Shown here: piece by piece, positions 1 through 64,000 of the stretch
How positions within the stretch are numbered: the stretch's first letter is position 1
Layout: each line of letters starts with the position of its first letter
Assembly (NCBI RefSeq): GCF_029945895.1
Contig: NZ_JAQSDL010000097.1
Coordinates: forward strand, 18,732 to 82,731
Direction of reading: 5' to 3'
DNA from: Polaromonas sp.
GTDB taxonomy: Bacteria; Pseudomonadota; Gammaproteobacteria; Burkholderiales; Burkholderiaceae_C
Length of the DNA: 64,000 nt
The notes under the pieces: model-generated
Told to the model about the DNA's origin: nothing
Databases searched by the model: none
The model's input: the letters and a program-made list of their open reading frames with translations, nothing else
Made by a program: the position numbers and the translations under genes

Positions 1-121
1 TCTCGTCGAACGGGTTCATGGACAACTTCTGGTTCGCGAGATCGACTCCCGAACCGTCGGACTTGACGCGGGCCTTGACGTTGTAGTCCAGCACCCGCTT
101 GACGGCGACCAATATCTTCAC
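1..121 (-). CDS. etfB: Electron transfer flavoprotein beta subunit, N-terminal part
   Basis: The gene runs off the left edge, leaving 40 codons. The peptide starts [16 protein letters not shown] and reaches SMNPFDE, which matches the highly conserved EtfB N-terminus (nucleotide-binding fold). EtfB and EtfA form the soluble AMP/FAD heterodimer that takes electrons from acyl-CoA dehydrogenases to ETF:quinone oxidoreductase. The start is GTG at 121 with GGAG seven bases upstream; the nearby ATGs are followed by an early stop. Its place beside a cluster rich in ACADs fits its role, although etfBA is normally a housekeeping pair. Confidence 0.9.
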
Positions 122-183
122 TTCATCTCCATGTGATTAAAAAATAGGCAACTCAAAAATGGTAAGAACGGAGCAAATCCGGT

Positions 184-413
184 CCGCTTAACCCGAATGG
201 CACTTACTTAAGCCAAAAAGGCTGTCATCCCGGCCTTGAGCCGGGATCCATGCCACATGTTCCACCGCACAGGCCCGCGAGGCATGGATTGCGGGTCAAG
301 CCCGCAATGACAACTTCAGGCGTCATCCACGTTTCCGTTTGTCATCCCGGCTCAACGCCGGGGACAGGTTTCTCGGTATTCGCGCCTTAAGTAAGTGCCA
401 TTCCGCTTAACCC
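184..413. mobile_element. MITE-like element: 17-bp terminal inverted repeats with about 11-bp target duplication
   Basis: A perfect 17-bp inverted repeat, AATGGCACTTACTTAAG at 196-212 and its complement at 386-402, encloses about 170 bp without a gene. Directly outside lie identical direct repeats, CCGCTTAACCC at 184-194 (one extra G before the left tip) and 403-413. That is what a transposon insertion with a target-site duplication looks like. No transposase is present, so it would be a non-autonomous element. Long duplications of 10-13 bp are typical of IS4-family elements; that link is inference. The right duplication includes the first base of the TetR stop codon. Confidence 0.65.
224..364. 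repeat. Dispersed-type palindromic repeats inside the MITE-like element
   Basis: Three GTCAT-starting hairpin units occur: 224-252 (stem CCCGGC/GCCGGG), 283-311 (stem TGCGGG/CCCGCA, in inverse orientation to the first) and 340-364 (CCCGGC...GCCGGGG). The first and second units also pair with each other as an imperfect inverted repeat of about 29 bp. Such GTCATCCCGG-type units are common intergenic repeats in proteobacteria. I see no coding potential here. Confidence 0.55.
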
Positions 414-1012
414 TAGCTCACTCCCGATGCGGCCACACGAGGAAACAGCATCGTGTACATGCGCTGCGCCAGCGCGTCAACGTCCAGGCGCCCGCCTGGC
501 CGGTACCACTGCGCCGTCCAATTGAGGGCACCGAGCACCGTCTGGCGCACCAGCACGACATCGGCGTCGACCAGGCCCAGAGTCGCGGCCTCGTTGATCG
601 GCTCCATCCACAAGGCCTCGTAGGCGTCGCGCGATGCCATCACCCGGGTCTGCGCGTCCGGCGACAGGCTGCGCCACTCGTAGAGCAGCACGGTCATGGC
701 GTCGAGCCGCGGACCGAGCAAGGCCTTCAGGTGGCTGCGCACCATCGACAACAGCCGCTCGGGCAGCCGGGGCTGGCCGGCCAGCCCGTCGCGCACCGAC
801 TGCATGATGTCGCGAACGCCCTCCTCCATGATCGCCACCAGCAACTCCTCCTTGGTGGCGAAGTGATAGAAGAGCGAGCCCGAAGTCATGCCCATGGCCT
901 GGGCAATCTCGCGCACCGAAGTGCGCTCGAAGCCCTGGCGCCGGAACCGGCTCGCCGCGGTCGCCAGGATCGCATCTCTGCGCGGGAGTGGGTTGCTTCG
1001 CTGCTCTATCAT
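413..1012 (-). CDS. TetR/AcrR family transcriptional regulator
   Basis: This is a 199-residue TetR repressor. The N-terminal helix-turn-helix reads TSVREIAQAMGMTSGSLFYHF, followed by the family's KEELL start of the ligand domain. I chose ATG at 1012; an in-frame start 24 bases upstream is possible. It is divergent from the ACAD at 1158, with 145 bp between starts, so it probably controls the plus-strand catabolic operon in response to an acyl-CoA or the parent acid. It is clearly related to the TetR at 19521 at the other end of the operon (same GSLF-HF recognition helix, same LYE-RSL and GALN-x-x-x-QW stretches). Confidence 0.88.
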   Translation of the reverse strand: MIEQRSNPLPRRDAILATAASRFRRQGFERTSVREIAQAMGMTSGSLFYHFATKEELLVAIMEEGVRDIMQSVRDGLAGQPRLPERLLSMVRSHLKALLGPRLDAMTVLLYEWRSLSPDAQTRVMASRDAYEALWMEPINEAATLGLVDADVVLVRQTVLGALNWTAQWYRPGGRLDVDALAQRMYTMLFPRVAASGVS

Positions 1013-1157
1013 GCCATATACTATACCATCTAACAAGCGTTTGGTTGATGGCTTTGTCCATCGCGTGTTGGGCGCTTCCGGCGCCTTCCCGCGTGGACGA
1101 GCGACTCTTCGCGGCCGTCGGCCATGCCAGTGTCAATCGGACTTCAAGGACAGACCC
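1013..1157. promoter_or_regulatory. Divergent control region between TetR and the ACAD operon
   Basis: The 145-bp region separates two outward-facing genes. Just upstream of the TetR start lies an AT-rich block (catatactatacc, about 1014-1026) with TATAC repeats, a likely -10 or operator for the regulator. The ACAD has AAGGA at 1146-1150 before ATG at 1158. I could not pick a convincing -35/-10 pair for the plus strand. Confidence 0.4.
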
Positions 1158-2294
1158 ATGCTCAACCGCACCATCTTCGGTGAAGAACACGAACTCTTCC
1201 GGGACCAGGCCCGCCGCTTTCTGGAAGAAGAAGTCATCCCCCATCACGCCGGCTGGGAAACCGATGGCATCGTGCCGCGCGCCGTCTGGCGCAAGGCCGG
1301 CGCCGCGGGCTTGCTGTGTCCAGCCATTCCCGAAGCCTACGGCGGCGGTGGCGGCACGCGCCTGCACAGTGCCGTGCTGATTGAAGAAGTCTCGCGCGCC
1401 GGCACGAGCGGGCTCGGCTTCGGCCTGCACTCCGACATCGTGGCGCCCTACATCCTGGCCTACGGCACCGAGGAGCAAAAGCGCAGCTGGCTGCCGAAGA
1501 TGGCCACCGGCGAGGTGATTGGCGCCATCGCCATGACCGAGCCGGGCGCGGGCAGCGACCTGCAAAACGTGCGCACCAGTGCGGTCCGTGACGGGGACCA
1601 ACTGGTGATCAATGGTCAAAAGACCTTCATCACCAACGGCCAAAACGCCGACCTGGTGATCGTTGTCGTCAAGACCGACCCGACGCAAGGCGCCAAGGGC
1701 ACCTCGCTGGTGCTGGTCGAGACCGATCGTCCCGGTTTCACGCGCGGGCGCAACCTCGAAAAGATCGGCATGAAGGCGCAGGACACCTCGGAACTCTTCT
1801 TCGACGACGTGCGCGTGCCGGTCAGCAACATCCTTGGCGGCGAGGGCAAGGGCTTTTTCCTGCTGATGCAGGAACTGGCCTGGGAGCGCATGCAGATCGC
1901 CATCGGCGCGGTGGCGGGCGCCGAGGCCGCGCTCGAATGGACGCTGGCCTACACCAAGGATCGCAAGGCCTTCGGCCAGCGCGTGATTGACTTCCAGCAC
2001 AACCGCTTCAAGCTCGCCGAAATGAAGACCGAGGTGCAGATCGCACAGGTCTTTGTCGACCGCCTGCTCGGCCTGCTGATGGACGGTCAGCTTGATGCTG
2101 CCACCGCCGCGATGGCCAAGTACTGGACCACCGACCTGCACTGCAAGGTGATCGACCAATGCCTGCAGATGTTCGGCGGCTTCGGCTACATGTGGGAGTA
2201 CCCGATTGCCCGCGCCTATGCGGATGCGCGCGTCGCGCGCATCTACGGTGGCGCCAACGAAATCATGAAGGAAATCATCAGCCGTACGCTGTAG
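1158..2294 (+). CDS. Acyl-CoA dehydrogenase (isovaleryl/citronellyl-CoA-type active site)
   Basis: This 378-residue flavoenzyme desaturates an acyl-CoA at C2-C3 and passes electrons to ETF. The FAD-contact motifs [10 protein letters not shown] and FITNGQ are intact, as is the C-terminal [12 protein letters not shown] block. The usual loop glutamate (YEG) is replaced by YGGANEI, while Glu243 in the WERMQIAIG helix is in place. This is the catalytic base arrangement of isovaleryl-CoA and long-chain ACADs, which suits branched substrates. The start is supported by AAGGA at 1146-1150. It is the first gene of the operon under TetR. Confidence 0.88.
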
Positions 2295-2364
2295 CACCCG
2301 CCGCCAGCCGCTTTTCGCCCTCTTGCCTATCGCTTCCACAGATTCAAAAAGAAGGAAACCCACC

Positions 2365-3573
2365 ATGACCGACGCATTCATTTACGACGCCGTGCGCACG
2401 CCGCGCGGCAAGGGCCGCAGCTCGGGTGCGCTGCACGGCACCACGCCCATCAGCTTGGCCATCACGGCGCTGCAGGCACTGCGCGACCGCAACACCCTGG
2501 ACACCGCCTTCGTGGACGACATCATCCTCGGCTGCGTCGAACCCGCCGGCGAGCAAGGCGCCGACATCGCGCGCGTTGCGGCCATCGCCGCCGGGTACCA
2601 CGAGAGCGTGGCCGGCGTGCAGGTCAATCGCTTTTGCGCCTCGGGGCTCGAGGCCTGCAACATGGCCGCCGCCAAAGTGATGTCGGGCCAGTCGCCACTG
2701 GTCATCGGCGGCGGCGTGGAGAGCATGAGCCGTGTGCCCATGGGCACCAGCGGCGGCGCCTGGGCGATTGACCCAGCAGTGGCGATTCCGACCTATTTCG
2801 TGCCGCAGGGCATTTCGGCCGACCTGATTGCCACCCTATACGGCCACAGCCGCAGCGACGTCGACAGCTACGCGGTCGAAAGCCAGCGCCGCGCTGCGCT
2901 CGCCTGGGCCGAGGGCCGCTTCGCCAAGTCGATCGTTCCAGTCAAGGACGTGAGCGGTTGCCTCGTACTTGAGCGCGACGAACACATGCGCGCCGAAACC
3001 ACGCTGGAGTCGCTGGCCAAGCTGGAGCCTGCGTTCAAGGTGCAGGGCGAAAAATACGGTTTCGACGCGGTGGCCATCCAGCGTTATCCGGAGCTGGAGC
3101 GCATGGTGCACGTGCACCACGCTGGCAATTCGTCGGGCATTGTTGACGGTGCGGCTGCGGTGCTGATCGGCAACGCCGAGGTCGGTAAACAGCTGGGCCT
3201 GAAAGCCCGTGCCCGCATCCGCTCGTTCGCCTCCATCGGCAGCGAGCCCACCATCATGCTGACCGGCCCCTCCTACTCGGCGGAAAAGGCGCTCAAGCTC
3301 GCCGGCATGAAGGCCAGCGACATCGACCTCTATGAATTGAACGAAGCCTTCGCCTCGGTCGTGCTGCGTTTCATGGAAGTGATGAAGGTCTCGCACGACA
3401 AGATGAACGTCAACGGCGGGGCCATCGCGATGGGGCACCCCCTGGGCGCGACCGGCGCCATGATTCTGGGCACCCTGCTCGACGAACTCGAGCGGCGCAA
3501 CCTGTCCACCGGCCTGATCACGCTGTGCGTGGGCGCCGGCATGGGCACCGCCACCATCATCGAGCGCGTCTGA
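2365..3573 (+). CDS. Acetyl-CoA C-acyltransferase (thiolase)
   Basis: This 402-residue biosynthetic/degradative thiolase-fold enzyme cleaves 3-oxoacyl-CoA with CoA in beta-oxidation. The catalytic triad is present: nucleophile Cys91 in NRFCASG, His358 in AMGHPLG and Cys388 in [14 protein letters not shown] lies about ten bases before ATG 2365. Together with the FadB-like gene 45 bp downstream it forms a complete beta-oxidation pair, as in fadAB operons. Confidence 0.93.
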
Positions 3574-3618
3574 AGCCCCGGCACGACGCGAACCTCATCA
3601 CAGACCTGGACCACCACC

Positions 3619-5751
3619 ATGACGATTGACTACAAGCTTGATGCCGACGGCATCGCCACCATCACTTGGGCCATGCAGGACGTGCCCATGAACGTCCTCA
3701 ACCAACAATCGATTCCTGCCTTCGCCGACGCCGTGAAGCGTGCCCAGGCGGATTCCGCCGTCAAGGGCGTGATCGTCACCTCGGCGAAGGCGGACTTCAT
3801 TGCCGGCGCTGACCTCAACATGGTGCTGGCGCTCCAAGATGCCGCTGGCATGCTGGATTTTGTGTCGTCGTTACACAGTCTGCTGCGCGGCATCGAAACG
3901 GGCGGCAAGCCATACGTGGCGGCCATGAATGGCACAGCGCTGGGCGGCGGCTATGAAATTGCGCTGGCCTGCCATCGGCGCATCGCCGCCGACAATCCCA
4001 AAGCACTCATCGGGCTGCCCGAAGTCACGCTCGGCTTGCTACCAGGCGGGGGTGGCACGCAAAGGCTGCCACGCGTGATCGGCGTGCGCAACGCCCTGCC
4101 CTTCCTGCTGGAAGGTAAGAAACTCGCACCCAAAAAGGCACTGGAAGCCGGCCTGGTTGACGAGGTCGTCCCGGCCGATGAATTGCTCTCTCGTGCCAAG
4201 GAGTGGTTACTCGGCGACGGTGCCAAGAACGCCACCAGGCCATGGGACCAGAAGGGTTTCAAACTTCCCGGAGGCGCTGTGCAAAGCCCCGCCGGCTACG
4301 AAACCTTCACCGCAGGCAACGCCATGCTGCGCGCCAAAACCTTTGGCAACTATCCCGCACCTGAGGCGATCTTGAACTGCGTCTACAACGGCTGCCAGGT
4401 CGACATCGACACCGGCTGCAAAGTCGAAATGCGTGAATTCGCGAAGCTGGCGACGGGGGTCGAATCCAAGAACATGATCCGCTCGCTGTTCTTCGGCATC
4501 ACCGCCGCCAGCAAGCTGGCCTCGCGGCCTAAGGGCGTGCCCAAGGCCAGCTACCGCAAGGTCGGCATTCTGGGGGCCGGCATGATGGGCGCGGGCATTG
4601 CCTTCGCCGCCGCGGAGGGCGGCATGGACGTGGTGCTGCTCGACAGCAGCACCGACGGCGCGGCCAGGGGCAAGGCCTACAGCGAAGGCCTGTGGAACAA
4701 ACGCGTTGGGGCCAAGCGCCTGACCGAGGCCGAGCGTGATGCCAAGCTCGCGCTGATCAAACCGACCACCGACTTTGCCGACCTGGCAGGCTGTGACATC
4801 GTGGTCGAAGCGGTGTTTGAAGACCGTGCCATCAAGGCCGACGTGACGCGCAAGGCCGAAGCGGTGATTGCCAGCAGCGCCATCTTCGCCTCCAATACCT
4901 CCACCCTGCCGATCAGCGGGCTGGCCGAGGCCTCGGCGCGTCCGGCCAACTTCATCGGCCTGCATTTCTTCTCGCCAGTCGACAAGATGCCGCTGGTCGA
5001 GATCATTCGCGGCCAGGCTACCAGTGACGAATGCCTGGCCCGCGCCATGGACTTCGTCAAGGCGATCCGCAAAACGCCCATCGTCGTCAATGACAGCCGC
5101 GGCTTCTACACCAGCCGCGTGTTCTCCACCTACGTCGGCGAAGGCCTGGCGCTGCTGGCCGAAGGCGTGAAGCCGGCCCTGATCGACAACGCCGGGCGCA
5201 TGACCGGCATGCCGGTGGGGCCGCTGGCGCTGGCCGACGAAGTCTCGCTCGAACTGATGGCGCGCATCCGCAAACAAACCGCCGCCGACCTCGGCGCGGC
5301 CTACCAGCGCAGCGCCATCGACGACGTTTGCGACCGCATGGTGGACAAATTGGGGCGGCTGGGTAAAAAGACCGGCCAGGGCTTCTACGACTACCCGCAA
5401 GACGGCCCCAAGCAGCTCTGGCCGGGCCTGGCGCAGGAGTTCCCGCTGTCAGCCACGCAACCCACAGTCGAAGAGGTCAAGCAGCGCCTGATGTTCATCC
5501 AGTCGCTTGAGACCGCACGCTGCCTCGAAGAGAAAGTTCTGCTGGCACCGATCGATGCTGATGTCGGCGCGATCCTGGGCTGGGGCTTCCCAGCCTACCT
5601 GGGTGGCCCGATCGGCCAGATCCACAGCCTGGGGGTGTCCGCCTTTGTCAAAGCCTGCGAGAGCCTGGCAGAGCGGCACGGTGCGCGCTTCGCGCCGCCG
5701 CAACTGCTGCGCCGCATGGCCGACCATGGTGAGCGTTTTTACGACCTGTAA
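3619..5751 (+). CDS. FadB-type enoyl-CoA hydratase / 3-hydroxyacyl-CoA dehydrogenase
   Basis: This 710-residue multifunctional protein starts with a crotonase domain (residues about 1-190) carrying Glu113 in GGGYEIALAC and Glu135 in LPEVTLGLLPGGGG, the two hydratase acids. A Rossmann domain begins at ILGAGMMGAGI (about 316) with the catalytic His in GLHFFSPV (about 448), followed by the 3HCDH C-terminal domains. It hydrates 2-enoyl-CoA and oxidises the L-3-hydroxyacyl-CoA with NAD. The length is normal for FadB/FadJ-like proteins. It pairs with the upstream thiolase. Confidence 0.93.
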   Translation: MTIDYKLDADGIATITWAMQDVPMNVLNQQSIPAFADAVKRAQADSAVKGVIVTSAKADFIAGADLNMVLALQDAAGMLDFVSSLHSLLRGIETGGKPYVAAMNGTALGGGYEIALACHRRIAADNPKALIGLPEVTLGLLPGGGGTQRLPRVIGVRNALPFLLEGKKLAPKKALEAGLVDEVVPADELLSRAKEWLLGDGAKNATRPWDQKGFKLPGGAVQSPAGYETFTAGNAMLRAKTFGNYPAPEAILNCVYNGCQVDIDTGCKVEMREFAKLATGVESKNMIRSLFFGITAASKLASRPKGVPKASYRKVGILGAGMMGAGIAFAAAEGGMDVVLLDSSTDGAARGKAYSEGLWNKRVGAKRLTEAERDAKLALIKPTTDFADLAGCDIVVEAVFEDRAIKADVTRKAEAVIASSAIFASNTSTLPISGLAEASARPANFIGLHFFSPVDKMPLVEIIRGQATSDECLARAMDFVKAIRKTPIVVNDSRGFYTSRVFSTYVGEGLALLAEGVKPALIDNAGRMTGMPVGPLALADEVSLELMARIRKQTAADLGAAYQRSAIDDVCDRMVDKLGRLGKKTGQGFYDYPQDGPKQLWPGLAQEFPLSATQPTVEEVKQRLMFIQSLETARCLEEKVLLAPIDADVGAILGWGFPAYLGGPIGQIHSLGVSAFVKACESLAERHGARFAPPQLLRRMADHGERFYDL

Positions 5752-5802
5752 GCAGGCCTGTTACCACATTCGTTCACTGCGACCTTTCAGCGAGAACCGC
5801 CC

Positions 5803-7422
5803 ATGCCCGCCATTCAAAGTCAAGTCGACCCGCAGTCAGAGAGCTTCCAGCGCGAGCGCGCACAGATGCTCGCGCTGATCGACAGTTTCCGCACGCTCGA
5901 AGACCGTGTGCGCAACACGTCGAACAGCCAGGAAGCCAAGTTCCGCGCCCGCAAACAGCTGCTGCCGCGCGAGCGCATCGCGCTGCTGCTCGACCGCGGC
6001 TCGCCGTGGCTGGAGTTCTCGACCCTGGCCGGTTTCAGGATGCACGACGACGACGGCGAGAAGAACGTGCTGGGGGGCGGGATCATCTGCGGCATCGGGG
6101 TGGTGTCGGGCATCCGCTGCGTGGTGATCGCGTCGGACAGCGCGATCAAGGGCGGCACCATCACGCCGATGGGCCTGCGCAAGAGCCTGCGCGCCGAAGC
6201 CATCGCACTGGAGAACAAACTGCCGGTGGTGCGACTGGTCGAGTCCGGCGGCGCCAACCTGATGCATGTGGGCGAGGTGTTCATTGACGGCGGCCGCGGC
6301 TTCGCCAACCAGGCACGGCTATCGGCCAGGGGCATTCCGCAGGTCTGCGTGATGCACGGCCACTCGACCGCCGGCGGCGCCTACCTGCCGGGCATGTCCG
6401 ACTATGTGATCATGGTGCGCGGCCGCGCCAAGGCTTTCCTGGCCGGCCCGCCCTTGCTCAAGGCCGCCACCGGCGAGATCGCCACCGGCGAAGAGCTGGG
6501 CGGCGCCGAGATGCACTGCTCGATGTCGGGCGTGGCCGAGTACCTGGCCGAGGACGATGCCGACGGCATCCGCATCGCACGCGACATCCTGGCGCGGCTG
6601 CCGTGGAACGACCGCTTGCCGATGCGAGCGGTGAAGACCTGGAAAGAGCCGCGTTATCCGGTCGAGCAACTGGCGGGCGTGGTGCCGGTTGACTTCCGCC
6701 AGCCCTACGACATGCGCGAAGTGCTGGCGCGGGTGATCGACGACTCCGACTTCCTCGAATTCAAATCGCTGTACGGCTCCAGTACCGTGTGCGGCCATGG
6801 CGCCATCGAGGGACACCCTTGCGGCTTCATCGGCAACAACGGGCCCATCGATCCGCAAGGCGCCACCAAGGCGACCCAGTTCATCCAACTGTGCTGCCAG
6901 TCTGGCACCCCGATCGTCTATCTGCAGAACACCACCGGCTTCATGGTCGGCAAGGACGTCGAACAGGTCGGCATGATCAAGCACGGCGCCAAGATGATCC
7001 AGGCCGTGGCCAATGCCACCGTGCCGCAGATCACCGTGATGACCGGCGCCTCCTTCGGCGCCGGCAACTACGGCATGTGCGGCCGCGCCTACGACCCGCG
7101 CTTCATGTTCGCCTGGCCCAACGCGCGGGTGGCGGTGATGGGCGGCGAACAGGCCGCCACCGTGATGCGCATCGTGACCGAGGAAAAAATGGCCAAGACC
7201 GGACAGGAACCATCGGCCGAAACCATGGCCACCATGAAGAGCGAGATCCTGGCGCGTTTTGACCTCGAATCGCATTCGCTGTTTGCCACCGCGCGCCTGT
7301 GGGACGACGGCATCATCGACCCGCGCGACACCCGCCGCGCGCTCGCCACCACCCTGGCGGTGTGTCGCGAAGCCGGGTTGCGGCCTCTGAACTCGAACAC
7401 CTTTGGCGTGGCACGGATGTGA
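5803..7422 (+). CDS. atuC: Acyl-CoA carboxylase, carboxyltransferase (beta) subunit, geranyl-CoA type
   Basis: This 539-residue protein has the tandem crotonase-like halves of biotin-dependent carboxyltransferases. Oxyanion stretches STAGGAYLPGMSDY and GASFGAGNYGMCGRAYDP match the methylcrotonyl/geranyl-CoA carboxylase family. It moves carboxyl from biotin to the gamma carbon of a beta-methyl enoyl-CoA. Compared with the second carboxylase in this window (61515-63122), the acyl pocket strand differs (FANQARLS against FNNQVRMS). With AtuA, an AtuD-like ACAD and the alpha subunit in the same operon I favour geranyl-CoA as substrate, by context; a methylcrotonyl or similar substrate remains possible. 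Confidence 0.82.
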   Translation: MPAIQSQVDPQSESFQRERAQMLALIDSFRTLEDRVRNTSNSQEAKFRARKQLLPRERIALLLDRGSPWLEFSTLAGFRMHDDDGEKNVLGGGIICGIGVVSGIRCVVIASDSAIKGGTITPMGLRKSLRAEAIALENKLPVVRLVESGGANLMHVGEVFIDGGRGFANQARLSARGIPQVCVMHGHSTAGGAYLPGMSDYVIMVRGRAKAFLAGPPLLKAATGEIATGEELGGAEMHCSMSGVAEYLAEDDADGIRIARDILARLPWNDRLPMRAVKTWKEPRYPVEQLAGVVPVDFRQPYDMREVLARVIDDSDFLEFKSLYGSSTVCGHGAIEGHPCGFIGNNGPIDPQGATKATQFIQLCCQSGTPIVYLQNTTGFMVGKDVEQVGMIKHGAKMIQAVANATVPQITVMTGASFGAGNYGMCGRAYDPRFMFAWPNARVAVMGGEQAATVMRIVTEEKMAKTGQEPSAETMATMKSEILARFDLESHSLFATARLWDDGIIDPRDTRRALATTLAVCREAGLRPLNSNTFGVARM

Positions 7423-7430
7423 GAACCCTG

Positions 7431-9392
7431 ATGAACTTCACAAAAATTCTGATTGCCAACCGCGGCGAAATCGCCTGCCGGATCATCCGCACGGCCCAGG
7501 CGCTGGGCTACCGCACGGTGGCCGTTTACAGCGAAGCCGATGCTCAAGCGCTGCATGTCACCATGGCCGACGAAGCCGTGTGCATCGGCCCGGCGCCGGT
7601 GCGTGAGAGCTACCTCAATGTCGCGGCGCTGCTGGCGGCGGCGCGCAGCACGGGCGCCGATGCGGTCCACCCCGGCTACGGCTTCCTGTCCGAGAACGAC
7701 GCCTTTGCGCAGGCTTGCCTCGACGCCGGGCTGGTGTTCATCGGCCCGGACCCGCAGGCCATCCTGAAAATGGGCAACAAGGCCGGCGCCAAGCGCTTGA
7801 TGCTGGCCGCGGGTGTGCCCTGCGTGCCGGGCTACCAGGGCGCGGACCAATCCGACGCCACACTGGTCGCGCAGGCGCGCGACATCGGTTTCCCGATCAT
7901 GGTCAAGGCTGCCGCGGGCGGCGGCGGACGCGGCATGCGGCTGGTCGAACAGCCGCAGGACTTGCCCTCCGCGCTGGTCAGTGCCCGTTCGGAAGCAGGC
8001 AATGCCTTCGGCAGCGAAGAGCTGATTCTCGAACGCGCGGTGATCGAACCGCGCCACGTCGAAATCCAGGTCTTCGGCGACCGGCACGGCCACATCATCC
8101 ACCTGGGCGAGCGCGACTGCTCGATCCAGCGTCGGCACCAGAAGGTGTTCGAAGAAGCGCCCTCCCCGGCGGTCACGCCCGAGCTGCGCGCGCAAATGGG
8201 TGCGGCGGCGGTGGCGGCGGCGCGCACCGTGAACTACGTCGGCGCCGGCACGGTCGAGTTTTTACTTGACCGCGAAGGGCGTTTCTACTTTCTGGAGATG
8301 AACACACGGCTGCAGGTCGAACACCCGGTGACCGAGTGCATCACCGGTCTGGACCTGGTGGCGTGGCAGATCGCCGTGGCCCGTGGCGAGCCCTTGCCGC
8401 TGACTCAGGAGCAAGTGCAATTGAACGGGCACGCTATCGAAGTGCGCCTGTATGCCGAAGACCCGTACGCGGGCTTCCTGCCGCAAAGTGGCGATGTTGC
8501 GCTCTGGCGCCCGCCCACGGGCGAGGGCGTGCGCGTTGATCATGGACTGACATCAGGTCAGACCGTCAGCCCGCACTACGACCCCATGATCGCCAAGATC
8601 ATTGCGCACGGCGCGACCCGCGACGAGGCCCGACGACGCCTGATCGGAGCGCTGCAACGCACCCGCCTGCTCGGCCTACCCCACAACCGTGCCTTCCTCG
8701 AAGCCGTGGCCAGCCACCCGGCCTTCGCCGCTGGCGAAACGACCACTGCCTTCATCGCCCAGCACTTCGACAGTGCGGCGCTGGTGCGGCCCCAACCCGA
8801 TTCGTTGGCGTTGGCGCTGGCCAGCACGCTGTGGTTCGAAGCCAGCGCCACGCCGGTCGCAGCCGCGCCCTGGCGCTCCAGCGGACCGGCACGCTGGCCG
8901 ATGCTGATCGGCGAGGGCGAACACCGCCATGCCGTGCACATCACGGTCACAGGAACCCACAGCTACACGCTCGAAGTGGGCGCGGCGCTGCACCACATCA
9001 CCCTCAGCGGGCGCGAAGGCGAGTGCCTGCGCCTGATCGCCGATGGCGTGCAGCAGCACGCGGCGGCGGTGTTTGCCGGCGGCGTGTTGCACCTGGAACT
9101 GGGCGACCTGAGCGCCAGCTTTGAAGACTTGACCTATGCCCCGCCGGCCGCGGCTGCAGGAAGCGCGGAGTCACGCGTGCTCGCACCCATGAATGGACGG
9201 GTGCTGGCAGTTGACGTCCAAAATGGCGACACGGTCACCAAGGGGCAACGCCTGGCGGTGCTCGAAGCCATGAAGATGGAGCATCAACTGCTGGCCCGTC
9301 GCGATGGCGTGGTGGACCAGGTTGCGGTGCGCGCTGGCGACCAGGTTGCCACGCGCGCATTGTTGGTGTCACTGGTCGAGCAGCCTGATTGA
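7431..9392 (+). CDS. atuF: Acyl-CoA carboxylase, biotin carboxylase/BCCP (alpha) subunit
   Basis: This 653-residue protein starts MNFTKILIANRGEIACRI, the classic biotin-carboxylase N-terminus. The ATP-grasp glycine loop AAGGGGRGM follows, then the RDCSIQRRHQK and EMNTRLQVEHPVTE motifs. A linker leads to a C-terminal biotinyl domain with EAMKMEH; Lys615 should carry biotin. ATG 7431 lies 8 bp after the beta gene stop. The domain order is that of MCC/GCC alpha subunits, which assemble as alpha6-beta6 with the preceding gene product. Confidence 0.9.
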   Translation: MNFTKILIANRGEIACRIIRTAQALGYRTVAVYSEADAQALHVTMADEAVCIGPAPVRESYLNVAALLAAARSTGADAVHPGYGFLSENDAFAQACLDAGLVFIGPDPQAILKMGNKAGAKRLMLAAGVPCVPGYQGADQSDATLVAQARDIGFPIMVKAAAGGGGRGMRLVEQPQDLPSALVSARSEAGNAFGSEELILERAVIEPRHVEIQVFGDRHGHIIHLGERDCSIQRRHQKVFEEAPSPAVTPELRAQMGAAAVAAARTVNYVGAGTVEFLLDREGRFYFLEMNTRLQVEHPVTECITGLDLVAWQIAVARGEPLPLTQEQVQLNGHAIEVRLYAEDPYAGFLPQSGDVALWRPPTGEGVRVDHGLTSGQTVSPHYDPMIAKIIAHGATRDEARRRLIGALQRTRLLGLPHNRAFLEAVASHPAFAAGETTTAFIAQHFDSAALVRPQPDSLALALASTLWFEASATPVAAAPWRSSGPARWPMLIGEGEHRHAVHITVTGTHSYTLEVGAALHHITLSGREGECLRLIADGVQQHAAAVFAGGVLHLELGDLSASFEDLTYAPPAAAAGSAESRVLAPMNGRVLAVDVQNGDTVTKGQRLAVLEAMKMEHQLLARRDGVVDQVAVRAGDQVATRALLVSLVEQPD

Positions 9393-9447
9393 TGCGCACG
9401 TCGCCCTGCACGCACGACACACGCCATACCCACGAGGAGTAATACCC

Positions 9448-10623
9448 ATGCCAGCCGAAACCCTGCCTGCCAAGAGCCCCTTCTATACGCCCGAGCACCT
9501 GGCGTTCCGCGATGCGATGCGCCGCTTCGTCGCCAGAGAAATCAGCCCGCATGTTGACGCCTGGGACGAAGCCGAGTCCTTTCCTGTCGAGTTGTACCGC
9601 AAGGCAGCCGAGATCGGCCTGCTTGGCTTGGGCTTCCCCGAAAGCCATGGTGGCAACGACGGCGACCTGTTCATGACCATCATCGCCGCGCAGGAACTTG
9701 CGCGTTGCGGTGCTGGCGGTGTCCTGGCGAGTCTGCTGTCGCACACCATCGGCTGTCCGCCCATCGTCAATGTGGGCAACGAGGCGCTCAAGCATCGCGT
9801 CTTGCCGCCGGTGCTGCGGGGCGAGAAGATCAGCGCGCTCGGCATCACCGAACCCTCCGGCGGCTCGGACGTGGCCAACCTCAAGACCACGGCGCGCCGG
9901 GATGGCGACCACTACGTCGTCAACGGCTCGAAAACATTCATCACCTCCGGCATGCGCGCCGACTTCTACACCGTGGCGGTGCGCACTGGCGGGCCGGGGC
10001 CAGGCGGCGTGTCGCTGCTGCTGATCGAGAAAGGCACGCCCGGCTTTACGCAAACGCCTTTGAGAAAAATGGGCTGGTGGTGCTCCGACACCGCCGCCCT
10101 GTATTTCGACAATTGCCGCGTGCCGGTGGAGAACCTGGTGGGGGTGGAAAACCAGGGCTTCAAGGCCATCATGAAGAACTTCAACCGCGAGCGCATCTTC
10201 CTCGCCGCCGGTGCCAACGGTTTTGCCCGTGTCTGCCTGGACGAAGCGCTGGCCTGGTCGCGTGAACGCGAGATGTTTGGCGGCAAGTTGATCGACCAGC
10301 AGGTCACCCGCCACAAACTCGCCGACATGGCCATGCGCGTCGAGGCGACCCAGGCCATGCTGGAATTGCTGGCCTGGCGCGTCGAACAGGGCGACACGCC
10401 AGTGGGCGAAATCTGCCTGCTGAAGAACCAGGCCACCCAGACCATGGCCTATTGCGCTAGCGAGGCGGTGCAACTGCACGGCGGCGCCGGCTTCATGCGC
10501 GGTGTCAAGGTGGAACGCATTTACCGCGAGGTCAAGGTCAACGCCATTGGTGGCGGCGCCGAAGAGGTGATGCGCGACCTGGCGGCGCGCCAGCTCGGGT
10601 TTTACGCCGGAAGCCCTCGATGA
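9448..10623 (+). CDS. atuD: Acyl-CoA dehydrogenase, AtuD/citronellyl-CoA dehydrogenase-like
   Basis: This 391-residue ACAD has the flavin loops GITEPSGGSDVANL and FITSGM and the LHGGAGFM C-terminal block. As in isovaleryl-CoA dehydrogenase the loop base is absent (AIGGGAEEV) and Glu248 in NRERIFLAAG should be the catalytic base. It directly follows the carboxylase alpha subunit, where citronellyl-CoA dehydrogenase would feed geranyl-CoA to it. GAGGAG precedes ATG 9448. Its stop overlaps the next ACAD by ATGA, suggesting coupled translation and perhaps a hetero-oligomer. Confidence 0.82.
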   Translation: MPAETLPAKSPFYTPEHLAFRDAMRRFVAREISPHVDAWDEAESFPVELYRKAAEIGLLGLGFPESHGGNDGDLFMTIIAAQELARCGAGGVLASLLSHTIGCPPIVNVGNEALKHRVLPPVLRGEKISALGITEPSGGSDVANLKTTARRDGDHYVVNGSKTFITSGMRADFYTVAVRTGGPGPGGVSLLLIEKGTPGFTQTPLRKMGWWCSDTAALYFDNCRVPVENLVGVENQGFKAIMKNFNRERIFLAAGANGFARVCLDEALAWSREREMFGGKLIDQQVTRHKLADMAMRVEATQAMLELLAWRVEQGDTPVGEICLLKNQATQTMAYCASEAVQLHGGAGFMRGVKVERIYREVKVNAIGGGAEEVMRDLAARQLGFYAGSPR

Positions 10624-11756
10624 AGTCCACCACCTCACCCACACAGCACATGCCGCCTTCGGCGCTGCCCGAGGCCATGCGCCTGGCCTTGTCGGACGCG
10701 CCAGCGCCTGACTGCGCGCACGGCTTCCCCCGTGCCTGGTGGCGTCATCTCGGCGCCAGCGGCCTGCTCGGTGTGGGGTTCGACAGCGACGGCGGGCCGC
10801 CCGTCACGGACGCCGTGCGGGTCAGCGCTGTGGCCGAAATCGTCGCCCGGGAATCCGCCAGCCTGGGCCTCGGCATGGCGTGGATGATGCAGCAGATGCT
10901 GGGGCGCTTCGTGCTGGCGCCGAATCTGCGCAGCGACCGGCATCGTGCCCTGCTGCAATCAATGACGGTCGGCGACACACTGCTGGCACTCGCGATCTCC
11001 GAGCCCGGCACCGGCGCGCATCCCAAACACCTGAGCTGCCGGGCGGTTCGGGACGGCGACGACTGGCTCTTAGACGGCCACAAGGCCTTCGTCAGCAACG
11101 GCCCGGCCGCCGATGCCATCATCGTGCTGGCCGTCAGCGGCGAGCACCAGGGGCGCAAGCGCTTCGATGCGTTCGTCGTTGAGGCCAACACACCGGGTCT
11201 GACCCGCGAACTGGACGACAAAGTGCGCGGACTGGCGCCGCTCGGCCATTGCGGCCTGCGCCTGGTCGGCTGCCGGGTGCCGGACAGCCAGCGCCTGGGC
11301 GCGCCGGGGCAGGCCTTCGACACCATCGCGCGGCCGCTGCGCGCGATCGAAGACGCGCTGCTGCTGGGGGCTATGCTCGGCGCCATGCAAGCCGAGCTGG
11401 ATGCCCTGGCACGCTGGTTCCGCAATGCAGCCCGCACGCCGGCTTTGACGCGTGACCTGGGCGCCCTGCAACTCGAACTCGATGCCCTGTCACCCGTGGT
11501 CCGACATGCTGCCCAGCACCTGGACCAGCACGGGCCGGACGAGGCACTGGCGGCGTTCAATCTGGGCGCGCGCCGCCTGTTTGATCGCTGGCAAGGCGCC
11601 TGTGAATCCTTTGCCGCGGCCCTGGACGACCATGAACCGGCCCTGCTCACCCTGGCGCGCGACCTGCGCCTGGTGCTGGGCATAGCCCGCGGCATCGCCG
11701 ACTCCCGACAACTTCAAGCCGGCGAAAAAATGCTGCTCACCCAAGGAAACCGATGA
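10620..11756 (+). CDS. Divergent acyl-CoA dehydrogenase-like protein
   Basis: This 378-residue protein keeps recognisable ACAD core motifs (AISEPGTGAHPK, WLLDGHKAFVSNG) but has lost the family's C-terminal HGGxG and YEGTNE blocks, ending instead in a Leu/Arg-rich helix. Glu244 (RAIEDALLLGAM) sits where the isovaleryl-CoA dehydrogenase base lies. The N-terminal domain is short and Pro-rich. ATGA overlaps tie it to the ACAD before it and the MoxR ATPase after it. It could be a non-catalytic or regulatory partner of the 9448 ACAD, or an enzyme with an unusual substrate; I cannot decide from sequence. Confidence 0.75.
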   Translation: MKSTTSPTQHMPPSALPEAMRLALSDAPAPDCAHGFPRAWWRHLGASGLLGVGFDSDGGPPVTDAVRVSAVAEIVARESASLGLGMAWMMQQMLGRFVLAPNLRSDRHRALLQSMTVGDTLLALAISEPGTGAHPKHLSCRAVRDGDDWLLDGHKAFVSNGPAADAIIVLAVSGEHQGRKRFDAFVVEANTPGLTRELDDKVRGLAPLGHCGLRLVGCRVPDSQRLGAPGQAFDTIARPLRAIEDALLLGAMLGAMQAELDALARWFRNAARTPALTRDLGALQLELDALSPVVRHAAQHLDQHGPDEALAAFNLGARRLFDRWQGACESFAAALDDHEPALLTLARDLRLVLGIARGIADSRQLQAGEKMLLTQGNR

Positions 11757-12721
11757 AAACACTTTACCAAACCCACTTTGATTCCATTGATGGCCTGGCG
11801 CAGCGCCTGGCTGCGGTCGACTACATTGCCAGCCGCGAAATCGCCACCTCGGTCTACCTGGGCTTCAACCTGGAAAAGCCGATCCTGGTCGAAGGCCCGG
11901 CCGGCGTCGGCAAAACCGAACTGGCCAAGGGCATGGCCGAGATCCTCGACGTGCCCCTGATCCGCATGCAGTGCTACGAGGGCCTGGACGAGTCCAAGGC
12001 CCTGTACGAGTGGAAATACGGCAAGCAACTGCTGTACACGCAACTGCTCAAGGACAAGCTGGGCGAGATGATGCAAGGCGCGGTCGGCTTGGCGGCCTCG
12101 ATCGAACGGCTGCATGCACACGACGACCTGTTCTTCTCCGAACATTTTCTGGAGCCGCGCCCGCTCTACCAGGCCTTGCACCAGGAGCGCGGCTGCGTGC
12201 TGCTGGTGGACGAGGTTGACAAGTCCGATCCCGAATTCGAGGCGTTCCTGCTCGAAGTGCTGTCGGACTTCCAGGTCTCGGTGCCCGAACTCGGCACCAT
12301 CAAGGCCAAGGTCAAGCCCATCGTCTTCCTCACCAGCAACAACACGCGCGAGATGAGCGACGCGCTCAAGCGCCGCTGCCTGCATTTGCACATTCCCTTC
12401 CCCGAGGCGAAGCTGGAGCGGCGCATTCTGGAGCGCCGCGTGCCCGGCTTGTCGGCAACCCTGAACCGCGAGCTGGTGGCCTTCATTCAGGCGGTGCGCC
12501 AGATGGACCTGAAAAAGCAGCCCTCGGTCAGCGAGACCATCGACTGGGCCAAAACGCTGCTGCTGCTGCACGCCGAACACCTGAGCCTGGACATGGTGAA
12601 GGGCACGCTCAACGTCTTCCTCAAGTTTGAGCAGGACATTGCCTCGGCCAGCGAGCAACTGTCGGCCCTGCTGCAGCAAGCGCGCAAGGATGCGGAGATT
12701 CCCCGTGCAAGCCACGCTTGA
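11753..12721 (+). CDS. MoxR-family AAA+ ATPase
   Basis: This 322-residue AAA+ protein has Walker A GPAGVGKTE (about 48-56), Walker B VLLVDEVDKSD (about 150-160), sensor-1 FLTSNNTREM and an arginine-finger region ALKRRC. MoxR ATPases work with a VWA-domain partner to mature or activate metalloenzymes and other protein complexes. Its ATG overlaps the stop of the divergent ACAD (ATGA), and the VWA partner gene starts within its 3' end. Proteins of this type occur next to CO-dehydrogenase and other oxidoreductase operons; here the client is probably an enzyme of the acyl-CoA operon, which is inference. Confidence 0.88.
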   Translation: MKTLYQTHFDSIDGLAQRLAAVDYIASREIATSVYLGFNLEKPILVEGPAGVGKTELAKGMAEILDVPLIRMQCYEGLDESKALYEWKYGKQLLYTQLLKDKLGEMMQGAVGLAASIERLHAHDDLFFSEHFLEPRPLYQALHQERGCVLLVDEVDKSDPEFEAFLLEVLSDFQVSVPELGTIKAKVKPIVFLTSNNTREMSDALKRRCLHLHIPFPEAKLERRILERRVPGLSATLNRELVAFIQAVRQMDLKKQPSVSETIDWAKTLLLLHAEHLSLDMVKGTLNVFLKFEQDIASASEQLSALLQQARKDAEIPRASHA

Positions 12722-14135
12722 AGACTTTTTCAAGGCGCTGCGCGGCAGCGACCTCGAGATCAGCCTGAACGCCCAGATCGATGCGGCGCGCGCCGTGGAA
12801 CTGGTGGGCTGGCGCGACCGCACCCTCCTGAAAAGCGCGCTGGGCACGACACTGGCGAAAACCACCCCGGATCGCGTCCTGTTCGACGAGTCCTTTGACC
12901 GCTTCTTCCGTTTCAGCTCTTTTGAGAACATGACCGCGCAAGGCCGCCCGACCAAGCACGCTTCCAACCCCGGCGCCGACGCCACACCAGCGCAAGACCT
13001 GCCCGAGCAAAGCCCCAAAGACCCGACGGCCACCGGCTCCGGCGGGCCGGGCGGCTGCCAGGGCAGCGGTGGCCAGGCCTTGTCGCAATTGCTGCTGGCG
13101 GGCGATTCGGCCGCGCTGGCCAAGCGCATGCAGGAAGCCGCGCGCGAGGTCGGCCTGACCGACATCTGGTTCTTCACGCAAAAAGGCTACTACACCCAGA
13201 AGATCCAGAAGGCCATGGGCCTGGAATTGCTGGACCGCGAAATTTCCGACACCAAACGCCAGACGTTGGCGCCCGAGCGCGCTCGCGAACTCGAACGGGT
13301 GCGCAAGAAATTGTTCGTGGAGGTGCGCAATTTCGTCGAACGCAAACTCGCGCTCTACGGCACGGCACCGACGCGCCAGTTGCACGACGATTTCCTGCAA
13401 TCGCAAAAGCTCTCCAACATCGAAAAACGCGATTTCGCGCGCATGCACGTCATCGTCAGCAAGATCGCCAAGCGGCTGGCCGATCGCCACTCGCGGCGCA
13501 AGAAAAAACGGGTGCGCGGCCAGCTCGACTTCCGCAAGACCCTGCGCAAGAACGCGGCCTACGACGGCGTGATGTTCGAGACCTTCTGGCGCTCCAAAGT
13601 GGTGGACCGTCCGCGCGTGGTGGCCATTTGCGATGTCAGCGGCTCGGTACGCCAGTACGCGCGCTTTTTGCTGCTGTTCCTGCACAGCCTGGGCGAGCAG
13701 GTGAGCGACCTGCGCAGCTTCGCCTTCACCAACCACCTGGTCGAGGTGAGCGACACCTTCGAGTCGCTGCCGGTCGAACAAGCGGTCGACAAAGTGATGC
13801 AGGCGGTGGGCGGCAGCGGCACCGACTACGGGCAGACCCTGCTCGATATTGAAGAACAATTGCTGGGCGACATCGACCGCCGCACCACGGTGCTGATCCT
13901 GGGCGACGCGCGCAACAACCGCGGCGAGGCGCATGTCGAGGTCATGAAGCAGCTTTATGAGCGCGCGCGCCGGGTGATCTGGCTCAACCCCGAACCGACC
14001 TCGTTCTGGGGTTTGGGCGACTCGGAAATGAAGCGCTACGCGCCCTATTGCCACATCGCGCGCGAATGCAATTCGCTGGCCCACCTGGAAAGCACGCTCG
14101 ATGCCTTGTTGCGCACCCATTCGGCCAGCGCGTAG
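12705..14135 (+). CDS. VWA-domain protein (CoxE-like), MoxR partner
   Basis: I chose GTG 12705 because GGAG sits seven bases upstream and the peptide then begins VQATLEDFFKALRG; it overlaps the MoxR gene by 17 bp. The protein has 476 residues. The C-terminal half carries a von Willebrand A domain with the MIDAS motif DVSGS at 310-314 and the later Thr in GGSGTDYG, so metal-dependent ligand binding should be intact. The N-terminal half is helical and charged, with a Gly/Gln/Pro-rich linker at about 75-125. MoxR/VWA pairs act as chaperones for enzyme maturation. Confidence 0.85.
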   Translation: MQATLEDFFKALRGSDLEISLNAQIDAARAVELVGWRDRTLLKSALGTTLAKTTPDRVLFDESFDRFFRFSSFENMTAQGRPTKHASNPGADATPAQDLPEQSPKDPTATGSGGPGGCQGSGGQALSQLLLAGDSAALAKRMQEAAREVGLTDIWFFTQKGYYTQKIQKAMGLELLDREISDTKRQTLAPERARELERVRKKLFVEVRNFVERKLALYGTAPTRQLHDDFLQSQKLSNIEKRDFARMHVIVSKIAKRLADRHSRRKKKRVRGQLDFRKTLRKNAAYDGVMFETFWRSKVVDRPRVVAICDVSGSVRQYARFLLLFLHSLGEQVSDLRSFAFTNHLVEVSDTFESLPVEQAVDKVMQAVGGSGTDYGQTLLDIEEQLLGDIDRRTTVLILGDARNNRGEAHVEVMKQLYERARRVIWLNPEPTSFWGLGDSEMKRYAPYCHIARECNSLAHLESTLDALLRTHSASA

Positions 14136-14167
14136 AGCCCATCCACCCCCGCCCAAGGAACACCGCC

Positions 14168-15808
14168 ATGGCCCGCTCCACCCTGCAACTGCACCCCCAT
14201 AAAGAACCAGCCGTGGCGCACCCGGCGGCCACCCTGTTACTGCTACGCGATGGCGCGCAAGGGGTTGAAGTTTTGATGACCCGGCGATCGCCGACAGCCA
14301 GCTTTTTACCCGGCGCCTATGTGTTTCCCGGCGGGCGAGTGGACGCCGACGACCACCAGGCCCACCCGCTGGCGCGCGCACCCGGCGCGGGCGGACGCTA
14401 CCGCACGGCGGCACTCGCTGCCCTGCGCGAAACCTTTGAAGAGCTGGGCCTCCTGCTGGCGGTGCAGGCCGACGGCAGCCCCGTCACCCACAGCCACCTG
14501 CAGGAGCTCGACCGCGGCCAGGCCCTGTACCCGCAACTGCACAGTCGGGGCTGGTCGCTTTCGGTTGATCGGGTGCGCATGCTGGCCTGCTGGACCACCG
14601 ACCGCAGCGTGCCCAAGCGTTTCGACACCGCCTTCTTCGCCGCCATGATGCCGGCCCAGCAAGAGCCCGTGGCCGACGAGAAGGAACAGTTCGAGCCCGT
14701 CTGGGTCAGGCCCGAGGATGCGCTGACGCAGCACCAGGCCGGCAATTTTTTCATGATCTTTCCCACCATCCGCACCCTGCACTGGCTGGCGGAATTCGAG
14801 CAGGCCGAGCAGGCCCTGGCTGCCTGCACCGACGACGAACCACTGTGGAACTCCTGCCCCCGTGGCGGCATGGTGAGCGGACAGGCGCAGCGCTTCATGG
14901 AACAGGACCTGCCCTACGCCGAACTCGCGCTGGTGTGCCCGTCCGGACAACTGGAGCATGCGCTGGACTGGCAGCACGAGCGGCCGGTGCCCCTGTTGCG
15001 GCACCTGCATCGCCTCACCGCCCCCAACGCCAGCGTCATGACCGGCCCCGGCACCAACAGCTACATCGTGGGCGACGCGGCCAGTGGTTACATCGTCATT
15101 GATCCGGGCCCCTTGCTGAACGACCATATCGAACGCCTGCTGGCGTTCACGGCGGGCAGGGTCAAGGCCATCGTCTGCACCCACTCGCACCCGGACCACT
15201 CCCCCGCCGCGCAGCCGCTGGCCCAGGCCTGCGCCCGCCTGACGGGCCAGACACCACCGGTGCTGGGCCTGGCCTCGGCCGCCACGGCCCGCGCCACGGC
15301 GCAGTTCACCCCCGACCGCGCTCTGGCCGACGGCGAGCGCCTGACGCTGCACGATGGCGAGCACACCAGCACCCTGCGCGTGCTGCACACACCGGGGCAC
15401 GCCGCCAACCACCTCTGCCTCATCCTCGAAGAAGACGGTCTGCTGTTCTCGGGCGACCACATCCTCAGCGGCAGTACCACCATCATCGACCCGCCCGACG
15501 GCGACATGAGCGCCTACCTCGATTCGCTGGACCGCCTGGCGCAGGCCTGCGAAAAGGACGGTATCGAATTCATCCTGCCGGCGCACGGCCACGTCATCGG
15601 CTGGGCGGCGCAGTCCATTGCGCAGCTCAAGGCGCACCGCCTGCGGCGCGAGGCCAGGGTGCTGGCGGCCATGCGCGCCGTCCCGCAAGGCGGCCTGGAC
15701 GACTGGCTACCTCTGGCCTATGACGACACCCCCGCGGCGCTCTGGCCAATGGCACGCCGATCATTGGCGGCCCATGTGCAACGCGTCGAGCAACTGGCGA
15801 TGTTTTGA
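14168..15808 (+). CDS. NUDIX hydrolase fused to metallo-beta-lactamase-fold hydrolase
   Basis: This 546-residue two-domain protein has an N-terminal NUDIX domain with a FPGGRVD strand, a long insert, then the RETFEELG part of the NUDIX box at about 87-94. The C-terminal domain has the zinc-binding THSHPDH at about 338-344 and later FSGDHI and PAHGH, as in LACTB2/glyoxalase-II-like hydrolases. The insert within the NUDIX box resembles NUDT7/NUDT19-type CoA diphosphatases, so hydrolysis of CoA or acyl-CoA plus a thioester or related bond is a reasonable guess. AAGGA precedes ATG 14168. Confidence 0.82.
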   Translation: MARSTLQLHPHKEPAVAHPAATLLLLRDGAQGVEVLMTRRSPTASFLPGAYVFPGGRVDADDHQAHPLARAPGAGGRYRTAALAALRETFEELGLLLAVQADGSPVTHSHLQELDRGQALYPQLHSRGWSLSVDRVRMLACWTTDRSVPKRFDTAFFAAMMPAQQEPVADEKEQFEPVWVRPEDALTQHQAGNFFMIFPTIRTLHWLAEFEQAEQALAACTDDEPLWNSCPRGGMVSGQAQRFMEQDLPYAELALVCPSGQLEHALDWQHERPVPLLRHLHRLTAPNASVMTGPGTNSYIVGDAASGYIVIDPGPLLNDHIERLLAFTAGRVKAIVCTHSHPDHSPAAQPLAQACARLTGQTPPVLGLASAATARATAQFTPDRALADGERLTLHDGEHTSTLRVLHTPGHAANHLCLILEEDGLLFSGDHILSGSTTIIDPPDGDMSAYLDSLDRLAQACEKDGIEFILPAHGHVIGWAAQSIAQLKAHRLRREARVLAAMRAVPQGGLDDWLPLAYDDTPAALWPMARRSLAAHVQRVEQLAMF

Positions 15809-15846
15809 ATCCCATGCGCTTTTTTAAAAACCCACAGGAGCCCAAT

Positions 15847-16332
15847 TTGAATACCAACGCCCCCCACCTTGACCGCATCGCCGCCTGCAAGCAAAGCTGG
15901 AACGATAGCCCCTTTCTGAAGGCGCAAGGGCTGGAAGTTGAAGAAACAGCCGTAGGCCGGGCTATTGTGCGACTGCCTAAAGCCCTCCCCACCCAACGCG
16001 GCGGCGGCGGTTCGGACACCGTGCTCAATGGCGGCGTCATCTCTTATATGTTTGACGGCGCGCTTGGCTGGGCCATCATCTCCTCGCTGCTGGCCATGCC
16101 CGAGGCGGCCGACATTGACCCCTTCGAGCTGCGCCAGTTCACGATCAACCTCGACATCACCTTCCTCAACGCCGCCATGGGCGATAGCTTCGAGGCGCGC
16201 GGCAATGTGGTGCGCATCAGCCGCACGACGGCATTTGCCGAAGGGGAGTTCCTGGATGCCAATGGCACAGTCTGCGCCACGGCCAAGGGCATCTGGCGCG
16301 TGTTCTGGCCGCGCAGCACCGTGTCCGCCTGA
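15847..16332 (+). CDS. PaaI-like hotdog-fold thioesterase
   Basis: The hotdog fold is seen in TVLNGGVISYMFDGALGWAI, where family members have a HGG-D/E active-site helix (here NGG with Asp). It probably hydrolyses a dead-end acyl-CoA to release CoA. The start is uncertain: TTG 15847 has AGGAG six bases upstream and gives 161 residues, while ATG 15814 would add 11 residues without a ribosome site. It lies between the NUDIX fusion and AtuA genes, all on the plus strand with short gaps. Confidence 0.78.
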   Translation: MNTNAPHLDRIAACKQSWNDSPFLKAQGLEVEETAVGRAIVRLPKALPTQRGGGGSDTVLNGGVISYMFDGALGWAIISSLLAMPEAADIDPFELRQFTINLDITFLNAAMGDSFEARGNVVRISRTTAFAEGEFLDANGTVCATAKGIWRVFWPRSTVSA

Positions 16333-16371
16333 ACCCGCGATCCAGGCTTCCCCCCACAAAAGGAGACAAAC

Positions 16372-18153
16372 ATGAAACAAAGCACCCTTCGCATCGGCAG
16401 CGCCTCGGGCTTCTGGGGCGACAGCGAGTTCGCCGCCGCCCAACTGGTGCAGCGCGGCAACATCGACGTCCTGGTGTTCGACTACCTGGCCGAAATCACC
16501 ATGTCGCTGCTCAGCCGCGCCAAGGCCAAGGATCCGGCACTGGGCTATGCACCGGATTTCGTGACCACCCTCCAGCCCCTGATGAAGGAGATCAAATCAC
16601 GCGGCATCAAGGTCATTGCCAATGCCGGCGGCGTCAACCCGTCCGCCTGCCGCGCCGCGCTGGTGGCGGCAGCGCTGGCCGAAGGCGTCGACCTGAAAAT
16701 CGCCGCCGTGCTGGGCGACGACCTGATGCCACAGGTGGACGCGCTGCGCGCCGCCGGCACCCGGGAGATGTTCTCCAGCAGCCCCTTCCCCGCCAAAGTG
16801 ATGAGCGCCAACGCCTACCTCGGCGCCTTCCCGATTGCGGCCGCGCTCGATGCCGGCGCCGACATCGTGGTCACCGGCCGCTGCGTCGACAGCGCGGTCA
16901 CGCTGGCGCCGCTGATCCATGCCTTTGGCTGGACCGTCGCCGACCACGACCGCCTGGCGCTTGGCAGCCTGGCCGGCCACCTGATCGAGTGCGGCACGCA
17001 GGCCACCGGCGGCAACTACACCGACTGGGACACGGTGCCGGGCTGGGACGACATGGGCTTTCCCATCGCCGAGTGCCGCGCCGACGGCAGCTTCGTGATC
17101 ACCAAGCCCGAAGGCACCGGCGGGCTGGTCTGCCCCTCGACCGTGGGCGAGCAGATGCTGTACGAGATCGGCGACCCGCGCGCCTACATCCTGCCCGACG
17201 TGGTGTGCGACTTCACCGGCGTGACGCTGACGCAAGTCGGCCCGAACCGCGTCGAGGTCAAGGGCGCGCGCGGCCTGCCGCCGACCGACCAGGCCAAGGC
17301 CAGCATCACCTACGCCGACGGCTTTCGGGCCATGAGCCTGTTCATGATCGGCGGCATCGATGCCGGCGCCAAGGCGCAGCGCGTCGGCGCCGCCATGCTG
17401 GCGCGCATGCGGCGCCACTATGCGCAGCGCGGCTGGCCCGACTTCACCGAAACCTGTGTCGAGGCCATCGGCGCCGAAGACACCTACGGCCCCCATGCGC
17501 GGCCCGATGCGCGCGAGGTGATGCTCAAAGTGGGCGTGCGCCATCCAGTCAGGGATGCGCTCGAACTGTTTTCGCGCGAGGTGGCGCCCATGGCGCTGAT
17601 GTCGGCCCCGGCCATCACCGGTTTCACCGGCGGCCGGCCCAAAGTGCAGCCGGTGGTTCGGCTGTTCTCCTGCCTGGTGCCCAAGACGCGGGTGGCCGCC
17701 AGCATCGACATGGGCGAGCAGACCGTGGCAGCACCCCAGTTGAACGGCCAGACGTTTGATCCGGCAACCCTGCCCCAGGTCGGCGGCCCCCTGCCCGCCG
17801 CCGACGCCTTTGCGCGCGGCACGCGCACCGTGCCGCTGGTCAAGCTGGCTTGGGGCCGCAGCGGCGACAAGGGCGACGCCGCCAACATCGGCATCCTCGC
17901 GCGCCAACCCGACTACCTGCCCTTCATCCGCGCCGCCCTGACCGAGCAGGCGGTGGCGGCCTGGTTCGCCCACCTGGTCAAGGGCAGCGTGCGGCGATTC
18001 GATTTGCCCGGCACGCACGCGCTGAACTTTCTGATGCACGAAGCCCTGGGCGGCGGCGGCATCGCTTCGGTTCGCATGGACTCGCAGGGCAAAGCCTTTG
18101 CCCAGATGCTGCTCGATTTTCCAGTCCCGATTCCAGCCGACCTGGCGCTTTGA
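16372..18153 (+). CDS. atuA: AtuA family protein (DUF1446), acyclic terpene utilization
   Basis: This 593-residue protein starts LRIGSASGFWGDSEFAAAQL and contains IANAGGVNP and TGRCVDSAV, hallmarks of the AtuA/DUF1446 core. A C-terminal AtuA_C-type segment follows (from about residue 480, KLAWGRSGDKGDAANIGI). AtuA is required for growth on citronellol/geraniol in pseudomonads; its exact reaction is not settled, and a role around 3-hydroxy-3-isohexenylglutaryl-CoA has been discussed. AGGAG precedes ATG 16372. This is the best single marker for the pathway of this operon. Confidence 0.88.
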   Translation: MKQSTLRIGSASGFWGDSEFAAAQLVQRGNIDVLVFDYLAEITMSLLSRAKAKDPALGYAPDFVTTLQPLMKEIKSRGIKVIANAGGVNPSACRAALVAAALAEGVDLKIAAVLGDDLMPQVDALRAAGTREMFSSSPFPAKVMSANAYLGAFPIAAALDAGADIVVTGRCVDSAVTLAPLIHAFGWTVADHDRLALGSLAGHLIECGTQATGGNYTDWDTVPGWDDMGFPIAECRADGSFVITKPEGTGGLVCPSTVGEQMLYEIGDPRAYILPDVVCDFTGVTLTQVGPNRVEVKGARGLPPTDQAKASITYADGFRAMSLFMIGGIDAGAKAQRVGAAMLARMRRHYAQRGWPDFTETCVEAIGAEDTYGPHARPDAREVMLKVGVRHPVRDALELFSREVAPMALMSAPAITGFTGGRPKVQPVVRLFSCLVPKTRVAASIDMGEQTVAAPQLNGQTFDPATLPQVGGPLPAADAFARGTRTVPLVKLAWGRSGDKGDAANIGILARQPDYLPFIRAALTEQAVAAWFAHLVKGSVRRFDLPGTHALNFLMHEALGGGGIASVRMDSQGKAFAQMLLDFPVPIPADLAL

Positions 18154-18191
18154 CAAACGCCCATCAACAACCCAAGACGGAGACACCCACC

Positions 18192-19385
18192 ATGAGCACC
18201 CCAGCCACCACCGCCATTGCCAACACCGCTTCCGCAAGCCTGCGCGAGCGCATCCGCGACGTGCAGGAAGCCGCCCGCGGCGTCACCACCCTGTACCCGC
18301 GCAGCTACATCCTCCAGTGCATCAAGGAAGACCGCTTCCCCGATGAGCTGTGGCAAAAGCTCGGCGAGTTCGGCCTGCTCGGCCTGTCCGTCCCGGAAGA
18401 GTACGGCGGCTCCGGCGGCGGCGTGCTGGAGATCACCGCGCTCAACGAGGCGCTCGCTTTGGCCGGCGTGCCCACACTGTTCCTGGTCGTCACCGGGCTG
18501 GGCCGGGTGCCGATCATGCGCCACGGCACGCCCGAGCAAATCAAGAAATACGTCACGCCCACCTGTACCGGCGAGAAGAAGCTGTGCTTCGCCATCACCG
18601 AACCCAATGCCGGCACCAACAGCTTTGCCATGACCACGCTGGCCACACCGGACGGCGATGGCTGGATGCTCAATGGCCAGAAGGTCTTCATTTCCGGCGC
18701 GCGCGATGCCGACTACATGCTGGTGATCGCACGCACCACCAAGGCAGGCGAGGTAAAGCACCGCACCGACGGCATCTCGCTGTTCGTGCTCGACATGAAA
18801 ACGCCCGGCATCCAGCTGGCGCAACTCAACATCCAGGTCGAAACTGCCGAGCGCCAGTACATGGTGTTCTTTGACAACGTCAAGCTGCCCGCCGACGCGC
18901 TGATCGGCGAAGCCGGCAAGGGCGCCAAGCTGATGTTCGAAGGCCTGAACTCGGAGCGCCTGCTGGCCGCCGGAGCCGCCATCGGCCTGGGCGACTATGC
19001 GCTGGCCAAGGCGGTGGCCTATTCGAAGGAGCGCAAGCCCTTCGGCAAGCCGATCGGCTCCTACCAGGCACTGCAGCACCGCATGGCGCAGGCCAAGGCG
19101 CAGATCGAGGCAGCGCGCCTGATGACCTACAACGCCGCCGAGCGCTTCGACGCCGGCGAGGATGCCGGCGCCCACGCCAACATGGCCAAGCTGCTGGGCT
19201 CGCAAGCGGCGGTGGCCGCCGTCGAGGCCGCGCTGCAAACCCACGGCGGCTACGGCTTTGACCGCGACTACGACATCATTACGCTGTGGCCCATGGTCCG
19301 CCTGCTGGAAATCGCGCCGATCAACAACGAGATGCTGCTCAACTACATCGGCGAACATGTGCTGGGCTTGCCGAAGTCGTACTGA
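18192..19385 (+). CDS. Acyl-CoA dehydrogenase
   Basis: This 397-residue ACAD has AITEPNAGTNSFAM and NGQKVFISG flavin contacts and THGGYGFDRDYD near the C-terminus. Glu373 in LLEIAPINNEM aligns with the common loop base, so unlike the 1158 and 9448 paralogs it uses the standard ACAD arrangement. It closes the operon, 38 bp after atuA. The substrate is unknown; a later beta-oxidation step of the isoprenoid chain is plausible. Confidence 0.86.
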   Translation: MSTPATTAIANTASASLRERIRDVQEAARGVTTLYPRSYILQCIKEDRFPDELWQKLGEFGLLGLSVPEEYGGSGGGVLEITALNEALALAGVPTLFLVVTGLGRVPIMRHGTPEQIKKYVTPTCTGEKKLCFAITEPNAGTNSFAMTTLATPDGDGWMLNGQKVFISGARDADYMLVIARTTKAGEVKHRTDGISLFVLDMKTPGIQLAQLNIQVETAERQYMVFFDNVKLPADALIGEAGKGAKLMFEGLNSERLLAAGAAIGLGDYALAKAVAYSKERKPFGKPIGSYQALQHRMAQAKAQIEAARLMTYNAAERFDAGEDAGAHANMAKLLGSQAAVAAVEAALQTHGGYGFDRDYDIITLWPMVRLLEIAPINNEMLLNYIGEHVLGLPKSY

Positions 19386-19425
19386 GCCGATGGCCGTCAT
19401 CCCCGGCACCGACCACCCGGACCGA

Positions 19426-19486
19426 GGTTCGCAACACGGTCGAGGCCGCCGGCCGCCGTTTTCGGGGTGGCCTGAGCTTGCGAACC
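19426..19486. repeat. 9-bp inverted repeat in the intergenic gap
   Basis: GGTTCGCAA at 19426-19434 is matched by its complement at 19478-19486, with GC-rich sequence between. It lies between the last operon gene and the second TetR. There is no T-run, so it is not an obvious terminator; it could be a regulator site or a weak hairpin. Confidence 0.35.
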
Positions 19487-19520
19487 GGCACCATTGGCAG
19501 GCGTCGCTACTCGTTCGCTG

Positions 19521-20174
19521 ATGATGTGTGCCGCGCGCTCCCTCCCCACTTTCGCAGCAGCCAAGCGGCCGCGAGGCCGCCCACGCAAGACGCCGCAAGA
19601 GCGAAATGAAGGCAACCGCCGTCAAGATATCGTCAAGGCCGCGGCCAAACTGTTTCGACGCAACGGCTTTAACGGAACGAGCACGCGTGCCATCGCCTGC
19701 GCCGCAGGCATGCATTCCGGATCACTGTTTTGTCACTTCAAAAGCAAGGATGCGCTGTTGTATGAAGTGATGCAGGAAGGCATGCGCAGCGCGCTGGCGC
19801 GCCAGATGATCGTGCTGCTTGCCGAACATGACGCTGCGACCACACTGCGGCAATTGATCCGTTCGCATTTCCACACGCTGCTGGGATCGAACAGCGATTT
19901 CATGCAGGCAGTGCTCTACGAGTCGCGCTCTCTCACGACGCGGCAGCGCAGCGTCATCGCAAAGCTGCAAGGCGATTACGAAGCGGCGTGGACGCCTGTG
20001 CTCCAGGAACTGGCATCGGCCGGCTGCCTGCAAGCCGAGGTGCCCCTGGCGCGCCTTTTGATCTTCGGCGCGCTGAACCGGTCAGTACAGTGGTTCGACC
20101 CCAAGAAGGGAACCTCGCTTGATGACCTGACCGATGCAGTGATGGCGCTGTTCATACGCAAGAAGCCGCGATAG
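19521..20174 (+). CDS. TetR/AcrR family regulator, paralog of the one at 413-1012
   Basis: This protein of about 217 residues has a basic RPRGRPRKTPQ N-terminal arm, an HTH (STRAIACAAGMHSGSLFCHF) and a ligand domain sharing VLYESRSL and GALNRSVQWF with the TetR at 413. The start is uncertain: ATG 19521 is used here; a TTG at 19494 would add nine residues, and neither has a clear ribosome site. Two related repressors at the two ends of the operon suggest layered control. Confidence 0.8.
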   Translation: MMCAARSLPTFAAAKRPRGRPRKTPQERNEGNRRQDIVKAAAKLFRRNGFNGTSTRAIACAAGMHSGSLFCHFKSKDALLYEVMQEGMRSALARQMIVLLAEHDAATTLRQLIRSHFHTLLGSNSDFMQAVLYESRSLTTRQRSVIAKLQGDYEAAWTPVLQELASAGCLQAEVPLARLLIFGALNRSVQWFDPKKGTSLDDLTDAVMALFIRKKPR

Positions 20175-20374
20175 TCAGCATCCGTCCGGCCAACCTGTTC
20201 ACAGGGACTTCCCGACGTGCTGTCCTGCAGCCTACCCAGCGAGCCGGTCAGACGGACGAGTTGTTGCCGCATAGCTGGCAACCTCACGCCGGAATCCGTT
20301 GACCGCCAATGCACCGACCCATTCATCGCTTCAATTTGTGTTCCCAACGCGTTGCGGAATAATGAAAACTGGTG

Positions 20375-20394
20375 CTTAATGAACGTTCGTTAAG
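20375..20394. promoter_or_regulatory. Candidate TetR operator palindrome
   Basis: CTTAATGAACGTTCGTTAAG is a near-perfect 20-bp palindrome (one mismatched pair) centred 37 bp before the TetR start at 20422. Its length and AT-rich arms are typical of TetR-family operators, so autoregulation is likely. An AT-rich stretch just downstream may hold the -10. Confidence 0.6.
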
Positions 20395-20421
20395 TAGCGT
20401 ACAAAATACAGGTGATATCCA

Positions 20422-21036
20422 ATGGCGAAGCCAGCTTTCAGGCATACGCGCAAAGAGATCCTCGGGCTGTCAGTTCCGCTCTTCGCAACGGTCGGATTTG
20501 ACGGGGTTTCGATGCGTGATATCGCGGCTGCCGTGGGTGTGACGCCTGCCGCCCTCTACCACCACTTTTCGGACAAAGAGCAGCTCTATCTGGATGCGGT
20601 CGGCCATGCCTTCGAAGAAAAAGTGGGGCCCTTGAAGTCCCTTCTGGAAGGTGGAGAAAACCCCTGGGATCGGCTCGAAGCGTTCGTCGCACTCTTCACG
20701 CGCATGCTCGCCAGGGAAAAGGACTTCAGACGCCTGATGCAATGGGTGCTGCTGGACAGCAATGAGCAGCGCCTGCAAAGCTTGGTGGACTGCGTCTTTC
20801 GAGACCTGTTTAGCGCACTGCACAAGCTCGCCGGTGAGCTCGCCCCGGTCTATGACGCCCACCTTCTTGTCGTTTCGATGTTCGGTCTGGTGATCTACCC
20901 TTTTGAAACCCAGTCGGTGCGGCGCTTCCTGCCGGGCTACCAGCAACAGCACGAAGACCCCGAAGCCATTGCGCGGCATGTCGTCGGCTTGCTGCGCAAT
21001 GGTCTTGGCATAAACAACGAGGAAAAATCACATTAA
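20422..21036 (+). CDS. TetR/AcrR family regulator of the repeat-protein/efflux module
   Basis: This 204-residue TetR has an HTH VSMRDIAAAVGVTPAALYHHFSDKEQLY. The C-terminal domain contains a TetR_C segment with FGLVIYPFETQSVRRF. It differs from the two other TetRs in the window. It lies 65 bp before the repeat-protein gene and upstream of an RND pump, a common layout for regulators that sense lipophilic compounds. Confidence 0.87.
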   Translation: MAKPAFRHTRKEILGLSVPLFATVGFDGVSMRDIAAAVGVTPAALYHHFSDKEQLYLDAVGHAFEEKVGPLKSLLEGGENPWDRLEAFVALFTRMLAREKDFRRLMQWVLLDSNEQRLQSLVDCVFRDLFSALHKLAGELAPVYDAHLLVVSMFGLVIYPFETQSVRRFLPGYQQQHEDPEAIARHVVGLLRNGLGINNEEKSH

Positions 21037-21101
21037 CGCCCGGCCCAGGGCAAACGTGTGGAGCAGACGTCCCTGCTCCATGACTGCAAGGAGAAAAAGC
21101 G

Positions 21102-21689
21102 ATGAAACTGCAAAAATGGTTGATCCTGTCTGCATTGGTGGTGGGCGCAAGTGCGCAGGCTGCGGGAGAACCCGCAGCAAAGGCGGGCGAGGCGGCCAAG
21201 GTGTCCGTGCTGCAGAAAGCGGAGGAAGGCGCGAAGAAAGCGGCCGAGGAAGCTAAAGAGGCAACGCGCAAAGCCGCAGAAGCCGCCCAGCGGGCTGCAG
21301 AGAAGGCTGAACAGGCAGTCAGTGACGCCTCGCAGAAAACTGCGGAAGCCGCCCGGCAGGCAGCGCGAGACGCTGATGAAGCTGCCAAAAAGGCTGTACG
21401 GAAGACCGCAGAAGCGACCAAGAAAGCGACCGCAGCCACCAAAGAGGCTGCACAGAAGGCAGAAGAAGCCGCTAAAAAAGCAGCCGTAGCCACTAAGGAA
21501 TCTGCACAGAAAGCCGGGGAAGCCGCCAAAAAAGCGGCCAAGTCGGGCAAGGAGGCGGCGCAGAAAGCGGCCGAAGCCACGCGGGAAGCCGCACGAAAAG
21601 CCATGGAAGCCACCCGGGAGGCTGCCGACAAGGCGCTTGAGGCAACCAAAGAAACGGCCAAAAACGTCAAGGATGCCGTAACGAAGTAA
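21102..21689 (+). CDS. Secreted Ala/Lys/Glu-rich repeat protein, LEA-like
   Basis: This 195-residue protein begins with a signal peptide (MKLQKWLILSALVVGASAQA, likely cut after AQA). The mature part is almost wholly an 11-residue-type repeat of the form (A/T)xEAAxKAAEAA with Lys, Glu, Arg and Ala and virtually no aromatic residues. That predicts a long amphipathic or single alpha-helix as in group 3 LEA proteins and apolipoprotein-like helices. It should act in the periplasm, perhaps coating membranes or protecting proteins. AAGGAG precedes the start. A strong terminator follows. Confidence 0.75.
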   Translation: MKLQKWLILSALVVGASAQAAGEPAAKAGEAAKVSVLQKAEEGAKKAAEEAKEATRKAAEAAQRAAEKAEQAVSDASQKTAEAARQAARDADEAAKKAVRKTAEATKKATAATKEAAQKAEEAAKKAAVATKESAQKAGEAAKKAAKSGKEAAQKAAEATREAARKAMEATREAADKALEATKETAKNVKDAVTK

Positions 21690-21695
21690 CCCTTG

Positions 21696-21725
21696 TCGGG
21701 CAGGCTGCCTGCCCGATAGTTTTTC
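21696..21725 (+). terminator. Rho-independent terminator
   Basis: TCGGGCAGG at 21696-21704 pairs perfectly with CCTGCCCGA at 21708-21716 around a 3-nt loop, followed by TAGTTTTTC. It ends the message of the secreted repeat protein and separates it from the next gene. Confidence 0.82.
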
Positions 21726-21776
21726 AGATCGTTGCGCTTTTATTTTTTATTTTTATCACTGATAGAGAGGAATCCA

Positions 21777-22214
21777 ATGTCTGAATCCAACACGCCCGGC
21801 TCCATGAGCAAAGACAAACTGATCGCCGACATGAAGCGCATCGTCGCCGATGCCGATGAGCTCCTGCGCGCCACCGCCGATCAAGCGGGCGAGAAGGTCG
21901 CCGGCTTGCGCACCCGCCTTGAGGCAAACCTGAAGGCAGCCCCAGGCCGCCTTGCCGAGTTCGCGGCTACGGACGTCAACAAAACTACGCAAGACATCCG
22001 GGACGCGCTGCAAAAAATCTCGGATGCGGCCACCCAATCTTCTGAAGCCGCCAGGGAAGCAGCGCAGAAAGCCGAGGACTCGGTCAAAAAAGCAACTGAG
22101 TCTGGCAAGGAAGCAGCCCAGCATGCGGCAGAAGCCGCCAGGGATGCCGCCAACAAGGCACTGAATGCAATCACGGAGATGGCCAGGAAAGCCAAAGACG
22201 CCATCAACAAGTAG
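21777..22214 (+). CDS. DUF883-like N-terminus fused to LEA-like repeat helix
   Basis: This 145-residue protein starts at ATG 21777 with AGAGAGG upstream. Residues about 10-60 (KDKLIADMKRIVADADELL, then GLRTRLEANL) resemble the ElaB/YqjD/DUF883 family. In that family a C-terminal membrane anchor follows; here there is none. Instead residues about 85-145 carry the same EAAxKAxDxxKKA repeat as the upstream protein. It has no signal peptide, so it should be cytoplasmic. The shared repeat suggests the two genes are a compartment-split pair. Confidence 0.72.
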   Translation: MSESNTPGSMSKDKLIADMKRIVADADELLRATADQAGEKVAGLRTRLEANLKAAPGRLAEFAATDVNKTTQDIRDALQKISDAATQSSEAAREAAQKAEDSVKKATESGKEAAQHAAEAARDAANKALNAITEMARKAKDAINK

Positions 22215-22227
22215 AGGTTTTGGCAAG

Positions 22228-22259
22228 CACGGCCTGTCCGCATGAGCGGGCGGGCCGTG
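22228..22259 (+). terminator. GC-rich hairpin, possible terminator
   Basis: CACGGCC at 22228-22234 pairs with GGCCGTG at 22253-22259, with further partial pairing inside. There is no U-tract after it, so it is a weaker terminator or an RNA stabiliser. Confidence 0.4.
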
Positions 22260-22400
22260 GGAGGCACGCACTTTAGATCAATTCCCCCGCGGGTGCCTGA
22301 GGCGATGCCATGTCCGTTGCGGCCGCACAGGTTGTTGGCATTTTTCATGTGCGGTACAGCCATGACATCAGGTTGTTCATATCAGCACTTCGCAAGATTT

Positions 22401-22414
22401 TCCAGCATGCTGGA
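22401..22414. promoter_or_regulatory. Perfect 14-bp palindrome upstream of RND pump genes
   Basis: TCCAGCATGCTGGA is a perfect palindrome 31 bp before the adaptor-protein start. It may be an operator for the local TetR or another regulator. The 230-bp region between 22215 and 22445 otherwise contains no clear gene, although the adaptor reading frame stays open upstream to 22242. Confidence 0.35.
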
Positions 22415-22445
22415 TGAATCAACCAATAAAAAAAGTACCCTCCTT

Positions 22446-23519
22446 ATGAAAAGAAAACACTTGCTCCCGTCCCTGGCGCTGGGCGCACTCCTGAGCGCTT
22501 GCGGCAAAGCGCCGGAGGCCCCTGCTGCATCGAATACGACAAGCCATCCCCTGCCGGTCATGACCGCGTCCACCGGGGCGCCGCTCGAATATACGGCGGT
22601 CGGCTCGGTGGTGTCGGACCAGCGCGTCGAGGTCGCCTCGCGGCTGAGCGGCTATATCCGCGACATCCTGGTGCAGGAGGGCGACCGGGTGCGGCGCGGG
22701 CAGTTGCTGGCCCGGCTGGACGCGTCGGACGTGGAAGGCGGCATTCGCCAGGGCCAGGCGGCGGGCGGCGCGGCAGAGGCGGCGCTGCGCGATGCACAGA
22801 TTGACCTGGAGCGCTTCGAGCGTTTGTTCGAGCGTGGCAGCGTCTCGGACAACGAATTGCGCAAGGTGCGCCTGAAGTTCGAGGCCGCGCGCGAGGCCCG
22901 TAACCAGACGCGCGCCGGGCTCGACACGGCGCTGGCCCAGCGCGCCTACGCCGAAATCACCAGCCCGGTGGACGGCGTGGTGGTGGCGCGCCACAAACGA
23001 ACGGGCGACCTCGCCCTGCCCGGCATGCCGCTGCTGACCCTGGAGTCGGGCCGCGGCCTGTTGTTCGAGACCTTCGTGGCGGAGGGCCAAGTCGCCGCCA
23101 TCGCGGCCGGCCAGCCGGTGCAAGTCAACATCGACGGCGTGCCCGCGCCGCTCAAGGGCACGGTGAGCCGGGTGGTGCGCTCGGGCGACCCGGTCTCGCG
23201 CAGCTACCAGGTCAAGATCGCCCTGCCCGAAACGGCGGGGCTGATGCCCGGCATGTTCGGGCGCGCGGCGTTCGGGCTCGGTGCGAGCCCGGCGCCACTG
23301 GTGCCCAGACGGGCGCTGGTCGAACGTGGCGGGCTCACCGGTGTCTTCGTGGTGGACGGCGAAGGCCGGGCACGCTTTCGCTGGCTGCGCATAGCCCGCG
23401 AGTGGCCCGATCAGGTCGAGGTGAGTGCTGGTCTGGCCGCCGATGAGCGCTTCGTGGCAGCGGCTACACCGGCCCTGCGCGAGGGCGACCGCGTCACCGC
23501 CGCGAAGGAGGCGCAATGA
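22446..23519 (+). CDS. RND efflux periplasmic adaptor (membrane fusion) lipoprotein
   Basis: This 357-residue protein has a lipobox (ALLSAC, Cys19), so it is a lipoprotein anchored in the inner membrane. It carries a biotinyl-lipoyl half-motif (GYIRDILVQEGDRVRRGQ), an alpha-hairpin (about 95-150) and a beta-barrel domain. It links the RND transporter to the outer membrane channel. ATG 22446 gives a clean lipoprotein signal; the open frame extends upstream. It overlaps the transporter gene by ATGA. Confidence 0.88.
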   Translation: MKRKHLLPSLALGALLSACGKAPEAPAASNTTSHPLPVMTASTGAPLEYTAVGSVVSDQRVEVASRLSGYIRDILVQEGDRVRRGQLLARLDASDVEGGIRQGQAAGGAAEAALRDAQIDLERFERLFERGSVSDNELRKVRLKFEAAREARNQTRAGLDTALAQRAYAEITSPVDGVVVARHKRTGDLALPGMPLLTLESGRGLLFETFVAEGQVAAIAAGQPVQVNIDGVPAPLKGTVSRVVRSGDPVSRSYQVKIALPETAGLMPGMFGRAAFGLGASPAPLVPRRALVERGGLTGVFVVDGEGRARFRWLRIAREWPDQVEVSAGLAADERFVAAATPALREGDRVTAAKEAQ

Positions 23520-26500
23520 ACCAGCACAAGCTCAACAGCGCCGGCCGCCTGGCGAATCTCTTTGTCACCTCCAAGCTGACCATTTTGTTCATGCTGGCCT
23601 GCATCCTGCTGGGGCTGCTGGCCGTGACGCTGACCCCGCGCGAGGAAAACCCCCAGATCGTGGTGCCCGGCGCCCAGGTATGGGTGACACTGCCCGGAGC
23701 CTCTGCCGAGGAGGTGGAGGAGCTGGTGATCCGCCCGCTGGAGGGCATCGTCAAACAGATTGCCGGCGTTGATCACACGTATGCGACCGCCGTGAATTCG
23801 ATGGGCGTGCTGATGGTGCAGTTCAAGGTCGGCGAGGACAAGGAAAAATCGCTGGTCAAACTCTACGACCGGGTGCTGGGGCAGCGCGAGCGCCTGCCTG
23901 CGGGCGCGGGCGAGCCGCTGATTCGCAGCGTGGATGTGGACGACGTGCCCATTGTCACCGTCACGCTGGCCTCCGAGATCTACGACGATTACGCCCTGAA
24001 GCGTCTGGCCGACCGCCTGATGGAAGGACTGCGCAGCCTGGACAAGGTCTCTGCCATTTCCGTCAAGGGCGGGCGCGACCGGGAACTGCGCATCGAACTG
24101 GACCCGCAGCGCCTGCAGGCCTTCGGCGTCACGCTGGACCAGGTGCATGCCACCCTGCGCGCAAGCAATGTCGCCGCGCCCCTGGGAACGGTCGTGCAAC
24201 AGGGCCAAAACCGCCAGGTGTTCCTGGACGGCTTTCTGAGCTCGGCGCAAGACCTCAAGCGCGTGATCGTGGGCAGCCATGCCGGGCGCCCGATCTATCT
24301 GGGCGATGTGGCACAGGTCGTCGACGGTCCGCCGCAAGAGCGCACGCACCTGAGCCGTCTTACATTTGGCCCGGCCGATGCGCGCTTTGGCAAGACGCAG
24401 CAGGCGGAGATGCCGGCCGTCACGCTGGCCGTGGCCAAGAAAGCCGGTAGCAACGCCGTCTTTGTTGCCAACGATGTGCTGGAGCGCATCGAGCGGATGA
24501 AGGCCCAATTCGTACCGGCAGGGGTCGAACTGGTCGTCACCCGCAATGACGGCGAGAAGGCGGATGCCGCCGTCAGCGGGCTGATCGAGCACCTGGGTAT
24601 CGCGGTGCTGGCCGTGTTTCTGGTGACTGCCGCGTTCCTGGGCCTCAAGGAGGCACTGATCGTGGGCGTGACCGTGCCGCTGATCCTGGCCCTGACCCTG
24701 GGCGCTGCCTATCTCTTTGGCCTGTCCATCAACCGCGTTTCGCTGTTCGCGCTCATCCTGTCGCTGGGGCTGCTGGTCGATGGCGCGATTGTCGTGATCG
24801 AAAACATCCACCGCAACTACAGCCGTCTTGGCAAGCAGGACAAACGCCGGGTCACGGTGCAGGCCACCAACGAAATCGGTAACCCCACCAACCTGGCGAC
24901 GCTGGCGGTGATGTTGGTTTTCGGATCGCTGCTGGTGGTCAGCGGTATGCCGGGGCAGTATTTCTACCCGGTGGCCTTCAACGTGCCGGTCGCCATGGCG
25001 GCCTCGCTCTTGGTGGCCTACGCGGTGGTGCCCTGGGCCGCCAACCGCTGGCTCAAGCCCGGTGAAGGGCACGATCTGGAAGACCACGATACCCAGGACC
25101 GCCTGCACCGGTTCTACCGCGCCATCATGTCGCCGCTGGTGGATCGCTCGCGCAGCCGCTGGCTCGTTTTTCTGTTGGCGGGGCTGGCGATCGCCTTGTC
25201 GTTGCTGCAACCCGCTTGGCAGCTCCTGCGCCCGGCCGGTTTGAGCGGGCCGCAGTCCTGGTTCGGCGTTGAGCTGGCCATGATGCCCAAGGACGACAAG
25301 AACACCTTCAACATCACCCTGGACCTGCCCGCGACCGCGCCGGTGGAGACGACCGACCAGTTCGCGCGCGAAGTCGGTGCGCTGCTGCGCGAGAACGCCT
25401 ACGTTCGCAACTACCAGAGCTGGATCGGCGAGGCCGGCGTGATCGACTTCAATGGCTTGCTGCGTGGCGCCGGCAACAAGCAGGGGGCGCACGTCGCCGA
25501 GATCCGCGTCAACCTGCTGGACAAGTCCGATCGGAGTAAGACCTCGATCGACATCGTGCGCGAATTGCGGCCTGCGGTGCAGGCTGTGGCCGCGCGTTAC
25601 CCCGGCAGTACGGTGCAACTGGTGGAAGACCCGCCGGGGCCGCCGGTGCGCGCTACCGTCCTGGCCGAAATCTATGGCAAGGATCTACCGCAGTTGCGCG
25701 CGCTGTCCGCGCAGGTCAAAGCGGCCTTCCAGCAGACGCGCGACATGGTGGAGGTGACCGACTCCGAGGCCCGGGACGTCTACCAGTACCGCCTGACGGT
25801 TGACCGGGAAAAGGCCGCGCTGTCCGGGCTGAGCGTGGCCGAAGTAGCGGTCGCGCTGCGTCGCCTGATCGATGGTGAGGAAATGGGTCGGGCCCGCATC
25901 GCCGGCGAGAAGAACCCGGTGTCCATCCGCTTGCAGATTCCCCGGCGCCACCAGATCGACCCCGCGTTGCTGGCACGCGTGTCTGTGACCAACCGGCAGG
26001 GCCAGCGGGTGCCGCTGTCCGAGCTGGTGCAAGTCGTCCCCGGCGCAGTCGACCGGGCGATCTCGCACAAGGATGGCGAGCGCGTCACCTACGTCGGCGG
26101 CGAACTCGAATCCACCGCCCCCGTCTATGCCGTGCTCGACCTTGACCGGCGACTGGACGGCTTGCTGCTCGCCGATGGCAGCCGCCTCACCACCGGCAAC
26201 CTGCGCCTGAACCCGGTGGCGCCCGACACCCTGGAGGGCCCGCGCCTGCTGTGGGACGGCGAACTGCGCATGACGCTGGATACCTACCGCGACATGCTGG
26301 GCGCGCTGGGCCTGGCGCTCACCTTCATCTTTCTGGTGCTGGTGGCTTATTACCAGTCGTTCAGCCTGCCGCTGGTTGCCATGGCGGCGATCCCGCTGGG
26401 ACTGGCCGGCATCTTTCCGGGGCACTGGCTCATGGGGCAGCCCTTCACGGCCACGTCCATGATCGGCATCATTGCGCTGGCCGGGGTGGTGGTGCGCAAC

Positions 26501-26797
26501 TCGCTGCTCATCATCGATTTCGTGCTGGATTACCGGCGCCAGGGCATGGACTTGCGCGAGGCCATCCTCGAAGCTGGCGCGGTGCGCCTACGGCCCATCC
26601 TGCTCACCGCTTTGGCCATCGTGCTGGGCAGCGCCGTGATGCTGACCGACCCGGTGTTCGGCGGGCTGGCGATCTCGCTGATTTTTGGCACGCTGGCCTC
26701 CACCGTGCTCACCCTGGTCGTGGTGCCGCTGTTGCTGTATCTGCTGCTGCGCTACAAGGACCAGAAAGAAGCAAGCCTGAAAAAAGGAACCCCATGA
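23516..26797 (+). CDS. RND efflux transporter, inner membrane permease
   Basis: This 1093-residue HAE/AcrB-superfamily permease has two repeats of six TM segments with large periplasmic loops. TM1 is near residue 20 and TM4 reads GLLVDGAIVVIENI. Classic AcrB has two Asp here (DD); this protein has DG, keeping only the first proton-relay Asp, as in some RND subfamilies. The TM10 region reads GVVVRNSLLIIDFV. The substrate is unknown; solvents or terpenoids are plausible because of the neighbours. It is coupled to both adaptor and outer membrane genes by overlaps. Confidence 0.92.
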   Translation: MNQHKLNSAGRLANLFVTSKLTILFMLACILLGLLAVTLTPREENPQIVVPGAQVWVTLPGASAEEVEELVIRPLEGIVKQIAGVDHTYATAVNSMGVLMVQFKVGEDKEKSLVKLYDRVLGQRERLPAGAGEPLIRSVDVDDVPIVTVTLASEIYDDYALKRLADRLMEGLRSLDKVSAISVKGGRDRELRIELDPQRLQAFGVTLDQVHATLRASNVAAPLGTVVQQGQNRQVFLDGFLSSAQDLKRVIVGSHAGRPIYLGDVAQVVDGPPQERTHLSRLTFGPADARFGKTQQAEMPAVTLAVAKKAGSNAVFVANDVLERIERMKAQFVPAGVELVVTRNDGEKADAAVSGLIEHLGIAVLAVFLVTAAFLGLKEALIVGVTVPLILALTLGAAYLFGLSINRVSLFALILSLGLLVDGAIVVIENIHRNYSRLGKQDKRRVTVQATNEIGNPTNLATLAVMLVFGSLLVVSGMPGQYFYPVAFNVPVAMAASLLVAYAVVPWAANRWLKPGEGHDLEDHDTQDRLHRFYRAIMSPLVDRSRSRWLVFLLAGLAIALSLLQPAWQLLRPAGLSGPQSWFGVELAMMPKDDKNTFNITLDLPATAPVETTDQFAREVGALLRENAYVRNYQSWIGEAGVIDFNGLLRGAGNKQGAHVAEIRVNLLDKSDRSKTSIDIVRELRPAVQAVAARYPGSTVQLVEDPPGPPVRATVLAEIYGKDLPQLRALSAQVKAAFQQTRDMVEVTDSEARDVYQYRLTVDREKAALSGLSVAEVAVALRRLIDGEEMGRARIAGEKNPVSIRLQIPRRHQIDPALLARVSVTNRQGQRVPLSELVQVVPGAVDRAISHKDGERVTYVGGELESTAPVYAVLDLDRRLDGLLLADGSRLTTGNLRLNPVAPDTLEGPRLLWDGELRMTLDTYRDMLGALGLALTFIFLVLVAYYQSFSLPLVAMAAIPLGLAGIFPGHWLMGQPFTATSMIGIIALAGVVVRNSLLIIDFVLDYRRQGMDLREAILEAGAVRLRPILLTALAIVLGSAVMLTDPVFGGLAISLIFGTLASTVLTLVVVPLLLYLLLRYKDQKEASLKKGTP

Positions 26798-28089
26798 ACC
26801 GCTCGATAAAAGTTCGCGGCCTGTTGCCGCTGGCGGCTCTGGCCGCTGCGCTGCTTGCCGGCAACGCCGCCGCCGAGTCCTTGCAACAGGCATGGGACAT
26901 TGCACTGACCGTTGACCGTGGGCTCAAAGCCTCACGCGAAAGCACCGCAGCCGCCGCAAGCCTGCTGGAGGCCGCGAAATCCGCCCGCCTGCCCAACCTG
27001 GCGCTGGAGGCGGGCTATACCGCCCTCGATAAGGCACCGGCGGCCAGGGTTGATTTTTTTGGCCAGTCGCTGCAAATGCCGCTGGCACAGCGGGAAAGCG
27101 CCGCCTACAAGGCCATGGCGACGCTGCCGCTCTACACCGGTGGTCGCATTGAGCGCGGCATTGACGCGGCCACGGCAGGCATGGATGCGGCGCGGCTGGG
27201 CGAAAGCGCCGACGCACAGAACCTCAAACTGCGCGTGGCGGATGCCTATGTCAACGTGCTGCGCGCCAGCCGCATGCTGAAGGTCACTGAGAGCCACGTC
27301 GCCAGCCTGCAGGCCCATGCGCGTGACGTGGGCAACCTGCACGAGCAGGGCATGGTGGCCAAAAGCGACCTGCTCTCGGTGCAGGTGGCCCTGGCCGATG
27401 CGCGCCAGCGCCATCTGCAGGTGGCCAATGGGCTGGATCTGGCGCGCGCCGCCTACAACCGCCTGCTGGGGCGGCCGCTGGATCAGTCCGTCTCGCTCGA
27501 CGACCTGTCGCCCGAGGCGACGCAGGCTCAGTTTCACGCCCTGACCGAGCGGGCACTGGCCCGGCGCAGTGAGCTGGCGGCACTGGCGCGTCAGATTGAA
27601 GCGATGCGCCACCAGGCCGCCGCCGTGCGCGGCGAAACCGCCCCGCAGGTCGCGCTGTCCGGCGGTTACGGCTACCAGGAGAATCGCTATCAGGTACACC
27701 CGGGGCAATGGATGGTCACCCTGGGGGTCAAGTGGAGCCTGTTCGATGGCGGCGTGGCCGGCCACCGCGCCAGCGCTGTCGAGCGCCAGGCCGCAGCATT
27801 GACGGAGCAGCGCGACGACCTGGCCTCCATCATCGCCCTGCAGGTCCGCCAGACCTGGCTGGATGTGGAAGAGACCCGCAAGCGCCTCATCGTCACCCAG
27901 TCGGCCATCGCCCAGGCCGAGGAGAACCTGCTCGTGGCGCGCGACCGCTATGCCAACGGCCTGTCCACCCATACCGAGGTTCTGAATGCCGAGACCTTGC
28001 GCACGGGCAGCGAGAGTAACCACGCCAATGCGCTGTTTGATGCCGCACTGGCGGGGCTGCGGCTCAAGCGCGCCACAGGCGAACTCTGA
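26794..28089 (+). CDS. TolC-family outer membrane efflux protein
   Basis: This 431-residue protein has a signal peptide (LAALAAALLAGNAAA, cut near 27) and two OEP repeats. TLPLYTGGRI and WSLFDGG mark the beta-barrel strand regions, followed by long coiled-coil helices. It is the outer membrane duct of the tripartite pump. ATG 26794 overlaps the permease stop (ATGA). Confidence 0.9.
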   Translation: MNRSIKVRGLLPLAALAAALLAGNAAAESLQQAWDIALTVDRGLKASRESTAAAASLLEAAKSARLPNLALEAGYTALDKAPAARVDFFGQSLQMPLAQRESAAYKAMATLPLYTGGRIERGIDAATAGMDAARLGESADAQNLKLRVADAYVNVLRASRMLKVTESHVASLQAHARDVGNLHEQGMVAKSDLLSVQVALADARQRHLQVANGLDLARAAYNRLLGRPLDQSVSLDDLSPEATQAQFHALTERALARRSELAALARQIEAMRHQAAAVRGETAPQVALSGGYGYQENRYQVHPGQWMVTLGVKWSLFDGGVAGHRASAVERQAAALTEQRDDLASIIALQVRQTWLDVEETRKRLIVTQSAIAQAEENLLVARDRYANGLSTHTEVLNAETLRTGSESNHANALFDAALAGLRLKRATGEL

Positions 28090-28574
28090 GTTTGGCGAGA
28101 ATGGTGTGGCAGCTTTGAGTTTGAATCTGCTATCCGGCGAAACTACGCCTGCTAAAGCAACCAAGAAGTTGCTATTGCCGCTGCGGAAATCTGCCGAGCA
28201 ATTGAGGGCGATGGCCCCGCAGTTTTTAGCCTCCGTTGGGCACACTTTGCCACGAGGCTAGGGGGTCTGGGCGGCAGAACGCCGCGACGCGGAGGTTGAC
28301 GAGTCGGAAGGTGCGGGCATTGCTCTGGCGGGAAGTGTCCGAATTTCTATGTGTGAGGCGGGAGAAACGTTCCCACAGCGACTGGCGCGGTGGAAAATTT
28401 GATTTCATCTTAGAACTTATGTGTAGATTTTGACGCAGTAAGAAATTAATGGATGATCGGTTCTACTGCGCTTGTTCTGGGCTCAGCGAATCACCCCCAC
28501 GCCGCCGTTGAGGCCGCACGACATCCTGGTAAGCCGATGTCGCGGCCGCAGCCGAAACCCCGGCAAGCGCCAAG
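28090..28574. other. Intergenic region, 485 bp, no recognised gene
   Basis: A short open frame (28226-28408 on the minus strand) and an in-frame tail on plus to 28261 exist, but neither has a recognisable family, a ribosome site or coding-like composition. The base composition drops towards 28400-28450 (AT-rich). I found no strong terminator for the efflux operon. It may hold remnants of a former gene. Confidence 0.4.
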
Positions 28575-29417
28575 CTACCGGCGAGGCCGGTCACCCGCCA
28601 GCGTGATGCGGTGCATGACCCGGCGAAAACCGTGGTAATCGTTAACCGGGTAGTGGTGCGTGCAGCGGTTGTCCCAGAGCGCCATGGAACCCACCTGCCA
28701 GCGGAAGCGGCAGGTGAACTCTTCCTTCTTCTGGTGCGTGAATAAAAATTGCAGCAGCGGCGCGCTCTCCTCTTCGGTCATGCCGACGAAGCGCGCGGTG
28801 TGGGCGCAGTTGATGTACAAGGCCTTGCGGCCGGTTTCCGGATGAGTCCGCACCACGGGGTGCTCGGCCTCGTAATGGCTGTGCTGGTCGGCGCGTCCGG
28901 CTTCGGCCAGGCGGTCTTCGCGGGTGCGCGTCACATCAGCCTTGGCCGAGGTGTTGACCGCCGCCAGGGGATCGAGCAGCCGCTTCATGCCATCCGACAA
29001 GGCCTCATAGGCCAGCACCTGGTTGGCAAACAGCGTGTCGCCTCCGTAAGGCGGAACCTCGCGCGCAAGCAGCACCGTGGCCATCGGCGGCTGCGCCAGG
29101 TAGGCGGTATCGCTGTGCCAGACACCACCGAAATTGACTTTTTCGTGCGCCAGCTTCTTCACTTCGATGATGACCGGAAAGTCCGAAATGCCGCTGACGA
29201 ACGGGTATTCAACCGGTGTGCCAATGGCCTGGGCGAAGGCCAGAAATTGTTCAGAGGTGAGCTGCTGATCACGCAGAAAGACGACGCCGTGCTCTAACCA
29301 GGCACTGCGCAGCGTCGCCAAGTCATGCGGTCGCAACGGCTGCGACAGGTCGAGCCCGGAGAGTTCCGCACCCAGTGCGCCAGACAGTCGGGTCACGATC
29401 AATGCCAAGGCGCTCAT
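28575..29417 (-). CDS. TauD/TfdA-family Fe(II)/2-oxoglutarate dioxygenase
   Basis: This 280-residue enzyme has iron ligands His101 and Asp103 in WHSDTAY and His255 in DNRCTHHYPVNDY, with the 2-oxoglutarate-binding Arg at 270 (VMHR). These are nearly the positions of E. coli TauD. It hydroxylates a small organic acid or ether, sulfonate or phenoxy acid using O2; the substrate is unknown. Its ATG overlaps the stop of the CoA-transferase gene, so the two are translated together and probably act on one substrate family. Confidence 0.88.
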   Translation of the reverse strand: MSALALIVTRLSGALGAELSGLDLSQPLRPHDLATLRSAWLEHGVVFLRDQQLTSEQFLAFAQAIGTPVEYPFVSGISDFPVIIEVKKLAHEKVNFGGVWHSDTAYLAQPPMATVLLAREVPPYGGDTLFANQVLAYEALSDGMKRLLDPLAAVNTSAKADVTRTREDRLAEAGRADQHSHYEAEHPVVRTHPETGRKALYINCAHTARFVGMTEEESAPLLQFLFTHQKKEEFTCRFRWQVGSMALWDNRCTHHYPVNDYHGFRRVMHRITLAGDRPRR

Positions 29418-30661
29418 GCTGACACCTCCGCATCGGCGGCCACCGACACCGCTGCGCCACTGGCCAGCAAGGACGCCAGCGCGCTTGCATCAAAGCCGCA
29501 TTCGCGCAGCACCGATTCAGTGTGTTCCCCCAGTCGCGGCGCGGGCGCCAGCTTGCTGACGTCGTAACCCACCCAGCGCGCCGGCGCGCCAAAGGTGCGC
29601 ATGGCTCCCTCGCTCGGGTGCTCGACCTGCTGAAAGAAGCCCACCGCCGCCAGGTGCGGGTCATCCAGCAGGGACTCGATGGTATTCAGCGGCACCGCCG
29701 GCACGTCGATTTGTTCGAACAGCGCCAGCCAGTGCGCGGTGCTTTGCCCGCGAAGCGTCTGGCCCAAAAAGCCGTACACATGGTCAATGTGCCGCGTACG
29801 GCTGGCCAGGTCGGCGAAGCGCGGATCGACCCGCAAATCGTCGCGCTCGATGGCGCGCAGAAAACGCTGCCAGTGCCCGTCGTTGTAGACCAGCGCACAG
29901 ATGTAGCCATCGCTGGTTTGGTACGGCCGGCGCCCGGGGGACAGCAGCCGCACGTAGCCGGCGTCACCGCTGGGCGGCTCGAAGGTGTGCCCGTATAGGT
30001 GGTCCGACAGCACCACGCTGGCCATGGTCTCGAACATCGGCACGTCGATGCGACAGCCGCGCCCGGTGCGCTCGCGCCCGTACAGCGCCATGGCCACGCT
30101 GTGCGCCGCATGCAGGCCGACCATGCGGTCGGCAATCGTCAATGGCACGTAGCGCGGCTCGCTCGCCCCGCTGCGCTGCTGCAGGGCGGCAATGCCGACC
30201 GCGCCCTGGATCAAGTCATCATAAGCCGGGCGGCCTGCGTAGGGACCGTCCTCGCCGTAGCCATACACGCCGCACCAGATGATGCGCGGATTGATCGCCG
30301 ACACGCTCTCATAGTCCAGCCCGAGCCGGGCGATGGAGGCCGGGCGCAGGTTGTGCACGAAGACATCGGCGCCTTCGATCAGGCGCCGCATCGCGGCCGC
30401 GCCCTGCGGGGTTTTGAGGTCGAGCGCCACGCTGCGCTTGTTGCGGTTCAGGTGCAGAAACAGCGGACCCATGCCGGGATGGCGTCCGGGGCCGATCCAG
30501 CGGGTCGAGTCGCCCTCGGGGGATTCAATCTTGATCACGTCCGCGCCATGGTCGCCAAAAATCTGGGTGGCGTAGGGCCCCATCAGCACCGCGCTGAGGT
30601 CAATCACCCGCACGCCCGCCAGCGGCCCCGCAAGTGCCGCCTGGTCTTGTTTGTTCGTCAT
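29414..30661 (-). CDS. CaiB/BaiF (family III) CoA-transferase
   Basis: This 415-residue protein starts with a GVRVIDLSAVLMGPYATQ segment, contains NRNKRSVALDLK, and has catalytic Asp148 in RPAYDDLIQG. It transfers CoA from a donor thioester to a carboxylic acid. It is divergent from the IclR gene at 30801, with a perfect palindrome between. The CoA-transferase at 37028-38254 is a clear paralog. Confidence 0.9.
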   Translation of the reverse strand: MTNKQDQAALAGPLAGVRVIDLSAVLMGPYATQIFGDHGADVIKIESPEGDSTRWIGPGRHPGMGPLFLHLNRNKRSVALDLKTPQGAAAMRRLIEGADVFVHNLRPASIARLGLDYESVSAINPRIIWCGVYGYGEDGPYAGRPAYDDLIQGAVGIAALQQRSGASEPRYVPLTIADRMVGLHAAHSVAMALYGRERTGRGCRIDVPMFETMASVVLSDHLYGHTFEPPSGDAGYVRLLSPGRRPYQTSDGYICALVYNDGHWQRFLRAIERDDLRVDPRFADLASRTRHIDHVYGFLGQTLRGQSTAHWLALFEQIDVPAVPLNTIESLLDDPHLAAVGFFQQVEHPSEGAMRTFGAPARWVGYDVSKLAPAPRLGEHTESVLRECGFDASALASLLASGAAVSVAADAEVSA

Positions 30662-30744
30662 CTGTGTCTCCTCCGGTCAAGTCGGGGCTTCCTCCACGAT
30701 GCGCTGCCAGGAAACCCCGATTGACGGTTGTGCATCCTAACGTT

Positions 30745-30779
30745 ATTCTCATATTCAAACAAATATTCTGATATCAGAA
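30745..30779. promoter_or_regulatory. IclR operator candidate: perfect palindrome plus degenerate copy
   Basis: TTCTGATATCAGAA at 30766-30779 is a perfect 14-bp palindrome. ATTCTCATATTCAAA at 30745-30759 resembles it as a direct repeat with four mismatches. They lie between divergent CoA-transferase and IclR genes, the usual place of IclR-family operators. Confidence 0.6.
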
Positions 30780-30800
30780 CGAACGGGAAGCATTGACCCA

Positions 30801-31712
30801 ATGAGTAATCCAATAGCCGCCCGACAGGAACGAACGGGTGCTGCACACCGGGTAGAAGGTGTGCCGATGTCGCTTACACGCGTGCTGCAACTGCTGCAGC
30901 TGCTGGCCGACCAGCCCCTTGGTATGGCCCTTGCTCCGCTGTGCGTGTCGATGAATGCACCGAAAACCAGCGTGCTCTCGCTGTTGCGAGGCCTCACCGC
31001 GCATGGCTACTTGCAACGCAGCGACGCGGTGTATCGATTGGGCCCCGAATCGTTCTCTCTTGGGGCTTCGCTGGTTTCGGCTAGCTCGCTCGACGTCGTG
31101 GCCATGCCGTTCCTGCGCGAAGCGGTGGCGAGATCCGGCGAGACGGCATCGATCGCCAAGATAAACCGCGATGCGGGTCAACTCATCTACAGCCCAATCA
31201 TCGAGAGCACGAGAACGATTCGATACGCCGTACCGGCCGGAACGACACGACCGCTGTTTGCCTCGTCCGCCGGGCGCGTGTTACTCGCGTTCCAGGACGA
31301 GGCATGGCGCGGCGAATATCTGCAAAGCACCGACCTGCGTGCAATGACCCCGCGCTCCGTCACCGACCGAAAGCAACTGACGCGCATCATCGAGCAGGTT
31401 CGAGAGACCGGCGTGGCCGTCACGATCGGGGAAGTCACACCGGAAGTGGCCGGTTTTTCAGCTCCGATCTTCGAGCCCGGTGGCCGCGTGAACGCGGCGC
31501 TGATCATCGCCGCGCCTATCGAGCGCGGTCGCGCCGCGGCTGCTGACCTGCAGCGCCTGGTGATGGAACTCGCCGCAAACATTTCGCGTGCGCTCGGCTA
31601 CCGTCCAGAACCGGACCCGCGTGAATTAGCGCCAAGTCAAGCACTGAAAACAAAGCAGCTCCTGCGCCGATCGCGTCAGCACGCGGCCCCAAAGAACCGA
31701 ACCACAACTTGA
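30801..31712 (+). CDS. IclR family transcriptional regulator
   Basis: This 303-residue regulator has a winged HTH (APLCVSMNAPKTSVLSLLRGL) and an effector domain with IRYAVPAGTTRPLFASSAGRVLLA, typical of IclR. The ATG 30801 start is upstream of the usual SLTRVLQLLQ opening, so a start at residue 23 is possible. The effector domain is strongly related to the IclR gene at 42437, so the two loci share ancestry. It probably responds to the acid handled by the neighbouring CoA-transferase. Confidence 0.88.
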   Translation: MSNPIAARQERTGAAHRVEGVPMSLTRVLQLLQLLADQPLGMALAPLCVSMNAPKTSVLSLLRGLTAHGYLQRSDAVYRLGPESFSLGASLVSASSLDVVAMPFLREAVARSGETASIAKINRDAGQLIYSPIIESTRTIRYAVPAGTTRPLFASSAGRVLLAFQDEAWRGEYLQSTDLRAMTPRSVTDRKQLTRIIEQVRETGVAVTIGEVTPEVAGFSAPIFEPGGRVNAALIIAAPIERGRAAAADLQRLVMELAANISRALGYRPEPDPRELAPSQALKTKQLLRRSRQHAAPKNRTTT

Positions 31713-31728
31713 CATGGAGACTGTCCCT

Positions 31729-32490
31729 ATGACCAACGAACTTCTCTACGAGGTCAGCGACGGCATCGCCGTCATCACCATCAATCGGCCCGAACGCCGC
31801 AATGCGCTGAACCGCGCCGTGCGCGAAGGCTTTTTCGATATCTGGCGCCGCTTCGAAGCCGATGCCGAGGCCCAGGTGGCCATCCTCACCGGGGCCGGTG
31901 ACAACTTCTGCGCTGGCATGGACCTGGTGGAAGCCGCCGACACGCAACTGCGCATCCCGCCCGCGGGTTTCATCGCCGTGCTCGGCGACAACATCGAGGT
32001 CACCAAGCCCGTCATCGCCGCCGTGCAGGGCTATGCCTATGCCGGCGGCTGGCTGCTGTCGCAGATGTGCGACCTGTGCGTGGCCGACGAGACCGCCAAA
32101 TTCGCCATCACCGAGGCCAAGGTCGGGCGCGGCATGCCGTGGGCCGCGCCGGTCATTCACATGTTGCCGCAGCGCATCCTGATGGAAGTGGCGATGACCG
32201 GCGACCCGCTGACGGCGCAGCGCGCCTACGAACTCGGCTACATCAACCGCCTGATGCCCAAGGGGCAAGCATTGCAGGGCGCCAAGGAACTGGCGGCCCG
32301 GCTCATGGCCAATGCGCCGCTGACGGTGCGCGCGGCCAAGGAAATGGTGCGCCTGTCCACCGAGATGGGCCGCACCGCCGCGTTGCGCGCCTCCAACCGA
32401 GCCTTCGATGCCGTTTACCTCAGTGAAGACGCCTTGGAAGGCCCACAGTCTTTCCGGGAAAAGCGCAAACCGGTCTGGAAGGGGCGCTGA
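31729..32490 (+). CDS. Enoyl-CoA hydratase/isomerase family protein
   Basis: This 253-residue crotonase-fold protein has oxyanion segments FCAGMDLVEAAD and YAYAGGWLLSQMCD. Glu in ITEAKVGRG matches the second hydratase acid, while the first position is Leu/Ser rather than Glu, so the chemistry may be isomerase-, hydrolase- or hydratase-like. GGAGA at 31716-31720 supports ATG 31729. It is followed after one base by the PrpD gene. Confidence 0.84.
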   Translation: MTNELLYEVSDGIAVITINRPERRNALNRAVREGFFDIWRRFEADAEAQVAILTGAGDNFCAGMDLVEAADTQLRIPPAGFIAVLGDNIEVTKPVIAAVQGYAYAGGWLLSQMCDLCVADETAKFAITEAKVGRGMPWAAPVIHMLPQRILMEVAMTGDPLTAQRAYELGYINRLMPKGQALQGAKELAARLMANAPLTVRAAKEMVRLSTEMGRTAALRASNRAFDAVYLSEDALEGPQSFREKRKPVWKGR

Positions 32491-32491
32491 A

Positions 32492-33904
32492 ATGAGCGTG
32501 ACCACGACCACAAAACCCGCACCGTCGGCCGCCGTCCACACCGCTGGCATCACGCGGCAACTGGCCGCACGCAGCGCTGCCCTGTGCTACAACGATCTGC
32601 CGGAGGATGTGCGCCTGCGGGTCCGGCAATGCCTGCTCGACTGGATCGGGGTGACGCTGGCTGGCGCGTGCGAGCCGCTGGTTCACATGCTGGCCGAAGA
32701 AGCCCGTGAACAGGGAGGCCACGCCCAAGCCACCGTCGTCGGGCACGCCATGACGACCTCCAGCCGACAGGCAGCGTTGATCAATGGAACGGCCTCGCAC
32801 GCCCTCGATTACGACGACGTCAACATGGCCTGCACCGGCCATCCCTCGGTGGTCCTGATCCCGGCATTGCTGGCCCTGGCCGAGTCGCGCGGCGCCAGCG
32901 GACGCGACTTCATGACTGCCTTCGCCGCCGGCTACGAAACCATGTGCCAACTGGGGCTGGCGAGCGGCGACGCACAGTATTCCAACGGCTTCCACACCAC
33001 GGCCACGCTGGGCACACTGGGCGCGGCCGCCGCCTGCGCGCGCCTGCTTCAGCTCGACGCCGATGACACCGCGACCGCGCTGGGCATCGCCAGCACCATG
33101 GCGGCCGGGCTGAAATCGATGTTCGGCACCATGTGCAAGCCCTTGCATGCCGGGCGCGCCAGTGCCGACGGCCTGCAAGCTGCCCAGTTGGCCGCGCGTG
33201 GCTTCACCAGCCGTGCCGATGCGATTGAATGCCCGCAAGGCTTCATCGCCACGCACGGTGGCACCGCATCGCTGGAAGCGGCTCTGGCCGCGCCGGACGG
33301 CGGCTGGCACCTGCGCCACAACCTGTTCAAGTTCCACGCCGCCTGCTACGGCACCCACGCCGCTATCGAGGCGGCGCGCCAGTTGCGCCTGCAACACGCG
33401 CTGCGGTCTGATGACGTGCTTCGGGTGACGGTGCGTGCCAGTGCCGCCAGCGAGGGCGTGTGCAACATCGCCGAGCCGCGCACCGGGCTGGAGGCCAAGT
33501 TCAGTCTGCGCCACACGGTGGCGATGGCGCTGGCCGGGGTCGACACCGCCGGACTGGACGCGTTCAGTGACGAGGCCGTGCGCGCGCCTGAGGTCGCGGC
33601 CCTGCGTGAGCGCGTGCAGGTCTTGCTCGCACCCCAATGCCAGGAGCTCACCCTCAGCGAGGTGGTGATCGAGACCCAGAGCGGCACCGTGCTGCGCCAG
33701 CGCCACGACAGTGGTCGCCCGGCCAGCGACCTGCTGGAGCAGCAGCAGCGCCTGGAGGAAAAGTTCCGTCGCTTGGTCAAGCCCGTGCTTAACCTTGCCG
33801 AGAGCGACGAACTGATCGAGCTGGTAGCCCGGCTCGACCACCTGAGCGACCTCTCGCCGCTGGCCGGCATGCTGGCTCGCCAAGCGTGCGTTGTTCCGCG
33901 CTGA
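32492..33904 (+). CDS. MmgE/PrpD family protein
   Basis: This 470-residue protein has the family's ASHALDYDDVN and GHPSVVLIPALLALAE segments and the later KFHAACYGTHAAIEA. PrpD dehydrates 2-methylcitrate, and other members act as isomerases or decarboxylases (IDS-epimerase and cis-aconitate decarboxylase-like). Its position with a CoA-transferase and enoyl-CoA hydratase suggests a branched dicarboxylic or tricarboxylic intermediate. The last codons fall inside the repeat shared with 43388-43625. Confidence 0.88.
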   Translation: MSVTTTTKPAPSAAVHTAGITRQLAARSAALCYNDLPEDVRLRVRQCLLDWIGVTLAGACEPLVHMLAEEAREQGGHAQATVVGHAMTTSSRQAALINGTASHALDYDDVNMACTGHPSVVLIPALLALAESRGASGRDFMTAFAAGYETMCQLGLASGDAQYSNGFHTTATLGTLGAAAACARLLQLDADDTATALGIASTMAAGLKSMFGTMCKPLHAGRASADGLQAAQLAARGFTSRADAIECPQGFIATHGGTASLEAALAAPDGGWHLRHNLFKFHAACYGTHAAIEAARQLRLQHALRSDDVLRVTVRASAASEGVCNIAEPRTGLEAKFSLRHTVAMALAGVDTAGLDAFSDEAVRAPEVAALRERVQVLLAPQCQELTLSEVVIETQSGTVLRQRHDSGRPASDLLEQQQRLEEKFRRLVKPVLNLAESDELIELVARLDHLSDLSPLAGMLARQACVVPR

Positions 33905-34124
33905 CGGCGGCTCACTAAAACGGGCGAGCCAACGCGCGGGGAAACATGGGTTGTGCAGTGTCCGTCATCGGCCTGTGTCCTCGCTGCTGACCGGGGCGCT
34001 GTGCCCAATACGGCCAGCAAGCACTGCAGCATGCCAATCGTCTCGCCGCGCGCACGCTGCTGCGGGTGGTGGCCGACGCCAGGCAATGCAGTCACTTCAA
34101 GCGGCATCAGTCCATGGCGGAACA
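33905..34124 (-). pseudogene. Truncated copy of the alpha/beta-hydrolase C-terminus (repeat copy A)
   Basis: The minus strand reads FRHGLMPLEVTALPGVGHH and ARGETIGMLQ, matching the C-terminus of the hydrolase at 43467-44279. A one-base deletion relative to that gene breaks the frame after GMLQ, and everything upstream of the FRHG segment is missing. Over about 178 aligned bases I count roughly 15 differences. The homology (33888-34124) also covers the end of the MmgE/PrpD gene. It is the left of two direct repeats flanking the 34.1-43.4 kb cassette. The next 120 bp (34128-34247) is AT-rich leader. Confidence 0.8.
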
Positions 34125-34247
34125 TGAAATCAACGAAGAACCAATTGAACTATTATGAAGAGGCGTATTTCCGGCACGAGAGCGACTGCAGGTGGACGGT
34201 AATCGCTTTCTCATGATTAATCGGAGTCATAGCCAAGGAGTTTCCTG

Positions 34248-35234
34248 ATGGTGTCTGCCGTTGTCTGCCGTACCTTGGGTACTCCCGATCTCCTGAAGCT
34301 GGAAAATTCGCCGGTCATGCATGTCGGGCCGGGTGAAGTCCGAATTGCCATCCACGCAGCCGGCCTTAATTTTCCGGATATCCTGATGGTGGCAGGCAAG
34401 TATCAGTTGAAGCCACCCATGCCTTTCATTCCCGGCATGGAGGCCGCAGGAATCGTCACCGAGGTGGGATCCGGCGTAGTGCATCGGCGACCGGGTGAGC
34501 GCGTCATGTTTCGCGCATGGCACGGCTGCTACGCCGAGGAGACGATTGCGCCGGTCGAAGAGGTGTTGCCGCTGCCCGAGAATTTCAGCTTTGCCGAAGG
34601 CGCCTCATTCATGGTGGCGGTGTCGACGGCGACCAATGCGCTGCTGCAGCGCGGACAGCTGCAGTCCGGCGAGGTGCTGCTGGTACACGGCGCGGCCGGC
34701 GGTGTTGGTCTCGCGGCCGTTGAGGTCGGCAAGCTTCTTGGCGCGACCGTCATTGCCACTGCCTCCAGCCCGGAGAAACTCGCGATCGCGCGAGAGCGCG
34801 GCAGCGACTATGCGATCGACTACACGCGCGACAGCTTCAAGGATCGCGTGATGGAGATCACCGGAGGCAACGGGGCCGACTTGATCCTCGACACCGTTGG
34901 CGGCGAGGTGTTCGAACAGTCAATGCGTTGTATCGCCTGGGGCGGCCGCCTGCTGGTGGTTGGTTTCGCCAGCGGACGGATTCCGGAAATCAAGATGAAT
35001 CAACCGCTGCTCAAATGCTTCAGCATCGTTGGGGTGCGTGCTATCGAGCATGTCAAACGCAAGCCAAAGGAAGGCGCGGCCTATCGAGACTGGATGCTCG
35101 GCTGGGCCAACAAGGACCGGCTAAGGCCGCATGTCTCCCATGTGTTCCCGCTGGAGCGTTTCCGCGAGGCAATGAAACTGCTGGAATCCCGCAAGGCCAT
35201 AGGCCGGGTCGTGATCGAGGTGCGACCGACTTGA
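34248..35234 (+). CDS. NADPH:quinone oxidoreductase-like medium-chain dehydrogenase/reductase
   Basis: This 328-residue zinc-free MDR protein has a GroES-like N-terminal domain (LNFPDILMVAGKYQ) and a Rossmann motif HGAAGGVGLAAVEVGKLLGA with NADP preference typical of QOR. It lacks the structural-zinc Cys cluster. It reduces quinones or 2-enoyl-CoA-like enones. AAGGAG lies upstream of ATG 34248. It is the first gene of the cassette after the repeat. Confidence 0.87.
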   Translation: MVSAVVCRTLGTPDLLKLENSPVMHVGPGEVRIAIHAAGLNFPDILMVAGKYQLKPPMPFIPGMEAAGIVTEVGSGVVHRRPGERVMFRAWHGCYAEETIAPVEEVLPLPENFSFAEGASFMVAVSTATNALLQRGQLQSGEVLLVHGAAGGVGLAAVEVGKLLGATVIATASSPEKLAIARERGSDYAIDYTRDSFKDRVMEITGGNGADLILDTVGGEVFEQSMRCIAWGGRLLVVGFASGRIPEIKMNQPLLKCFSIVGVRAIEHVKRKPKEGAAYRDWMLGWANKDRLRPHVSHVFPLERFREAMKLLESRKAIGRVVIEVRPT

Positions 35235-35266
35235 AGTGGTTCATGGTGTCGGTACAAGGAGGAGAG

Positions 35267-35296
35267 TTGACACAACCATGCAGCGACGTTTATAAT
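35267..35296 (+). promoter_or_regulatory. Consensus sigma-70 promoter
   Basis: TTGACA at 35267-35272 and TATAAT at 35291-35296 are both perfect, separated by 18 bp. A second TATAAT occurs at 35314-35319, within a repeated TTTATAATG (35289-35297 and 35312-35320). This should drive the ACAD-MaoC-CoA-transferase run starting at 35357, with possible repressor binding between the two -10 boxes. Confidence 0.75.
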
Positions 35297-35356
35297 GCTG
35301 TACACTGTTCATTTATAATGGCAATTTCGTGATCACCACCGTAAGGAGGTTCGCTC

Positions 35357-36511
35357 TTGTTATCCGCTCTGACCGACGACCAAATCCAGATTCGCGACCT
35401 GATTCGCCGAGTCGCCAAAGAACAAGTTGCGCCGCGTGCCAACGAGATCGACCGTAGCGCCGAATACCCGCAGGACATGTTCGACCTGCTCAGGCAACTT
35501 GGCCTGTTCACGCTTCCGTTTCCGCAGCAGTACGGTGGCACCAACAGCATGGTTTCCGCATGCCTGGCGATCGAGGAATTCGGCCGGGTCTGCTACAACA
35601 CCGCCTATCTGCTGCTACTGCAGTGGGTTCCCTTCGGGGCGATCCTAGCTGGCGGCACCGAAGACCAGAAAGGGCGCTTTTTGCACGGCCTGGCCTCGGG
35701 AGAACTGCGCGGTGCGATCTCCACCACCGAGTCTCAGAGCGGCTCCGACGTGGCCGGCATCAAGACGCGGGCGACGTCGGTCGCCGGCGGCTACAGTCTG
35801 ACCGGCTCGAAGATCTGGTGCACCAATTCCCACATCGCCGACTTCGTGCTGGTGGCCGCCAAGACCACCGACGACAAATCCACCGGCAGCATCAACCTGT
35901 TCATCGTCGAGCGCGGCAGCAAGGGCTTCGAAGTCGGTCGCAAGGAGGAAAAAATGGGCGCGCGCGGCGTGCCGTCCTGCCCCCTGTTCCTCGACGATGT
36001 GTTCGTGCCCGAATCAAATATCCTGGGCGAATCCGGCAAGGGCTTCAAGGTGGTGATGGAGGCATTCAACAAAAGCCGGCCGCTGATCGGCGCGCGCGGT
36101 GTCGGCCTGTCGCAAGGCGCGATCGACCATGCCAGCGAATACATCCAGAACCGTGTCGCTTTCGGCCAGAAGATCAGCGATTTCCAGGGCATACGCTGGA
36201 TGTTGGCCGATATGGCGATCCAGACGGAGGCCGCACGCAACCTTGTCTACAAGGCAGCTGCGATGGTCGACGCAGGGGCCGCCGGCAGCGATCTCGCGCC
36301 GATTGCCGCAATGGCCAAGTGCTTCGCGACCGACACCGCGATGAAGGTTGCAACCGATGCGGTGCAGTTGTTCGGCGCCTCGGGCATTTCCAACGAATAT
36401 CCGATCAACCGCTATTTCCGCGATGCCAAGGTGCTGCAGATCGTCGAAGGCACCAACCAGATCCAACGCAACATCATCGCCAATCACATGCTAGGTCGAC
36501 CGGCACGCTAG
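35357..36511 (+). CDS. Acyl-CoA dehydrogenase
   Basis: This 384-residue ACAD has STTESQSGSDVAGI and CTNSHIADF flavin contacts, LFGASGISNEYP, and the standard catalytic Glu364 in IVEGTNQIQR. The start is TTG 35357, supported by a near-perfect Shine-Dalgarno TAAGGAGGT at 35342-35350. It lies behind a consensus promoter and before a hotdog protein gene and a CoA-transferase gene. It differs from the IVD-type ACADs of Region 1. Confidence 0.9.
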   Translation: MLSALTDDQIQIRDLIRRVAKEQVAPRANEIDRSAEYPQDMFDLLRQLGLFTLPFPQQYGGTNSMVSACLAIEEFGRVCYNTAYLLLLQWVPFGAILAGGTEDQKGRFLHGLASGELRGAISTTESQSGSDVAGIKTRATSVAGGYSLTGSKIWCTNSHIADFVLVAAKTTDDKSTGSINLFIVERGSKGFEVGRKEEKMGARGVPSCPLFLDDVFVPESNILGESGKGFKVVMEAFNKSRPLIGARGVGLSQGAIDHASEYIQNRVAFGQKISDFQGIRWMLADMAIQTEAARNLVYKAAAMVDAGAAGSDLAPIAAMAKCFATDTAMKVATDAVQLFGASGISNEYPINRYFRDAKVLQIVEGTNQIQRNIIANHMLGRPAR

Positions 36512-36554
36512 CAGCCTGTGAATCCAATTCTCAATCAAGTAACAAGGAGCAGCA

Positions 36555-37031
36555 ATGCAAACTGTCGGACTAGGGCTTTACTTCGAAGATCTCCCTGTAG
36601 GTAAAACCTTCAAAACCCTCGCGCGCACCATCCAGGATGCGGACATCTGCGCTTTTTGCAACGTCATCCACATGACCGAAGTGCTCTTCACGGACATGGA
36701 ATTTGTCAAGAACGAATCCGACATCAAGGGGCGCCTAGCCCCCGGTGCGCTGAGCTATTGCTTTGCCGAGGGATTGCTAGCGCAGGCGACTATGCAAAAG
36801 ACCGGCTATGCGTTTCTCAACATGGAACTCAACATAGAGAATCCGGCGTTTGCCGGCGACACCATCCACGTCGAATGCGAGATCATCGAATCGCGGCTGT
36901 CCAACAGCCGGCCCGGGCGCGGGCTGGTGCGCAGCCGCAACAAGGTGATCAAGCAGGACGGCAAGGTCGTGTTGACCTACACGCCGCTGCGCATGGTCAA
37001 GTGCCGCAGTGAACTTAAGGCCGGAGAGTGA
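36555..37031 (+). CDS. MaoC-like hotdog-fold dehydratase
   Basis: This 158-residue protein starts with LYFEDLPVGKTFKTLARTI and has NPAFAGDTIHVECEI, the layout of MaoC/R-specific enoyl-CoA hydratase-like proteins. The usual D-x-x-x-x-H hydratase pair is not obvious (DADICAFCNVIHMTE keeps D and H with different spacing), so activity is uncertain. It overlaps the next gene (GTGA). It is a distant paralog of the protein at 48932-49417. Confidence 0.78.
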   Translation: MQTVGLGLYFEDLPVGKTFKTLARTIQDADICAFCNVIHMTEVLFTDMEFVKNESDIKGRLAPGALSYCFAEGLLAQATMQKTGYAFLNMELNIENPAFAGDTIHVECEIIESRLSNSRPGRGLVRSRNKVIKQDGKVVLTYTPLRMVKCRSELKAGE

Positions 37032-38254
37032 CGACCGCCTTTAACACCCCCGCTGTCGGCGCTCTCGCCGGAGTACGTGTGCTCGATCTAACCATCAATG
37101 TCCTGGGGCCGGTCGCGACCCAGACTCTAGGCGACATGGGTGCCGACGTGATCAAGATCGAGGCACCGCAGGGTGACCCGATGCGCGATACCGGGCCTGC
37201 GCGGCATCCGCAGATGTCGGCCTTTTATCTCAACATGAATCGCAACAAGAAAAGCGTGGTGCTGGACCTCAAAAGCCCCGCCGCGTTCGATGCATTGCTT
37301 CGTCTGCTCGGTGATGCCGACGTGCTCGTTCACAGCATGCGCCCGCAGGCAGCCGAACGCTTGGGCCTGAGCTACGCTGCGGTTGCAGCCCACAATCCCC
37401 GCCTGGTATACGCCTCGGCGCCAGGATACAGCCCGGACGGGCCGTATCGTGATCGACCGGCCTACGACGATGTGATTCAGGGCGAGAGCGGGCTGGCCGA
37501 CATGGTCCATACGGCCACCGGCGTACCTGGCTATCTGCCTACAGTCGCGGCTGACAAACTGTGCGGCGTGTTTCTCGCCTCCGCCATCGGCATGGCCTTG
37601 TTCAGCCGCGAACGCACAGGCCGCGGGCAGCAGGTGCAGATACCGATGCTCGAAACCATGCTGTCGTTCAACTTAGTCGAGCATCTGTGGACCGGCGCGT
37701 TCGGCGACGAAGGCGACCTAGGCTACGGGCGCGCACTGTCGCCCCACCGCAGGCCCTATGCAACCAAGAATGGCTTCATCTGCCTGCTCGCAGTCAGCGA
37801 CGAACAGTGGAAACGCCTGTTTGTCGCGCTTGACCGGCCGGAACTCGCAGTCGACCTGCGTTTCGCAACCATGGGTGCGCGCACTCAGTACATCAACGCC
37901 TTGTACTCGATTGTGGCGGACCAGATTGGCCTGCGCACCACCGGGGAGTGGCGCGCGCGTCTGGACGCGGCGGATATTCCAAACGGGCCAATGAACCGGT
38001 TGCAGGACCTGCCCGCCGACCCGTACTTGAGAGAGACCGGTTTCTTTGAACAGTATGAGCACCCCAGCGAAGGGCCGCTGATTACCACTGCGATCCCGCA
38101 GCGGTTCTCGCAAACACCCGGCAGCATCCGTCTCCCGCCGCCGCGCCTGGGCGAACACACCCGCGAGGTGCTGCAATCGGCGGGTTATGACGACGCCGAT
38201 ATTGCGCGCATTGTGCAGAGCGCACAGGCCCGTCCGGTAGCAGCATCAGCGTAA
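37028..38254 (+). CDS. CaiB/BaiF (family III) CoA-transferase
   Basis: This 408-residue family III CoA-transferase has GVRVLDLTINVLGPVATQ, MNRNKKSVVLDLKSP and catalytic Asp147 in RPAYDDVIQG. The start is GTG 37028, overlapping the preceding stop. It is paralogous to the enzyme at 29414-30661. It probably activates the acid brought in by or related to the Bug receptor gene downstream. Confidence 0.89.
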   Translation: MTTAFNTPAVGALAGVRVLDLTINVLGPVATQTLGDMGADVIKIEAPQGDPMRDTGPARHPQMSAFYLNMNRNKKSVVLDLKSPAAFDALLRLLGDADVLVHSMRPQAAERLGLSYAAVAAHNPRLVYASAPGYSPDGPYRDRPAYDDVIQGESGLADMVHTATGVPGYLPTVAADKLCGVFLASAIGMALFSRERTGRGQQVQIPMLETMLSFNLVEHLWTGAFGDEGDLGYGRALSPHRRPYATKNGFICLLAVSDEQWKRLFVALDRPELAVDLRFATMGARTQYINALYSIVADQIGLRTTGEWRARLDAADIPNGPMNRLQDLPADPYLRETGFFEQYEHPSEGPLITTAIPQRFSQTPGSIRLPPPRLGEHTREVLQSAGYDDADIARIVQSAQARPVAASA

Positions 38255-38454
38255 CCGCGGCCATCTGTCGGGCGCAAAAACCAATCGAAACGACAAGGAG
38301 AAGACATGTAAGAACTTGGAGGCAAGATGGTGATCGTTTCGGCGAGGCCGGCGGCATGGCACTGATGAAGCACTTGGCGCGCGTGATCAAGCAGGCCCAC
38401 GTGACTAGATAGTAACGACACTTAAAACCCGAAGATGGGATCCAAGGAGATTGT
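38255..38454. other. Intergenic region with possible decayed gene
   Basis: A good ribosome site (AAGGAG) precedes an ATG that is followed directly by TAA at about 38287. The plus strand then reads a short peptide ending GGMALMKHLARVIKQAHVTR before two stops near 38410. This may be the remnant of a deleted gene, not recognisable by family. The Bug gene's own ribosome site, AAGGAGA, is at 38444-38450. Confidence 0.35.
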
Positions 38455-39432
38455 ATGAATATTTTTTCGAGAGTCGGCGCGAGCCTGTTCGCAGTCTTGG
38501 CATTGAGCGCTGCGCAGGCTTCGCTCGCGCAGGATAACTATCCCAACCGGCCGATACGCATCGTTATCGGCTTTGGCGCAGGCGGCGGCACCGACGCGGT
38601 GCTGAGGTCGATTGCCGGCAAGCTTGCCGAAAACCTTGGTGTGCCGGTAGTGGTGGACAACAAGCCAGGCGCGAACGGCAACCTCGCCGGTGATGCGGTG
38701 TCCAAATCGTCGGCTGACGGATACACGCTGCTCTACAACACATCTTCCCTTGTGCTGAGCCCGCATTTGTACACTCAGCTGAGTTACGACTTCGCCCGCG
38801 ACCTCACGCCGGTGGCGTTGACGGCAAATATTCCTCTGGCGCTGGTCACCCATCCCTCGGTGCCGGTAACGACGGTGCAAGAGTTCGTGGCTTATCTCAA
38901 GGCAAATCCGAACAAGGTCAATTACGCCTCGGCGGGCAACGGCAACGTCACCCACCTGGCGGCGGTGCAACTATTGCAAAGCGTCGGCGCTCAGGCCACC
39001 CACGTGCCATACAAGAGCGAGGGGAACGCGCTGCCTGACCTACTCGGCGGTCAGGTCCAGTTCTACCTTGGTACCGTCAATGCAATGATCCCCCAGATCA
39101 AGCAGAAAAATCTGAGGGGCCTGGCGGTGACCAGTCTGACGCGAATTGAGGCCATCAGCGATGTCCCAACGCTTGCCGAGACCATCCTTCCGGGCACAGA
39201 ATTTGGCGCGTGGTCGGGCGTGATGGCGCCGACAAAGACACCGCGCGCGATTGTCGCAAAACTCAACGCCGCGTTGAACAAGGCGCTGCAGGATCCGGAG
39301 CTGCGGGCCAAAATCATTGGCACCGGCGCCGAAGTGCGTGGCTCCACCGTCGAGCAATATGACGCCTTTCTCAAGTCGGAGTTCAAGCGCTGGGGCCAGG
39401 CGGTCAAGGCCGCTGGCCTGAAAATGGAGTAG
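38455..39432 (+). CDS. Bug/TctC-family periplasmic solute-binding protein
   Basis: This 325-residue protein has a signal peptide (cut after ASLAQ) and starts NYPNRPIRIVIGFGAGGGTDAVLR, typical of Bug receptors. KPGANGNLAGDAVSKS and PYKSEGNALPDLLGG are further family marks. These bind carboxylates or amides with high affinity for tripartite tricarboxylate transporters. No TctA/TctB membrane genes are in the window, so it is an orphan receptor, as is common in Burkholderiales. Confidence 0.9.
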   Translation: MNIFSRVGASLFAVLALSAAQASLAQDNYPNRPIRIVIGFGAGGGTDAVLRSIAGKLAENLGVPVVVDNKPGANGNLAGDAVSKSSADGYTLLYNTSSLVLSPHLYTQLSYDFARDLTPVALTANIPLALVTHPSVPVTTVQEFVAYLKANPNKVNYASAGNGNVTHLAAVQLLQSVGAQATHVPYKSEGNALPDLLGGQVQFYLGTVNAMIPQIKQKNLRGLAVTSLTRIEAISDVPTLAETILPGTEFGAWSGVMAPTKTPRAIVAKLNAALNKALQDPELRAKIIGTGAEVRGSTVEQYDAFLKSEFKRWGQAVKAAGLKME

Positions 39433-39435
39433 CAC

Positions 39436-40578
39436 ATAGGACCGCTGGCAGGCATCAAGGTGGTCGAACTCGCCGGCATCGGGCCGGGGCCGATGTGCGC
39501 TATGCTGCTGGCCGATCTCGGCGCGACCGTGATTCGCATCGACCGTCGCGAGCCGGTCGATCTCGGTATCAAGCGCCCGCTCAAATTCAATCTCCTGTTG
39601 CGCAATCGCAAGGCCATCGCGCTGGATCTGAAACAGCCGCGACACGTCGCGCTGGCGCTACGGTTGATCGACAAGGCCGATGCATTGATCGAAGGCTTCA
39701 GACCCGGCGTCACCGAACGCATGGGCCTGGGACCCGACATCTGCATCGCGCGCAATCCACGGCTGGTTTACGGCCGCATGACGGGCTGGGGCCAGGACGG
39801 GCCGCTGTCGCATGCTGCCGGCCACGATGTCAACTACATCGCACTGACCGGCGCGCTGCATGCCACGGGGCGCGCCGGTCAGCCGCCCACCGTGCCTGTC
39901 AATATCCTCGGCGACTATGCTGGCGGGTCGCTGTATCTCGCCTTCGGCATCCTCGCCGGCATCATCGAGGCACGCACCTCGGGCAAGGGCCAGGTGGTCG
40001 ATGCCGCGATCATCGACGGCACGGCGCACCTACTGACCTCGTTCTACGGTCTACTGGGGATGGGATCGTTCCGCGAAGAACGCGGCACCAACATCGTCGA
40101 CTCCGGCTCCTATTTCTACGAAGTCTACGAATGCGCCGACGGCAGGTGGGTCTCGGTAGGACCGATTGAAGGCCGCTTCCACGATGATCTACTCAAGAAA
40201 CTCGGGATTGCCCCCGCCGAGATCGGCGCACAAATGAATCCGGACAACTGGCCCAGGGGCAAGGCAATCCTTGCGGCGAAGTTTAAAACCAGGACTCAGG
40301 CGCAATGGTGTGAACTTCTTGAGGGCAGCGACACCTGCTTCGCGCCGGTGCTTGCCATGTCGGAGGCGCCGCAACATCCACACATGAAGGCGCGCAATTC
40401 CTATGTCGAGGTCGACGGCGTCACCCAACCCGCCGCTGCACCACGATTTTCGCGCACACCGGCGGCAACACCCTTGCCGCCACAGGCGATCACTCCCGAA
40501 AACACCGACGCAGCCCTCGCCGACTGGCTGGACCAAGCGGCCATCGAGCAACTTCGCGCCGACGGTATCATCGTCTGA
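39436..40578 (+). CDS. Alpha-methylacyl-CoA racemase
   Basis: The protein contains VVELAGIGPGPMCAMLLADLGA, GHDVNYIALTG, GDYAGGSLYLAFG and FYEVYECADG, so the racemase residues (His about 130, the Asp of GDY, the Glu of YEVYE) are present; it is not a CoA-transferase. It epimerises 2-methylacyl-CoA, required when degrading methyl-branched chains. The expected start codon position holds ATA (39436), with GGAG six bases upstream and the family's usual GPLAGIKVVEL following. The first ordinary start, GTG 39460, would remove eight residues. This is a mutated or unusual start. Confidence 0.85.
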   Translation: MGPLAGIKVVELAGIGPGPMCAMLLADLGATVIRIDRREPVDLGIKRPLKFNLLLRNRKAIALDLKQPRHVALALRLIDKADALIEGFRPGVTERMGLGPDICIARNPRLVYGRMTGWGQDGPLSHAAGHDVNYIALTGALHATGRAGQPPTVPVNILGDYAGGSLYLAFGILAGIIEARTSGKGQVVDAAIIDGTAHLLTSFYGLLGMGSFREERGTNIVDSGSYFYEVYECADGRWVSVGPIEGRFHDDLLKKLGIAPAEIGAQMNPDNWPRGKAILAAKFKTRTQAQWCELLEGSDTCFAPVLAMSEAPQHPHMKARNSYVEVDGVTQPAAAPRFSRTPAATPLPPQAITPENTDAALADWLDQAAIEQLRADGIIV

Positions 40579-40591
40579 CTATGGAACTGCG

Positions 40592-40670
40592 TTACACCCC
40601 GAAGAAATTGCACGGCGCGCGCCTTGGCGCGGACGAGCGAGGGTGTATTTCATCTGGTTCAGCGCGGAGG
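40592..40670 (-). pseudogene. Detached 3' exon of the IclR gene
   Basis: The minus strand from 40670 to the stop at 40592-40594 continues the IclR frame: the split Tyr codon is completed here and followed by LRAEPDEIHPRSSAPRRAP, ending NFFGV. It lies on the far side of the group II intron relic and the IS element. The reconstructed gene would be about 279 residues and would end 13 bp from the convergent racemase gene. Confidence 0.6.
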
Positions 40671-40948
40671 ATCGGCATAGGGGGCAGCCGTTAGGCTGCG
40701 CCCCTGCCACACCACCCGGCATGCGGGTCCGCACCGGGCGGTTCGCGAAGTTGAGGTCATGTGAGTCTGGGTATGCCAATGCTGTCGAAGTAAGCCACTG
40801 TCAGCACGCGGTGTAAGTTGGATCGACTGCAGTGCCACCAACGCCTGCCCGCAGCAGCCACCCTCACGCAGTTGCGCTTCACTTCGCTCACTGTGGCCAG
40901 CTTGCGGGAGGACTTTCACCTCCAAGATAGCGCCCATGCTGGGCGCAC
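40671..40948 (-). mobile_element. Group II intron relic without ORF
   Basis: On the minus strand the segment begins GTGCGCCCAGCATGGGCGC and continues with GGAGGTGAAAGTCCTCC, a 5'-end arrangement seen in bacterial group II introns. Near its 3' end is a domain-V-like hairpin (positions about 40705-40745: a 9-bp lower stem, 2-nt bulge and short upper stem). A domain-VI-like hairpin follows (GGGGCGCAGCC/GGCTGCCCCC), and the segment ends CCGAT. The total is about 278 nt against about 1.9 kb for an intact intron, so the maturase and most of domains I-IV are gone. It could not splice without missing parts. Confidence 0.62.
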
Positions 40949-40951
40949 TAA

Positions 40952-42436
40952 TTTTACTGTGTCATTTAATTAATCTTCCCTGCTGTCGAAGGCAGCAAGG
41001 GCACCGTGGAAGGGTACGAGCCAGCAGTGCGCCGATACTATTCGCAAGCTCGTGATTGAGGATGGGACGTGGCGCTGCGTGCGCTGGGCTTCCCCGAGGC
41101 TTGTAATGCGTGGGTAGGGCAGGCACTTGGCGTTTGGCGCTGTTTTTTTTGCCCCCGACTTCATCGGGATGACTCAACCGCTGAGCGAGCAAGAAACCGT
41201 AGGCGGCAATGCTCAGGCTGGCGTGATGATGAAAGCCGCGCCAGCCCCGGCCCTCGTAGTGGCCCAGGCCGAGGTCCTGCTTGAGGTCCTGGTAGTCACG
41301 CTCGATACGCCAACGCATCTTGGCTTCAAACACCATGCGCTCCAGCGGTGTGTCCTCGGGCAGCGTCGACAGCCAGTACTTCAGCGGCTCGGCGTCCCCC
41401 TTGGGCCACTCGATGAGCAGCCACTCGGGTTCGCGCAGTTCCTCGCGCAGGTTGTCCCGGTGCGCTGCGCGCACCCGCACGCGGGCCAAGCGCGAATGCA
41501 GCTTGGCGTTCGTGCCTTCGCGCCAGGTGACGCTGTGCCAATGCTCGGGCCCAAGCTCCAGGGCGAGGTCCTTGATCGATTGCGGATGGTGTTGCGGCCA
41601 AGCGGCGCCGCCCAGACGCAGTCGCTTGGGCACTTGCCCGCGACCCCTGTAGGCTTGCGGCGGCAGAGGCTCGCGTCCGGACGGCCAGACCGTCACACTG
41701 CCGCTCACGCCCACCACATAGCGCAGGTCCAACTCGCTCAGGCGTTCTCGAAACGCCGTGTCCACGCCGTAGCCGGCATCGGCCAGCACGCAGTGCCGGG
41801 GCGCACCCTGGCCCATCAAATGCTCGATCTGCTGGAGCGCGATCTGCGGTTTGGTCGCAAACTGCAGTGCCTCGGGAACGCCGACCTTGGCGCGTCGCGC
41901 CGAATCGTCGGCCCACTCCTTGGGCAGGTACAACTGCGAGGCCACCGGCACGCTGGCCGCCTCGCTCGCCAGCGACACGCTCACCGCCACCTGGCAGTTG
42001 TCTTGCTTGCCCAGCATCCCGCAGTACTGGCGCGCCACGCCCACCGAATGCCGGCCCTGCTTGGGGAACCCCGTGTCGTCGATGATCCACCAGCCGCCGC
42101 CCGCGAAGTCCATCAGCGGCACGACCCATTGGCACACGCGCAGCAGCATCTGCTCGTCCGACCAAGCTGCATCGGCCACGAAGTGGTTCAGCGACTGGTG
42201 CCGCGAGCGCACCTTCAGCGGCTCCACCAGCGCGGCCATGGGCTCCACGCTCTTGCGCTGCAGCGGCGACATCAGCCCGGTGCAGTACCCCCGCGCAGTC
42301 CGGCGTGCCGGTCGGCATGGCCCAGCCCTTCGCTCAGATGGGCCATGTAGCGATCAAACTCTTGCAGTTCGTCCATCACGGCCCGCCTTTCACTTGAAGA
42401 TGCTTGGATAATGCCTTGATTTATAACACAGTAAAA
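40952..42436 (-). mobile_element. IS701-like insertion sequence
   Basis: The element is about 1485 bp long. Tips TTTTACTGTG at 40952-40961 and CACAGTAAAA at 42427-42436 form terminal inverted repeats, with weaker matches continuing inward. Flanks are CTAA (40948-40951) and CTAG (42437-42440), that is, a 4-bp duplication with one mismatch; IS701-family elements make 4-bp duplications. It carries one transposase gene on the minus strand. Confidence 0.78.
40962..42272 (-). CDS. IS701-family transposase, N-terminal frame disrupted
   Basis: The readable frame is 436 residues with DDE-transposase motifs IIDDTGFPKQG, VLADAGYG and ERDYQDLKQDLGLGHYEG. The real N-terminus appears to start at ATG 42376 (MDELQEFDRYMAHLSEGL) but a run of five G (42288-42292) puts it out of frame with the rest; three G would restore RGYCTGLM. 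So the gene is either a frameshifted pseudogene or starts internally at 42272, about 35 residues short. Confidence 0.85.
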   Translation of the reverse strand: MSPLQRKSVEPMAALVEPLKVRSRHQSLNHFVADAAWSDEQMLLRVCQWVVPLMDFAGGGWWIIDDTGFPKQGRHSVGVARQYCGMLGKQDNCQVAVSVSLASEAASVPVASQLYLPKEWADDSARRAKVGVPEALQFATKPQIALQQIEHLMGQGAPRHCVLADAGYGVDTAFRERLSELDLRYVVGVSGSVTVWPSGREPLPPQAYRGRGQVPKRLRLGGAAWPQHHPQSIKDLALELGPEHWHSVTWREGTNAKLHSRLARVRVRAAHRDNLREELREPEWLLIEWPKGDAEPLKYWLSTLPEDTPLERMVFEAKMRWRIERDYQDLKQDLGLGHYEGRGWRGFHHHASLSIAAYGFLLAQRLSHPDEVGGKKNSAKRQVPALPTHYKPRGSPAHAAPRPILNHELANSIGALLARTLPRCPCCLRQQGRLIK

Positions 42437-43198
42437 CTAGGTCCGCTGCGCGCCCGAGGCGTCGGCGGCGACTTCGATCACAGCTTTGCGCAGCGCCGGG
42501 AGTTCTGTCTGGAAGCGCGCTGCCGGCGCCCCAACCAGCAGCGCATGGGTGGCGGTGCCGTCCGCGCCAAACACCGGCGCCGCGATGCCCGCCGCACCGT
42601 CTACGGCTTCGCCCACGGTGATCGCAACCCCCGCCTTGCGGATCGCCCCCAGTTCGCGGCGCAGCGCAGCGCGGTCAGTCACCGTCTTCGATGTCAGCGC
42701 CTTGAGCTTGATCGACTTCAGGTAGTGCTCGCGCCACGCATCGTCCTGGAAAGCCAGCAGAACCCGGCCCGCGGCCGAAGGGTACAACAGGCGCGTGGTT
42801 CCCACCGGTACCGCGTAGCGTACGGCCTGCGGGCTTTCGACACATTCGACGTAGGTGACGATTTTCGCGTCGCGATCCAGCACCGCCAGAAACACGCTCT
42901 CCCGTGTGCGCGCGACCAATTCTTCCATGTAGGGGCGGATCAGCTTGGGGAACTGGCGCGCCGAAAGAATCTCTGAAGCCATCCGGAACACGGCTGTGCC
43001 GAGCGTGTAGCGAGCGGACGCATGATAGAGATAACCCATCGAAACCAAGGGTTTGAGCAAAAGAAGCAGGCTGCTCTTGGGCGCCTCCAAGGTGGTACTT
43101 AATTGGGCCAGGGTGAGCCCGTCGTCCGACTTGGCGATGGTCCCGAAGAGCCTCAACACTCGAGTGAGCGAGCGCGGTGAATAGACCTCTTGTTCCAT
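42437..43198 (-). CDS. IclR family regulator, 3' end interrupted by intron/IS
   Basis: This IclR regulator has 253 residues as it stands: HTH LAQLSTTLEAPKSSLLLLLKPL, effector domain VRYAVPVGTTRLLYPSAAGRVLLAFQDDAWR. It is a close paralog of the IclR gene at 30801. The stop TAG is made from the exon TA plus the next G, the first base of the intron, also within the IS duplication CTAG. About 26 C-terminal residues now lie at 40592-40670. The main fold is nearly complete, so partial function is possible. It would have controlled the cassette on the plus strand. Confidence 0.85.
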   Translation of the reverse strand: MEQEVYSPRSLTRVLRLFGTIAKSDDGLTLAQLSTTLEAPKSSLLLLLKPLVSMGYLYHASARYTLGTAVFRMASEILSARQFPKLIRPYMEELVARTRESVFLAVLDRDAKIVTYVECVESPQAVRYAVPVGTTRLLYPSAAGRVLLAFQDDAWREHYLKSIKLKALTSKTVTDRAALRRELGAIRKAGVAITVGEAVDGAAGIAAPVFGADGTATHALLVGAPAARFQTELPALRKAVIEVAADASGAQRT

Positions 43199-43387
43199 GC
43201 TTTCCCGATGGTGTTGTTAAATGAAAATAAGGGCTGCAGGCCAACCAGCCCCGTACTGCAACTTCTCCTAAGCCGGACGAGCCGGAACCAAACAGGCAAA
43301 GCGAGGCCTCGATTGTACGCAAGCTTTTTGGACGCTCAACTCCCATGAGTATTGTGTCGGGAGTATTGAGGCTGGCCCCCCCCCAGG

Positions 43388-43625
43388 CGTGCGGCTCCCG
43401 CACTGATGGCTGCTCGTTAAAGCTGGCGCGCCAGTTCGCTGGCAAGCATTGGTTGTGCAGTGTCAGTCATCCGCCTGTGTCCCCGCTGCCAGCCAGGGCG
43501 CCGTGCCCAATGCGGCCGAGCAAGCGCTGCAGCATGCCAATCGTCTCGCCACGCGCACGCTGCTGCGGGTGGTGGCCGACGCCCGGCAATGCAGTCACCT
43601 CAAGCGGCATCAGTCCGTGGCGGAA
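43388..43625. repeat. Direct repeat copy B (PrpD 3'-end remnant plus hydrolase C-terminus)
   Basis: This matches 33888-34124 in the same orientation. The first part (43388-43450) matches the end of the MmgE/PrpD gene and its stop region at about 75%, although no PrpD gene is present here. The second part is the intact hydrolase 3' end, about 91-92% identical to copy A. The upstream gap, 43199-43387, is IclR promoter DNA with a run of nine C at 43378-43386. Confidence 0.75.
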
Positions 43626-44279
43626 CAAGGAAATCGCGCTGGGCCGCCAGCCATATTCATCGTCATTACCGAACAACACGGAGACCGGGCAACGCACGGC
43701 AGCGATCTCGGCGCTCATATTCCATTGCAGTGCCTGCGGGCTGGCCCAGGGCTCGTACCAGCCCCAGAACATCGCATCGGTGCTGTCGCCATGGTGGCGC
43801 TGAAGTTTTTCACGCAAGCCGTCTTGCTCAAACGCGCGCCGCGCGCCGGCCATGGCATCCACCATGAACGGATCGATGGCCATGGTTGGCGAGCAGGCAA
43901 GAACGCCGCATACCAGCTCAGGATGCGCCGCCGCAGCCAGCACCGACATGGCTCCTCCATCACTGTGGCCGAACATCAACGCCTTGTGGATTCCGAAGTG
44001 GCGCAACACCTCGCCAAGCACTGGCCCCGCCTCTTCACGCCGGTAACTGGGCTCACGCCCACCCACCAGACTCTCGGATCGCCCATAACCATACCGGTCA
44101 TAGGCCAGCACCGGCCAGCCGCTGGCTTCGACCAACACCTGAGGCAGGTCTTTCCAGGTGGTGATGCAGTCCAGCCCGCCGTGCATCATCACGATGGTCG
44201 GCTGCCCGTTGCCCACATCACCCCAGGTGGTGGCGGCCAGCCGATGGCCTCCCGCAAACAGTTCGTGTTCTTTCATCAT
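43467..44279 (-). CDS. Alpha/beta-hydrolase
   Basis: This 270-residue alpha/beta-hydrolase has an oxyanion segment MMHGGLDC, nucleophile elbow GHSDGG and a C-terminal GVGHHPQ with the catalytic His. The substrate is unknown; such enzymes next to CoA-ester pathways hydrolyse esters or ring-cleavage products. Its 3' part overlaps repeat B, and a broken copy of this part lies at 33905-34124. It is the last gene of the minus-strand array. Confidence 0.86.
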   Translation of the reverse strand: MMKEHELFAGGHRLAATTWGDVGNGQPTIVMMHGGLDCITTWKDLPQVLVEASGWPVLAYDRYGYGRSESLVGGREPSYRREEAGPVLGEVLRHFGIHKALMFGHSDGGAMSVLAAAAHPELVCGVLACSPTMAIDPFMVDAMAGARRAFEQDGLREKLQRHHGDSTDAMFWGWYEPWASPQALQWNMSAEIAAVRCPVSVLFGNDDEYGWRPSAISLFRHGLMPLEVTALPGVGHHPQQRARGETIGMLQRLLGRIGHGALAGSGDTGG

Positions 44280-44323
44280 GTCAATCTGTCTCCTGGTTGT
44301 GCCTTGCAGGGGATCGGCACAGC

Positions 44324-45556
44324 CTACAGGTCGGCCTGTCCTGTCAGCAGTTGGCGCGCGATGGTGCGGCGCTGGATTTCGCCCGTGCCGTCGGGGATGC
44401 GCATCACGCGGGCGAAGCGGTAGCCCTCTTCCAGGCGCAGTTCGTTGGTCAGGCCCATGCCGCCGTGGATCTGGATGCTGCGGTCCATGACGCGCCCGAG
44501 CATTTCGGTGGAGAAGGCCTTGACCATGCTGACCTGCGCGGTGGCACTCTGACCGTTGTCAATGCGCCAGGCACAGTTCTGGATCATGGTCTTGGCGGCG
44601 TAGATGTCCATGGCGCTGTCGGCCAGCATGAGCTGGATCGCCTGGTGCTCGGCAATCGGCACGCCAAAGGTTTTGCGCACCTTGGCATATTCCACCGCCT
44701 GGTCCAGCGCCCAGCGGGCCAAGCCCAGGCAGGATGCCGCCATGCCCATGCGCCCGGCGTTGACGCCGTCCATCGCCACCGCCAGACCGCGCCCGACCTC
44801 GCCGAGCCGGTGGTCGTCGCGCACGCGCACGCCGTCGAGCACGATGACGCCGGTGTCGCCGCCCAGGTGGCCCATGGTGTTGATGATGCGCGGCACCGAG
44901 AAGCCTGGCGCGCGCGTGTCGACGAAGAAACCGGTGACGCCACCCTTGTGGCGCGCCGCGGCTTCGGGGTCGGTCAGCGCAAACACCATGGCGTAATCGG
45001 CGTAGGGCGAGTTGGTGATCCACTGCTTGGTGCCGGTGAGCACCCATTCGTCACCGTCGCGCACGGCGCGGGTTTTCATGCCGAAGGCGTCCGAACCCGC
45101 ATCGGGCTCGCTCAGGGCGAAACACAGGGTCTTGTCGCCGCTGGCGATGCCGTCGCGGTAGTGCGCAAAGATGTCCGGCTTGAGGTGCCGCAGCACCGGC
45201 GACAGACCGTTGGTGAAGGGCGACGGCAGCACCACCGTCTGCACCAGCGGCTGGGGCGGACCGACGCGATGGTTGAGCACCTCTTGCACATGGGCCATGA
45301 CCTGCGCGCCCTGCCCGCCACCGCCCAGTTTTTCGTCGCCGAACAGGGTGTAAAAGCCCAGCTCGGCCGAGCGCTTGCGCACCTGCTGGCGCAAAGCCAG
45401 CGCTTCGGGCACATAGCGGCCGCTGGCGTCGAACAGGGTCCGCTCGCTGCCCAGCAAGTGATGGTGGCGCTGCTGCAGCGGCAGCACTTCGCGCTCGACG
45501 AAGCGCAGCACCGCCTCGGAAATCGCCACGGTGTCGGGATCGATGGTGAAGTCCAT
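44324..45556 (-). CDS. Acyl-CoA dehydrogenase with Asp at the base position
   Basis: This 410-residue ACAD has ALSEPDAGSDAFGM, WITNSPYAD and IHGGMGLTNEL intact. The loop base position reads RIPDGTGEIQ, so Asp389 replaces the usual Glu, as in ACAD10/11-type enzymes that take 4-hydroxy or branched acyl-CoAs. It forms a run with DUF35, thiolase and CoA-ligase genes, all minus strand, which looks like a side-chain degradation unit. Confidence 0.88.
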   Translation of the reverse strand: MDFTIDPDTVAISEAVLRFVEREVLPLQQRHHHLLGSERTLFDASGRYVPEALALRQQVRKRSAELGFYTLFGDEKLGGGGQGAQVMAHVQEVLNHRVGPPQPLVQTVVLPSPFTNGLSPVLRHLKPDIFAHYRDGIASGDKTLCFALSEPDAGSDAFGMKTRAVRDGDEWVLTGTKQWITNSPYADYAMVFALTDPEAAARHKGGVTGFFVDTRAPGFSVPRIINTMGHLGGDTGVIVLDGVRVRDDHRLGEVGRGLAVAMDGVNAGRMGMAASCLGLARWALDQAVEYAKVRKTFGVPIAEHQAIQLMLADSAMDIYAAKTMIQNCAWRIDNGQSATAQVSMVKAFSTEMLGRVMDRSIQIHGGMGLTNELRLEEGYRFARVMRIPDGTGEIQRRTIARQLLTGQADL

Positions 45557-45572
45557 GCGGGAAGCCTCGTTG

Positions 45573-45974
45573 TTACAAGAGCCGGAACTTCGGCAGCGTG
45601 ACCTCGTCGGTCACGTCGTCGTAGTGCACCGTCACGCGCTGGCCGATGCGCACCGCCTCGACATCGTCGGTGACGATGTTGGTCATCATGCGTGCGCCTT
45701 CGTCGAGGTCGATCACCGCCACCACGTAGGGGGTGTCGGCCTTGAAGGCCGGGCCGGCCGGCCGGCGCGCGATGGTGAAGCTGTAGATGGTGCCGGTGCC
45801 GCAGGCATCGACCCATTCGACGGCATCGGAATGGCAGTGCGGGCACAGGACGCGCGGATAAAAATGGTGCTTGCCGCAGTCGTGGCAGCGCTTGAGTGTC
45901 AGGCGATGCTGCTTCAGGGCATCCCAATAGGGGCGGCTTTCGCCATCGATGACGGGCAGGGGTTTGTCGTACAT
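45573..45974 (-). CDS. DUF35 OB-fold/zinc-ribbon protein, thiolase partner
   Basis: This 133-residue protein has a rubredoxin-like zinc ribbon with Cys30, Cys33, Cys44 and Cys47 (CHDC and CPHC) and an OB-fold C-terminal half. Such proteins bind thiolases or HMG-CoA synthase and shape the CoA channel; steroid side-chain thiolases and aldolases use them. A GTG at 45983 overlapping the thiolase stop is an alternative start. It directly follows the thiolase gene. Confidence 0.85.
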   Translation of the reverse strand: MYDKPLPVIDGESRPYWDALKQHRLTLKRCHDCGKHHFYPRVLCPHCHSDAVEWVDACGTGTIYSFTIARRPAGPAFKADTPYVVAVIDLDEGARMMTNIVTDDVEAVRIGQRVTVHYDDVTDEVTLPKFRLL

Positions 45975-45979
45975 GGTGC

Positions 45980-47149
45980 TCACCGGGTGGAAAGGATGCA
46001 AGTGGCACCGCTGGAGAGCGTGCCGCCGGTGCCGTGGACCAACGCGGTCACGGCGTTCGCGATCTGGCGCGGGCCGCATTCGCCGCGCAACTGGCGCACC
46101 GCCTCGATCAGCAGGAAGATGCCGTACATGCCGGGGTGCGCGTAGGACAGACCGCCGCCGTTGGTGTTGAGCGGAAACGCCCCGCCCGGCGCGGTGCGCT
46201 GGTTGGCAACGAAGGCGCCGCCCTCGCCACGCTTGCAAAAGCCCAGCGCTTCGAGCGTCAGCAGCACGGTGATGGTGAACGAGTCATAGACCTCGACCAC
46301 GTCGATGGCGTCATGCCGGATGCCCGCCATGGCAAAGGCGTCGCGGCCCGCCACTTCGGCAGCGGTCAGGTGCGCCAGATCGGGCATGGCGGCAATCGTC
46401 CAATGGGTGTGTGATTCGCCATAACCGCGCACATGCACCGGTTTGCGCCCCAGCGCCTTGGCGTGCTCCGCCGTGGTCATGACCACGGCGCCGCCGCCGT
46501 CGGTCACCAGGCAGATATCGAGCAGGTGCAGCGGGTCGGCGATCATCGGGCTCTTGAGCACGTCCTCGATCGACAGCGGGTCGCGCATGGTGGCCGCCGG
46601 GTTGAGCGCGGCCCACTGGCGCGTGGCCACCGCAATCTCGGCCAGTTGCCCGGAGGTGGTACCGTATTCGTGCATATGGCGCTTGGCCGCCATGGCGTAG
46701 CCGCCCACCGGCGTGGGCATGCCCCAGGGCGTTTCGTACTGCATGGTCAGCACCGCCGGACGCCCGGCCAGGTTGCGGCTCATCTCGCTCTTTTGCAGGC
46801 TACCGTAAGTAATCAGCGCCACCTCGCAGCGGCCAGCCTCGATGGCGGTGGCGGCATGCGCCACGTGCGCCTCGAAGGCCGAGCCGCCGATGTTGGTGCC
46901 GTCGACGAAGCGCGGCGTAATCCCCAGATACTCCGACAGCGTCACGGTCGGCAACTGGCCCGGACCGGGCACCCCCCACAGGCCGGCGGTCAGCAAACCA
47001 TCGACTTCGCGCATGGCGATGCCGGCGTCCTTGAGAGCGTCGCGGGCGACCAGCGCCTGGGCCTGAAGGACCGACATGGGCGCAAGGACCTTGCCGTCCT
47101 TCAGTGGCAGGTCGGCAACGCCGACGATCACAGCTTCTCGTTTTGTCAT
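45980..47149 (-). CDS. SCP-x/lipid-transfer-type thiolase-like protein
   Basis: This thiolase-superfamily protein has 389 residues from ATG 47149 (MTKREAVIVG); TTG 47173 would add eight. The first catalytic Cys is not present: the site reads TNIGGSAFEAHV where thiolases have a Cys. The C-terminal part keeps HPGMYG and VHGTGGTLSSGA. Members without the nucleophile work with DUF35 partners, and some are aldolase-type enzymes or scaffolds. The adjacent DUF35 gene supports a two-protein complex. Confidence 0.85.
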   Translation of the reverse strand: MTKREAVIVGVADLPLKDGKVLAPMSVLQAQALVARDALKDAGIAMREVDGLLTAGLWGVPGPGQLPTVTLSEYLGITPRFVDGTNIGGSAFEAHVAHAATAIEAGRCEVALITYGSLQKSEMSRNLAGRPAVLTMQYETPWGMPTPVGGYAMAAKRHMHEYGTTSGQLAEIAVATRQWAALNPAATMRDPLSIEDVLKSPMIADPLHLLDICLVTDGGGAVVMTTAEHAKALGRKPVHVRGYGESHTHWTIAAMPDLAHLTAAEVAGRDAFAMAGIRHDAIDVVEVYDSFTITVLLTLEALGFCKRGEGGAFVANQRTAPGGAFPLNTNGGGLSYAHPGMYGIFLLIEAVRQLRGECGPRQIANAVTALVHGTGGTLSSGATCILSTR

Positions 47150-47169
47150 CTCTTGAATTTTCCTGGTGT

Positions 47170-48819
47170 TCAAACGGTTTTGTACTGCTCGCGCGCCATT
47201 TCGCGCAGACGGAACTTCTGGATCTTGCCGCTCGGGGTGCGCGGGAAGTCTTCGACCGCGGCAAGGAACTCGGGCCAGTACTGCTTGGCCATCTGCTGCT
47301 CTTCGAAGAAACGTTTCATGTCGTCGAGCGTAAGGGTCTGCCCGGGCCGCAGCATCACGTAGGCCACCGCGCGCTCGCCCATTCGTGCGTCCGGCACGCC
47401 CACCACGGCGGCCACCTGGATCGCCGGGTGTTTGTGCAACAGCTGCTCAACCTCGATCACCGGCACGTTCTCGCCGCCCCGGATGATGATGTCCTTGGCC
47501 CGGCCGGTGATGCGCACGTAGCCATCGGCGTCAATGCGCGCCAGGTCGCCGGTCTTGAACCAGCCCTGCGCATCCATGTCGTAACGCTCGGGGCGCTTGA
47601 GGTAGCCCACAAAGTGGCTTGCCCCCCGGGATTGCAGCTCGCCCTCCTGGTCCACGCCCAGCGCCTGCCCTGCGGCATCGACGACGCGGATCTCCATGCC
47701 CGGCACCGACAAGCCGTCCGTGCCGAACACTTTTTCCGGCACATCCAGCAGTCGCGTGCCGGTGACCAGCAGATTCTCCGTCATGCCCCAGCCAGAGACA
47801 ATGTGCGCCTTGAGTCGCTCGGTCGCGCTCTGCACGAGGGCGCGCGGAATCGGGGCGCCGGCCGAAATGAAGATGTCAAGCGTGGAAATATCGAAGCGCG
47901 GCAGCGCCGGGTGGTCGGTCAGGTCGGCCAGGAAGGGCGTGGCGGCCATCATGAAGTGCACGCCTTCGTCCTGGACCCGCGTCAGCGCCACCTGAGCGTC
48001 CCAGACGTCCTGCAACACCATTTTGGCGCCCAGCATCAAGGGCAGTTCCATGCCAATCAGGAAGCCGGTCTGGTGCGCCATCGGCGAGGGCATGAAGATC
48101 ACATGCTCGCTGCTCAAGCCACAGCGTTTCACCCACTCGACGATGTTGGCGAAATGGGTGTTGGAGGTGTGCAAGGCGCCCTTGGGCTCACCGGTGGTGC
48201 CGGAGGTGTAGAGCAACTGCAGCACCTCGTCGGGGCGCATGCGGCGCTCGGCGAACAACTGTTCGGCATGGGGCGTTTCCTGCTCCCAGCGGCGCTCGAT
48301 GAAGTGCTTCTCGAACGACATGTCGCCTTCGCCGCCGATCGCAAAGATATGCTTGAGCTGCGGCAGCGCCGGCTGAATTTCGCTCAGCATCGCGGCATGG
48401 TCAAACCCCCGAAACTCGCGCGGCACGATCATGACCTTCGATTCGGCCAGCCCGAGCATGAAGGTCAACTCGCGGTGGCGGAAGATCGGCATCACCGGGT
48501 TGGTGACCGCGCCGATGTGCAAACAAGCCAGGTGCAGCGCCACAAACTGCCACCAGTTGGGCAACTGGTAGGACACCACGTCGCCACGCTCCACGCCCAG
48601 CGCCGCCAGACCGAGCGCGATGCGTTTGGACAGGCGCAGCAGTTGCCGGTACGACAGGGTGCTCGCCTGCCCGGTCATGCTGTTGAGATCCGTCACGGCC
48701 ACTTTGTCGAGGCGGCTGGGCGCGACTTCGTCCAGAAAATCGAGCAGCGTCTTGTCGTGCCAGTGGCCGCCCGCCCTGGCTTGTTGAACCAGTTGGGGGC
48801 TCAGTTGAGATTCGATCAT
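47170..48819 (-). CDS. AMP-forming acyl-CoA ligase
   Basis: This 549-residue ANL enzyme has the P-loop YTSGTTGEPKG, GWGMTEN, WFKTGDLARID and the catalytic Lys of PSGKIQKF. It resembles the medium-chain and alicyclic (cyclohexanecarboxylate-type) acid:CoA ligases. It activates a free acid with ATP and CoA to feed the ACAD/thiolase genes downstream, whose start nearly overlaps its stop. Confidence 0.9.
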   Translation of the reverse strand: MIESQLSPQLVQQARAGGHWHDKTLLDFLDEVAPSRLDKVAVTDLNSMTGQASTLSYRQLLRLSKRIALGLAALGVERGDVVSYQLPNWWQFVALHLACLHIGAVTNPVMPIFRHRELTFMLGLAESKVMIVPREFRGFDHAAMLSEIQPALPQLKHIFAIGGEGDMSFEKHFIERRWEQETPHAEQLFAERRMRPDEVLQLLYTSGTTGEPKGALHTSNTHFANIVEWVKRCGLSSEHVIFMPSPMAHQTGFLIGMELPLMLGAKMVLQDVWDAQVALTRVQDEGVHFMMAATPFLADLTDHPALPRFDISTLDIFISAGAPIPRALVQSATERLKAHIVSGWGMTENLLVTGTRLLDVPEKVFGTDGLSVPGMEIRVVDAAGQALGVDQEGELQSRGASHFVGYLKRPERYDMDAQGWFKTGDLARIDADGYVRITGRAKDIIIRGGENVPVIEVEQLLHKHPAIQVAAVVGVPDARMGERAVAYVMLRPGQTLTLDDMKRFFEEQQMAKQYWPEFLAAVEDFPRTPSGKIQKFRLREMAREQYKTV

Positions 48820-48931
48820 GGTGTCTAGTCGTTGTATTGAAATGGAATGAACTTAGCCGTGCCGGATGGCTTGCGACCGGGTCTGGGATCAGCGTGCGCC
48901 CTGTCGCGCCCGCGAACTTGGACCATCAGGG

Positions 48932-49417
48932 TCACCGGGTACCGACCTCCCTGGGCAAAAAAGTAATGGTTTCAGTGAAGTCCACCAGGGTCTCGCCCCG
49001 CTGGTTGATGACTAGGTGCTGCAACTCCATCAGGGTATAGCCGCGCGATGTCACAGGCAAGAGGCGCGCCTCTCCTTCGACGTGAATCGTGTCGCCCGGA
49101 AACAGCGCGCCGCGCAGGCGTGCCTGTACGCCGGTCATACCGCCGAACGGGCCAACCTCGCGCCCTTCTAGAACCTGCTTGATGATGCCGGACACATAGG
49201 TCGCCAGCAGCCCCATACCGAGCGAGATGACCATCGGGCCGGGCGCAAAGCGACTGCGATGCGATCCGGTCATGTTCTCTCGGATGTACTCCATGTCGAT
49301 AAAAAATGGTTCATGCAAGCCGACCACATTGACGAAGGTGACGATATCGGTTTCGGTGATGGTGCGTCGGTGCGTCTTGAAATGATGCGACTTGGCGCTG
49401 TCGGTCAGGTTGGCCAT
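48932..49417 (-). CDS. MaoC-like hotdog-fold protein
   Basis: This 161-residue protein has HRRTITETDIVTFVNVVGLHEPFF and FPGDTIHVEGEA, the MaoC-dehydratase arrangement with Asp and His in the first helix. It would hydrate a 2-enoyl-CoA, fitting between ACAD and thiolase steps. It is divergent from the SDR at 49546. The gap 48820-48931 contains nothing I can assign. Confidence 0.8.
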   Translation of the reverse strand: MANLTDSAKSHHFKTHRRTITETDIVTFVNVVGLHEPFFIDMEYIRENMTGSHRSRFAPGPMVISLGMGLLATYVSGIIKQVLEGREVGPFGGMTGVQARLRGALFPGDTIHVEGEARLLPVTSRGYTLMELQHLVINQRGETLVDFTETITFLPREVGTR

Positions 49418-49545
49418 TTTGAAGTCCGGTGATTGATGGGTGGTGATGGATGAAAGTGCTTCTCTGCGGGCAATCCCTCTATCGGCCTGGCCCGCTGTTT
49501 TGACACAATCAGGTTTTTATGTCGTCTAGCGCAGGAGAACAGCGG

Positions 49546-50355
49546 ATGAACCCAGCACCCTTGCCTGGCGGTCAACTTCAAGGCCAGATCGCCCTCGTCA
49601 CCGGTGCCACGGCCTTCATCGGTCGTGCCATTGCGCTGGAGTTGGCGCGGCGCGGCGCGCACGTGATCGTCAACGGCCGCAATCCCGAAGCCGGACAGGC
49701 GGTGATCAACGAGATCGCTTCGAACGGCTACAGCGCCACGTTTGAACAAGCCGACCTGACCAATAGCGACGCGGTTCGTGCCATGGTGGATCGAGTTGCC
49801 GAGCGCCACGGTCGCCTTGACATCCTGGTGGCCAGCGGCGCAGGTGCCAGTGCCGATTCGCCGTCCTTTCGCCTTTTCAAGGAAATGAGCGACGGCGACT
49901 TCGACAACTACATCCGCGCCCACTGGCTCACCCGCGCGTTTGCGATCCAGGCGGCCGCGCGCGTCATGGCACTGCACGGCCGCGGCAAGATCGTTGCGGT
50001 GGGTACCGACGCGGGCCGCGTGGCCACGGTGGGCGAATCGTTCATTGGCGGCGCGACCGCCGGCATGATGCAGATGTGCCGCGTGCTGGCACGTGAGCTG
50101 GGGCGCGACGGCATTCGCGTCAACTCGGTGGCGATGAGCTACATCTGGGATGCCGAGCCGCGCTGGGGCCCGGGCTCGCCGGCGCTCGAAGGCGGCCATG
50201 GCACGGGCATGATCGAGAACCTGCGCAAGCGCATGCTGTTTCCAGTACATTGCCAGGACATCGCCAACGCGGCGGCGTTCTTTGCCGGACCGGAGTCCGA
50301 TGCCATCACCGGCCAGACGCTCAGCGTCAACGGCGGTTTGAGCACACCGGGCTGA
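49546..50355 (+). CDS. SDR-family protein lacking the usual catalytic Tyr and Lys
   Basis: This 269-residue Rossmann protein has an SDR-like glycine motif (TGATAFIGRA) and a C-terminal GQTLSVNGG. Where classical SDRs have Y-x-x-x-K, the aligned region reads ESFIGGATAGMM, with no Tyr or Lys. It may be non-catalytic or belong to an atypical reductase group. ATG 49546 is chosen because AGGAGA lies eight bases upstream; ATG 49519 is possible. It is the only plus-strand gene in the right half, embedded between minus-strand genes. Confidence 0.8.
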   Translation: MNPAPLPGGQLQGQIALVTGATAFIGRAIALELARRGAHVIVNGRNPEAGQAVINEIASNGYSATFEQADLTNSDAVRAMVDRVAERHGRLDILVASGAGASADSPSFRLFKEMSDGDFDNYIRAHWLTRAFAIQAAARVMALHGRGKIVAVGTDAGRVATVGESFIGGATAGMMQMCRVLARELGRDGIRVNSVAMSYIWDAEPRWGPGSPALEGGHGTGMIENLRKRMLFPVHCQDIANAAAFFAGPESDAITGQTLSVNGGLSTPG

Positions 50356-50363
50356 CATGGCCA

Positions 50364-51872
50364 TCAGGCCCCGCCGTGAGCGGCCTTGACGGCCGCGCGG
50401 TCAATGCTATCGGCACTGCCCAAGGGGAGTGCCGATACAAACACCACATGCTTGGGTTTCTTGTAGCGCGCGATGCGAGCGCCCACGAACTCGATCAGGT
50501 CCTCGGCACTCAATATGTGTCCCGCCTTCAGCACGCAGACGGCCTTGACCGCCTCGCCCCACTGAACGTCCGGCACACCGACGACCACCGCCTGCGCCAG
50601 CGCCGGGTGCTCCAGAATGGCCCGCTCGACTTCAGCCGGATAGACGTTCTCGCCACCCGGCTTGATCAATTCCTTGGCCGGTGAACGCCCGCTGTACCAG
50701 AGGTAGCCCTCGGCATCGATGCGCCCCATGTCGCCCGTGTGGTGCCAGCCGTTGCGCAGCGTGAAGGCGTTGTCTGCTTCGCAGCGCCAGTAGCCCTGGA
50801 ACACCATCGGACCGCGCACCACGATCTCGCCGGTGGCGCCCACAGGCAGCGGACGGTCCAGCTCGTCCACCACCGCGACCGTGTTCAGCGCGGTGGGACG
50901 CCCGGCGCTGCCGGGGCACTCGTCAAACGGCGCCAGACTGACCGAGCCCGAGGTCTCGGTCTGGCCGTAGGCACTCCAGAAGGTCGCATGGGGACAGGTA
51001 ATGCGCAATCGCGCGATGGTCTCGGGCACATCAATCCCCGACACCACACGCAGCCTGGCCAGTGCAGAGCCTTGGGCTGCGGCGGCGTCCAGCAGGGCGC
51101 CCAGCATCGGCGGGAAGGTGCCGATCAGGCTGCCCCCGTCCTCGTCGATATGTTTGACCAGACTGGGCGGATCGAAACGTGTCATCAGCAGCGTGGCGCC
51201 GCCCGCCTGCTGCGTGGCCAGCAGGAAGCCGATGGCGGCCACGTGAAACAGCGGCAAGACCCCCAGATTGACATCGGCCGGCGTCAGGCTCCAGGCCAGT
51301 TGCGTCTGCAGGCTGGCAGAGATCAGGCCGCGGTGCGAGAGCAGTGCGCCGCGCGGCCGCCCGCCCACGGCGGCGGTGTGGATAATGACGATCCCCTCAT
51401 CGTCGTTCAGATCAGCGGGCGGCACGGTGGTGCGATCGAGATACAGGGCGCTGACCGCTTGCCACGGTGCCTGTGCTGCCCCCAGCGTGTAGCGCTGCAT
51501 GCCGTCCAGCCCTTGCTGCGGCAACAGCGCCTTGAATTCATCGGCCACGATCAATACCCTGGGCGCCGCGTCCTCGATGACGTAGGCCACCTCCTCGGCC
51601 GACAGCCGCCAGTTGATCGGCACCACGATCGCGCCCAGTTGGGCGGCGGCGCCGAACAAATCGACATATTCCAGGCCGTTGGGGGCCAGTATCGCCAGCC
51701 GGTCGCCCTGGCCCACGCCCGCGGCCGCCAGACCAGCGGCCAGGCGCGCCGTGCGCTCGGCGTACTGGGCGTGCGTGACCCGCTGATCGCCGAACACCAA
51801 GGCGGTGTTCGATCCGTACAATCGCGCGTTGCGGTTGATGAGATCGTGCAAGGTAAAAGATCGCAAACCCAT
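50364..51872 (-). CDS. AMP-binding acyl-CoA synthetase-like protein with altered motifs
   Basis: This 502-residue ANL-superfamily protein has WSAYGQTETSG and WHHTGDMGRID intact. However, the P-loop reads HTAAVGGRPRG rather than TSGTTGxPKG. The C-terminal A10 region reads LGSADSIDRAAVK, without the usual Gly-Lys. Loss of that Lys normally slows adenylate formation, so it may be a subfamily with another chemistry. It converges on the SDR gene with an 8-bp gap. Confidence 0.85.
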   Translation of the reverse strand: MGLRSFTLHDLINRNARLYGSNTALVFGDQRVTHAQYAERTARLAAGLAAAGVGQGDRLAILAPNGLEYVDLFGAAAQLGAIVVPINWRLSAEEVAYVIEDAAPRVLIVADEFKALLPQQGLDGMQRYTLGAAQAPWQAVSALYLDRTTVPPADLNDDEGIVIIHTAAVGGRPRGALLSHRGLISASLQTQLAWSLTPADVNLGVLPLFHVAAIGFLLATQQAGGATLLMTRFDPPSLVKHIDEDGGSLIGTFPPMLGALLDAAAAQGSALARLRVVSGIDVPETIARLRITCPHATFWSAYGQTETSGSVSLAPFDECPGSAGRPTALNTVAVVDELDRPLPVGATGEIVVRGPMVFQGYWRCEADNAFTLRNGWHHTGDMGRIDAEGYLWYSGRSPAKELIKPGGENVYPAEVERAILEHPALAQAVVVGVPDVQWGEAVKAVCVLKAGHILSAEDLIEFVGARIARYKKPKHVVFVSALPLGSADSIDRAAVKAAHGGA

Positions 51873-51892
51873 TTCATGCTCCTCGTTCAGGT

Positions 51893-52759
51893 TCAGGTCC
51901 CGCTCGCCGGGGCCTTCGCCGGCGGCATCACTTCGTGCAGAAAGTTCGCCACGCTGGCGACAAAGGCATCGTTGGCATCACCGGCAATCATGTGGCCGGC
52001 GCCCTTCAGATCGACAAATCGCGCGCGCGGCAAGGTTTGCACCAGGGCGCGCGCATCTTCTTCGCTGATCACGTCGCTGCGCTGGCCGCGCAGCAGCAAG
52101 GTGGGCGCCTGCAGACCGCGCAAGGCGCGCTCGTAACCGTCGGCGTCGCGCCGGTGGTTGTGGTTGGCCTCGCTCATAATGAGCGGATCCCAGTGCCAGT
52201 TCCAGCGGCCCTGCGCATTGAGGCGCAGGTTTTTCTTCAGGCCCTCGATGGGACCCTCCATCGGCCGGCCACGGTAGGCGGCGATGTGCTGTGCGGCCTC
52301 TTCGAGCGACGCAAAGCCATCGGGCCGCGCCCGCATGAAGCGCACGATGCGCTCGACACCGGCTTCTTCCATGCGCGGCGCGATGTCCACCAGCACCAGC
52401 GCGTTGATCGGCGGCGCATGTGGGCGCCCGATGGCGGCCATGCTGGTCAAGCCCCCCATGGAGGCGCCGACCACCGCCAGCGGCGTTCCCAGCTCGCGCC
52501 AGATGCGGCACATGGTGTCGGCCAGCGTCTCGATGCGGTAGTCGCCATCCGTGGCCCAGGCGCTATCGCCATGCCCCGGCAGGTCCAGCGCAACGGTGTA
52601 CCAGCCGGCATCGCCCAGCACTTGCCCGGCCTTGCCCCAGGCATGGCGGGTTTGTCCGCCACCGTGCAGCAGCAGCACCGTCGGTGCGCCGACCGGGCCG
52701 TAGACATCGGCCACCAGGGAGCCGCCAGCAAAGCCGGAAAATTCCCGGCGCGCCATCAT
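51893..52759 (-). CDS. Alpha/beta-hydrolase
   Basis: This 288-residue hydrolase has an oxyanion segment LLHGGGQTRHAW, nucleophile elbow GASMGG and the late His in KGAGHMIAG. It belongs to the haloperoxidase/esterase-like group; the substrate is unknown. It overlaps the transglutaminase-like gene by ATGA and lies 20 bp before the CoA-synthetase-like gene. Confidence 0.86.
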   Translation of the reverse strand: MMARREFSGFAGGSLVADVYGPVGAPTVLLLHGGGQTRHAWGKAGQVLGDAGWYTVALDLPGHGDSAWATDGDYRIETLADTMCRIWRELGTPLAVVGASMGGLTSMAAIGRPHAPPINALVLVDIAPRMEEAGVERIVRFMRARPDGFASLEEAAQHIAAYRGRPMEGPIEGLKKNLRLNAQGRWNWHWDPLIMSEANHNHRRDADGYERALRGLQAPTLLLRGQRSDVISEEDARALVQTLPRARFVDLKGAGHMIAGDANDAFVASVANFLHEVMPPAKAPASGT

Positions 52760-53457
52760 GATGGCTTACCCACCTCTTGCGCGAAGTCGGCACCATTGCC
52801 TGCAACCTGACCCCAGTCGGCGAAGCTCTTGTAGTGCTCGCGCCATGTGGCCAGCAGTTCCTCGCGCGGCAAGTCGGCGTAGGTGCCGTGGTCGTGCACG
52901 TATTCCATGTGCCGGCGGCCACTGACATCGAATTCATGGAAGACAGAATCGGCGCTGCCGTCGAACTCCAACGGCCGGATACCGGCCTTCTCGCACAAGG
53001 AACGGTTGAAGGCGGGCGTAGCCTTGAGCCATTGACCGTCAACCCACAGCTCGGTATAGCCGTGAAAGACGAACAAGTCGGTGCCCATCATGTCGTACAG
53101 CCGCTTGCTGGTCAGGTGGTTACGAACGTCGGCATAGCCCAGCCGTGCCGGCACGCCCAGGGCGCGGGCCGCCGCCGCCAGCAGCGCCGCCTTGGGCACG
53201 CAAAAGCCACGCCCAGCCTCAATCACGTGGCTGCCCTTCAAGCCCTCGACCGTGGTGTCAAAGTAGTAGGGGTCGTAGAGAAACTCGTCGCGCACGGCGT
53301 AATAGAGCTTGACCGCGATCTCGCGCGGCGTCATCGCGAGGTCGGCCACCCGGCGCGCGAACGCGATCACCGCCGGGTGATCGCTGTCCACATAGCGCCC
53401 AGGCGCAAGATAGCCCGACGGATCGTTCGAATTTGTGGTTTGCATGGTCACGTCCAT
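52756..53457 (-). CDS. Transglutaminase-like cysteine-protein family
   Basis: This 233-residue protein has the transglutaminase core: Cys86 in GRGFCVPKA and His132 in FVFHGYTELWVD. The third triad position, usually Asp before Pro-Thr, reads KATPAFN, so the triad is incomplete or altered. Bacterial members act as amidases or peptidases, or have unknown roles. It is translationally coupled to the hydrolase behind it and follows the SDR gene by one base, an odd partner for acyl-CoA genes. Confidence 0.82.
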   Translation of the reverse strand: MDVTMQTTNSNDPSGYLAPGRYVDSDHPAVIAFARRVADLAMTPREIAVKLYYAVRDEFLYDPYYFDTTVEGLKGSHVIEAGRGFCVPKAALLAAAARALGVPARLGYADVRNHLTSKRLYDMMGTDLFVFHGYTELWVDGQWLKATPAFNRSLCEKAGIRPLEFDGSADSVFHEFDVSGRRHMEYVHDHGTYADLPREELLATWREHYKSFADWGQVAGNGADFAQEVGKPS

Positions 53458-53458
53458 A

Positions 53459-54340
53459 TCATTGATCCTTGACGCTCAGGCACTTTGGCGGTTCGGCCAA
53501 CGCAAAGCCGTTGAAGGGTTTGGACCGATCATGGGCCTGCAATTTCCAGGTCGGACGGGCATTGGGCACACCACCATCGACCCGAATGCAAGAACCAGTA
53601 ATGAAAGCCGCCGCCTCGCACAGCAAAAATACAATCGCTGCCGAAATCTCGGCCTCGGTGCCATAGCGTTGCAGCGGCACCTTGGTTTTCAGGCTGCGCA
53701 GTTCGGCCTGCATCTCGGGGCTGTAGGTGTCAAAGCCGCTGCTGGCAATCCAGCCCGGCGCCACGGCATTGACCCGCACGCCGGCGCAGGCCCATTCGCA
53801 GGCCGCCGTCTCGGTGAACGACAGCATGCCGGCGCGCGCCGCGCCGCTGTGCGCCATGGTCGGCATGCCGCCCCAGATGTCGGCGATGATGTTGACGATG
53901 GCGCCGCCGTTCGATGCCATGGACTGGTTGAAGGCTTCGCGCGCCACCAGGAAGCCGCCGGTGAGGTTGCTGCGCACCACCGCATCCCAGCCCTTCAGGC
54001 TGATGTCCTTGACCGGCTGCGGGTACTGGCCGCCGGCATTGTTGACCAGGCCATCGATCTTGCCGTGGCGGGCGATCACGTCGGCGATCATGGCCTTGAC
54101 GCCCGGCTCGTCCCGGATGTCACAGGCATGAATGCTGGCCTGGCCGCCAGCCTGCGTGATTTCAGTTTGCACCGCTTCCAGTTTTTCGACGCGGCGCCCA
54201 ACCAGCGCCACGCTGGCGCCCAGGTTGGCCAGCTCGTGCGCGGTGCAGCGGCCGATGCCACTGCCACCACCGGTGACGATAACGGTTTGACCTGCAAACA
54301 GGCCAGGACGGAACACGGAACGGTAGGTTGGTTGAGACAT
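53459..54340 (-). CDS. SDR-family 2-enoyl-CoA/2,4-dienoyl-CoA reductase-like protein
   Basis: This 293-residue SDR has the cofactor motif TGGGSGIGR and NNAGGQYP. The active-site segment reads AHSGAARAGM, as in peroxisomal trans-2-enoyl-CoA and dienoyl-CoA reductases, which lack the classic YxxxK. It would reduce a double bond of an unsaturated acyl-CoA, useful for isoprenoid chains. It is tightly linked to hotdog thioesterase genes upstream and the transglutaminase-like gene downstream. Confidence 0.85.
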   Translation of the reverse strand: MSQPTYRSVFRPGLFAGQTVIVTGGGSGIGRCTAHELANLGASVALVGRRVEKLEAVQTEITQAGGQASIHACDIRDEPGVKAMIADVIARHGKIDGLVNNAGGQYPQPVKDISLKGWDAVVRSNLTGGFLVAREAFNQSMASNGGAIVNIIADIWGGMPTMAHSGAARAGMLSFTETAACEWACAGVRVNAVAPGWIASSGFDTYSPEMQAELRSLKTKVPLQRYGTEAEISAAIVFLLCEAAAFITGSCIRVDGGVPNARPTWKLQAHDRSKPFNGFALAEPPKCLSVKDQ

Positions 54341-54364
54341 GATGGATGTTTCCTTTCTGTGCCC

Positions 54365-54799
54365 TCAGGCTCGCAGCATGAAATTGCCGTGGCCAAGAGC
54401 GATGGGCTTATCGGGGCTGGATTGCCATGCCTGGATGCGCAGGTTCGCCACCCGCTGACCCTGCTTGACCATAACGACGTTGGCATAGGTGTCCTGCGGC
54501 CGGCCCGAGCGCAGGTAATCAATGTTGAAATCGATGGTCTTGGGCAAGTCCTGGCTGTCCATGTGCCACAGCAGGTAGAACAGTCCGGCGCACTCCAGAA
54601 ACCCACCGGTGGCACCGCCATGCAGAGCCGGCAGGATGGGGTTGCCTATCAGTTTTTCCTGGAATGGCAAGACGCAGGTGAACTCCTCGCCCTTGACATC
54701 AATGCGCAAGTCCAGAAAACGTGCAAAGGGCACAGCCTGGATCACTTCGCTCCAGTCACCCTGCGCGCGCGCATGGTTAATTTGTTCGGTCCAGTTCAT
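54365..54799 (-). CDS. PaaI-like hotdog thioesterase
   Basis: This 144-residue protein has PALHGGATGGFLECAGLFYLLW, a hotdog active-site helix with Gly-Gly and Glu, and a TIDFNIDYLRSGRP strand. It should hydrolyse an acyl-CoA. Its ATG overlaps the stop of the next hotdog gene (ATGA), so the two are made together and may form a heteromer. Confidence 0.83.
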   Translation of the reverse strand: MNWTEQINHARAQGDWSEVIQAVPFARFLDLRIDVKGEEFTCVLPFQEKLIGNPILPALHGGATGGFLECAGLFYLLWHMDSQDLPKTIDFNIDYLRSGRPQDTYANVVMVKQGQRVANLRIQAWQSSPDKPIALGHGNFMLRA

Positions 54800-55272
54800 C
54801 GTGGCACCTCCTCGTTGCGCAATACCGGTCGCCCGGAAGTAAACATGTAAATGCCGACTGCGGTGGCTATTGGGTCGTCCGACGTGTCGTGGTAGGCAGC
54901 GCCGCGAACGAACGCCAGTTCTGCAGTCAGCTTGTAGCAAACGGCCCCCCCCAGAATCGCACGCCCGGGCGTGGCAGGCTTGAGGTAGTCGATGCGCAGG
55001 TCCAGCGTGGCCATCGGCCGCATCTCCGGCAGCTTGACGAAAATCGCGAATCCGAATGCGGCGTCGAGCAGCGCAGTGATCACTCCGCCATGCAAAACCC
55101 TGGTCTGCGGATCGCCCACCAGCGCTTCCTGGTACTCGACCTTGAGCACGCACCAGTCGGTGCACACCGCGTGCGGCAACACGCCCAGTTCGCGGTTGTA
55201 CGGCGACACATGGGCGAACTTCTGCCATCGCTTGGCGATTTCTTCTTCGTTGATGGTGTGTGTTTCTGTCAT
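54796..55272 (-). CDS. PaaI-like hotdog thioesterase
   Basis: This 158-residue protein has VLHGGVITALLDAAFGFAIFV with HGG and Asp, the PaaI active-site pattern, and TLDLRIDYLKPATPG. It is related to but distinct from the hotdog protein gene just downstream. Overlaps on both sides (with the MBL gene and with the second hotdog gene) show coupled translation. Confidence 0.83.
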   Translation of the reverse strand: MTETHTINEEEIAKRWQKFAHVSPYNRELGVLPHAVCTDWCVLKVEYQEALVGDPQTRVLHGGVITALLDAAFGFAIFVKLPEMRPMATLDLRIDYLKPATPGRAILGGAVCYKLTAELAFVRGAAYHDTSDDPIATAVGIYMFTSGRPVLRNEEVPR

Positions 55273-56339
55273 CTCGATACATCTCCAGACAAGGTGAGGG
55301 TGGGCTCTTCGCCGGCCGCCGTCACCGGATACCAGCGGGTCGTCACGGCTGGCGTTTCTTCACGGAGCACATGGCCGGAGCGCTCCAGCCACAGCAGGTG
55401 CGCCAGGGTTTCGCCCATGGCCAGGTAAGCATGCAAGGGGTCGCTCTGCGCGCCATAAACGGCGTAGCCGAGTTCGGTGGCATTCATGCCCCCCGCGCCC
55501 AGACGCGCCGTGAACTTGCGCAGCGCCCGCTGGTGGTGCGCCACCAGTCCATGCGCGCGCTCGACCCCGGCGTGGTAGACACGGTGGTGGGCCGGCAATA
55601 CGTATTCGATGTCCAGCGCGGCAATGGTGCGCAGGCTGTCCAGGTAACGTGGCAGCGGATCGATTTCGCCATAGGGCCAGACACCAATGTTGGGTGTGAT
55701 GCGCTCGAGCAACTGGTCGCCCGTGAGCAGCAACTTCAGCCTGGGCTCGTACAAGCAAATTTGTGCAATGCTGTGGCCGCCAAGCACCAGCACGTCGAAA
55801 ACATGATCGCCGATGTGCAGCGTCTGGCCGGCTTCGAGCGGTTCGACGCGCGTCGGCACGGCACAGGCCATGTTGCTTTGCAACACCCCGCCCACCACCT
55901 GCTGCGCGTCCTCCGGCGCCGCCCCATGGCGACGCATGAAGTCGATACAGTACGCGCGGTCGCCGGCGCTGACCACGTGCGTCTGCCGCGCCACCGCCAC
56001 CTCTTCCTCGCGCATCAGGATCGGCGCCCCGGTGCGCTCGTGCAGCCACACCGCCAGCCCGAGGTGGTCGGGGTGGTGGTGCGAGACGAGGATGCGCGTC
56101 AAGCCAGCTGCCAGCGGACCTGCCAATGCGCGCAGCCACAAGGCCCGCGCCGCCTCGCAATCGGCACCAGTGTCGAACAGACACCAGCCCTCGCTTTCTC
56201 GAATCAGGTAAATGTTGACGTGGTCGATGCCGTAGTCCACCGGCAGCGTGAACATCAGAATGCCGGGCAGGACCTCCTTCAGAGGCAGCCCGACCAACCC
56301 GTCAATGGCTGAAGTAGCCGGGGAGGTGCCCATGTTCAC
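55269..56339 (-). CDS. Metallo-beta-lactamase-fold hydrolase
   Basis: This 356-residue MBL-fold protein has the zinc ligands HHHPDH at 87-92, a later GGHS and LLTGDQLL, and PAHH. A GTG start overlaps the ACAD stop (GTGA); ATG 56333 is the alternative. The long C-terminal helical extension is like LACTB2-type enzymes. Thioester or ester hydrolysis is plausible. A second MBL domain in the window is fused to NUDIX at 14168-15808. Confidence 0.86.
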   Translation of the reverse strand: MNMGTSPATSAIDGLVGLPLKEVLPGILMFTLPVDYGIDHVNIYLIRESEGWCLFDTGADCEAARALWLRALAGPLAAGLTRILVSHHHPDHLGLAVWLHERTGAPILMREEEVAVARQTHVVSAGDRAYCIDFMRRHGAAPEDAQQVVGGVLQSNMACAVPTRVEPLEAGQTLHIGDHVFDVLVLGGHSIAQICLYEPRLKLLLTGDQLLERITPNIGVWPYGEIDPLPRYLDSLRTIAALDIEYVLPAHHRVYHAGVERAHGLVAHHQRALRKFTARLGAGGMNATELGYAVYGAQSDPLHAYLAMGETLAHLLWLERSGHVLREETPAVTTRWYPVTAAGEEPTLTLSGDVSR

Positions 56340-57481
56340 AACCGTTTCGCCACTTCTTCGAGCATCACCTCGGTGGCACCACCGCCGATGGCCTGGACGC
56401 GGGCGTCGCGCACCATGCGCTCGATCGCGGCCTCGCGCATGTAGCCGAAGCCGCCGTGGAACTGCTGGCAGTCATAGACCACGTCGTTGACCAGCTCGCC
56501 GCACAGCGCCTTGACCATTGACACCTCCTTGACGCATTCGCGCCCCTGCGCGTCGAGCCAGGCGGCGTGGTAAACGAGCTGGCGGCCGGCCTCGACCTGC
56601 GCCGCGCGCATTGCCAGGCGCTGGCGGATGGCCTGCTTGTCCCACAGCGTGGCGCCGAAGGCCTTGCGCTCGCGCACATAGGCCAGCGTCAGCTCGATCG
56701 CGCGCGCGGCCTCGCCCATCATCTGCGCACCCAGCACCATGCGTTCGTTCTGGAAGTTGCGCATGATCTGGTAAAAGCCCTTGTTCTCGCCGCCCAGCAG
56801 GTTGGCCGCCGGGATGCGACAGTTCTCGAACACCAGCTCGGCGGTGTCGCTGCACAGCCAGCCGCTCTTGTTGAGCGCGCGCCCGACACGAAAACCCGGC
56901 GTGCCCTTATCGACGATGAAGATCGAAATGCCGCGCGAGCCCTTGGCCGTCGGGTCGGTCTTGGCGGCGACGAAATACACATCGCCATGCACGCCGTTGG
57001 TGATGAACATCTTGCTGCCGTTGAGCACCCAGTGGTCACCGTCGCGCACCGCGCGGGTGCGGATGCCGGCCACGTCGGAGCCTGCATCGGGCTCGGTGAC
57101 CGCCACGGCGCAAATCTTCTCGCCGCGGATGATGGTGGGCAGGTAGCGCTCGAGCTGTTCTGGCGTGCCAAAGTTGGCCAGGTGCGGCGAGGCCATGTCG
57201 GTATGCACCATCACCGTCACGGCAAAGCCGCCGTAGGTGGAGCGGCCGAGTTCTTCGGCCAGGATCGCGCTGTACACCGTGTCGAGCTTGGAGCCGCCGT
57301 GTTGCTCGGCGTAGCGCACGCCGAGGTAGCCGAGCTCACCCATTTTGCGCAGCACCGCGCGCGGCACCATGCCTTCCTCTTCCCATGGCGCTGCCTGTGG
57401 CACCACCTCCTGCTCGACAAAGCGGCGCAGGTTGTCCCGGAACTGTCGGTGCTGCTCGTCAAAATAAATCGGTTCGTTCAT
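56336..57481 (-). CDS. Acyl-CoA dehydrogenase (isovaleryl/citronellyl-CoA-type)
   Basis: This 381-residue ACAD has VTEPDAGSDVAG and FITNGVHGD flavin contacts and FHGGFGYM. Like those at 1158 and 9448, it has AIGGGATEV at the loop and Glu246 in NERMVLGAQ, the isovaleryl-CoA dehydrogenase arrangement. Next to methylcrotonyl-CoA carboxylase genes it may act as the isovaleryl-CoA dehydrogenase of leucine breakdown or as a second citronellyl-CoA dehydrogenase. The 89 bp before it (57482-57570) contains only a short open tail. Confidence 0.88.
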   Translation of the reverse strand: MNEPIYFDEQHRQFRDNLRRFVEQEVVPQAAPWEEEGMVPRAVLRKMGELGYLGVRYAEQHGGSKLDTVYSAILAEELGRSTYGGFAVTVMVHTDMASPHLANFGTPEQLERYLPTIIRGEKICAVAVTEPDAGSDVAGIRTRAVRDGDHWVLNGSKMFITNGVHGDVYFVAAKTDPTAKGSRGISIFIVDKGTPGFRVGRALNKSGWLCSDTAELVFENCRIPAANLLGGENKGFYQIMRNFQNERMVLGAQMMGEAARAIELTLAYVRERKAFGATLWDKQAIRQRLAMRAAQVEAGRQLVYHAAWLDAQGRECVKEVSMVKALCGELVNDVVYDCQQFHGGFGYMREAAIERMVRDARVQAIGGGATEVMLEEVAKRL

Positions 57482-57570
57482 TACAGGTCCTTGGAGTCCA
57501 TCACCACCATCAGATTGCCGGCGCGCGCTGCATTGTCAGGGTCTGCAGAACTGAGGCATTGCCGCTTGCC

Positions 57571-58368
57571 TCACGGCTGCCGCCAGGAGGGCGGCCTCTT
57601 GGCGAAGAAGGCGGCGATACCTTCGCGCCCTTCTTCGGTTTCCCAAGCATCGGCCAGCTTGTCGGCGGCATAGATCATGTTGGTGGCCAGATCGTGCGAG
57701 TTTGCATAGGCGACCAGTTTCTTGGTCGCGGCCACCGCACCAGGCGCGCACTGCAACAGGTCGGCCAGTTCACGCTCGACCGCTGCATCCAGCTGGTCGG
57801 CCGCTACCACTTCGGACACCAGGCCCAGACGCTTCGCCTCAAGCGCATCCATGCGCCGCCCGGTAAGGAAAGTGCGCCGCGCGTTCGCCTCGCCCATGCG
57901 CGCGACCACATAGGGTGCGATGTTGGCCGGCAACAAGCCCAGCCGCACCTCGGTCAGCGAGTAAACGCCGCTGTCCACCGCGATGGCGATGTCGCAGACC
58001 GAAATCATGCCGACACCGCCGCCATAGGCGGGGCCGTTAACGCGTCCGATCAGCGGCATCGGCAGGTCGTTGAGTGCGCGCAGCATAAGAGCTAGATCGG
58101 CGCTCTCGGCCACGCGTTCGGCGCGCGTCTTTAACATGTTCTGCTGCATCCAGCCGAGGTCGCCGCCGGCGCAGAAAGTCTTCCCGACGCCGGTGAGCAC
58201 CACCGCGCGCACAGCAGCGGCGCGGCCAAGCCAGGCAGCAGCCTGGGACAGGTCCGAAATCAACTGCGCATTCAAGGCATTGTGGGTGTCTGGCCGGTTG
58301 AGCGTGAGGCAGGCCACGCCGCGGGCGTCGACGGCAAACTGCAAGGTCTGGAAGGAAGGCGTGTTCAT
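57571..58368 (-). CDS. liuC: Methylglutaconyl-CoA hydratase-like crotonase
   Basis: This 265-residue crotonase has FCAGGDLGWMQQ, YGGGVGMISVCDIAIA and SLTEVRLGLLPANIAPYVV, the pattern of bacterial methylglutaconyl and isohexenylglutaconyl-CoA hydratases. It would hydrate the carboxylase product before lyase cleavage. The position between ACAD and HMG-CoA-lyase-like genes fits a liu cluster; an AtuE role cannot be excluded as no atuE is seen in Region 1. Confidence 0.86.
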   Translation of the reverse strand: MNTPSFQTLQFAVDARGVACLTLNRPDTHNALNAQLISDLSQAAAWLGRAAAVRAVVLTGVGKTFCAGGDLGWMQQNMLKTRAERVAESADLALMLRALNDLPMPLIGRVNGPAYGGGVGMISVCDIAIAVDSGVYSLTEVRLGLLPANIAPYVVARMGEANARRTFLTGRRMDALEAKRLGLVSEVVAADQLDAAVERELADLLQCAPGAVAATKKLVAYANSHDLATNMIYAADKLADAWETEEGREGIAAFFAKRPPSWRQP

Positions 58369-58454
58369 GGTTGGGTTCTCACAGGCGATAAACAGGGCTT
58401 GCGGCAGAGCCAGCGCCGATCGGCGGCACCCGGGTTGAGACGGCGCGCAGTCAT

Positions 58455-59432
58455 TCAGGGCAAGGCGATCTGCGCTGCAGGGCTGCGCAAGCCGGTCAGC
58501 GAGCCGCTGTGCATCACATGGCCGACCAGGGTTCGTCCGATGATGCGCTCGGCCAGACGGGCAGCCTCGATTAGGGCATCGAGATCGATACCGGTCTCGA
58601 TCCCGAGTTCATGACACATGAACACCATGTCCTCAGTACAAATGTTGCCGGCGGCGCCGCCCTGCTTGTGCCCGGCAAAGGGACAGCCGCCCAAGCCGGC
58701 GACCGAGCTATCGAACAGTCGCACCCCCATTTGCAGCGCGGCATAGACGTTGGCACCACCGACACCGCGCGTGTCGTGCAGATGCAATCCAATGCTGGTA
58801 TCCGGAACGATCTCGCGCACCGCGCCGATGCGGCGCTTGATGTCTTCGGGGTTGGCCCAACCCATGGTGTCGGCCAGGTACACCGCTGGCAACGGCACAC
58901 CCCGATCGGCGCAGGCATCAACCAGCCAGCGGACCTGATCGGTCACGGCTGACAGCGGAACGTCGCCACCGAGATTGCAGCCAAAAGCCGTGATCACGTA
59001 GGCTTTCTCCACCGGAATGCCCAAGGCGATGTAGCGGTCCAGCCAGCCGAGCTGGCGTTCGCGCATCTCGGCCACGCTGCAATTGTTGTTGCGCTGCGAA
59101 AACGGCTCGGTGGTGTAGAACATCAGCTTGCCGTCCAGGTCCACCTGTTCGCAGGCGCGCGCCCGCTCGAAGCCGTTGTCGTTGAGCCAGAGCGCCGTGT
59201 AGCGGGTGCCGGGACGCTTGACGATGGCGGCAAACAACTCGGACGTGTCGGCCATCTGCGGCACCGCACGCGGACTGACGAAGGACGCCACCTGGATCTG
59301 CTTCAGGCCCGAGGCCGCCAACGCGTCAATCAGCGCGGCGCGATCTGCCAGCGGATAGGTTTGCTGCTCCATCTGGAAGCCCTCGCGCGGGCCCTCCTCA
59401 TGGAACTCGACGGATGCCGGTAAATCACTCAT
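58455..59432 (-). CDS. liuE: HMG-CoA lyase-like enzyme
   Basis: This 325-residue TIM-barrel lyase has metal-binding His in LHLHDTRG, the Cys-loop GLGGCPFAGHKQGG, and the N-terminal EGPREGFQ. Authentic HMG-CoA lyases have RDGLQ; here the acidic residue is Glu (REGFQ), and the Cys-loop lacks the usual APGATGN. So it is a divergent member, perhaps taking a larger 3-hydroxy-3-alkylglutaryl-CoA. In P. aeruginosa the LiuE lyase handles both HMG- and isohexenyl-HG-CoA. It would give acetoacetate (or a longer keto acid) plus acetyl-CoA. Confidence 0.8.
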   Translation of the reverse strand: MSDLPASVEFHEEGPREGFQMEQQTYPLADRAALIDALAASGLKQIQVASFVSPRAVPQMADTSELFAAIVKRPGTRYTALWLNDNGFERARACEQVDLDGKLMFYTTEPFSQRNNNCSVAEMRERQLGWLDRYIALGIPVEKAYVITAFGCNLGGDVPLSAVTDQVRWLVDACADRGVPLPAVYLADTMGWANPEDIKRRIGAVREIVPDTSIGLHLHDTRGVGGANVYAALQMGVRLFDSSVAGLGGCPFAGHKQGGAAGNICTEDMVFMCHELGIETGIDLDALIEAARLAERIIGRTLVGHVMHSGSLTGLRSPAAQIALP

Positions 59433-59450
59433 GGTAAAACTCCTCGGAAA

Positions 59451-61448
59451 TCAGGCAGCGGTGACTTCGGCCAGCACCTGGTGGCGCTCGACCATGTCGC
59501 CGACCCGGCAGCGCAGGCTGCTCACGCTGCCTTCAAACGGCGCCGTGACGTGCAGTTCCATCTTCATCGATTCAAGCACGATCACGGTCTGGCCGACGGA
59601 GACCGTCTCGCCGACCGCCGCCTTGACCGCGACCACCTTGCCCATCATCGGCGCGCCCAGTTGCCCGCTGGCCGCCGCGTCACCGGCGGCGCCGCCCAGA
59701 TAGGGTTGCGCCGTTAACACGCTGCTGCCCAGCGCACTGGCGAGCTCGACCTGCCGCGCATCGCCCCGGATCGTCAGCTCCAGCGCCCGCCCGTCGCAAT
59801 GCAACAGGGAGCGCCCGGCCGCCAGCGGCTGCAGCGAGGTGTTCACTTCCTGCTCGCCAATGACCAGGGTGCAGGCACCATGAACATCACGGGCCGAAAA
59901 GCGCACCGGCCACTCGGTCGCACCGACCTTTAGCACCAGGGTCGGCTGGGGCGCGGCCTGAATTGGCCCACTGCTCAGGCGCCAGCCGGTAAAGTTGTCC
60001 CACAGGGTCCAGCAGCCCAGCGCGGGCGACTCGGCGCGCCGCTGCGCCAGCCAGTGCAGCGCCGCCGCCGCCAGGTGCTCCAGTGGAGGCGCCGCGGGGG
60101 CCAGCACGCCGCGCTGCGCATGGCGCTCGTCAATCAGGCGGGTGTGGAAAGTGGCATCGCGGGTTTCCGGCCATTCCAGCAGTTCCTGCAGGAACTCCAG
60201 GTTGGTGACCAGGCCGATCACCGTGCTCTCGCGCAATCCGGCCACCAGCGCCCGGCGCGCCGAGTCGCGATCGCTCGCGTGCGCGATGAGCTTGGCGATC
60301 ATCGAATCATAGTGCGGCGAGATTTCGTCGCCGCTGTCCACGCCGGACTCGATGCGCACGCCCGCGCGCGAAAAATCGACCACCTGCAGCCGCCCGGTGG
60401 CCGGCAAAAAGCCCGCGGCGGCGTCTTCGGCGCACAGCCGGGCTTCGAAAGCGTGGCCGGTGCACTTCACGTCAGCCTGCGCCAGTGGCAAGCGGCCGGT
60501 GTCGGCAATGCGCAGTTGCAGCTCGACCAGATCAAGGCCGGTCACTTCTTCGGTCACCGGGTGCTCGACCTGCAGGCGCGGATTGACCTCCAGGAAGTAG
60601 TGCTCCTCGCCCGTGACCACGAACTCCACCGTGCCCAGGCCGCGGTAGTTCACGCCGGCGGCCAGCTTCACCGCATCGGCCAGAAGGGCGGCGCGCAGTT
60701 GGGGGCTCAGGCCGCTCGACGGCGCCTCTTCGATCACTTTTTGGTGGCGCCGCTGCAAGGTGCATTCGCGCTCGAACAGGTGAATGGCATGGCCCTGGCC
60801 GTCACCGGCCACCTGCACTTCCAGGTGGCGCACCTGCGGCAGGTAGCGCTCGACGATCAATTCGCCGTTGCCGAAAGATTTTTCCGCCTCCCGCATGGCA
60901 CTCTCGATGCGTCCTTCCAGCCCGTCCAGCGTGTCGATCACCGCCATGCCGCGGCCGCCGCCGCCGGCCACGGCCTTGAGCAGCACCGGCAGCGTCATGC
61001 CGCGCACCAGATTCAACACCTCGGCCGGGTCGGTCATGCCGCTTTCGCTGCCGGGGATGACCGGCACGCCCAGGCGGGCCGCCTCGCGCTTGGCGCTGGC
61101 TTTGCCACCGACACGTTCGATGGTCTCGGCCCGGGGGCCGATGAAAGTGAGTCCGGCGGCTTCGAGCGCGCGCACGAAGTCCGCGTTCTCCGAAACGAAG
61201 CCATAGCCCGGGTGCACGGCGTCGGCGCCGACGCGCCGGGCCGCCGCGATGATGGCCTCGATGTTCAGATAACTTTCGCTCGGCGCGGCGCCCCCGAGTT
61301 CGACCGATTCACCGATTTCGCGCACATGGCGGGCTAGACGGTCGGCACTGGAATGCACGGTGGCCACTTCCAGGCCGAGCTTGCGGCAGGTGCGGGCAAT
61401 GCGGCAGGCGATCTCGCCGCGGTTGGCAATGAGGACTTTTTTAATCAT
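59451..61448 (-). CDS. liuD: Methylcrotonyl-CoA carboxylase alpha (biotin carboxylase/BCCP)
   Basis: This 665-residue protein starts MIKKVLIANRGEIACRIARTC, has ATP-grasp AVAGGGGRGM, RECTLQRRHQK, EVNPRLQVEHPVTE and a biotinyl domain with ESMKMEL, Lys629. Its start overlaps a small 19-codon frame (ATG within GACATGATTAA). It carries CO2 on biotin for the beta subunit encoded upstream. It is paralogous to the alpha subunit at 7431-9392. Confidence 0.9.
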   Translation of the reverse strand: MIKKVLIANRGEIACRIARTCRKLGLEVATVHSSADRLARHVREIGESVELGGAAPSESYLNIEAIIAAARRVGADAVHPGYGFVSENADFVRALEAAGLTFIGPRAETIERVGGKASAKREAARLGVPVIPGSESGMTDPAEVLNLVRGMTLPVLLKAVAGGGGRGMAVIDTLDGLEGRIESAMREAEKSFGNGELIVERYLPQVRHLEVQVAGDGQGHAIHLFERECTLQRRHQKVIEEAPSSGLSPQLRAALLADAVKLAAGVNYRGLGTVEFVVTGEEHYFLEVNPRLQVEHPVTEEVTGLDLVELQLRIADTGRLPLAQADVKCTGHAFEARLCAEDAAAGFLPATGRLQVVDFSRAGVRIESGVDSGDEISPHYDSMIAKLIAHASDRDSARRALVAGLRESTVIGLVTNLEFLQELLEWPETRDATFHTRLIDERHAQRGVLAPAAPPLEHLAAAALHWLAQRRAESPALGCWTLWDNFTGWRLSSGPIQAAPQPTLVLKVGATEWPVRFSARDVHGACTLVIGEQEVNTSLQPLAAGRSLLHCDGRALELTIRGDARQVELASALGSSVLTAQPYLGGAAGDAAASGQLGAPMMGKVVAVKAAVGETVSVGQTVIVLESMKMELHVTAPFEGSVSSLRCRVGDMVERHQVLAEVTAA

Positions 61449-61514
61449 GTCCGACTCCCGCGGCGAATTGGATCATCAAGACGGTAAGGATGCGTTGCAT
61501 GGCTGGCGTCCTGG

Positions 61515-63122
61515 TTAGAAACGGAAGACACCGAACGGCGTCGGTTTGGCGGCAGTACGGGATGCGAGGTCGAGCAGCAGCCCCATGGCGTCGCGTGTTT
61601 CCACCGGATCGATGATGCCGTCCACCCACAAATTCGAGGAGAAGTTTTTCGCCGGCTGGAAGTCTTCGTAAATCTTGCGCACCGGGGCCTTGAACGCCTC
61701 TTCTTCCTCGGGCGTCCACTCTTTTCCCTCGGTCTTGTTGATCTGTTTGCGCACCAGCGCCATCACAGTGGCGGCCTGATCCGGACCCATGATGGCCGCG
61801 CGGCCGGTCGGCCAGGCAAACATCGCGGTCGGATTGAACGGGCGGCCGCACATCGCCAGGTAGCCGGCGCCGTAAGAGGCGCCCATGATGATGGTGTACT
61901 TGGGCACGTTGGCCGACGCCATGGCCGTGATCATCTTGGCGCCGGCCTTGGCGATGCCGGCCTGCTCGGCGGCGCGCCCGACCATGAAACCGGTCACATC
62001 GGCCATGAACAGCAGCGGGATGTCGCGCTGGCAGCACAAATCAATGAAGTGCGCCGCCTTCATCGCGCTGTCCGGGAACAGCACGCCCTGGTTGGCCAGG
62101 ATGCCGACCTCGTGGCCATGGATGCGCGCAAAGCCGGTCAGCAGGGTGTCGCCGTACATCGGCTTGAATTCCTGAAACCGGCTGTCGTCGACAAAACGCG
62201 CCAGAATCTCGCGCGTGTCGGTCGGAATCTTGGTGTCGCGGCTGATGATGCCGTAAATCTCGCGCGGATCGAAGCGCGGCGGCAGCGACGGCTGGCGCGT
62301 CCAGCGTGGCTTGGGCTGCTCGCCCAGGTCCCGTACGATTTCACGCGTGATGGCCAGCGCGTGGCGGTCATCTTCGGCGATGTGGTCGGTGACGCCGCTG
62401 ACACTGCAGTGCATCTTGGCGCCGCCCAGCGACTCGGCATCCACCGTCTCGCCGGTGGCGGCAAAGGTCAGCTCGGGACCGCCGAGGTACATATAGCCCT
62501 GCTCCTTAACAATCACCGCCTCGTCGCACAGCGCCGGGATGTAGGCGCCACCCGCCGTGCAGGGGCCCATCACCACGGCAATCTGCTGGATGCCTTCGGC
62601 CGACATGCGAACCTGGTTGTTGAAAATGCTGCCGAACTGCCCCACATCGGGAAAGATGTTGGCCATTTCCGGCAGGAAGGCGCCACCACTGTCCACCAGC
62701 GTGATGCAGGGCAAGCGGTGTGCCCAGGCAATCTGCTGCGCCCGCACATGCTTCTTGCAGGTCATGCCGTAGTAGGTGCCGCCCTTCACGGTGGCGTCGT
62801 TGGCGATGATCATGCACGCTCGACCCTGCACCAGGCCGATGCCGGTGATGATGCTGGCGCCCGGCGGCACGCCGTCGTACATGCCTTCGCCGGCCAGCAT
62901 GCCGACCTCCAGGAAAGGCGAACCCGGATCGAGCAGCACTTCGACGCGATGCCGCGGCAGGATCTTGTTGCGCGCCAGGTGTTTTTCCCGCGCTTTCAGG
63001 GGGCCACCGGCCAGCGCCTGTTGGCGACGACTCTGCAGGTTCGCGATCACGGCCTCGTAGGCTTGGCGGTTGAGCCGAAACTCGTCGTCAGAAGTCGACA
63101 CACGTGAAGAAAGAATGGTCAT
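61515..63122 (-). CDS. liuB: Methylcrotonyl-CoA carboxylase beta (carboxyltransferase)
   Basis: This 535-residue carboxyltransferase has FNNQVRMSAEGIQQIAVVMG, CTAGGAYIPALCDE, GASYGAGYLAMCGRPF and MFAWPTGRAAIMG, closely matching MCC beta subunits. With the alpha subunit it makes 3-methylglutaconyl-CoA from 3-methylcrotonyl-CoA. The downstream hydratase and lyase complete leucine/isovalerate and terpenoid terminal degradation. Confidence 0.9.
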   Translation of the reverse strand: MTILSSRVSTSDDEFRLNRQAYEAVIANLQSRRQQALAGGPLKAREKHLARNKILPRHRVEVLLDPGSPFLEVGMLAGEGMYDGVPPGASIITGIGLVQGRACMIIANDATVKGGTYYGMTCKKHVRAQQIAWAHRLPCITLVDSGGAFLPEMANIFPDVGQFGSIFNNQVRMSAEGIQQIAVVMGPCTAGGAYIPALCDEAVIVKEQGYMYLGGPELTFAATGETVDAESLGGAKMHCSVSGVTDHIAEDDRHALAITREIVRDLGEQPKPRWTRQPSLPPRFDPREIYGIISRDTKIPTDTREILARFVDDSRFQEFKPMYGDTLLTGFARIHGHEVGILANQGVLFPDSAMKAAHFIDLCCQRDIPLLFMADVTGFMVGRAAEQAGIAKAGAKMITAMASANVPKYTIIMGASYGAGYLAMCGRPFNPTAMFAWPTGRAAIMGPDQAATVMALVRKQINKTEGKEWTPEEEEAFKAPVRKIYEDFQPAKNFSSNLWVDGIIDPVETRDAMGLLLDLASRTAAKPTPFGVFRF

Positions 63123-63153
63123 AGTCGCTCTTGCGTCGGTTCGTAAAAAAGTA

Positions 63154-63945
63154 TCAGGGCTTGAACACGGGGGTGCGGCGGGCTTCGAACGCCGCCAGGC
63201 CCTCGCTGACGTCGTCGTCCATCAGGGCGGCACTGGCCAGGTCTTCTTCCAGCTGGAGGCCGACCTCCAATGAGCCCTCCATGCCCTGGCGCGCCAGGCG
63301 CTTCATGGTCGCCATGCCGATGCGGCTGCGCGTGGCGATCTTGGTGCAGTACGCCAGCGCCTCTTCGTGCAGCTTGTCGGGCTCGACCACGTAATTGACC
63401 AAGCCCCACTGTTCGGCAGTGGCGGCATCGATCCAGCGCGCCGAGAAAAACATGTCCAAGCCGCGGCGCAGGCCAACGATGCGCGCAAAGCGCTGGCTGC
63501 CGCCCCAGCCGGGAATCAGGCCGAACTGGGCATGCTGGTCGCCAAAGCGCGCGTCCCTGGCCGCAAAGATGATGTCGCAGGCCAGCATCAGTTCACTGCC
63601 ACCGGCCAGGGTCAGGCCCTGGCAGGCCGCCACCACCGGCAGATCGCTGCGCTCCAGGCGCTTGAGCACGCTGTGGCCATAGCTGATGAACTGCTTGAGT
63701 TTGGCCGGGTCAGCGCGCAGCAACTTCACCTCGTCGAGGTCGGCGCCGGTGCAGAAATGCTTGCCTTGCGAGCGGATCAAGATGGCGCGCACACCGGAGC
63801 CGGGTTTCTCGAATTCGTCAACCGCCGCCTCGATGCCCGCATGAACGGACATCGACAGACAATTGAATTTCTCGGGGCGTGCCAACTCGATGATGCCGAC
63901 CGCACCGGAACAAGTGACGACGACAGGAGGGGGAACCTGACTCAT
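63154..63945 (-). CDS. Enoyl-CoA hydratase/isomerase family protein
   Basis: This 263-residue crotonase has FCTGADLDEVK, LAGGSELMLACDIIFAA and GLIPGWGGSQRFAR. Glu of SELML is the first hydratase acid; the second site reads DQHAQFGLIP, so Glu is replaced by Gln/Ala. Such members are often isomerases or hydratases for unusual substrates. It is coupled to the gene before it by an ATGA overlap. Confidence 0.86.
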   Translation of the reverse strand: MSQVPPPVVVTCSGAVGIIELARPEKFNCLSMSVHAGIEAAVDEFEKPGSGVRAILIRSQGKHFCTGADLDEVKLLRADPAKLKQFISYGHSVLKRLERSDLPVVAACQGLTLAGGSELMLACDIIFAARDARFGDQHAQFGLIPGWGGSQRFARIVGLRRGLDMFFSARWIDAATAEQWGLVNYVVEPDKLHEEALAYCTKIATRSRIGMATMKRLARQGMEGSLEVGLQLEEDLASAALMDDDVSEGLAAFEARRTPVFKP

Positions 63946-64000
63946 TTCTTGCTCTCCTTGGCATACTGCACGGCGGCGCGGCCCACGCGCTCGCGGGCAA
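63942..64000 (-). CDS. C-terminal fragment of an unidentified gene (runs off right edge)
   Basis: Only the last 18 codons are visible, ending VGRAAVQYAKESKK and a TGA that overlaps the next ATG. This is too short for family assignment, but the overlap shows it is part of the same minus-strand operon. Confidence 0.6.
   Translation of the reverse strand, partial: ARERVGRAAVQYAKESKK

Follow-up and report, generated by a model that had tools for sequence, protein, structure and literature searches.

A shortened copy of a putative TetR-controlled tolerance operon next to terpene-degradation genes in Polaromonas sp.

The window analyzed here, a 64-kb stretch of a Polaromonas sp. contig, contains between positions 20376 and 28089 an operator, a tetR gene, two genes coding for repeat proteins (rep1 and rep2) and a complete RND pump, and every part is intact (Table 1). 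We favor the reading, as reasonably likely, that this module is a shortened copy of a mobile, TetR-repressed tolerance operon of bacteria growing on membrane-active hydrophobic compounds, and the window copy probably guards the cell against its own hydrophobic food. The gene content, the conservation, the operator footprint, the deletion, the near-identity of copies in distant genera and the catabolic neighbors are all evident from comparison of the sequences. A preliminary description of this DNA had noted two repeat proteins lying side by side, behind a TetR with a palindromic operator and before a tripartite pump, and both the layout and the palindrome are present as described.

Table 1. 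Features of the module and of the adjoining catabolic genes
Feature	Coordinates	Strand	Remarks
AtuA, acyl-CoA dehydrogenase (AtuD position) and second TetR; end of acyclic-terpene cluster	16372..20174	+	AtuA Pfam 5e-149
Palindromic operator TTAATGAACGTTCGTTAA	20376..20393	+	Upstream of tetR; predicted site
TetR/AcrR-type repressor, 204 aa	20422..21036	+	Pfam TetR_N 57.6 bits (cut-off 24), 1e-15
rep1, Ala/Lys/Glu hendecad-repeat protein, 195 aa	21102..21689	+	Secreted (predicted)
Hairpin of 12 pairs, then TTTTT, 3' of rep1	21693..21719	+	Terminator-like
rep2, DUF883 N-terminal domain then amphipathic repeat helix, 145 aa	21777..22214	+	
Deletion junction	22392..22420	+	Five genes gone
RND membrane-fusion lipoprotein (MFP), 357 aa	22446..23519	+	RND_mfp 205 bits (cut-off 94.9); lipobox seen
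RND permease, 1093 aa	23516..26797	+	ACR_tran 3.8e-155
TolC-type outer-membrane channel (OMF), 431 aa	26794..28089	+	TIGR01844 131 bits, under cut-off 225

The operator is palindromic at eight of its nine half-site positions, and no further site with four or fewer mismatches occurs in the window (five mononucleotide shuffles gave 0.2 on average). We compared 17 loci, comprising the window, L034, L035, L037 and L109 to L121 (L118 being the same locus as L038); L109 to L121 were drawn from 80 TetR loci and their TetR orthologues are 71-93% identical to that of the window, the next locus being at 59%. Two pairs are close to redundant: L116 and L035 represent nearly one plasmid segment, and L120 and L037 are 97-100% identical. 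Counted as independent, the loci thus number closer to 15, of which 13 have both repeat proteins. A site with at most three mismatches is present at all 17 loci, starting 42-56 bp 5' of tetR at 15 of them. In JS666 (L034) and L110 it lies about 1335 bp 5' of tetR, before an added alkene reductase gene, and as judged from these positions the operator moves with the start of the operon where that gene is inserted. The site is degenerate, with 4-5 mismatches, in L122, L128 and L131, which are more distant loci. Gene order together with the palindrome before tetR identifies the module as a TetR-controlled RND efflux locus, in which operator binding is predicted. A sigma-70 promoter scan of positions 20175-22450 gave zero matches.

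Both rep1 and rep2 adjoin the orthologous tetR at 15 of the 17 loci, and the RND pump is seen at ten; it is missing from five (L037, L111, L115, L117 and L119), and its position is uncovered in L116 and L121, where the contigs end. L111, L115, L117 and the CJ2 chromosome have lost the pump yet retain the two repeat genes, and the pair was therefore rejected as an obligate pump accessory. Thus the proposed co-occurrence of the pair with TetR and RND genes holds for TetR, but not as a link to the pump, whose loss the pair survives. Neither repeat gene is seen in further lineages of the operon (L119, L123-L127, L129, L130 and L132), and a locus found through rep1 and lying outside the count, L235, has tetR, rep1 and the edge of a DUF6781 gene without rep2. 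The gene order is kept not only among Betaproteobacteria but also in a gammaproteobacterium (L117) and, with rep2 alone, in two Desulfuromonadaceae MAGs.

Alignment with these relatives indicates that the window module arose by deletion from an operon of 11 to 15 genes: the sequence up to about 22391 corresponds to their rep2-DUF6781 spacer, and from about 22421 onward it corresponds to the start of their MFP gene. The additional genes at seven other loci code for a DUF6781 protein, a UbiB-like kinase, a glycolipid-synthase-like glycosyltransferase and a patatin; five of these long operons also have a polyprenyl-synthetase-like gene (pps, whose product has no DDxxD), and four have a second (ABC) exporter. 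Polaromonas JS666 and CJ2 have the pps-bearing form on their conjugative plasmids, L110, L114 and L120 have it as well, and in L109 and L113 the long form lacks a recognizable pps. Genes for OMF, HlyD, ABC and two ABC-2 proteins are present in L109, L113, L114 and L120 and in the Zoogloea/Aromatoleum forms L125, L126 and L130, and L118 has OMF, HlyD and ABC. Relocation of the missing middle genes within the host genome is unsupported: no DUF6781 gene was found elsewhere in it, a glycosyltransferase search at E <= 1e-20 gave no match, an empty answer that carries no weight by itself without a positive-control genome, and a patatin-like match on another contig (47% over 190 aa) is likely a paralogue. 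DUF6781 itself failed as an operon marker, since 61 of 300 genomes in the order have it; at 30 of those loci with flanking sequence, UbiB is present at 22, patatin at 7 and RND or MFP genes at none.

The operon occurs on conjugative plasmids and beside conjugation genes, and copies in different genera are nearly indistinguishable, those of Zoogloea oleivorans and Polaromonas pPNAP01 being 99.98-100% identical and those of Zoogloea dura and Aromatoleum tolulyticum 100% identical over 20.6 kb; the operon is apparently horizontally mobile. A Tn4371-like ICE on pPNAP01 possibly contains the present operon, which is not described in the portion of that report available (PMC2789088), and the word 'patatin' is absent from its text. 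The window MFP is about 97% identical over 339 aa to Polaromonas plasmid copies, the permease is 96.8% identical to the pPNAP01 copy and 96.2% to the JS666 plasmid copy, and OMF identities among the relatives checked are 79-93%. The permease is found at E <= 1e-300 in four of 86 genomes of the genus, including the host genome, and does not reach the cut-off of any NCBIfam RND model listed, its best score being 456 bits where 1250 is required.

The rep1 product starts with a Sec-type signal peptide (ASAQA-A, with no lipobox Cys, as judged by eye from the sequence), and its mature part has no tyrosine, phenylalanine or tryptophan. Its 11-residue periodicity is pronounced (z = 8.6; lags 11, 18, 29, 22 and 7), and its hydrophobic moment is 0.32 versus 0.107 +/- 0.016 in shuffles; the hydrophobic face is for the most part Ala/Thr and weak for binding lipid. 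In an alignment of 16 rows it is exactly 195 aa in 13, and comparison with seven relatives gives dN/dS of 0.08-0.20, which signifies strong purifying selection; for rep2 dN/dS is 0.27-0.42. The predicted structures are all-helical, with pLDDT of 65 for rep1 and 66 for rep2. Foldseek with the rep1 model returned nothing at E <= 1e-3, a sequence search of solved structures gave weak matches, chiefly to designed helical proteins, and no rep1 was found in the viral contigs searched. In common with group 3 LEA proteins, phasins and apolipoprotein helices, rep1 has an 11-residue amphipathic, hydrophilic, aromatic-free Ala/Lys/Glu repeat, but it is secreted, its Phasin_2 score of 18.7 bits is under the cut-off of 24.9, and LEA_4 (PF02987) gave zero matches at E <= 10 for rep1 and three relatives, in a search whose filters drop most matches above about 0.1. 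A synthetic LEA 11-mer did match LEA_4 (E 0.008, 16.5 bits, itself under the cut-off of 51.1). The repeat, earlier termed LEA-like, is genuine, but 'LEA protein' was rejected as a family name because the profile is unmatched.

Members of the DUF883 family, of the YqjD/ElaB type, typically have a membrane anchor. The rep2 product shares their N-terminal domain (residues 13-60, 42.7 bits against a cut-off of 25.4; a pure LEA 11-mer also reaches 25.2 bits, and the rep2 match falls outside its repeat). However, in place of the C-terminal anchor it has a soluble Ala/Lys/Glu-rich repeat helix, residues 66-145 having no F, W, Y or hydrophobic run, which agrees with what the preliminary description had proposed. 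A long hairpin lies at the same position in seven of 13 folded spacers (window, L034, L035, L109, L114, L118 and L121), the remaining six having shorter or different structures, and it may act as an attenuator through which rep1 becomes the product made in the largest amount.

The terpenoid pathway that had been noted next door recurs: the same end of the terpene cluster occupies the same position beside the operon in Hydrogenophaga aromaticivorans L109, Rhodoferax L113 and L114, and L114 shares 9.2 kb of the terpene-side upstream region of the window. Eight of the 17 TetR loci lie near terpene, alkane, cyclic-ketone or ring-oxygenase genes, an uncontrolled raw count in which L110 has an alkene reductase only, and which covers all loci but L118, L037 and L116, the last ending too early. 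The JS666 copy adjoins an FAD oxidoreductase/alcohol dehydrogenase/hydrolase cluster with the alkene reductase, that of CJ2 a desaturase-type hydroxylase-reductase fusion, GMC, ligase, aldehyde dehydrogenase and OmpW genes, and L117 Rieske and LigB genes. In L111 only an alkene reductase at 51% and a gene for a molybdopterin enzyme were noticed, and no catabolic neighbor was recognized in L112, L115, L119, L120 and L121 among selected ORFs or in reference searches. Outside the 17 loci, a Rieske dioxygenase lies by L126, and in Sphingopyxis an alkane monooxygenase adjoins a related TetR-MFP-RND set. The growth compounds that we have in mind are acyclic terpenes, alkanes, cyclic ketones and aromatics.

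In the tolerance operon as we envisage it, a hydrophobic substrate or intermediate would free TetR from its operator, the promoter would drive tetR and rep1, and read-through past the hairpin would reach rep2 and the pump genes. The pump would then export the compound out of the membrane or periplasm. We infer that rep1, acting in the periplasm, and rep2, acting in the cytosol, are amphipathic protectants, whose long, weakly hydrophobic helices would coat exposed hydrophobic surfaces such as membrane defects, lipid or hydrocarbon surfaces and unfolding proteins, much as phasins, apolipoproteins and LEA helices do. In the full operon the glycosyltransferase, patatin and UbiB-like kinase, which are predicted lipid remodelers, and the second exporter would complete the response.

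That these genes instead form an ordinary multidrug-efflux locus, near catabolic genes by chance and with the repeat proteins as low-complexity passengers, is improbable. RND permeases are indeed common on plasmids (at least 5000 records match, nearly all with <60% identity) and low-complexity A/K/E proteins arise easily, but the low dN/dS of rep1, the breadth over which gene order is kept, the survival of rep1 and rep2 through different deletions of their neighbors and the recurring catabolic neighbors argue otherwise. It is unlikely, if less so, that rep1, in the manner of Lpp or the TolA helix, spans the periplasm as a coiled rod and braces the envelope or pump, with rep2 as its inner-side partner: although the 11- and 7-residue periods suit a straight right-handed coiled-coil, the length is nearly constant and the repeat genes adjoin the pump, the proteins persist after pump loss, the low-confidence models show several helices with breaks rather than a single rod, and neither lipid anchor, cell-wall motif nor transmembrane segment is seen.

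In an operon chiefly managing hydrophobic-carbon storage, rep2, joined by DUF6781 in full-length copies, would coat PHA or lipid inclusions derived from the substrate in the manner of phasins, and rep1 would be a secreted uptake surfactant. Weak matches of rep1 to Phasin_2 and of rep2 to Apolipoprotein (22.5 bits) would fit such a role, as would, in L109, a PhaC gene lying 1.6 kb upstream. We regard this storage reading as rather improbable; these matches are all under cut-off (90 for Apolipoprotein), there is no PHA gene among the selected ORFs scanned at other loci, and the pump and second exporter point outward.

Among known systems, the Pseudomonas solvent-efflux loci TtgABC/TtgR and SrpABC likewise have a TetR-type regulator adjoining a tripartite RND pump, are plasmid or island borne, and belong to hosts that degrade toxic hydrophobic substrates. 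The present locus differs in its repeat proteins and, in the full form, its lipid enzymes and ABC exporter, none of which is to our knowledge part of the Ttg and Srp loci. A report on the monoterpene island of Castellaniella defragrans (PMC4109377) describes, in the portion available, RND proteins enriched in cells grown on monoterpenes and a transposon mutant of one RND gene with impaired growth on limonene. That pump also lies inside a horizontally acquired terpene-degradation island; the likeness is one of setting and response, and the same portion names no repeat proteins.

We found no published description of the operon in the open-licence PubMed Central literature, in keeping with the earlier view that a system of this kind is undescribed; however, the pair is not one of a kind, since rep1-like secreted proteins also occur outside the operon, perhaps including a further one in the same Polaromonas genome. 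We advance more tentatively the broader proposal that an undescribed mobile operon of unrelated hydrocarbon and terpene degraders couples efflux, envelope remodeling and surfactant-like hendecad-helix shields, with the repeat pair and TetR the parts most often kept in decay. Remodeling here refers to the glycolipid synthase, phospholipase, UbiB-like kinase and polyprenyl-synthetase-like protein, and the range to Betaproteobacteria and beyond. Degraders of oils, terpenes and solvents must outlive their own substrates, and a transferable tolerance kit travelling with catabolic genes would help to explain how degradation plasmids work in new hosts. With the operon one could test, in a genetically tractable setting, whether helical repeat proteins as simple as these protect bacterial envelopes, and it could yield parts for solvent-tolerant production strains. 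In the same literature, DUF6781 matched a single paper, which by its title concerns spider peptidase inhibitors.

The module set out in the preliminary description is present in the window with every component intact: operator, tetR, rep1 (the secreted repeat protein), rep2, and the genes of a tripartite pump (membrane-fusion MFP, permease RND and TolC-type outer-membrane OMF). Using the window TetR as bait we collected loci from other genomes (L numbers), and the 17 whose TetR shares 71% identity or more with that of the window are counted here: the window, two Polaromonas plasmids (JS666 plasmid 2 and P. naphthalenivorans CJ2 pPNAP01), the CJ2 chromosome, and L109-L121. After tetR, rep1 is found in 15 of the 17, rep2 in 16 and both in 15, the exceptions being L112 (rep2 only) and L119 (neither); discounting near-duplicates gives about 13 of 15. 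The proposed co-occurrence thus holds for TetR, but that with the pump is looser, as the pump is missing and the pair kept in L111, L115, L117 and the CJ2 chromosomal copy. Among more distant TetR loci, L131 has both repeat proteins and L122 and L128 have rep2; neither was seen in L123-L127, L129, L130 and L132.

Coordinates of features in the window and in compared loci
Feature	Location	Strand	Remark
Operator to OMF	20376-28089		complete module
rep1	21102-21689		195 aa
rep2 leader	21755-21770		ATCACTGATAGAGAGG
rep2	21777-22214		145 aa
Gap in match to relatives	about 22391 to about 22421		rep2 3' spacer to MFP 5' end
TauD-type dioxygenase, CaiB-type CoA-transferase gene	28575-30661	-	3' of operon
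DDE_5 transposase gene	40962-42272	-
Long-operon gene 1 of 5			DUF6781
Long-operon gene 2 of 5			AarF/UbiB kinase
Long-operon gene 3 of 5			glycosyltransferase; MGDG-synthase similarity above Pfam cut-off, diglucosyl-diacylglycerol-synthase similarity below
Long-operon gene 4 of 5			patatin with GTSMG and DGG motifs
Long-operon gene 5 of 5 (pps)	L034 (JS666 plasmid):20043-20852		polyprenyl-synthetase-like, without DDxxD
Second rep1-like protein (L236)	G000:C1 (window's own genome), about 6526-7041	-	secreted

rep1 carries a signal peptide, and its mature form is 36% Ala, 18% Lys and 14% Glu without aromatic residues; residues recur at lags of 11, 18, 29, 22 and 7, that is, in steps of 11 and 7, and the maximum of the hydrophobic moment, found at 99.2 degrees, exceeds that of shuffles by about 13 standard deviations. 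As previously described, rep2 opens with a DUF883 domain, followed by a helix resembling that of rep1. AlphaFold models of rep1 and rep2 are all-helical, with mean pLDDT values of 65.1 and 65.9 that mark low to moderate confidence, and Foldseek matched the rep1 model to no solved structure at E <= 1e-3. Both proteins are built like surface-coating helices; their Ala/Thr face is weakly hydrophobic, pointing to binding that is loose and reversible. A phasin-like storage role is a rival reading of them. They could instead form a periplasmic rod or pump brace, and here the survival of both after pump loss argues that they protect independently of the pump. A passenger role is a further rival. dN/dS against seven relatives is 0.08-0.20 for rep1 and 0.27-0.42 for rep2, low values indicating that these low-complexity proteins are maintained. 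rep1 occurs in four of 399 sampled genomes of the order, and in G330 and G451 it stands without the surrounding operon. The rep1-like protein L236 has 45% ungapped identity to rep1 (at most 31% in 200 shuffles). Because such proteins occur outside the operon, rep1 probably belongs to a broader group of proteins, for which we found no name, and was captured by the operon.

In JS666 plasmid 2 and pPNAP01, rep2 is separated from the MFP gene by five genes, an order shared by L110, L114 (with the glycosyltransferase match split in two) and L120 and, minus any recognisable pps, by L109 (Hydrogenophaga aromaticivorans) and L113 (Rhodoferax, as is L114). Lacking DDxxD, the polyprenyl-synthetase-like protein may be non-catalytic. 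The window's match to relatives ends right before the DUF6781 start and restarts at the MFP gene, which, at the sequence level, indicates a copy shortened by one internal deletion. L118 (Polaromonas MAG) has another deletion, retaining a 97-residue patatin relic, and in L111 (Thiobacillus MAG) one begins at rep2 and ends at the last ABC-2 permease, which is 92% identical along 372 aa. HlyD, double ABC ATPase and two ABC-2 permease genes follow the OMF gene in L109, L113, L114 and L120; JS666 and CJ2 retain no more than HlyD stretches of 99 and 56 residues. The window copy is a mosaic, with tetR closest to L109 (94% DNA identity) and the pump genes closest to the Polaromonas plasmids (96-99%). 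Patatin, DUF6781 and UbiB-like kinase form a separate conserved gene group, lying close together with no RND part in seven of the 30 Burkholderiales loci retrieved (L083, L085-L087, L089, L092, L100); UbiB is present in 22 of these 30 DUF6781 loci.

The candidate operator is the near-palindrome TTAATGAACGTTCGTTAA 5' of tetR. A similar site with at most three mismatches lies 5' of tetR in 17/17 loci, 42-56 bp away in 15; in JS666 and L110 the distance is about 1335 bp, and the site is ahead of an alkene reductase gene that comes first. The more distant L125 and L126 have a site with three mismatches at 57 bp, and the best sites of L122, L128 and L131 have 4-5, so the operator is not kept across the whole TetR group. 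A sigma-70 promoter scan gave no match. A 12-pair hairpin and T run lie 3' of rep1 (a long hairpin is equivalently placed in 7 of 13 folded spacers), from which we infer that rep1 output may exceed that of downstream genes. The rep2 leader reads ATCACTGATAGAGAGG, which resembles the Tn10 tet operator; because several relatives carry ATCACTGATCGAGAGG there, a conserved leader with a ribosome-binding site is the likelier identity.

A neighbour survey of selected ORFs and 17 reference proteins, at the loci other than L118 and L037 (CJ2 chromosome), found catabolic neighbours at 8/17 loci, a raw count. Acyclic-terpene (Atu) genes adjoin the operon in the window, L109, L113 and L114, bearing out the terpenoid pathway reported next door. 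Neighbours in JS666 are an alkene reductase and an oxidoreductase/hydrolase cluster, presumably including cyclohexanone monooxygenase; pPNAP01 has a desaturase-type hydroxylase cluster, L117 (a gammaproteobacterium) Rieske and LigB genes, and L110 an alkene reductase alone, the weakest of the eight cases. Beyond the 17 loci, a Rieske dioxygenase occurs at L126 and an alkB cluster at a related Sphingopyxis TetR-MFP-RND locus, a patatin/pps relic on P. aromaticivorans pBN3 adjoins cyclohexanecarboxylate genes, and several host names of TetR loci point to hydrocarbon degraders. Regulator, operator and pump probably constitute a substrate-induced efflux locus, and these neighbours suggest that the inducer is the hydrophobic growth substrate or an intermediate. 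A study of the Castellaniella monoterpene island (PMC4109377) describes enrichment of its RND proteins in cells grown on monoterpenes, and poorer growth when one of them is hit by a transposon, a likeness to the window pump in setting. The window's TauD/CaiB pair has 92% DNA identity to that of JS666 plasmid 2, on which an IS630 element separates two dioxygenase pieces.

The plasmids carrying the CJ2 and JS666 copies are typed conjugative, conjugation genes adjoin L120 and L130, and L125 and L129 have this region in common with L130. L116 carries a DUF3363 gene, given as a relaxase in the pPNAP01 annotation, and an integrase is present at L119. L116 (Z. oleivorans) is 99.98-100% identical to pPNAP01 and L120 (Herbaspirillum) 97-100% to the CJ2 chromosome. 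L129 (Zoogloea dura) and L130 (Aromatoleum tolulyticum) are 100% identical over 20,585 bases, including conjugation genes and a long operon form. Either an ICE-like element passed between them very recently or an assembly is contaminated; contamination could also underlie near-identity between genera wherever genomes are drafts. The window's genome falls within the genus Polaromonas, as does CJ2, and of 86 genomes of this genus just 4 carry the permease at E <= 1e-300. The suggestion of an undescribed system stands in part: regulator-linked pumps of this kind are known, but we found no description of the combination of parts and the long mobile operon in open-licence papers. One paper mentions, on pPNAP01, an unspecified 'putative antibiotic resistance pump' (PMC2789088). 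A relative of the window's DDE_5 transposase gene (72% DNA identity) lies 5' of the operon in L109.
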